This document shows positions 1 through 64,000 of a stretch of 64,000 bases of DNA, piece by piece. Position numbers and translations under genes: made by a program. Source of the DNA: Bolinopsis microptera (taxonomy: Eukaryota > Ctenophora > Tentaculata > Lobata > Bolinopsidae); assembly GCF_026151205.1 (NCBI RefSeq), contig NC_087078.1, positions 12,197,118 through 12,261,117 on the forward strand. The letters run 5' to 3'. The notes under the pieces are model-generated. The model did no database searches. It had not been told where the DNA came from and was given only the letters and a program-made list of their open reading frames with translations. Position 1 is the stretch's first letter, and each line of letters starts with the position of its first letter.

Positions 1-786
1 ATTACAAAAATTTTATTTTAATTTTAAAACTATAACTCAATTTAAAATATAACGTTCTCAATTTCTTACATGTCAAAATTTGTAAAGCTTATTATACTTT
101 AATGATGCTTTAAAAATAAATTAAACCATTCCTACGTGTGTGATTTTAATGACTTATAAAAAGGGTGTGGTCTGTGATTACAAATATTAAGGTGTTTACT
201 GTTAATTGCTATTTGTAACAGCCAAGAATTGAGACATTAGATGTTTCCTATCTATACTCTGTAAGTAAGTGGAGACAAAAGATAATTTGAAACGATCAAC
301 CAAATTACAAATAGGAAAACATCCATCTTCTTTCTCCCATATTGTGCAGATTTTTAGAGTGTGTTAGATGCGGTTTTAAGATCTCATGAAAATTGAAATA
401 GGGCTAAAATATAATTCAATTAGGTGACAGTACGTGATGCCCAATTTGCAGAATATTTCACCTTTGATGGAACACTGACATTATTTCACGGTTACGGAAG
501 GTATTTTGGCTAGAATTAGTTTGACATCACAGTGGTGATAATAACGTTGCAATTTAGGAACATCGAAAATATTGTGTCGTAAACGTATGGCGTCGACGCC
601 AAACCGAATATTTATGTGATTGCGCACGCACGGTCTTATTTTATATGTGTAGAATTTGCCATCAAACGTGCCAGCGTGCCGGAGATAAGATGCGAATACA
701 TCGCGTCGGGCCGTCCGATCCATTGACAGAGGATTTTCAATAATGTTAACCTCGTTGCTTGGTTACCTATAATATTTAGGATTGGG
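1..786. other. Non-coding, no feature seen
   Basis: AT-rich sequence. The two or three short open frames on the minus strand show no recognisable domain and no splice context. I see no gene, RNA or repeat that can be supported here. Confidence 0.5.
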
Positions 787-1148
787 CGACATCTGTCCGA
801 ATCAGAAAATAGGTTATTCGGACAATAGTTTATATCAGATCCTACCGTGCGATTTTCTTGAAAATTTCCATAAAGTAGAATGGTTATAGGACGGATAATC
901 TGTGTAAGTTTGAGCGAGTTTCTATGTGCCAAATTTGAGATATCACCTTAAACACAAAAAATATCTCCAATTCGGTGGTTTGCAGTGGTACCAAGGCATG
1001 TATCATATCCAACGATACGATTTTCTTGGAACTTTCTAGATAGTAAGCTTTAAGACAAATAATTTGTGCAAGTTTGGGTGAATTTCTATGTGCCAAATTT
1101 GAGATATCACTTCAAACACAAGAAAATAGTGCTGTCGGACAGATGTCG
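787..1148. repeat. Putative MITE with 14-bp inverted ends and an internal tandem duplication
   Basis: The left end reads CGACATCTGTCCGA (787-801) and the right end is its reverse complement (1135-1148). Inside are two diverged tandem copies of a unit of about 165 bp (about 845-1000 and 1013-1165). Each contains a cgattttctt-like start and the motif TTTCTATGTGCCAAATTTGA. The second copy runs slightly into the right end. No coding capacity. No clear target-site duplication was seen, so the transposon class is open. Confidence 0.45.
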
Positions 1149-4100
1149 TGTTACCATTAACAGACAGTTTGAAAAGTTTCCAAATGGGTGCTACAATTCA
1201 GGTTATCTCGACAGCGGGTTTGATGTTTGAGCGAAATACATTTTAAAAAACTAAGTGACAAATAATACACGTAATCTTGCAGTAATCAGTAATTATCATG
1301 ATACGTGTAAATGTATGACAAGATTCTCTTAATTTTATCCGCACAACTTTTAATTCTTACTATTCATGGTGCCATTTCCATCACAAATACCATGGTATAG
1401 GTAAAAGGGACCTAGATTATTTGGTTATTTTATACGAATAACAGATAGCCTCTAGGAGTAGGAGCTATATAGAAGATTAAGGTAGAAGTAACGAGGGTAG
1501 TGGACACTGGACATGAGTAACTCTTCATACTTACTACCAGATTTAATTGTTCACAGTTAGTGAATTAGTATGGTTTCGATTAAGTACTATTCGATGGAAA
1601 GTGGCACCAGGATCAGTTAAAACGTAAAGAATGTCGGAGTTTCAGTTAATAGAAGAATGTTTGTTGTTTATGGTCAATATACTGATACTTGAAACAATAA
1701 CTTTAATTACATGCAGGCTGCTTCAGAAGCTAGGCTTTAATCCCGTAATCCACCTTTGTCCTTAAACCGAACATTTCACTGCAGCCTATAATTAGCCTCA
1801 TCGAGTTTGGTGGGAGCTCTTTCTGCACCTGACTTCATCGATCAACAACTTTATCATCCAAATCTCACGTAATCTTCTAACGAAAACGCTCGCACTACCG
1901 TCGATGAGGCTAATTCAAATTCCGTAATATGCTATAAAGAGCAATAATTGATGATTTAAAATTAATTTGTTACTATTTTTTTTCGCCAAAAATCACGTGA
2001 CTTTCATTTCATCCGCCTACCACATGTGTGTGAACAAATTGTCAAGCGCTGACTACCGCTAGTGGGTTAATCGGTCAAACGACCTTCAGTTCAGAGCTCA
2101 CTTTGTTTGGTACTTCCTCAAACTTAAACACCTGTTTCAAGTAGCTAATTAAGCTATCAGATTCGGCGGTCAGCGTTTGCAAATTTGTGCAGCTCCACAA
2201 GATACACGTACAACCATTCAGTTGACAAATTTTCAACTATTGGCAGTGTGTTACAATTTCGACCTTCCATCAAGACAGAAGCCGAGTAAATAACTTTGCC
2301 GCTTCGAGGCCGTAACCTTATTGCAATAATAAGGTCAGTCAAAACTGTTCCACACTGCCGAAAATTATATGTTATCAGTATCTAATATCAATTCCGTATT
2401 ACGGTAGGTACAAACAATATACTGAACAAATTTCTCGTTCCCCCAAGATAAATTCTACGTTACAGAAGTGTGATAATAGCAATTAACAGGTAGGGGTGCG
2501 ACCAAATTTAACATTCTCAGCATTGTACCGGATGGAAATGGTTTCCACTCGATCGTAGCTGGAATGAAATATCTGAACAATCCCAACTAATATTTAATTT
2601 TCAAAACAACCACTTTCATCATAATCAACACTATTACTTCATTAGAAGTTTCTGGAATTGGGCACAACTCCAACAATTCCCATATAACTCAAATTATTTA
2701 TCGTGACTGTAATCAATTATCAAGAAATCGAATAATGATTTTGAACTCGTTATAAAATAACTGGTCAGTTTTAAAGGAAAGAATTACATATTGTGGTAAG
2801 TTCACTGTAACGTTCTCTTTCTAGAGTTTCTAGAATTTCATGGTCTGAAATGACTGAAAGTGGCCCTTTGTTCATGTGACATGCGTTTCATCTAATCAAG
2901 AAAACCCAGAATTCATTATCTGGATATCACTATTTAAGAATACTTCTAAAAGATAAATTAAATTGCATCTCACTTTTTATCTCAACCAATATCCTATTAT
3001 TTTTAGAATCACCTGTTAGCTCTATAGCTGGAATTCAGCGCTGGAATTTATTCATTATTGCTAACTTTCAAGTATTCCCGGTGAATTGTAAAATTCTCGT
3101 GTAACTCACGGAATATTATGATACTATCTTTTGTACCTACTACCTTACTGCCTGTAAGGAGGCGTTTTATAATTTAAGTGGAATATTATGCAACTTCAAG
3201 TAACAACCTTGTCATTTTAGAGCACAATTCAAGCAACCTAAAAGGCTTATAACTATTAACTATTCGAGGAAGTGGTCTTTGGAGTACAGCAGATGGCTAA
3301 GCAGACAAAATCTGTCACTCGAGCGTTTAATATTGGAATATTGAAGTTTAGCAAATCTGTTCGGTTAATATTGGCTTGAGTTGATAGAAGTGAAATGCAA
3401 GGCTCGCCGCAGATTCCTGCACTGCGAGAACGTAATACGGAATATCATTACAGAGACATACTACTAACATAAGTGACATTTCGTAGGTGATCTTCTCGAA
3501 ATTACATCACTAATATCAGTAATATTTCTTTATTATTGTTCCTACAAATCAACTGAACTGAGACTATTATAACCGCTCTTCCACACGTAATACTTGAACT
3601 ATTTAAAATCTAACTTACTTAATTCCATATTAAGCTACAAATCTATATCAGTATTCTAACAAACTGCTGTCATTAAAACAACATTACAAATCAAAGGCGA
3701 ACTGTTAATAGGTGCCAGTCCACTTATCTATCTTAAGAATTGTTTATGGAAACTAATTCAACAGAGATCTCCAAAATTTCAATATCCCCATAATACTTGG
3801 TAAAGTTTAAATCAGTCTCTAACTATATCAACGTTATACAACAATCTACACGGATAGCTATATTCTATTAATAATATCCATCCTTTACTTTAAAATTAAG
3901 TTTAATGATATACCACACTACATTTAAAGACAAGAGATACAAATCCTGCAATAATTATTGTGGATAAAACTATCCTCGAGTAGGCACGACAAGTCCGTCT
4001 TTACACGCGACAACAGGTCAGGTGATGACACGCGCGATCTGCACGTGCAGCATGAACTCGCACGAGCACAAAACCGCACGTGTCAAAACATCCCATGAGA

Positions 4101-4260
4101 CGCCTACCCAAATCTAGAAAAATCCGAGCTAGGCCTGGTGTGCAAATCTAGTTGCTACATGGTAGCGTGTGCACTCAATTTACCACATAACACTTGGTAC
4201 AATAATAAACCATATATAGAGGGTCCACTACCATCATCACCTCAAAAACTCATATCATAG
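1149..4260. other. Non-coding, no feature seen
   Basis: About 3.1 kb of AT-rich DNA with frequent stops in all frames. No coding exon, RNA gene or strong repeat was recognised. One CACGTG hexamer lies at about 1993 and two at 4041-4082. Confidence 0.45.
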
Positions 4261-4361
4261 GGCCAAAATTAACGCTACATCGATTAAGTACGTAGATGGT
4301 AGAGCACGGTACTTGATTTTTGTTCAAGAACAAAAATCACGATGTTACATCAATTTCGGCC
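4261..4361. repeat. Small hairpin element, copy 1 of a local family
   Basis: The ends are GGCCAAAATTAACG and the complement of a related sequence (ATTTCGGCC at the right end). Arms of about 22 bp match at about 17 positions. Inside, 4315-4338 is a 24-bp palindrome (GATTTTTGTTC, AA, GAACAAAAATC). Two similar hairpins whose arms share CCAAAATTAAC follow at 5034-5118 and 5764-5863, so this looks like a small non-autonomous transposon family. Class not determined. Confidence 0.4.
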
Positions 4362-5033
4362 TATCTAGTGAAAAAGCTGGAGGAAAACACATTCCAGTAA
4401 ACGATAAACACGTACGATGAAAAGTTATGGTAGCGGGGAATCTAAATGCCCTTTCTTGAGCAAATAGCCTCTTTCTGCCTATCTAATACAATTGGTTAGC
4501 CCTACTTTAATATGTGACCCTTTCAAAACTTTTTACGATTTTTTGTAATCATTAAACTTTACAATCTGGTACTGTGCACACTATTTTAGAAAACAGTCCT
4601 CGAAATCGGTAGATCAACTTTCTTTTTAACGATCTGGTAAAAATCTTATAGAATTAGAAGAAGAAAAAAGAGGTCAGGCACTATGATGTATATTATATTG
4701 TCATCAAAATCATACGAATATGATCAAGATCTCATCCTAACAACAATATCATAACGCACTGAATAACAGCCCTACCACAGACCGCATTGAGGGGAATTTT
4801 CTCAGACTCAACTCTTGAAACCTTTAACAATCAACTGAAAATCCCACCAAAATTTCCCACAGAATGCAGAATGCAGCACAACAACACGATACTCCTATTT
4901 TTCTTTCCCTGCTCTCCAGGGCACTCTTGTCCTGTTTGTGACCAATAAATAGAAACGGATTATAAAAGCGACCCTGAGCATCACACTAATTAATCAAAGC
5001 TGACCGTTCTGTAAAATATTCTGAAATTTTTCT

Positions 5034-5118
5034 GGGTGCCCCAAAATTAACTCATCCTTATCCGGACAAAACAAGAACCGCCTATTTCCCACAGTACAGA
5101 GTTAATTTTGGGCAGCCC
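5034..5118. repeat. Small hairpin element, copy 2
   Basis: Arms of 20 bp: the left arm contains CCCAAAATTAACTC (ending at 5053) and the right arm contains GAGTTAATTTTGGG (from 5099), with three mismatches toward the tips. They flank a 45-bp loop. The arm core CCAAAATTAAC matches the hairpins at 4261 and 5764. Confidence 0.45.
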
Positions 5119-5763
5119 TTTTCTTTTATTTATTCTCGACATCGAAAGGGATGTTTCTCAGTATTTATGAACGGTCAACTATCGAAAAAATAACGTTTAA
5201 CATACACAACACAGCCCTCCTAAAAACAATAATATCAGTAAGAAGCAGGAAGTCACATGTGCCGATACAATATATACTGTAAACAATAATAGTTAATACA
5301 AGAAACATCGTAATACTAAAATACTTAATTACGGTAACGAAGTGATTTACCTCTTTTTAAAGAACTAAGCTCTGTTGAAGGAACGCATACTCTCAAGATA
5401 TCAAAATTCATGACGGAATATATCAAGGAACGTCAAATCACTACTAAACAGAGAGAGAGAGAGAGAGAAAGCCGAGTGGATAACATCTTAGTGACATATC
5501 AGCACAACCTACCATAATCTCCACTTCTCTAATAACGGCCTTTAATTAGCCTAATTGGCTTTCAATTAGCCTAATCGCAATGTTTCCGATACCCTTCATT
5601 AATAAAGCTTTTCAATTATAAGATTGTTATCAGCTCCTTAATTTTAGTCGACAAGATATTGTCGAATATATTCAAACAATATTTTCCAATATATAGGGGA
5701 AATAAACAATTCGAGTACAAACGATACATCTGGCTAAAGAATCCCATTATCGTTCAACAGATT

Positions 5764-5863
5764 GGACCAAAATTAACTTCATGTACTCGTGCAGATCGAG
5801 CAGTTCTCCTGCTTAGCCAGTAGCAGAAGTCTGGATCAGTCGAAGTAAAGCTAATTCTGGCCC
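5764..5863. repeat. Small hairpin element, copy 3
   Basis: The left end GGACCAAAATTAACTTC pairs imperfectly with the right end (its complement reads GGGCCAGAATTAGC, then CTTTACTTC). The same terminal core occurs in the hairpins at 4261 and 5034, and the length (about 100 bp) is similar. Confidence 0.35.
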
Positions 5864-6115
5864 ACCGTTTAATCCGGATACCTATGGTAAAGTTTTATGC
5901 CCACTTAAGAATCGAATAAGTCGACAAATTTCAACTTTTCTAATTACAGCCTCAGATGATTGCCGCCTAGACACTGGTCTAGAATCCATTACACGACGAT
6001 TTCCGGACCAGGTCGACAAGAGGCTGGGGCGATCGCTAGTAAGAATAACATACTAATTAATATATTGTAGATTCAGTATTGCTGATGTAGAAACGAAGGC
6101 CAATTTGAAAAGGTG

Positions 6116-6155
6116 TGTGACGTCATGTCACGTGGTGTGACGTCATGTCACGTGG
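6116..6155. promoter_or_regulatory. Two perfect 20-bp tandem copies, each with a CRE (TGACGTCA) and an E-box (CACGTG)
   Basis: TGTGACGTCATGTCACGTGG is repeated twice head to tail (6116-6135, 6136-6155). Each copy contains a full CREB/ATF palindrome followed at once by a CACGTG bHLH palindrome. It lies about 150-190 bp beyond the hnRNP-like gene's stop codon, so it could be a downstream enhancer, part of its 3' UTR, or belong to an unseen neighbour. Function is inferred from the motifs only. Confidence 0.4.
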
Positions 6156-6307
6156 TTTGACATCTTGACGAGGATTAGTTGGAGACGGAGGGGCTGATAC
6201 GATAGGGGGTCTGAGCGTACGAGGTCTTGTTCGGTGTTGCTACTAAAAAGGAATGTTATAAATTCCTAGTAATGAATTTGATTGAAATTCATGCTTCGGG
6301 AGGAATT

Positions 6308-31001
<24,694 letters not shown>

Positions 31002-31007
31002 CCTGGC

Positions 31008-32128
31008 CTAGAAACACAGATGAAATTAGAAACACAGATAAGATGTATTATACTAGCTAACTACTAGCTGTGAAGTCTTAATTGTGCTAATATTCACAGA
31101 GGGCTGTTACTGACTAAAGTAATGCTTAAATTTTAGGAAGATTCAAATATTAATACATGTTACTGAACGGTATTAAAATGAATACAGCTTATTATATGTA
31201 AGCATATTTTATAGATTTAGTTGTTGCAACCGTGTTTATTAGTGTATGGGTTCTTTTGCACTCGAAATAACTCATTACATGTCACATGTGTCTATATAAT
31301 ATAATTGGACAATTTTCCTTGTCGCATTATATAATACGGAATTATCAGGAATTTATCAGAAACATGTCTATATTATAGGCACGGTCCAGATTTACACCAT
31401 CAGATCTGTCTTATCCATCTGCTGTAACCATTCTCACATGTTGACCTAACGAATTAATTCTAGCCGATCTAGAGGAATCCTAGATTGTCAAATTAAAAGA
31501 TTAGATTACAAGCTGAAGGAGTTCCGAATGATCACGGCCACGGGCAGAAGGAAAAACAATTAATTCGGAAACGTATCACTATAAAAATCTCATCACATCA
31601 AGTCGAGGCAGAAACAATCACACGAGAGATCAACCATACTGCCTCACCAACCTTATGGGCTCACCAACTCCAGGTATACTTTCAGCTCTAACTTTCTACA
31701 GCTGCTAAGCCTTTATCAGTCATTATCTTATGGCTGTTATCTTTGCGTCCTATTTATAGAAAGTTCGGGTTAATACCCTGAACTTTGTTTCTTTAACTTG
31801 ATAATGAAAAAAAGGAAATCTAGTACTTTTTTCCATTAATTAAATCTTTGTTTGAATATCAGATAATGGTTTATACTGTATACTAAAAACAAATTAAATC
31901 AGTTATTTGCATAGATCATCGTTTTTATAAACAACTAAACAACTTTTTACTTTTAATTCAAATCCACCTCTCAATTCATTTTTCAGAAACTTTTGATCTG
32001 CTTTTCAGTTCATTTTAGTGCATAATAATTGTCAGGTAAACATGGTTTGTTCATCAACGATATCATTCGACAAAGAAGAATCATACAAAATGACATAAGG
32101 GAGGCTTACTGTGGCAAGCTATCAAATA
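31008..32128. promoter_or_regulatory. Divergent upstream region of the hnRNP-like and TSR genes
   Basis: The two genes are head to head: start codons at 31001 (minus) and 32129 (plus). A TATA-like box TATAAAAAT at 31580-31588 fits a plus-strand start near 31610. A possible non-coding first exon would run from there to a donor at 31673 (CTCCAG, then GTATAC). An acceptor 6 nt before the hnRNP ATG (31008-31009, with a pyrimidine-rich tract) implies that its leader lies further upstream or is added by trans-splicing. Start sites are inferred only. Confidence 0.5.
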
Positions 32129-33650
32129 ATGTGGAGTTTCATGGTAGCCATAGCATGTAAGTTGCAACAAAAGTTCATTTTTATTCGACTTACAGGAACC
32201 CAAATAATCATTTTTTTAATCAATAAATTCATTTAAATACAAATTTCAACAGGTATATCATTGATTGTCACATCTAAAGACAAAAACAATGGTGCCTGGA
32301 TAGAAATAGAAGTGGGTGCTCGCTACCCAAGTGGACCGATTCCATCAAAGCAAACAAACAGCCAATTTTTCGAATTCAAAATGAACTCGATGAGCAATCA
32401 GGGGAAATTGCACATCATGACAGTTCAATTTAATGCAGGAGATGACGAAATTATGGAATTCACAATTACGGAGGATCCAACTTCCATGACAATACAATTA
32501 TCAGGATGTGGGACTGAAATCATTGAATTTGGAAACAGGAATCGTCGGAAAGAGAAAGAAACCATCTATACTTTCGATTTCCCCCTGAAACCTTTAAAGG
32601 ATGGACAGAGAGGGTACATTCACATTTCAAAGAATGAAACCCCATTTATGTCACTTTCTAACAAAGATTGCGTGGCAACCTCACAAGGGCCTAAGTGGTT
32701 CAATAGTGCAGGATGGTACTCAGGATCTCTAACCTTTCCCAGCAATCAAGAGGTTCACCACATCAAAATGATGCAGAATGACGATCCTGGTAAGTTAGTT
32801 GTTGTGTTGAACTCAGGATTCTGAACTTGAAAATAAAAGAGATGTAATGATTAATTTTGTTATTTCATTATAAGTTATTTTTCTACTATTAATGGATCAT
32901 GGTAGTATTCAAGTCAATAGTGATAACCAGCTGCTAAAAAGGGGGAATTTTGGCACAACATTACATAACTCCTCATAAAAAGTTGCATCAAGGGCTTTAA
33001 ACTACGTCGTAGCCTGTAATAAATATAATTTTTGGCAAAGTACCAACTTTTACAGTACTACTATTTTTAAGGGCATAGCAGATCACATATCTAATTCAGT
33101 GGCGTAATGAAGGGCCCGCTGACCCCGCTGTGCAGGGGGGGGGGGGGGCAGTCTTAGGGGGGCGCCAATTCGTCGTTTGAATGTGGGACAATTTCGAAAA
33201 ACTTAACTAAAGTACTAGCAAAACTGCGCATTTTGCTCTAGAAACACACTTTTTTAGAGATTTTACCAGCGTATCCTCTAAAATCACCTAATTTGTTCAA
33301 TTTTAGGGAGGGGTGCCAAAAGGGGAGGGGGCGCCAACAGGGGGGTGCTTTTTCAGCGGGGGCGCCAACAGGCAAAGTTACGCCACTGATCTAATTGCCT
33401 CAAAGCAGACAAAATTTTGTACTTAAAGAATTAACTTAAGAATTCTCTTCCAGTCGATGGAGGTTGGAGTGATAATGATGATTGGTCAAACTGCTCAGTT
33501 TCCTGCGGTGGAGGTCTTCAGTCTAGAGTAAGATCCTGTAATAACCCTGTACCAGCTAATGGAGGAGCAGACTGCGAGGGAGATGCCAAAGAGGAGAGAC
33601 CTTGTAACACCAACCCCTGTACAGGTAAAGAGTCTAATGTGCTGATGTGA
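32129..33650 (+). CDS. Secreted protein: signal peptide, unknown ~170-aa module, one thrombospondin type 1 repeat
   Basis: Coding exons 32129-32156, 32253-32789 and 33454-33624, with consistent phases and GT-AG introns. An in-frame stop precedes the ATG. Residues 1-17 form a hydrophobic signal peptide (MWSFMVAIACISLIVTS). Residues 20-188 form a beta-rich-looking module I do not recognise; it has two cysteines (C95, C149) and an N-glycosylation sequon at N137. Residues 189-245 are a thrombospondin type 1 repeat with WSNCSVSCGGG and all six cysteines, on an exon of phase 1-1 as is usual for this module. TSRs act extracellularly in adhesion and matrix binding. The last exon ends at a good donor (ACAG, GTAAAG), but no further exon is seen. 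If the donor is not used, translation stops at 33648-33650, giving 253 aa. The last intron holds a hAT MITE. Confidence 0.8.
33097..33388. mobile_element. 292-bp hAT-type MITE with perfect 8-bp target duplication
   Basis: The termini are CAGTGGCGTAA and TTACGCCACTG, typical hAT inverted ends. The flanks are ATCTAATT on both sides (33089-33096 and 33389-33396), an exact 8-bp target duplication. The inside is G/C-rich with a run of G and no coding frame. It is inserted in the intron before the TSR exon. Confidence 0.95.
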
Positions 33651-34290
33651 TAACTTAAGGTTCTAATTCAAATTGTGATGGGTTTAGGATATTCAGCGAT
33701 AATACTTAGCGTAACTTTGTCCCCGCTACTGCACAAGAGTGGGTGCAAAATCGAACATTGCTGGACTTATGTTTTAAAATGACTGAATAATTCAGAAATG
33801 AAAAGAAAGGTTTAGAGTATTTTCTATTACAGACATAAACTCTGCTACACCCGGCTAAAATTCCTTTGGAATATGATTTTCATCATTCATGAATACACAG
33901 GGTCATCATTGTAATTCTGCACTTTCCATATATCATAAAGTATGATATGATGTACAACCACAAGCATAAACTAGATTAAGACCTTTGCACTTTGCTAACA
34001 ATATTTATACACACGCTGTTTTATATTTCTATTTAGCAAAAGTTTGTGATGGAGTGAATCACTTAACAAAAACATATGTAAGGACAGATAATATATAAAT
34101 GATGATATAACAACAACTGTCAACTAATTATATGATAGAATAAACGAAATGTTTGGGTATGTTAATTTTTATCTATCATAATTTTGAATTTATTGAAAAA
34201 TGTATTCGCAAAGATTTATTTAAAAGTACACCCTAATAACTAAGAAACATGTTTGCATTACACAATTTAACTAAGATATCGAATTTCAAG
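33651..34290. other. Non-coding, no feature seen
   Basis: AT-rich sequence 3' of the TSR exon. I looked for a further TSR exon or terminal exon and found none. Confidence 0.45.
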
Positions 34291-34727
34291 ATTACTGGGC
34301 CACGCTCAGCCTGTCATTCCGCCTAATCTCTATTTTATGTTAATAAACATGATAGCCTGAGGTCCCCAGGTAAATTTCAAAATTGCAAAAGAAAGTATCA
34401 TACATTTCAGATTTGGTAAAAAATACAATTGACAATGAAACTTCGTAATTTGTAAAATCTTGATTGTTGATAATTCGGAGAATTGGATCAACTTTGTTTA
34501 TAACTAACACAACTTTCATCATTAGTCCATAAGCGCAGCCCATGTAGAGTATCACCCCATGCACCACACACCCGTTAAAACATAAAAACAAATTTGATCT
34601 CGATTAGTCGATTCATGAAGTTTGATAAAAAATTACTACAATATGCGCGCAATTTAATTTGGGGAGTGTGTTCCCCACACGCAATAACTAATGCTCTTAT
34701 AAATACTTTAATTCATTGTTTGTTCCG

Positions 34728-34997
34728 TTATTCTTTTTCCTTCCTCTTTTCCTTGTCATCCCCTTTAGTTTTAAGATTCTTGCTATAATTAATGGCTACA
34801 GCTAACATTATTAATGCTAAGTACCAAACAACAAGTGGGAGGTGGATCGTTGGTATACCATTAAATAGATTTAACACCGCAATTCCAGTCGCAAGCCTGG
34901 GACCACCACTAGCATAGTCACAACATCTACAAAGCTGCCATATAGCCTGACTGACAATTTTCTCGACTGACTGACAACGTTTCTTCTTTTTCCCCAT
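34728..34997 (-). CDS. Hypothetical 89-aa protein with one membrane segment, inside the inverted-repeat element
   Basis: Starts MGKKKKR and ends in a charged tail (TKGDDKEKRKEKE). A hydrophobic stretch at about residues 52-70 (LPLVVWYLALIMLAVAIN) could span a membrane. A cysteine cluster (CRCC) lies near residue 24. An in-frame stop directly precedes the ATG. No family recognised. It may be a captured exon, a small element-encoded protein, or chance. Confidence 0.3.
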   Translation of the reverse strand: MGKKKKRCQSVEKIVSQAIWQLCRCCDYASGGPRLATGIAVLNLFNGIPTIHLPLVVWYLALIMLAVAINYSKNLKTKGDDKEKRKEKE

Positions 34998-35041
34998 TTA
35001 GAATACAAGATTAGTTGCTCTAACCAGAGCCCTCTCGCTTG

Positions 35042-35125
35042 CAGTAGCGCGCGACCGCCGTAGGCATATATTCAACTTGTGAAACAAGCGCGTCACGCAG
35101 TACGCGTATACACATGGCTATGTGA
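35042..35125 (+). repeat. CpG-rich module X, copy 1
   Basis: CAGTAGCGCGCGACCGCCG, then ACTTGTGAAACAAGCGCGTC and GCAGTACGCGTATACACATG. It recurs in the same orientation at 37608-37723. Both copies have the text AACCAGAGCCCTC, CGCTTGC nearby (35029 and 37196). Confidence 0.75.
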
Positions 35126-35258
35126 ACAAGATTAGCAATTAGTACATTTAGGTTATGATTAATATTATATTTTTACCTATAGTTTACCTAGATTCGGTGG
35201 ATATGTAACATGCGTGCGCCATGTGGAAATATAACTCCAAACTTGCGCCTAATTTTAA

Positions 35259-35380
35259 TTGACCATTGTTAATGATTTGGCCCGGCGCGCTACTTCGTAG
35301 CACTTGCCGTCGGGCCAACATTACGAGAAGAAAGCGGCGCGCGCTACTTCGAAGAAATTTGGACGAGTAACATCCGTCAA
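35259..35380 (+). repeat. CpG-rich module Y, copy 1
   Basis: A unit of about 120 bp starting TTGACCATTGTTAATGAT, containing two copies of a CGCGCTACTTCG motif and ending GACGAGTAACATCCGT. Other copies are at 36570-36689 and 36988-37108, and one interrupted copy spans 36234-36460. The unit contains the small palindrome GCTACTTCGTAGC. No coding function apparent. Confidence 0.8.
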
Positions 35381-36233
35381 CAATTTTAAAATACATTTTT
35401 TGGATCGGAATGTTGAATGTGGATTTATTTTTTTCTATTTAAATCCTCCGCGCGGCCGGGTGTTTACTGCATGTTTATTAATAAGATTTTACAAAATTTG
35501 GGCAAATGCGATTGTTGTGATTTAAAATAAGTGAGATCAGCGCTAAATTAAACATTAAAGCTATAAAATTAAACATTTTATACATTATACTAAACGATAA
35601 ACGGTGGGGAACCGGAAATGGAAAAGCATAAATGATAAATTAATGTTGAATATCTAACAAATATTAAATGGTTTTTTAATGGATAATGATTAATTACTTT
35701 TGACTTTGTAGCGCGATGCGTTACTGTGCCGCGCCGCGCACTCAATGAGGCCGAGGCTTCTCACAGATCGGCTAAACGGGTGATACTCGTAAAATATCTG
35801 TTCCATATATTGGACCGTCGACGAGTCCAACTCGGCGTGCGTCCTGGTAGGTTGTAAACCTACAAAGATCTGCGAGATGCGTTATCTGGGGACCTCAGGC
35901 TATCATGTTCATAAAATAGAGATTAGGCGGAATAACAGGCTGAGCGCGGCCCAGTAACGAAATGCGCTATTGCGCCGAGCTGAGATGAATTAACATCGTC
36001 AATTAACTTTTGACTTTGATCTGTGATATAAACTTGACTGTCACAGTGCCAGTAATATTTTAACACGTTCGATCTAGTTCAGTGGCCACTGTACTGGCGC
36101 TACTTCGTAGCACGTGTCATCTTGTAGCGCGATGCACTACTGGGTCGCGCCGCGCATCAAATAATCCTACTTCGGTAGATCGGCGAGATGCACCACTGTG
36201 CCTCACCGAGCTGCGAAGGATTAACATCGTGAA

Positions 36234-36460
36234 TCAAGTGCCATCGGGCCATTTCGATAAGAAAGCGGCGCGCGCTACTCACAGGAGGAGCAAAGTGCAA
36301 AGAAACTGCCACAAACTGTTACTAACTGCTACAAACTGCCACAAACTGCCACTAACTGCTGTAGCAGTTAGAAGTAGTTTGTAGCAATTTGTGGAAGTTT
36401 CTTTGCACTTTGCTCCTCCTGTGTACTTCGAAGAAATTTAGACGAACAACATTTGTCAAA
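36234..36460 (+). repeat. CpG-rich module Y, copy interrupted by a palindromic insertion
   Basis: The second half of module Y (AAGTGCCATCGGGCC ... GCGCGCTACT) is split at TACT by the 144-bp palindrome 36280-36423. It resumes as TACTTCGAAGAAATTTAGAC. Confidence 0.8.
36280..36423. mobile_element. 144-bp foldback palindrome with 4-bp target duplication (TACT)
   Basis: The left arm begins CACAGGAGGAGCAAAGTGCA and the right arm is its reverse complement, ending CCTCCTGTG. Arms of about 70 bp carry some mismatches toward the centre (ACTGCCACAAACT-like repeats). It is flanked by TACT on both sides (36276-36279, 36424-36427). The uninterrupted copies of module Y show the empty site GCTACTTCG. It is therefore a mobile foldback or MITE that inserted after the module had multiplied. 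Confidence 0.88.
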
Positions 36461-36569
36461 TTCTGGCCAAACAAAAACTTATACATTATACAGACTTTCT
36501 TATTTGATTCACGATGTCAATCCTTCGCAGCTCGGCGAGGCCTTGTAGGTTCACAACCTACCAGGACGC

Positions 36570-36689
36570 TTGACCATTGTTAATGATCTGGCCCGGCGCG
36601 CGCTACTTCGTAGCACTTGCCATCGGGCATTTCGAGAAGAAAGCGGCGCGCGCTACTTCGAAGAAATTTAGACGAGTAACATCCGTGAA
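36570..36689 (+). repeat. CpG-rich module Y, copy 3
   Basis: Near-identical to 35259-35380 and 36988-37108. It is preceded by a GTAGGTT...AACCTACCAGGACGC text that matches the inverse of 35843-35865. This points to rearrangement within the cluster. Confidence 0.8.
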
Positions 36690-36987
36690 CCAGGACGCGC
36701 GCCGAGTTTGGTAAATATATTGAACAGATATTTTACGAGTATCACCCGTTAAGGCGAGGCCCAGTCACCAAAGCACAGTGGTGCATTTCGCCAATGTACG
36801 GTTGCGAGAAGATGCGCGGCGCGGCCCAGTATATAGTGCATCCCGCTATTGTATAGCGATGCGTTACTGTGGCGCGCCGCGCACTCAATGAGGCTTCTCA
36901 CTGCTAGATCGGCGAGATGCACTACTATGCCGCGCCGAGCTGCGATGAATTGACATCGTCAATTAAATCTTGACATACGTTGCATGC

Positions 36988-37108
36988 TTGACCATTGATA
37001 ATGATTTGGCCCGGCGCGCGCTATTTCGTAGCTCGTGCCGTCGGGCCATTTCGAGAAGAAAGCGGCGCGCGCTACTTCGAAGAAATTTAGACGAGTAACA
37101 TCCGTCAA
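36988..37108 (+). repeat. CpG-rich module Y, copy 4
   Basis: Same unit, a few substitutions (CGCGCTATTTCG in the first motif). A GCGATGCGTTACTG... module precedes it at about 36857, matching 35713 and 36127. Confidence 0.8.
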
Positions 37109-37607
37109 GTTGCATGCCACTTTTCGCGCGCGAAGCCGAAGGGATACGAAACATGCATCAAATTAAATCCCGTGCTACAACTTTTTATTGCTTCAACCAG
37201 AGCCCTCCCGCTTGCCCAGCAGACCTTACCGGCTAGCGCATATTACTACAGGGTGTAGCGATATTACTACAGGGTGATTGCCTTTTCACAGCTTGTTGAA
37301 CTCCGCGCGCGCTCGTTATTTCATTGCATTTGCATGCTTCAATTATTCCAAAAATGCAATTGTACCGCGTACCACGTGATACGATTCAGCCAATCAGAGA
37401 ACAACAATCCGCAAAGTTAAAGCTGCGCAGTTTTATAAGGCCAAAAATATGACTTTTCGGAATAGTTCAAAATCTACAGCGTTTTTAATTTTCCTCCTTG
37501 GGGGAAACGTTATTTTTACAAGCTAGGCGAACATTTTGTTGAAAACCAAACGTTTCTATCTCTTTTACTTCCAAAGTTAGGCCCCTAACGGTAAGGTTTC
37601 CTGGGTG

Positions 37608-37723
37608 CAGTAGCGCGCGACCGCCGAAGGCGGCAAAGGCCATATTATAATGTACTTGTGAAACAAGCGCGTCCCGCAGTACGCGTCACGCAGTACGCGT
37701 ATACACATATATGGCTATGTGAA
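37608..37723 (+). repeat. CpG-rich module X, copy 2
   Basis: Matches 35042-35125, with an added local duplication of GTCACGCAGTACGC. Confidence 0.75.
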
Positions 37724-38400
37724 ACTTTTTTATATAATATAGTTTATATCACATGATACGATCTAGAAAACGGTTTTTAGCTGATATCTCGCTGATATCT
37801 CGCCGATATCTCGCCAGGAGAGCATTTTAAGTTTGTGTAATTGTCATGATATGTGGGGTGATTCAGAATCAGCATTAAAAATACGTCAGATATAGATTTT
37901 AAATTGGGCTTAAAGTCAAAGTACCTTAAAATGGGAAAAGAAAAAAGGAAGCTCCAAATGTTTCTTCAATCACCCAAATAAATTCAAATTCAAATTGTGT
38001 TAAAGCTAAAACTGTCGGGGTTTTTTTAGCTTGCTAGTCTATTGCTCGCTCCTTTCAGTCTCGATCGTATATGAGAACAGATTCAGCTGTTCACAGTTCA
38101 GAAAGCTTGAAAAGCTAGCGCCGCGCACAAGTGACAGGGACTGGCGTGCCGGGTATAATCAATAATATAAAATAATGTTGGGGTATGAAAGTGATTTAAT
38201 TTCAAATTTGAAATCACCCCCCGATGACGTCGGCTAGAATGCTTCTCCTAGGTTGCTTTACTTGATACTGTATACTGCAAGTGCAAGTGCATGCTGGTGA
38301 CTTGGAGGACTTCGCCGCTTCGACGCGCCGCGCGAACTAGCATTCTTGCTTCGCATCGACGAGCAACGATCTCGATGGGTTGACATCGTCAACCAAACTG

Positions 38401-38502
38401 GTGACTGGACGGCGCTCAGCCTAGGTCATTCTTCCTTAGCTTCAATCGCGATCGTGTTTATGAACACTATTACATATTAGCTTTAATAAGCCTGGGTCCC
38501 CA
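38401..38502 (+). repeat. Third, diverged copy of the inverted-repeat end
   Basis: GGCGCTCAGCCTAGGTCATTC ... GTTTATGAACAC ... GCCTGGGTCCCCAGGTAA parallels 34292-34372 with an insertion in the middle. It marks the right border of the CpG-rich repeat cluster. Confidence 0.6.
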
Positions 38503-40405
38503 GGTAACCCTGGGCCGGGAGTTACGTGCAAAAACAGTGTTTCGGATTCTGCAATGAACAATTAAGAAGACTTCAAACGATGCTACTTTCATTTGCTCAG
38601 GGCCCTTCTTATCTGTTATCTAATTTTGTAAAAATTAAAAATTCAAGGCGAGTGATTTCGTGGGATCGCTTTCTGGAATTCCTAGAATTCAAGAAGCATG
38701 AAATTACCATCATCGATATTGGAATGAGATACCAATCGTGAACTAAACGTGAAACAGGGTTCTTTAAAATTCAGTTAAGTGTTCCTTAGAATGGTTTTTC
38801 TTTCCACGTACGTTAATTGAATTTTCCAATTTTCTGAACGATCGAATAACGAGTTGCGCTTCCTCTAGAAGCTTCAAGAAAGAAACTACGTTTCCCAGCT
38901 GTTTATGAGTCAATGGAACGAACATGATTATTCTATAACTATAAGTATAATATGCAAGTTTAATATAAAAAATGTTATTCCAAAGCGCGGTGGTATATTT
39001 TCCTAGTGTTACATACTCAACCTGCATAATCGCATAACTCCACGTCAACTACTGATGTTCACCTGCTGAACATCTGGTATAACTGTATTCTTCATTTACC
39101 ATCTTTGGATTCTGGGAGAGGCAGAGGCAGACATCCAGCTTGCAGATTGTCCACATTTTGTTAATAATTTCGAACGGGAATTTTCCAGGAAGTTGATGAA
39201 TTATTGTTGATCAGATTTATTTTTATCATTGTCAGTTAAATTTATTTGTTTTGTAACTGTTAGTCTCAGGACGATAGCAGAAAGCCCGTTTGTTAAACGA
39301 GTGCTTTAGATTGAAGAAACTATGGCTGACATTATGTACTATACATTATGTACTATACATTATGACTTTTGAAACACCCTGTACATATGTTGAGCTTCAA
39401 ATAAATTAAATTATACCCGTTAATCTGGTGAAATGAGATGTGATGCAATTTCTTAGTAGAGAATAGAGAAGTTTGCATTGATAAATTGCTGCTGTATTGA
39501 TGATGAGTGACATTAATAAACTAAATTAAACAAATTCCATTTATTCACAACCTAAATCTTGATGAATAATATTAATAATAGCAAATTGGTAATTGAAATA
39601 GAAACACAGCCAAAATTACATAAATCAAACTGAATACTTAATCATACATACTTGTAGCGCGGTATCACAGCAGTAAAAATACAGCAAAATATCGTGCCAC
39701 CGTGACATTGGTGGATCTAACTCTAAGGACTGCTTCACACAGTAAGTTTCAAATAATTTAAAGAGAAACAGCGTCAAATATAGGTTATTTAATAAATAGT
39801 TGTGAAAATAATGACGTAGTTCGTCAAGTCAGAGAGAATGGAGTTTGTAACAGATTTTGGCTCGCGCTAGCTTAAAGTAAAACTAACTTATAATTACCTG
39901 CTAAAAGTTACACTTTTTGTGCACAAGTAAGCTGGAAAATTGGACGATGTTAGTTTTAAGGAGACAAGAATTCAAATGATCAGCTATACAGAAACAGACA
40001 AATCAATTGAAAGTGGTCTCAGATGATTAACAATAACATTGACCACGGTGTTCTTAAGTTTAAGGTTAAATACATTTCTTCTTAACAGCTTGATGCTCTC
40101 CGTAGTACAGAGATTATAAAATTGTTCATATTCACAGCAAATAAATTACTTTCTCATCAATCAGTGTTTATCTCATATCCGAATGAGAATGGATGAATTG
40201 TTTTCTGATAATTGATAAAGTTTGCTTTCCCAGACAGAGCGGGTTAAGCAACCGTTCTTTTATCACTGTTTCACGATAATAATCCTGGTGTTTCGATGCA
40301 TCCAGTCGCGGATGATGATGTCCTCAAGTTCCACTGGAATATTCGAGCAGTCTCGGGGGATATTATCAAGATCTTATCTTGTGGTCGAGTTGAAGGGCTC
40401 ACTGT
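38503..40405. other. No gene seen; probable 3' UTR of the SANT-domain gene at its right edge
   Basis: AT-rich and without a recognisable exon. A 71-codon plus-strand frame at 38526-38741 shows no domain. A minus-strand AATAAA (about 39539-39544, seen as TTTATT on the plus strand) could end the transcript of the gene at 40406-47882. A short tandem ACATTATGTACTAT repeat lies at about 39335-39362. Confidence 0.45.
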
Positions 40406-43400
40406 TCAGCTCTCTTTGATGTTGGACTCAGGGGTTACCAAGGGAGACGGTACAGGGGAGGGTGAGGTAACCATGGAAACAGGATTGTTACATTTGTTGG
40501 TAATCAGCTCGCAGACCTGCGAAACAAACTGGTTTTAGTTTAACTTTACAATCGGACATCACATCTTCAAAACAAACAGCAGGATTTGGGTTAGAATGTT
40601 AGTTAAATAAATAATTTTTTTACAGAATAATTGTATTCCCAGATCACCAAACCCCTACCTTCACAATGAGATGATGTCTCTTCAGCTCTATTTCAGCTTC
40701 CCTCTCCACTCTCTTTCTCTCCCTTTCCTCCTCCAATCGGATTCTCTTTTCGTTCAGGGACAGGAACGCTTGGTCTCGCGCTTGAAAATACTCCAGCAAT
40801 TTATCTGAAAATATTAACATTTACTTTCCCTTTTCTCTTGCATTTTTTCCCACCACGTACATTACTTGGATAAAATGCAAAAACGCAGAACAATGAACTA
40901 CATCCAGTCTCCTGCAACACGTCCAGAAACTCACCAGTGATGGTGGAGCACACTCTATCAAGGTCGTGGTTAGACACCCCCACAGTGGTGGAGTGAAGAG
41001 AGTTGGTGACGTTGCTAGCTGTGGTCGTGGTCCTGTTCAACAGCTTGAGGTCCTGGAGTGAGTTGTAAGGACCCGGCAGTTTTCCCGGGACACTCAGTGC
41101 GTGGAGTTGAGACTGCGTCAGGATATTCTGAGGGAAGCACGGCATTTAGCACAATCACACTGTGTTCGAGGCTGTAACAAATACATTTCAAAGCCGCAAG
41201 GCTAATTTAATGAGTAAGATACCAAAAAAGCATATTTGGATTATTTTGATTTAAAAGATTGATTGAGGCTATAGATATATTTGCTCAATTAAGGAACTGT
41301 ACTGATATGAACCATTGATAGATCTTAATACTGGCGGGGAGGGGAACCTCAGCGACTGTGGAGTTTGATGGGTCGAAACAGGAAGCTATCTAGCTAATAG
41401 TAGTGGTCACGTGCTAGAAAAAAAAACAAAAAACTGTAGTTCGCCTTTCCATATATTGGGACCATGATTCATGCAGATAACCATAAGAAAAGAAAGATAA
41501 GAATAGAAAGTGAGAACATATAATAGCTAACAACAATATAATAGCTAACACCATTATCTAAGAGGGTGATCACCCTTACCTGCAAGTACTCTTCAGTAGA
41601 GAAGTTGATGAGACTAGGAGAGGCAGGACGCGGTCTCTTATTGTTCTGGGGTGTCCTGGGCATGCTCATTGGAGGACTAGCCATGGTGGACATCAGAGAG
41701 GAGGGCACCGTCGTCTTGCAGCCTGGTGACCTGGTGGAATTAAATGTGTTATGTTTTAGAATAGTCTAGAATAGTCTAGAATAGAATAGTCTCTGAAATA
41801 GGCTAGAATAGTCTCTAGCATAATCCTGCAAGGTATGCGGCATTGCTAGATATTGAGCCTACTTCTTTACACCCAAATATGGATGAAGTATGAGACTTGA
41901 AGGTATTTGAAATGATAGGTTTGCATCTTCAAGGAGCCTACCCCATGGTGGTGCTATCCGCCATTTTAGGAGAGGTTTTGGAAGGAGTAGACGTCATCGT
42001 GTCAGCTTTGAGGAGCTTCATTAAGGAGGCGTAGTCTACTGCTCCTAGCTTGTTGTCTGCCAGACTGGTCATCGGCTGAAAAGGAGGGTGGTTACACGAT
42101 CAGTCAGTAATTAAGAGTTTCTAATGATTTGTAACTGAATTAATAGTATGTTGAAATAACAATTTCAATGGAGATTTTCTGAATTAGGTATTATATTGCA
42201 GCTGCCAAAAATTTAGCCATAGGTTATTAAATCTTTAATGATAATATTGTAAACAAATGGCACTACCACAACTACATCGGCCAGTGCCATAGTTCAACAA
42301 GTAGAAAGCAGGTGTTTTGAAACCATGACAATTCACAGAAAATCAACAATAGAATTATAGTGAACCATCTCTAAACCAGCTGTTGAACCGCAAACCTACA
42401 CACTGTAAAACACAGAGCTAATAAACGTAAAACAAGCACTAACCAGCAAAGAGGCAGGATAGGAAGCCTTGAGCTGGTTCTGAAGTTGGGACTCTGCCAA
42501 CTGTTCCACGAACTGTTTCAGGTGGTCCTGGTTGACATTACTGCTGCTGTTAACAGTGTTGTTGTTGGTGTTGTTGGTGTTGTTACTGTTGTTTTTCTCC
42601 TCGTCTGAGTCCCCCCGTTCTCCCTCTAATACCAGGTCCCCGTCGCTGACACGTGATTCTTCGTCACTTTCCACGTAGCTCTATAGGAGAGTTACAAGTT
42701 ATATTGGGAAAGTGAAGCTGGGTAAGTTTGGACTTATCTTGCTTATCTAGGTTATTGACGGCTTGTCCGTTATAACAATAGAGTGAGTTATGTCAGGTTA
42801 GTTTGGAAATTTTCGGGTTAGCTCTTAATTCTTGCCAACATACTCGCAGGACCTGATATTAATTGTAGGTGTTGATCTATTTCTTTTCAAGTATTTCCCA
42901 TTCATAATGCAGGTCCCTCGAAGTAAAAAGAGGAGCACTTTTCTCAAAGCACCAATCAGATAACAGAACTAACAGATCTACTCTATAATCGCAGAATCGT
43001 CGTGCAAATATTTGCCGACTCAAAGCGGGCCTGGTAACAGCAGTTTTCGGAACACAATGGGAAGCGCTAAGCGCAATTGCGGGAGATAAAGGGCACAAAG
43101 GGGGGTGGCAGAGGGGGGTGCTCGTCAAAGCACTCAGGTATGGGCTAATGGGGAGGGAGCCAATGAGAGCAGCAGACCCACTATACCCTCTACAAAGCAG
43201 CTTTATAGCCCCAGGCACTTCGTCAAACCCGCTTTTAGATCGAGTCTTGATTTGCACTGCACTTAAGTCGAGTGTGATTGGGCGGGACCGCGTCACGTGG
43301 ATTGCTAGCTGCTACACGTGCAAACTGCATTAGACCACGTGCAATATTCTCTAGACATTTAGAGGCGTTTTTTTGTTAAAAGCACTCTATTGTCCCAAGG

Positions 43401-46400
43401 TATTGATTTCTCAGGTCACGCTGTCACTCAACCAGACAACGAAATTTCCATTACGCCGCGAAGCTGTATTATCATAGAAACATTAGCGGAGGCCCATTGC
43501 GGCATTATTAAGGAAGTGTTGTAGGGCCGTGTTAAAATTCCAACTATTTGAAAGGCTAAAAATAAAAAGTTGGTTTCGGTGCCCCAGCATAGTTTTAAGA
43601 ATTATCTGAGTTGAGACACAGTTAATAAACTGCGGAGTGACTAAAAAAACAGAAGCCTTTAACCAAACACTCTACCTAATGCTCTAATGACTCCAACTAC
43701 CGTAACATGTTATACCAGATAACGAGAGATAACTTTATCATATTGATCATAATGTCTTTCACAAGATATGGTCTGAATACCATTATGACACTCATTTTAT
43801 TTGCATGACTTTATCTATTTTGCAAGCAATATCATGTGCAAAACTACCATGTAACATCCTCCGGGTTACATTAAGTTTTATAGCTCTTAAGTTCATAGCT
43901 GAAGAATTTTACAACGTTAACCACCTTGCAGCGAGGAGCAGGGCTGCCTAACGACCTAGTGAGCATCACACCGTTTTAGCTGTTAAATAGATAATGGAGC
44001 ACCAATCGACTGAAGTTTTACCTAGTCTAACGAAGGTATATATATTATATATATACGGTGGCGGGGTACTAAAAGAATAATGATTTAAAAGTAGATCTAA
44101 ACTGCACCTGTTCAGCCCTCATCGTCATGGCAACAAGATAGCCCACGTGACATCCCCCCGTCTTGTGATTGGTTAGTTAGCCCACACCGCCAGCTCCCAT
44201 TGGTCAGCGAGCCTATACGGCGGAGTTTCTTAACACCAGATTAGACTTAGTGGACATTGTTTTTCAGAACAGAAGGACACCTCTTAACAGATAGCACCTG
44301 ATATTGCAAACAACATGCCCACTCGATAAATGAACGATTAGCAAGTCATCTAAACAACATATGAGACGAGTTTAAGCAGCTCTAATTCTGGAGGGAGAGA
44401 GAAAGGACACGACTAAAAGGGCTGGACTGAGAAATATGGCGAAGATTAGCAGTGGTTATCGGGGGAGTGTCAAATACAGGTATTGGTTAGGTTTGGTTAT
44501 TGGCGAATTATGATGGAAAGTATTCGGTAGAGCATGGCATGTCGCAGATTCTAAAATTATCAATTTTGCTGACTAGATCCACGGGTAATTGCTTACCTTC
44601 TAAGACATGTCACGTGACTGAAAACAGAGTGGAAAGATAGGCTGTGCTAAGTTAGGAAGTACGTCCACATAGTAGGTGGCTGTGTTTGTTATCCGGCAAA
44701 TGAGCATTTTGAATTCTTGAATTCTGATCAAATTCCTGTACCATCTTAAAAGCGGAGCAGCCCTATTATGTAACTAAAAAAGTACAGGACACAGGTGCCT
44801 TAGGAGTAAGGATCTTTAATACTTGTGATTTGAAGACTCCCGGTAATGGTTTACTTAATTGTTTCATTATAAAATATGGTATTCGTAAAATGACGAAAGT
44901 TCAAGTAAATCCGTAAATTGGTGAATTAGAACTAGACTTACAAATGTATTTGACTACATACGTAAGATACTAATTGCCCCACCGGTACCACACAAATCAA
45001 GAGAAAGCGAAAACGGAGTCTCGGCTGGGACATTTTAGGTGGTTCTAGCAAATGCGGTGAGACAACTTTGAAACTATATACTCTATATAGATCCGGATTC
45101 AGAGAATATTGTTTCAATTGTGGCAGTGATTATCATACAGCTGAGCACTATAGCTGCTTTCAAGGGTCATCCTAAAAAGTATTGGGCACAACTCACTAGA
45201 CAGTTCATAAGCAAGTTGCAGACTAGTGTGCTGTATGAGACAGATAAATATACGGATAATATGGGGCGAAGTGTTTCAAATACAGCACGTTTGATAAAAA
45301 AGCTTTTAAAAATTACTGTCCACTACTTGATCAATCGGTCGATGATAACGGGAGAAAAATTAATAAATCTTTTGTTTAGGGCCAAAAAAATGTCACGTGA
45401 TCTCACCTTGCAAGCGTCCTTCTGACTGAGCACAGCATCAATCTCGTTGTAGAAAGCACAGTATTGTGGCTCATTTCCGGGCTGTCTGTTGTGGTTCACA
45501 CATCGGTAGTATGTGCTCTTCAGCCTGGAGAATAGTGGGTTAGTTTATTGACAGGTAACTACTATTAAAGTTGCAACTAAAAATAAAAACTATTCCTCGT
45601 TGGCTGTAATGATTGTAGTCAGACTATAAGAGTGCCAATCAGATGGTACTTTTAGTCAGGCAACATTCGAATGGGAAAATATTTAGTTGTTTTAAAGTAG
45701 CGATCAAAAATTCAGAGTATGAATCTTTATTTTTTATTATGGAGCTCGGTTTGTGCTTCTTCTCAAGAAAACAAATATTTTCACTTCGGATCTCAGAGCT
45801 AAGCTTTGATACCAATTATTCAGACAAGTAATAGTTTCAGTTCAGGAATAATAAACATGCTCTGTAATTCCTCAGCTTCATGGCCAGTTCACGTTAACAA
45901 AGCAAGATTACCCGGACACATGGAAACCCAAGCCCAAGATAAAACAGTCTGCACAGAATGCGAGCTCAAAAGCTCCCGCAAAGACGGATATAAGCACAAA
46001 GCAAGCCCAGGCAAGCTGAAACAGACATGTGACTAGGGAAATAAGGAGGATGGAAATCCCACCTGTGCATCAGCGCCTCGCACTGCTTGGCGTCTCGACC
46101 GTAGAAACCGGCTCTTTCCAGCATCTTACCCATCTCCTCCCACAGGGGCCACTTCCGGGTGGCTTTCTTGAACTTCTCCTGCATGTCCGGGGCCGACCAG
46201 ATACTTACCTGAAATAAAACGGTGATAGTTAGCATAAAATTGTAAGGGAATCAAGACAACCGAAGGGAATCAGGATAACCGAGAATCAGGACAACCGAAA
46301 AATCAGTTGAAAAGGAGGAAAAGCTAAATTTATCAGGAAAACTCAAGTAAGATACAATTTTCCATAATAAAGCTATAAAGCTTGAAACAAAACCCACCAA

Positions 46401-47882
46401 ACAAGCCTGTTCCTCATTACTCCAGTTGGGGGCTCGCTTGCGTGCCTTCTTCATCAGTGCGCTGGACGGCAGTATCCCCGCGGGGGTGTACTGAGTGAGT
46501 TGCTGCGCGAGCGCTGTGGGTAGCAGTACGTGCTGACCGTCCTGAAATGGGTGAGGTTTAGATTAGAGGTTTGTGTAGAAGTGAAGGTTCAGATTGTGTT
46601 TAAAAGTGCGTTTGGGCATTCAGTTTTGTTAAAGAAAAGGTAGGAGTTTGCATATACCTAAATTTGTATATTTATAGACTGCAAGTGCACGGCTTTGAGA
46701 CTTCGACACTAAAAATAGGCCACTAGAAATTGACGGGTCGTTGGCTATGGCAGACTTCTCAGACTGGAAAAAACTTTGCAGGATTCATAATGAGAGAGGA
46801 CTTAGGATTTAGATCCATCTTTAAAAGTGTACTGAGGTAGAACTAAAATACCTTGATACTGGTTGCTCTGAGTATAGAAAAATTGAATCTTCAATCAAGG
46901 ATTGGAAGAGTGCTAAGCTATGCTCGATCGTGCAATTCAGAAAAAGATTGCGGAGAAGAATGGAGATTTTAATCGAAAATTTCCAGAGACAAAGTTAGTA
47001 CGGGTCGGGAATATTTCTTGAAATGGGAGTGAGTTCTTACAACTCTTATTTCTTTCATTTTTCATATTAATCATTAAGATTTACTAAGTATGAAGGAGCT
47101 TGAAATACAAACTGGTGTAAGAAGGACATTGACTTGAAATACTGCTCCTTTTTTTAGTAATATGCAGAAACATCAACTTTTTCTGTATGCGATCATATTT
47201 TTAAATACGAGCTCTAACTTATTCATGTTGACTAACTTGGTAATAAATGATAGGACAGATTACTAAACCAAGAGTTTGGACAAGGTTTACACTTTAAACA
47301 CAGGAAAATTTGCATTTTTCAAACCTTTAATTCGTCCGACCTGCATAAAAAATCTGATATCCATGCAAGATCAGTATTTATTTAAAACATTATTCTTGGC
47401 AGAATATAAAGAAGAAAAAGAACAGATGACATGAAAAGCAGAGGTATGCAGAGAATGATGATACTAGGGCAGGAACATGTCACTAACAACACATCAAATG
47501 GAGCGTAGTCACATTGACGACACACCAAATGAACCTGCATGTCGTCAGTACGACGGGCTATAAAAGTGTCATCATTCTCGCAATAAGAGCCATGAAAACA
47601 CTGAGGTGTTGTCACGACAACACTAGTGTTGCTAGGTGACAACACTAGCAGTAGCCTTGTCACAACATCGCCAGCGTTACCATGACAACACTGCTCAGTA
47701 GATATCATGGCAAGTACCTCGTGTTTTATGTAGATGAAGTCCCCGTTTTTGGTGTACCCGGTTGCACCTACGTCTTGTTTGAGAGGGCTGTTGACGCCCC
47801 CTGCCATGGAGGAGAGCAGACCCTGTACGTTGCTAAGAGCGGCGTTGTGTGCCATCGTGACTGCTGCTGGGAACAGGTTCAT
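40406..47882 (-). CDS. Myb/SANT-like (trihelix) DNA-binding protein with C-terminal coiled coil (10 coding exons, 514 aa)
   Basis: Coding exons in transcript order: 47718-47882, 46398-46541, 46063-46208, 45407-45524, 42444-42680, 41942-42075, 41580-41730, 40935-41127, 40659-40804, 40406-40516. All junctions are GT-AG and keep phase; the sum is 515 codons with the TGA. A Myb/SANT-like domain of the trihelix type (about residues 93-180) is split over three exons: NWSNEEQACLVSIWS, RKWPLWEEMGKMLERAGF, then AKQCEALMHRLKSTYY. After it come an acidic stretch (about 192-220), an Asn/Thr-rich run, a Ser/Thr/Pro-rich region with a basic KRPRP patch that could be a nuclear signal, and a Glu/Arg-rich coiled coil (about 430-475). 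This layout is common in animal MSANTD-type transcription factors, which bind DNA as oligomers; the exact family member is not identified. An in-frame TAG precedes the ATG, and a CATTAG acceptor lies 6 nt upstream, so a separate leader is likely. Confidence 0.9.
41755..41820. repeat. Short tandem repeat with core TAGAATAGTC
   Basis: AGAATAGTCTAGAATAGTCT is followed by further partial units. It lies in the intron between the exons at 41580-41730 and 41942-42075. Confidence 0.8.
43040..43345. promoter_or_regulatory. GC-richer intronic segment with three CACGTG boxes
   Basis: A local rise in GC and CpG within the 2.7-kb intron between the exons at 42444-42680 and 45407-45524. CACGTG occurs at 43293, 43315 and 43335. 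It could be an internal promoter or enhancer. A 139-codon minus-strand frame here shows no domain and is not called. Confidence 0.35.
47606..47691. promoter_or_regulatory. Cluster of three RFX X-box-like palindromes in the first coding intron
   Basis: GTGTTGTCACGACAACAC (47606-47623), GTGTTGCTAGGTGACAACAC (47626-47645) and GTTACCATGACAACAC (47676-47691) each fit the inverted-repeat GTTNCC-N-RGNAAC pattern of RFX-factor X-boxes. All lie within 86 bp, just downstream of the first coding exon of the SANT-domain gene. Function is inferred from motif shape. Confidence 0.45.
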
Positions 47883-48239
47883 CGTTAGCTAATGGTTAGC
47901 TCGTTTACCTATAAGTCGGTAGAACGTTTTTATCTGATTCTAAATAAAAATCATACATGGAAAATGTAGTAAATTTTCAGAAAAGGCGAGGATGAGTCAC
48001 AATACATATATAAACTTCGACAAAATAGATTACAAAATCTAAAAATATATTGAAACTGGACAGGAACGAATGAAAATAGGTTGGGTAAATACTGAGCTAA
48101 AGTCGGTAGAGCTGATGCTATATGGTAGGATATAAAAGGAAGGAGAGACAAAGTTCTACTGACCCCCTCCCACCCAACATGCATTAAAACAAAACTAAAT
48201 TAATTCGCAGCTCGTTCTGGTAACCTTTAACTCGGTTTG

Positions 48240-48620
48240 TTTGCCCCCCGTCGCTAAAAGGTCACGTGACCGTGCTTTATAACGCACAGAACTCGCTCAA
48301 ATCGAAGAAGCGTTTTCTTTTATTGACCTACTTAGTTCTCGAAATACTCACGTGATTGACCGAGCTGCGTCACGTGCGTTGTCATGACGCCACGTGACTA
48401 GCAACGCAGGACCACGTGAAACGGACGTACCAATCAGAGCACATATGGGGAGGGCTCACGAGACTGTGCGGGACCAGTGGGACGGGCGGAGAGACTAGCT
48501 GCGTGCTAATGTCTACCCATTGTTTTACCGCATTATACCCCCGCTCACTCTGCGCTGGTCAAATCTTAAAACCATTACTTCTAGCGGACCCTCATCACGT
48601 GATCCCCGTCCTTACGGCAT
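48240..48620. promoter_or_regulatory. CpG-rich candidate promoter with six CACGTG E-boxes
   Basis: CACGTG at 48263, 48349, 48371, 48391, 48413 and 48596, several as the extended TCACGTGA type. A CCAAT box (ACCAATCAG) lies at about 48429. The segment is GC-rich compared with its surroundings and lies 360-740 bp upstream of the SANT-domain gene's start codon, so it is the best candidate for that gene's promoter. Binding by USF, MYC/MAX or MiT/TFE-type bHLH factors is inferred from the motif. Confidence 0.5.
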
Positions 48621-51600
48621 AATAATTGGGTTAATAAGTTAGAAGGGACGAAAATCCGCTTGTTTTAAGAAAGTTGGCGTGCACGGGGAGATGGCTTAGA
48701 TACAAGATGCAGGGCATTAGAAGGAGCTGTGATTACTGTAAGAGCAAAGCCATTAGGGTAGATAACGGAAACTCCTACGTGTTTACGCTACTTTTGTTTA
48801 AAACAACAGCTCTGAGTACCGTCGCCCGGCCACTCTGGAACCAACCGGTATTAACATTCAACCAAAAAGCATAATTAAGTCTTGTGGTATTTGGCCTTCG
48901 GGGTTACTCTCGGCCGCAACTACTGGCGATTAATTACCCTGAAATTTGATTTTGAAACTTCACGTCGAGATGAGGAAACCCAATTTATTCCACAAGCTAA
49001 AATCTGACAGGCAAGATGGGCTATTACAGATCATATAAACGGGGAAACTAAATCAATAGATCATGTTTTTAAATTTTTTTAGGATACCTCGGTCCCTTAT
49101 GGTGGTTAATGGCTATGAGTTGACCACTAATCGTCGTAATCACAGGCCATTCTGATCAATTATTAGACCCAGCACTTTGAAGTGACAGTGAAACATTTCT
49201 TTAATTTTCGACAATTCTTGCCTAAACAGCATTAACAAAACGTGAGGATGAAATTAAAATTTCCCAATCTGCAGCCAACGGCCCGACACTCCAACATATC
49301 CCCAAGAGAAGGCTGCTACAAGTCAACTCCTAACTGAAACTCAGGGAGGAGTAAAAGTTTAAAGAGATGAGGCTTTGTTTAGGCTAAGATGCTTGCACAT
49401 TACCCTGGATATAAACTGAACACCTTACAGAACCACTAACGTGGTTACCAGAAAAGGAGCTGTTGTCAGGTGAGATCACCAGATGCCCAAACTGATCCAA
49501 TGTTACGTGTTAAATTAGGGCCGGCTTGAGCAACTGTAATTTGCTTGCCAAATCTCTAAACAAGACAAAACTTTATGGTAAACTACTGATAAGGGACTCA
49601 AATCATTTCCTGATATCAAGGATGTTGATTAAAATGATAAAAATCAATGGAAGTGATTAGGAAATAATTTAAGCTTTAGAAACTATGGAATTATCTATAT
49701 TTCTGATGACCGGTGAATTGTAGCTGAATTTAATCAGATCGATGGACGATAGTACAAGCTGGGTCATTTAGCATGCTACATTCAAGCCCATCATATAGGA
49801 AGCCCAACCCGCAAAATTTAAAAGTCAGGAATCTGTGAAATAAGTTACAATGAAAGAAGTCGAGTCTTAAAATTTAGCAAAATTCGATCGAAAGTCGAGG
49901 ATACAAGATTAAGAAAGCATTTACTAGTTGACGAATCTAGAAAACAAAGATTTTATTTAAAACAAAAAATGCTTTTTTCTCTTACAGTTACTCAAAATGG
50001 CAAAAAGTAAAATTAACGTTTCAATAGCTTACTTTTAGAGCCTATAATCCAAAGTCGAGATGATAGTGTACACAATTATTTGCTTTAACCAACGATTTAA
50101 ACCAAAGCTGAAGGTCCTACCGTAAAATTACCCCCTTTCTTTCTAATCGCCCCACGATTCGCCAACGATTTCTCTAAATCTAAGGCATTTTTGAACTGAC
50201 CGACAATGATAAAGCACGCATTAGGATTTGACAAATCACAAAACCCCGCAGTCACCGAAACATCAGGAAAACCTTTCCCGAGTGATAACACAACGCTACA
50301 TAATGGACTCCAGTCTAACTAACATTGCAGCGTTATAAGTCTTTGCAAAGAGCACCTCAAGATATAGTCTAGCAAAAGCTGGCTTTAGCATTTCCTACTA
50401 TTCTCAAAATATTTTCTCTCTTCAAATCTTTCTTATGAATTAACATTTCAGGGTAGATCATATCGGCTGATGACTCTAAAGTGTAACTTTTTTGTTAATT
50501 TCCTCCGTGAACTCGTACCAAGTATGATGTGATAACCTAGTTTTCAACCTTCAATCAGTCTCTTGGGCTTGTCAACAGAATGGAAAATTGTCATTCACAT
50601 TGTCAGTCTAAACGATAATTATTGTTAACTACTTGTCAAGGCTGTGCTTACAATTGTCTAAATTGTCTAAATGATAAATATACAGGTGAGGTCCAGATCA
50701 TTTTACTGGAAAAGAAGGAAATTCTGAAACTGAAATCTTACTAAAGCCGTTTATCGTGAATAAAATGAGTGCTTTTCATCAGTACCGAGAAACTGTCAAA
50801 AAGTATAAACTTTTCCTTGAGATTAAGAAAATACATTTCTACCAATACAGCGTAATATGAGGGAATAAAACAAGAGAATTGAGAGTAGTTTGAAGCAAAT
50901 TGTGAATACACCTAACTATGGCTGGCACAGTTTAAATAAAACACAAGATATTTTCCGTCATTAGACACCAGACAAAACGAGACATACTTTTCACAGCGGA
51001 AGAAACCAATCTAGAACGAAACACCGTGGTCCCGTAAACCGTCTGATAATTAACCGAGTCCGTATAAAATAAACCCTGAGTAATTGAGTTTCAGCGATGA
51101 ATAAACAATAAGACATTTAGACAGTTTAGGCTTGGAGATCTAACAATAAAAGTGACATTGATTCCCAGGACGGCATATTATGCCACCACGAAAGGTATGA
51201 ACCAGATATTCAATAACTCAAATAAAAACTGGTCATGAGCTGATTTATTGGGGGTGCTCGGGTTCACGCTGCAAGTTACGACACGAACCGCTAGAGCAGG
51301 GCAATAACTAAAACTGTTGGGGAAAATAACAAGGAGTGAATGTCTTTCAACCCGGATAGCATGCGAAATAAAGGACAGGCATCAAAGGAAAGCGTTATTG
51401 GATTAGCAGATTAAACTCATGAACGTGGTGAGAATGTTAGTTTAAGGCGAGAAAATATCCAGAGTTTCACAGCCCTGAACCATCTAACATATGCTGGATC
51501 GTAGAAGTCGGTCCGAGCAAACTAATCGACAAAACTGAATTAGCAGCAAAATAGGAGCGAAGTCGGGTCCGTGGGCTCATCACAAAACAAATCCAATCAA

Positions 51601-54600
51601 TAAGCAGGCAGAAAACGGGCCCTACACCAATCACAATGTAGGGTGGGGTAATTTAGTGACAAGAGGAACATTTACCCTAAACAGACCTTTGTAACTAAGC
51701 CGCATATATTAAAATCTTGTCACGCAGCGACCACGTGCGCGCGGCCCTCTACCACGTGACAATTCCCAACCAATGGCGTGCATGGCAACGACACGTGCGA
51801 GCGCGTAAACTTAAACCAAACGTTTTATTTCAAAGCAGTAGCGGTCGTTCTGGTTTGAAATTTTAAAGTAGGGACAATTAGTGGGGCTAAGTAAACAAAC
51901 CTCTTTCGTTCGTATCTTAACTTATGTCTGCGATCGGAAATAGGATTTAGAAATGACACCATAGTTTAAAACGTGCCCATTCTGACGGGACTTCCTCCTT
52001 AACAAAACGTGATTCCCTGTTCGGCCAGTTTCAAGTCCTGTGAACCGTTTGCTGTATGACATTCCTGATTGCATCCTATTAGGCTTGACCGGGGAGATTG
52101 TTTACTCTAGTCTTTGTGTTCGGACTATACTACTATGGTTTTCCGTTTACGATATGAATTACGTTTGCACAGGCTAGTCCGCGGACTCTACCGTTATCGA
52201 CTGTACCCGATGACACGTCATATCTGAGCATTGCTATGATTTCATTAGAGCTCTGATTGTTGCGGCCACCGTGACTTAATCATTTGGTTTATAGTTCCTC
52301 TATAGTTAACAATAGTGGTTTGACCAACTTCACCGCTCATAATCAAACCAAAGTGGCAAAGTGTCCTCCCCCAGACGTCAGATACCCCTTATACTGAGGT
52401 CGGTAACTTAAGTTGTCTGAACATTTCACCCTCTAGACTGTGATTATTACCAGCCTATTGCAACGTGAACATATTAGCATTGATGTCTAAAATGGTCTGA
52501 CAGTTTGCTTTGTTGTTCCAGCGACTACTAATAACCCGGAGTACTCTATCTCTCTCTCTCTCTCTCTTTCTGGAGTACCTGCCCACGCTACTCAAGCTGC
52601 CCACTCTCTCCCGATCTCCTCTCAGCTGACTAAGGTAAGGTTTAATAATATAACCGACATAATAACGACACATCCCTCCAGTGTCCCTGAAGGGCTGTGT
52701 GGCAAGAATTTAATGCCAGGCAGGATGTGGCCCTGTCGCGGCCGCAGACTCAGCAAGACATGACAGCTGGTGTTTTTGTAGTTTCTGTTTATTAGTCCAC
52801 TGTAGGTGTTCCCTGTCAAGTGATTATGGTAAATACCACGCATTTTTGTAAATTTATTCAGCTCAAAAATATCGAGCAGGCCCCACGCGATCGGAGGAAG
52901 CCTCTTTTGAGTGGGATCGAATTTGAACTATCGCCCACGTGACACAACTATAGCCCACGTGCAACACAACTCCTTATCAATCCCAGAACCAGCACGTACA
53001 GAGCTCGTGGTCTGTTATGTGGACTAATTTGATAGAATTATGCAAGCCAAAAATATGAATTTAGTCCTAGCAGCAAAAGACTGATAGAGTGACAGTATAC
53101 GTTTAAAGAAGCAGAAACTTTTAAAAAGAACCGGCCACGAATAAAATGCATTAAATTTCACAAGATATCCAAATGAGATTTAGATTTGAGATAAACCAAG
53201 TGTAATGCTAAACCGATAACCGGAAGACAAGAATTAGCTCACGCGTGGTGGTGATAAAAAGAGAAAACCGTGTTTTATTAAGGTATGCATTATTTATATC
53301 GATAATCTGGTGCTCTCACACACCGGGTGACACGACCTCAGAAGTTTGTCTTGTGACCCGAGAAATAAATGTTGCCAAACTAAGACACCCTTTTAAGAGA
53401 GAGAGAGAGGTTTTATGTCTTTTTTTTTGAGAGATTATTATTATCGCCTGGTTCGTGGTCATGATGCTTAATTACTCTTAATGGTATATTATCAAGTTAG
53501 GCCGGTGCTCTTGTTTTAAGTGTTACGCAATAAAATGGGATAATTCATCATGTAAATTTTTAGTCGCCAGCATTTACCATTCACAGATCGGTCTGAGTAA
53601 CCATTCGCGAGTGTTTTAGGGCTAGCAATTAGTGGCCCTGAAGGTCACTCGAAACTTAGATACTGAACATAAAGGGCAGTAATCATTTAAGATTGGGTCG
53701 AGTAAAAAGCCGAAAGGAGCGCTTTCGTGAACGCTTTTCGTCGGGAAACAGGTGTTTGGTTGATTGAAAATCTCTTTGAGTTACAAAGGGCGATTAGATT
53801 TAGATAAATAACAATCTATCACTATCTATGATGAGCGGGTGCGGTTGGAAAATTAGTGTGGCTGAGCCTACAAGTAGTATAAATTTAAATTTCAAATTGT
53901 GATTCTAATTCAGCTACTATTAAGGTATTATTAATTGCAGACTCGCTAATATATGAACTGCAAGACTCGAACTATCACCGGTAAAGCTATTTACGCTAGG
54001 GTGGGCTAATGCACGAATTTGAGAGGAATATAATGGTCTTATTATAAGAAATTATCTTGGATTGTGCCGATTTAAAATCAAACCATTGCAGATTTTGGTG
54101 GGTTAAATGCACCTGAAAAAGTTTAAAACTAAAATTTATTGTACATCTGTTCAGTATAACATTGGCTATATTTCATAATAAGATAATAGCCAGCTTAGCT
54201 AAGAATTTATGCAAAATGATTCGACGATATGATTACTATATATGATTACGGGCGTTCTCGATATTTGTCTGGAAAAATTCATTATCCGCTGAATTTTTAA
54301 AACCGAGAGAAATGCTTTAATGGAGGTAAAATGTAAGTGAGCACTATCTCGCCACCACCAGTTTAAAATTTTAAAGCTTTTGAAAGTTCCAATATTTTCA
54401 CACACGGGCATGATCCAGAAAGTAAGCGATAAAAGGTTTGGCCATCACGTTCGAAAGTTAAACAGTACAAAATTGAATACGGAATAATATTTCTCTTCAT
54501 CCCTTTTCGACGATACTTGAAGTTTGCTGTTGCCACTAGAGTGAACTGTATTAAGATTACATGAATATGCCGATTTTTACATCTTAAAACAACATTGCAT

Positions 54601-57600
54601 TCTCTCAAGACAGCGAATTCCTCAGTATATGTGATAATTTGATAAAATGCTTTAAAGCTATAACGAACGAGCCTCCCTCTCAATTGTTGTAATAAGCATT
54701 ATATTTCATGCCGGACCACCAGCACCCATGTTAGACTGAGTTCAATTAAATTTAAATTGAAAAGACTCCCAAAATCCTTGCAAAATTACATTTACTACCG
54801 ATTTCAAAAATGTCTACCGAAAACAAAAGTTATGGATATGATTTGATTTGGAACGATTAAACAATAATGTTAATGATAAATAAATTCTTACACCTATTGC
54901 ACGCTTCGACAAAATTATACGAAGGAAGAGGTAACACTTCAGCCAATCTAGAACACCAACAGCATCTAAACTAAAAGATCATTTACCATTGCCCATGACT
55001 GCTTGCATGCTAATCAATATTCAAACGGGTAAACACAGCTCATCGCTGGTTACTTGGTCACATGACTACAAGCAATCACGTGACACATGTCCGCTGCACG
55101 TGCACCGTTTTTTACCATGGTAACGCGGGGTCACCGGGTCACGTGCACATCTGACCCAGTTAATTGTAAAAAGCAAGTAAATGATACAAGACGCAACCCT
55201 CATCAAAACAGGGCTGTTTTAATTGACAGAGTTAGAATTAGTCTATTGTTGATCGCGATCTCTGGTTGGACATATTAACAGTGAGAGGGTATCGTAGCAC
55301 CGAGTAGCGTGGTGTCATAGCATAGCAACTTAATTTTATAGTATTACTATTAGTAACCGTGGATATTTAGTTACTTTGAGCATTGCGTAACCGCGGGGGC
55401 GGATGTTAGTAACTCTAGTGACAACTTTGATAGAACGGTTTCATAAGATATGCGGGACCTTGTAACCACGGTTTCTTAAAAACTATACTTGTTACTATTA
55501 AATTTGGAGACAATTGGGGCTCTAGTTTTTATAATGAGAGAGAAATTAAATGGCATGTTTTGGGAACTTAATTGAAAGTCATTGGATATTCGAAAAGTCT
55601 ATGGTTAATGATAGACAAATGATGTTACAGCCAAAACTGAAGCATCATTACCACTTTACCAGTCGCAGCTACAATGAAAAGATTGGGCCATACTCTAACA
55701 ATTTTACTCTAGTCAATTATTATCCAATTATTTGGTGACCTCAAACCAGGAACCAGTTGAAAGACAGCTGAGCTCCGAACCAAACCAAACACCTTTGACC
55801 GCATTTCCCTATAGAAACCGGTAACTATAGAAACCGGTAACCCTAGCTACAGCTGGAAAACAAGACAACACCTAGTAACCCTGGTTACTGGTTCTACGTA
55901 ACACGAAACTATGGGGAGATCATCACATAAAGGAGATTATACGTGTCAGTTTGAAATATTCCTCTAGTAGCTGTCCGGGTAATATATAACTATAACTCCC
56001 ACTAAATCTTTGTAAATACCCAAATGGTACGAAAAAGTCAACCAATCTAACCCATACTAATACACTAAGCTGTTATAGCGTGTAGATAGCTGCAACAACA
56101 TTTTGACATTTGGACACACGTCAGCGAATGACCACCCGTTTGAGGAGCTGGAGACTTGCGAAGAGACTCTGGCGGCTATTTCGGGACTCTGACTGCTGGG
56201 CTGGCGGCTAGCCGCTTGTTAAACGAGGGAACTGCAAGTGAGGAGGAGAGTAAACGGTAAACAAGGTGACCACGAGTAGGAGATATGCGGAGAGTGACGT
56301 GCAAAACAGAGGAGGTTACCCGTGGTAATCTGGCGTGCAAAACAAGATATAGTTATACTGGTTCTGTCAGATCTATTGTTCGGAGCAGGTTAAAGTTGTT
56401 TTGTTAGGTTAAGCTTGCTTGTGAGGAGCGTTGTTTTCGTTGTGAATGTAGGGCTGGGAGAGAAATCAGACACGAATTGCTTAAGAAATGTGATTTATAT
56501 AAAGCCTGTTAAACTCTTGGATCTAGAAAATGTTTCGTGTTTATGGACGTTATTGATTGAAGTTATAACAAACTGAAATTGTTGGAAGAGAACTGAGAGT
56601 GAAAGTGACCATAAAATCGAGTTATCATAAAATGAAAATTAAAAAAAAGAAGCTAAAATGAAACCAAACATTTACCAAAACCGCTGACACCAGCTTATGT
56701 CCTGGCCGATTGATTGAGTATTATACAACTACCAACAAGGCAATAAAACCAGCCCATATTAATTATCAGCTCAATATTATTAATTATCAGTTATCAACTA
56801 CCATCACTTGATGATATAGGGTAGAATATTTGAGGTATATTTATGTTAAGTACCAAATAAAATGCCTCGTATGTCTGGTGACGCGGTTAAAGTTTGGTGG
56901 AACTGCGAGTATCAGGAAAGTGGTAGTTCTTAGCAATTTGTAAACCAGGCTATCTATGATAATTATGTATCGGTCGAGAAATAGAGTTGCACGGTGCAAT
57001 TTTGAGTTTACAAGCAATCACGTGATATCACAACAACCAATAAAATCACCTGGGAAACACCACGTGGTTAATTTTTATTGGTAACCAATAACCTAGCTTA
57101 GTGTAATTTTCATAATATATTATTTCAGAAAATTTTCACCGGCGCTGTTCTATCGGGTGAACTGTGCATGACTTCATACCGAACACACACAGATAGAAAA
57201 TAGTTAGCACAGACCGTTACACCTAAAATAAAGTACAGCGATCAACCCAATGAATTCTGCTATTAATTACCCAGCCCAAAACTATGAACTATTTGAGCTT
57301 TGAGGGGGGGCGGCGGTAACAAACCCCCGGCAGGAAAGTACCCTCTCGGAAGCTGGTTTAATTCAGTGGCAGTGGTAATTATCGACAGCTGGCTAAACAG
57401 GATATAGTGGTAGTTAGTAAGTTGGGCAGACCTGGGTAATACAGTTAGCTCGGTCATGTGAACCAGCTCTTGTGCGAATATAAAATAATTAAAACGGTCA
57501 AACTGCAGTGCTTAGTTTGGTGCTCGGGGCTTGTGGTAATAAAGTAATAAATAATGGTTAGCTTCGCAACGTGCTCTGGGCAGGGGGATCAATGGTGTTG

Positions 57601-60600
57601 GTTTAAGGTATGTGGTACACGTTGTGCAAGAGCACTCTATCGAGGTTTAAATTCTAATTTGCCAGCTTGACGGTTTACACAATTAAAAAGATATGAGTTT
57701 TTGATCGACTTTTAAAACAAAGACAATGTTTTAAGGGCGCTCCCTCCTAAGCAGGCAAGCTTAACACTCGAAGAATAAGAACCAATTCCAACTGCTTGCC
57801 GGTTGCCCTATAAATGTATTTTCATTACTGGACTTACGGTGAGAATGTGAGATCTTTATGCAAATTCTAATCAATGAGGCGTAAATGAAATAGAGAGATG
57901 TTTATCCTCAATTTCAAAAACTTATGCAAATGAAACGGGCCCTGCCCTAAAACGTTTACCTCCCACTTTCTCGGGCCATCACCTTGTTTTAAGGTTCAAT
58001 TGTTCGGGGTGTACCATGGCACCAAGCCCCATTAGCGCCCCTCATTGTTGCTTATTTGTGAGCATTACCAAGTTAAATGAGCGACTGTGGGGCACTGTTC
58101 AGAGAACTTCTCTGAGAAGTTATTGTGATTTCCGCCCCTCCGGCAAGATTCGGTGCCGGTTTTATTCGGGTATTCAGTTTCAACCTCAATCCTGATTCAT
58201 GGTTCTATTTCTGTATTTTGTAGATTGTGTAATGTGAATCAAGCCATTTTGAGGTATATCTAAAATCTACATGAGCTCGGGTGAAATCCCGCTTGATCTG
58301 AGATTTATGAAATAATTATAAAGTGAGCTAGGTTGTCATATTCCTGTCAAACTTTAACTACTGCCGAGATTGTCACAGGTTATCTGTCTTAAGGGTGAAG
58401 AGCGATACATAAGTCACTTATCCAAGGAAAAGTCGTATAAATATTGTCAAAGCAAACTCAAAGTAAAATAGCGCAAGCTTATCAAACGCGTAAAACCCAG
58501 TTTAAAAGCCCGCCAGTTCAAAATGGAAGAATGTAGTGTTTTTAAAAGTCCAAAAGTAAAATTTCGACCAACTTCAGAGTTAAAACAAACATATGGGCGC
58601 AAACGTAATATACCAATATAAAAGTAAAAAAGGCGCTGGAATCAACACTCTTCAAACGATTATTCTGGTACAAAATAATGCTTTGCGTCAATTCGCTTCA
58701 ATTCAAATCAATAAATGCGCACAAGTTTCATTCCACTCTGAAGTCAGCCTCATCCACATACCGTTAAAGTTGGGTATAAATTGTAGCAAACTTTTTTAGT
58801 GAAAAGCGAACTTTTCCACATCATCGATTTTGTTAAAACCGAGGGATGGAAATAGCTCGCACTAAAGTAAACTGTTTGAGGGCTGGGCAGAATCCACGGT
58901 TTTAAACCTTCAAGTATGAAGACCAATTGCGCGTACTTGGCTGTGCCTAACTGCTCTGCTGCTGTACAAAACAAACAACCACCGAAACCAATCTCCCTTT
59001 GATGGACACTCTTTTAAGTGATCAATAAAATTATATTTATATGTTGCAAGTACAGAAATTGGAAGAATTTATCCTCAGAGCATGGTACTGAGGTATACAT
59101 GAAGTAAGTTACTACGGGCAGTTCCAAAGTTATTGTAGCTGTACACACGCGTGTCAAAGTCGTTCACAGCTACTGGCACTTTTCATCGTACTGCTCAAGG
59201 ACTTATTTTTGGTTGGACGGTGCCTCCCAATTCCCCGTTCAATTGATGAAAGGTGGGTGTACTGAATTTTAAAGTTTTAAACTGTCAAATTATACATTCA
59301 AAATGTCGTTTAACAAGCATTATTTCATCATGGTACAATTTTGAGTGCAACGTGTGAATCGAATTTTTAAAAACGCGCACCACGTCCAAGTAACAGTAAC
59401 ACCAACTATAGCACAACGAGATTATAAAAAGAATCGAAAAACGGAGGAGAAACCCAGGCCGAGCTCGGAATTTATCTTGTCGTGTCTTGTATAATTTGAA
59501 ATATAGCCTAATAGTGAGTAAGCATGTATCGGGATAAAGTGCATTTTATCATCCCTTGTTGCCAAATATCGCAGTCTAGACGATTCAAACCGGGGGATCA
59601 GCATTAAATCTATAGTTCAACTCCATCGAATCACCATCCGCCTTAAAGAACTTCACCTCATACAGTATTTAAATGGTAGCTCTCAAAGAACAAAACGATA
59701 TAAAATCGTATTAAACCGAAGCGACTACCGCGGGCAAGGCACTGTAGAGTTCGCATAAAAAGTTTAAAGCACTTAAACGACCTCCCTACTAACTAACCGA
59801 CCTTATTGGTTGCCTGGGATGTCACGTGGTCAAACTAAATCTCAACTCCTTCCTTGCGTGTCATCCTATTCACGAGGGTAAAGCCTGTCCTAGTCACTTA
59901 CAAAGCAGTGCCTTTAGTACGGAGGATGGGCGTCCATCCTAATGTCCTGGTCCCTTAAACGCTCATTTAGATTAATTCAACTAAAGAGATGTGGATATTA
60001 GCAGGTGTTTCCTTATATAATTGCCTCTGTGATGAAAACGCTTAGATTCAATAGATCTAGGGTTTCCCCTAATCTCACTCTATCCCTCTCTCCGCGCGTA
60101 GGCCTGCACGTAGATCGATCCAGTTGTTCTCATTTTTAAGGCTTTTACCCTGTTTTGGCAAGTCTAACTAGGACATGTGTCACCTGACCTCATCTCGGGG
60201 AGAGGAGTCGCGGATATCTTGCAGGGCTGCACACTATTTGTCAGCGCCGCCCAGCTCCATCCCTGCTAAACTATAAACTCAAAATTTTGAAATACCGTCC
60301 TGTCGTGCTATTTGTGTGACCGGAGATGACATTTTGACAATTTTATACCGACTGAAGACTCAGCAATGTATCTGGTAAATTACTAGTTGCCCTGAATGAA
60401 ACATTTTGATACTGTTATTTGTCGACTAGCTGGTGAACCAGTACTGAACTAGTCTAAACTTTTCGTCTTTTTTTTGAACTAACTGTAAATTAGCTCTACT
60501 CCGTCCTACGCTCCGGTTAATACCGGTCTCCTCTCCGCATCACAGGCTACCTGCTCGGCCACAAAAATTTGTAACTCACAATAACGTTGACAGTGTTATA

Positions 60601-63600
60601 TAGTACAGACAAAAATAGTGATAGGTCCAGAGGAGGGAGGAGAGGAAAGGGAAAAGCGTTAATGTTATCACGGATGGAAACAAATTCTTACGACTATAAG
60701 TGGGGATGATTACTGCTTACACCACCCCACGCCAACAACCTAACTCAAACTGTGACTCGAGGACGTGAATAAAATTAGACTGTCAAGAGGGCGTTAACCA
60801 CTTCAAGTATTGCAAGTAGAGAAATTCTCCCCAGAGTGAGAGAGAGAGAGAGAGTAAGAGTGATCACTGAGCAACTCTCTCGTTAACTGGTCAATAAGAT
60901 AAGCAATAGTCGGATACTCCTAACTCTCGTATCGGTTACGGGTGAGGAGACGAATAATATTGGCCCCTACTCAGTGCATAGTGCCGAATTATAGCTGCTG
61001 CTCACACCAATATATTGCCCTGATTAACAGACCTTTATATTGATAGGGCAATGGTGCAATTATCAAAATACGGGGGTGGGTCTGGGTAATAGTGTAATAG
61101 ACAAAAAGCCGGTAAACGACCAATAACTGACTGCGAAATGTCTAGCTGAGTTAACGATTGACGGTAGACCAATAAGCTTGGCCGATTGTCTTCCTGTGAT
61201 AAGGAGCTCACCAATGGCCGCCACAGATTACTGTCAACTGACAACGATTTTGTTTCTAGTCAATGATATCTTATTACTTCTGATTACTCATTATATAAAA
61301 TTAATACTAAGTCATACTTGAGGTAAACCACACAGCCCGACTGCACGTCCGTAACAATATCGCCATTTAACTGCGATGCTTGACTCGTTCTTAGCTCTCC
61401 CGTCGTAGCTTAACCCATCAAACTAAGGATTTGTAAACTCAAAACGAGGTGGAAAAACCGAGTCGAAAATTAGTGCATAATCTCCTGGCCTGGGACAGAT
61501 TATCAGATCCATCGATCACATGGCATTAGTATGAGAGAGAGAAAGGGGGAGAGTAGCACTTTACCTCGGCTGCTGACACGATCAACACCGCGGTGGGGGC
61601 TTGCGAACTACTGCTTCTAAACGATCGGACAATGCCCCTATCACGCAAAACTAATAGTTTTTGTAACACTAGCCACTAGCTACATTTAGAATTATCTTCA
61701 ACTACCACGTGACTGCTTACCGGTTGTCCTGAGAAACCAATGAGATTCTGCCGGTTGGTCACGTGATCGGTCTAGACCAATTGAAGTTTAGAATGAAATT
61801 CTGAAAGCAATGGTTGGTCGACAGGTGTCCGCTCTTATACCCGGTACTCGACTATATAATAATTAAACGGTGTTTGAAAATCATCCGAGAGTGAAGATTT
61901 ATCCTCGGATTACACCGAAATGTCACAAAATGTGGCTTCCGGATGGCATCTTCCAATTTAGAGCGTAACTTCAGCCTATACCTAGTTTTGGCGTGATGTA
62001 ATCTGGACCCGAGGTTGTCTGGTTCTCGTCAACCCTTGCCCCGTTTCATGGGGTATCGGTGTAACTTTCATGTGTTACAATAAAGCTCATATTTACAGTC
62101 TAGGGGATCAATGCAAGCGTCAGTCGAGGTTTCGTTTTACTCTTGAAAACCGTGGATTAAAGTAACGGTTGACTAGTTTGCTATACACGATCCTGGAAAC
62201 TCACAAATACCACGTGATCGCCTCTCTCCGCTGTTCATTGGTCCGTCTAGCTCCAACCTTCCACCCTATTGGTGGGGCTGGGAATGTTTAATTCGAGTGG
62301 AGTGATCAGAGAGCTCTATGTGGCCTAGTGGGGTAGTTAAAACCACGGATTTAATCAAGGAATAGAGAAACACCTGTTCGGTAAAGCGGGGGTGCTGGCC
62401 GTATATACTTAGGAGACCCCGGGCTGCTCATGCACCCTCCCACTCACACGGCCCACGTGCGCGCGCCACCCTCCTCCAACTTGTTCGTCGGCTTCACGTG
62501 GGCGTCGTTTAGCTGGTATAGTGCCATTAATTGGAGGTTTAGTTACACTGTTGCAGGCCGGTGGATTAACTGTTCAGAGAGCTACTGACTCACTTAAAAC
62601 TCCTTTTGAACTCGGGTTTGTGACAATTATAGGCGCACACTAAATTCGATAACCGTAACGCAGTGGAGGAGAATGGTATCTTGGGTGTTGGATTGACGAT
62701 TACAAAATGCGATTAAATCGAATTGAGAAGCCATGGGACCTGACTTTGATACAGACCGAAAACTGTTTTACCCCCGTAACTTGTTCGAGCGTTAAACTGT
62801 AGCAGTGTTCTAATTCTAATAGACTAAGGAGTTAGGGTGGCTATTGTCACCTTCAACTTATTGCCGTTGGTTTCAGCTAAAAAATATTAATGGTCCTCTC
62901 AATTCTAAACTAACTAAAGCTAAGGACGTAAATGACAAATAGATTCGAAGGCAGACTACAGCAATCTTTACCTGCAGTGGCCTCTTTATAGAGAAAGTCT
63001 TGTCTATATATAACTCAAGATTAGTAAAATAAAAACTGCAAAATTCGCCGCCTTATCGTACGCCTTGTATTTATATTTATCTGCAAAATAAAGTGGAACT
63101 GTCAAAACCTATAGGTTAATTGTAAGTTGGTAGTGCTAAATCGACAGGATCATCGAAGGTCTACATTCGATTATTGGTCTTTTTTCATTGGTTGTTTTTA
63201 ACTCCCTGTCAGACGATTGGTAGCTGCAAAGACCACGTGACACGGACAGCCCACTAATAGCACTGACCGGGGTCAGCTGCAATCCAGACATGTCACATTT
63301 CCCCTCTTAATTTACCTTCTAAACAGCAATAAAGTATCGAAAACATGACGATTATAATAAGTAGGGGGAAAACCCAAGTAATTGTTCTGCTGGACACCAA
63401 TTATCTTTTCAAATCTCGCTGCAGGTTGGGAGTCTAAGGGGGCTGGAGCAACCACCTGGGCTAAATTAATGAATCTTATTAGAAATAAATGTCGAAAATG
63501 ACCAGAACCAATATCGCTGGCTGTCAAACAGGATTCAAGCAGGGTTGTACACTATTAAAGGTGCCAACATGCCCTGTAAAATTAAAAACATTACCTGGCT

Positions 63601-64000
63601 CCAAATACGCCTTAACCATTAATTAACAGCTCTTTATTCGAGAATGTTCTAAGAAGTGGCGTCTAACAAAACCCACAAAAGCAGCTGAGAGCTCCTGTAC
63701 AGCAGTAACATGTTCTTTAATGTTCAGTGTTTTTAACGAGATGGGGGCCAGGTGTAAAGAGTTTTACTACCTCACTGAACTCTGAACTCTGTTTAAGAGT
63801 AAGCCGCGGTTATCGGTACTGCTGACGTTATTTGAAAATTTGAAACTTCTGAATAGAAAGCTGGAACCGTGGTGGAATTAGAAGCGGAGATTTGGACGGA
63901 ACAGAATTATAAGTAACAGTGGAGTGAAGCAAGTGCAACCTTGCAAATGACGCTGACTGGATGAGATCATCGTTTACCAAAAATGACATAAAAAAGAAAA
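48621..64000. other. About 15 kb with no recognisable gene; scattered CACGTG/CCAAT clusters
   Basis: No coding exon, RNA gene or transposon was recognised on either strand. CACGTG clusters occur at 51732-51797 (three), 52936-52961 (two), 55077-55145 (three), 57019-57066 (two), 59823, 61706-61765 (two), 62211, 62454-62500 (two) and 63233. CCAAT or ATTGG lies close by in most of them. An X-box-like TTACCATGGTAAC lies at about 55115. Small GA runs lie at 53395 and 60839. It could be a long 5' intron or a regulatory upstream region of the SANT-domain gene; very short exons may have been missed. Confidence 0.45.

Follow-up and report, generated by a model that had tools for sequence, protein, structure and literature searches.

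A putative USF/NF-Y-type composite enhancer field with fixed CACGTG/CCAAT spacing in the ctenophore Bolinopsis microptera

The accumulation of CACGTG sites in the second part of the window, the 64,000-nt stretch of Bolinopsis microptera DNA analysed here, reflects an underlying spacing rule that links CACGTG to CCAAT in two arrangements, CACGTG-N11..13-CCAAT and CCAAT-N18..20-CACGTG. Judged from sequence, the region is best read, with a probability of about 0.65, as a putative USF/NF-Y-type composite enhancer field. Its elements would occupy the interval at about 48-68 kb that separates a Myb/SANT-like gene on the minus strand from a rhodopsin-family receptor gene on the plus strand, and would reach into the former. 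An earlier note had described the sites as a regulatory signature of bHLH-zip factors peculiar to this region. A USF/MiT-type factor is still the best reading, but the signature is not unique: CACGTG/CCAAT elements with fixed spacing form a class found throughout the genome, of which this region is a hot spot. The note had missed this composite grammar.

Density of CACGTG and its spacing from CCAAT

The window contains 42 CACGTG sites, 31 of them at 41408-63239 (1.42/kb) and 11 before, exactly as counted previously. The extended forms CCACGTGA and TCACGTGA account for 11 and 8 of the 31 sites, respectively. The earlier chance estimate of 2-3 sites per 22 kb agrees with dinucleotide shuffles of the window, which yield ~2.7 per 22 kb (n = 100; mean 8.05 per shuffled window, sd 2.75, largest 15). 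This excess over shuffled sequence stands, but it is smaller against the genome, where CACGTG is common (116,727 sites in 264.65 Mb, or 0.441/kb; 87 sites in 200 kb of random 10-kb pieces, n = 20, which is 4.2 times the number given by a Markov model). At the genome rate, ~9.5 sites would be expected in 21.83 kb instead of the 31 observed (negative-binomial P 3e-5, Poisson P 2.6e-8), and merging of sites <100 bp apart leaves 17 groups, compared with an expectation of 6.8 (Poisson P 7e-4). Among the first 100 CACGTG sites listed (C1, 13-388 kb), the largest count per 21.83 kb was 16.

In the 84-kb contig, CCAAT was the most enriched of all 5-mers located 11-13 bp from CACGTG (8 versus 0.28). 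Across 284 kb, CCAAT was absent at gaps of 0-10 from CACGTG and occurred nine times at gaps of 11-13 (0.8 expected), while ATTGG was found ten times at gaps of 17-20 (1.07 expected), a range in which words from adjacent E-boxes rank equal to or above it. Circular shifts of 41.0-66.5 kb set counts of 7 and 4 against means of 0.30 (0/20,000) and 0.31 (3/20,000). The region holds 11 composites where 0.75 are expected (Poisson P 5e-10), seven of which belong to the N11-13 arm; in 8.18 Mb of C1, no 21.83-kb span contained more than nine. These composites use 10 of the 31 CACGTG sites, and the other 21 lack an exact CCAAT partner at either preferred gap.

A second regularity concerns the CACGTG sites themselves, as adjacent sites in the region are mostly ~21 or 42 bp apart, corresponding to two or four helix turns. 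At 41.0-66.5 kb, all eight successive distances of up to 30 bp measure 20-22 bp, and 16 of 18 pair distances of up to 60 bp measure either 20-22 or 39-43 bp, a count that includes one tandem pair and some 42s made of two added steps. In the random pieces (n = 20, 87 sites), CCAAT was found once at N11-13 and five times at N18-19, and the CACGTG distances (7, 13, 16, 18, 19, 20, 21 and 27 bp) were not confined to 20-22. Two further candidates were rejected: a free-gap enrichment of CCAAT up to 100 bp from CACGTG (26 versus 9.7 in the window) is absent from the top words in random pieces, and an RFX X-box partner (CCATGGTAAC), seen by eye near the clusters, has only 6 of 42 near-matches within 150 bp of CACGTG, a zone that makes up 10.8% of the 84 kb.

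Genome-wide, CACGTG-N11..13-CCAAT occurs 4,507 times, 4.8x the per-gap level of other gaps, and CCAAT-N18..20-CACGTG 4,569 times (7.9x). With spacer families collapsed among the first 100 matches listed, N11-13 accounts for 10 of 47 families (2.5x, P 0.013) and N18-20 for 10 of 36 (3.6x, P 0.002). As the peaks shrink once each family counts once, repeats supply part of the genome-wide excess. In the reversed control, the N11-13 range rises as well (252 versus 101 per gap), and the N18-20 range shows no rise (64 versus 84 per gap). Among the first 100 matches listed for each arm, the N11-13 spacers form 49 families and the N18-20 spacers, 76 of them distinct, form 64. The latter favour CCAAT(C/G)AGA and (A/G)TCACGTG, which fit the consensus sequences of the two factors, an extended NF-Y site and a USF-type E-box flank.

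Arrangement of the elements and neighbouring genes

The minus-strand cluster at 43277..43341, in which a CCAAT lies 12 bp from CACGTG 43294 and is followed by CACGTG 43315 and 43336 in 21-bp steps, is probably located inside an intron of the Myb/SANT-like gene. A CCAAT-N18-CACGTG composite is found at 44144..44172 (minus strand). The plus-strand cluster at 48263..48434, which lies upstream of the Myb/SANT-like gene's candidate exons, comprises CACGTG 48263 and a ladder at 48349/48371/48391/48413 (22, 20 and 22 bp) that ends in CACGTG-N11-CCAAT. In the plus-strand cluster at 51732..51797, CACGTG 51732 and 51753 (21 bp apart) are followed by N11, CCAAT 51770, N17 and CACGTG 51792, the N17 gap falling just outside N18-20. 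Two CACGTG sites 20 bp apart at 52936..52961 lie within a 2.2-copy tandem repeat, and the three sites at 55077..55145 (55077, 55097 and 55140; 20 and 43 bp) have no CCAAT partner at either preferred gap. A full cassette, CACGTG-N12-CCAAT-N19-CACGTG, with 42 bp between its CACGTG sites, is present on the plus strand at 57019..57066. Further downstream, CACGTG-N13-CCAAT occurs on the minus strand at 59805..59828 and 63216..63239, and CCAAT-N20-CACGTG, likewise on the minus strand, at 62211..62241. A plus-strand series at 61706..61781 consists of CACGTG 61706, CCAAT 61737, N18, CACGTG 61760, N11 and CCAAT 61777, and two CACGTG sites 41 bp apart are located at 62454..62500. Outside the 41.4-63.24 kb region, a plus-strand CACGTG-N11-CCAAT at 37373..37394 lies in the repeat-rich 35-37.7 kb, and its 22-mer has eight copies among the first 100 genome matches listed for the composite.

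The SANT-domain gene postulated previously is real, as two minus-strand exons at 45969..46562, joined by hand, match the Myb/SANT-like domain (Pfam PF13837, E 1.6e-8); the match is obtained only with the two exons joined. More candidate exons, chosen by eye, extend on the minus strand from 47.9 to 40.6 kb. A Pfam scan of 20 candidate ORFs at 32-63.6 kb, a minority of the at least 100 ORFs of >=55 codons present after 36 kb, gave no match above the curated cut-off, and Rfam and tRNA searches returned no matches.

Repeats, rival explanations and a proposed mechanism

It was conceivable that the clusters are decayed transposons and minisatellites carrying CACGTG and CCAAT, which were copied around the genome and have no regulatory role at this locus. 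Several dispersed families do carry the exact composite, among them the one at window position 37373, and many of the genome pairs among the matches listed sit in tandem arrays whose differing units share CACGTG. In addition, a step of 20-22 bp is close to the 17-24 bp periods of minisatellites, and once families are collapsed, as described above for the first 100 matches listed, the peaks in the genome fall to 2.5x and 3.6x. Against this, a genome search with 48.2-63.3 kb, which passes over simple repeats and very common words, found a single other match of 72 query bases at 80% identity. The search took in 23 of the 31 sites, leaving aside eight at 41.4-45.4 kb, and a single repeat family, the alternative raised with the original observation, is excluded for the sites it covered. 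The flanks of the 16 clusters (sites up to 200 bp apart merged) are unlike one another: BLAST gave three reciprocal pairs among them, 14, 17 and 33 bp long, and no match in the window's first 41 kb or in 200 kb of random pieces. A minisatellite origin, suggested strongly by the genome matches listed, was rejected: of 175 arrays in 284 kb, no more than 5 contain CACGTG, and tandem arrays of period 10-60 account for only 13 of the 134 CACGTG sites present there. Within the region, the pair 52936/52956 is the only one held by a tandem array and the sole exception to the finding that the clusters are not copies of one dispersed or minisatellite unit. Given also the many spacer families among the composites, we regard a purely repetitive origin as rather unlikely.

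Rather unlikely, too, is another CACGTG-binding factor, whether MiT/TFE acting on the CLEAR element (GTCACGTGAC at lysosomal gene promoters), Myc/Max as in holozoan ribosome-biogenesis promoters, or SREBP/ATF6 with NF-Y. The TCACGTGA flanks common among the region's sites would suit such factors, and one place, 57061-57081, fits CCAAT-N9-CCACG, the ER-stress element. CACGTG core promoters are also known for holozoan ribosome-biogenesis genes (PMC2570694), but the clusters span some 22 kb and not one core promoter, and NF-Y with USF1 has been reported at one of the two spacings preferred here (PMC7046753). A role as loop anchors or insulators, instead of classical enhancers, appears improbable for the clusters: ctenophore enhancer-promoter loops are many and their anchor motif is sequence-specific, but the known motif is GC-rich with two CpGs and bound by CTEP1/2, and CACGTG, E-box and bHLH do not occur in the main text of that report (PMC12221973). 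Chance, i.e., one dense window in a CACGTG-rich genome, is very improbable; with ~12,000 windows of this size and a negative-binomial P of 3e-5 such a count might arise somewhere, but density does not yield fixed CCAAT or CACGTG-CACGTG spacing.

For the USF/NF-Y reading, a suitable protein is encoded in the genome. The best solved-structure match of one USF gene (L051) is USF2 (8ia3, E 6.4e-16), and its similarity continues upstream of the bHLH into a human USF segment; a second USF-like gene (L052) is present. In the proposed mechanism, a USF-like bHLH-zip dimer would bind CACGTG and NF-Y would bind CCAAT, and the two would touch at the fixed spacing. Successive dimers on one helix face might then stack into a cooperative complex, and each cluster would act on adjacent genes, either as an enhancer or as a distal promoter. 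Tentatively, and with some doubt, a rigid CACGTG-N11-CCAAT-N19-CACGTG cassette read by USF and NF-Y could be a principal ctenophore regulatory unit, with thousands of copies in distal archipelagos. The first half of the cassette would preserve the geometry found with the human proteins, and this protein-protein-DNA arrangement would then predate the split between ctenophores and other animals.

Regulatory DNA can seldom be aligned between distant animals. A grammar made of two words at a set distance needs no alignment to be compared. Should a comb jelly indeed use the human NF-Y/USF spacing at thousands of places, a contact between two transcription factors, together with the DNA geometry it requires, may have persisted since the earliest animal split, and ctenophore enhancers could, if this is true, be predictable from sequence. 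A literature search, with most subscription journals outside its scope, found no report of a CACGTG/CCAAT grammar in ctenophores.

Comparison with known systems

In ctenophores, many enhancer-promoter loops carry a sequence-specific anchor motif that is GC-rich, contains two CpGs and is bound by the C2H2 proteins CTEP1/2 (PMC12221973). Like the composites, these anchors represent a genome-wide ctenophore cis-regulatory motif, but motif and protein class differ; a term search of the main text gave no CACGTG, E-box or bHLH (PMC12221973). Precambrian-conserved regulatory segments, in which CCAAT and E-box recur as they do here, are single elements that can be aligned among bilaterians and cnidarians, and their authors report none in ctenophores (PMC10735318). 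In holozoan ribosome-biogenesis core promoters, CACGTG is, as here, the main motif in an early-branching lineage (PMC2570694), whereas the present clusters include CCAAT and extend over tens of kb. A general CACGTG core-promoter motif was rejected for one gene family, as CACGTG is scarce just upstream of the starts of 20 Ras-family matches (4 in 26 kb versus 11.5 expected; an in-frame ATG is present in 17 of these matches, and 5' introns may be present).

Human NF-Y/USF composite sites have reportedly been described by Zhu 2003 (HOXB4) and Bernardini 2021. In most human regions co-bound by NF-YB and USF1, a distance of 17 or 18 bp separates the E-box from a downstream CCAAT (PMC7046753). In human promoters, NF-Y and USF clusters were reported to be almost mutually exclusive (PMC6238301), which counts against the USF/NF-Y reading. 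The N11-13 gap equals 16.5-18.5 bp from centre to centre, and the ctenophore sites thus share with human NF-Y/USF1 (USF2) sites a CCAAT placed ~17-18 bp downstream of CACGTG in the same orientation, the fixed gap that defines an NF-Y/USF element; the agreement is within about 2 bp and depends on the measuring points used (PMC7046753). In contrast to the human system, the ctenophore possesses a second, equally common arm, CCAAT-N18..20-CACGTG, which gives rise to E-CCAAT-E cassettes with a peak at 41 bp; this region also has CACGTG ladders with a step of ~21 bp.

CACGTG density and gene setting

The excess of CACGTG reported in the earlier note is borne out: the window contains 42 copies, of which 31 lie in the region at 41408-63239, against 8.05 in whole-window shuffles. 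The word is nevertheless abundant throughout the 264,652,675-base genome (116,727 copies versus 46,866 for the reversed word), and 20 random 10-kb pieces (200 kb; 39.3% GC) hold 87 copies versus 20.7 under a first-order Markov model. The published figures for B. microptera are 265 Mb, 26.2 Mb for the largest chromosome and 38.5% GC (Table 1, PMC11797021); contig C1 comprises 26,206,493 bases. Of the claimed regional character, a density about 3.2 times that of the genome stands (negative-binomial P 3e-5), but because some 12,000 windows of this size fit into the genome, the count is unusual yet by number alone not unique.

The SANT-domain gene named earlier was also recovered. On the minus strand, candidate exons picked by eye extend from 47.9 to 40.6 kb; once two of them are joined, a Myb/SANT-like domain is recognised (E 1.6e-8). 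About 5 kb downstream of the window (L029:4996, in an adjoining stretch), a match to a rhodopsin-family receptor starts on the plus strand. Past 68 kb, a single CACGTG occurs in 16 kb and GC drops from 39-43% to 35-37%. Thus, the clusters occupy the interval that separates two divergent genes and extend into the first, Myb/SANT-like gene. An unrecognised gene may lie between the two, as the evidence is a Pfam scan of nine ORFs there, which gave no match.

Upstream of 20 Ras-family matches, four CACGTG were counted in 26 kb versus 11.5 expected, and the word is therefore not a start-proximal motif for this family, although promoters might be concealed by 5' introns or by trans-splicing. This scarcity and the position of the clusters between genes favour regarding them, on sequence grounds, as putative enhancers.

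Between 41.0 and 66.5 kb, 16 of the 18 CACGTG pairs no more than 60 bp apart are spaced at 20-22 or 39-43 bp, approximately two and four helix turns; one pair is tandem, and some distances of 42 bp are the sum of two of 21 bp. Since distances in the random pieces are less confined, this ladder is claimed for the locus only.

Fixed spacing between CACGTG and CCAAT

The top 6-mer within 100 bp of the window's CACGTG sites is ACCAAT/ATTGGT (15 versus 2.7), which is absent from the top words at this distance in the random pieces. Of the 37 such words at 44-68 kb, 12 are no more than 30 bp away from CACGTG, where circular shifting expects 2.3. The pattern turns sharp once the gap is fixed: in 284 kb (an 84-kb contig and the random pieces), CCAAT follows CACGTG never at gaps of 0-10 bp and nine times at 11-13 bp, and ATTGG follows it at 17-20 bp in ten cases; the expectation for each single gap is 0.26. 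Eight of the nine N11-13 cases belong to this locus; the N18-20 cases comprise five in the random pieces and four in the contig.

The region holds seven CACGTG-N11..13-CCAAT and four CCAAT-N18..20-CACGTG composites (the latter reading CACGTG-N18..20-ATTGG on the other strand). When sites were shifted in 20,000 trials, seven was reached in none and four in three. Together, the 11 compare with 0.75 expected by density (P 5e-10), and the maximum in any 21.83-kb stretch of 8.18 Mb of C1 is nine. They take in 10 of the 31 sites, or 11 with N17 allowed; the other 21 sites lack an exact CCAAT at either preferred spacing, which counts against the composite reading. A full cassette, CACGTG-N12-CCAAT-N19-CACGTG, is located at 57019-57066. 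On the reverse strand at 57061-57081, CCAAT-N9-CCACG, the form of the ER-stress response element, overlaps one CACGTG site.

Genome-wide, CACGTG-N0..30-CCAAT occurs 13,210 times, 4,507 of them at N11-13 (1,502 per gap versus 311 at other gaps), and CACGTG-N0..30-ATTGG 9,947 times, 4,569 of them at N18-20 (1,523 versus 192); as counting apparently returned one match per start, these ratios are slightly rough. Reversed patterns gave 252 versus 101 per gap (N11-13) and 64 versus 84 (N18-20), the former showing a weaker rise of its own without explanation. Copies enlarge both peaks. With families of related spacers counted once among the first 100 places, N11-13 retains 10 of 47 (2.5-fold, P 0.013) and N18-20 10 of 36 (3.6-fold, P 0.002), seven at N19 alone. 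The first 100 places of each peak pattern comprise 49 families for N11-13 (largest 17) and, from 76 distinct spacers, 64 for N18-20 (largest 14). These 64 lean toward CCAAT(C/G)AGA and (A/G)TCACGTG, which correspond to the extended NF-Y site and to an E-box of USF type. The triple CACGTG-CCAAT-CACGTG, at gaps of 5-35, was counted 1,739 + 1,242 times versus 300 + 315 for the reversed pattern; among the matches listed, with copies removed by eye (n=29), the modal CACGTG-CACGTG distance is 41 bp (7 of 29). The places listed for all of these patterns fall in the first 2.9-8.6 Mb of C1 and do not form a random sample.

Repeats as a possible source of the sites

That all sites are copies of one repeat family, the alternative raised in the earlier note, fails for the 23 of 31 sites at 48.2-63.3 kb: a genome search with this segment, which passes over simple repeats and very common words, found one other match (72 query bases, 80%); the remaining eight sites are those at 41.4-45.4 kb. 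Sixteen CACGTG clusters have just three stretches of 14-33 bp in common, and the pair at 52936/52956 is a tandem repeat. Dispersed families do carry part of the genome-wide composites, and therefore mobile elements spread some of them; one such repeat-borne composite, CACGTG-N11-CCAAT at 37373, sits in a cluster of short repeats at 35067-37700, both direct and inverted, several of which contain GCGCGC. The CACGTG excess is real, and single-word statistics are part of the observation only; its basis is a fixed-spacing composite element recurring genome-wide and densely concentrated in this window.

Several minisatellites whose units of 17-24 bp differ strongly carry one CACGTG per unit each (C1:33217, 387673, 414997, 492404, 708736 and others; window 6115-6161), the core being common to arrays otherwise unrelated. 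A recurring 20-bp unit contains TGACGTCATGTCACGTG, a 17-mer with 384 exact matches. The window also holds a LINE-type retrotransposon (18793-23108), in which a 984-aa open frame with RVT_1 (E 6.8e-32) and endonuclease domains follows a 470-aa frame whose PHD match is below cut-off; inverted copies about 10 kb apart (17511-17877 and 28018-28389, 72-86% complementary) flank this region. Nested inverted repeats at 23820-24569 (arms 94-96% complementary, 196-bp centre) are perhaps a MITE-like element, and long (GA)n tracts occupy 10180-10389 (105 repeats) and 11500-11678 (about 90). In further stretches, L030:2156-3199 contains frames that we read as transposase-like, the first with a DUF4817 helix-turn-helix match slightly under cut-off, and L029:3328-4104 a long array that gives PPSL / GGRE repeats in more than one frame.

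Candidate binding proteins and comparison with known systems

Two USF-like genes are present in the genome. One is an open frame of 280 residues whose bHLH-zip is of USF type (closest solved structure USF2, 8ia3, E 6.4e-16). The 280-residue frame also aligns with a human USF segment directly upstream of the bHLH (an approximate query), where we assume the USR domain to be located; a paper title (Bernardini 2021) credits this domain with mediating NF-Y contact. From the motifs and the USF-like genes, USF and NF-Y are predicted as the most probable readers of the composite element. Against this reading count the spread of some composites by mobile elements, as described above, and the report that NF-Y and USF are nearly exclusive of each other at human promoters (PMC6238301).

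A further point against it is that the composite differs from the loop-anchor motif described for ctenophores (PMC12221973), a paper in the main text of which a term search did not find CACGTG. The N18-20 arm of the composite goes unmentioned for human NF-YB/USF1 in the parts of PMC7046753 drawn on here. In human K562 cells, CCAAT lies 17 or 18 bp downstream of the E-box in most regions co-bound by NF-YB and USF1 (PMC7046753). The N11-13 gaps of B. microptera correspond arithmetically to 16.5-18.5 bp centre to centre and agree with the human spacing within about 2 bp, a margin set by the exact measuring points of that study, which may differ.
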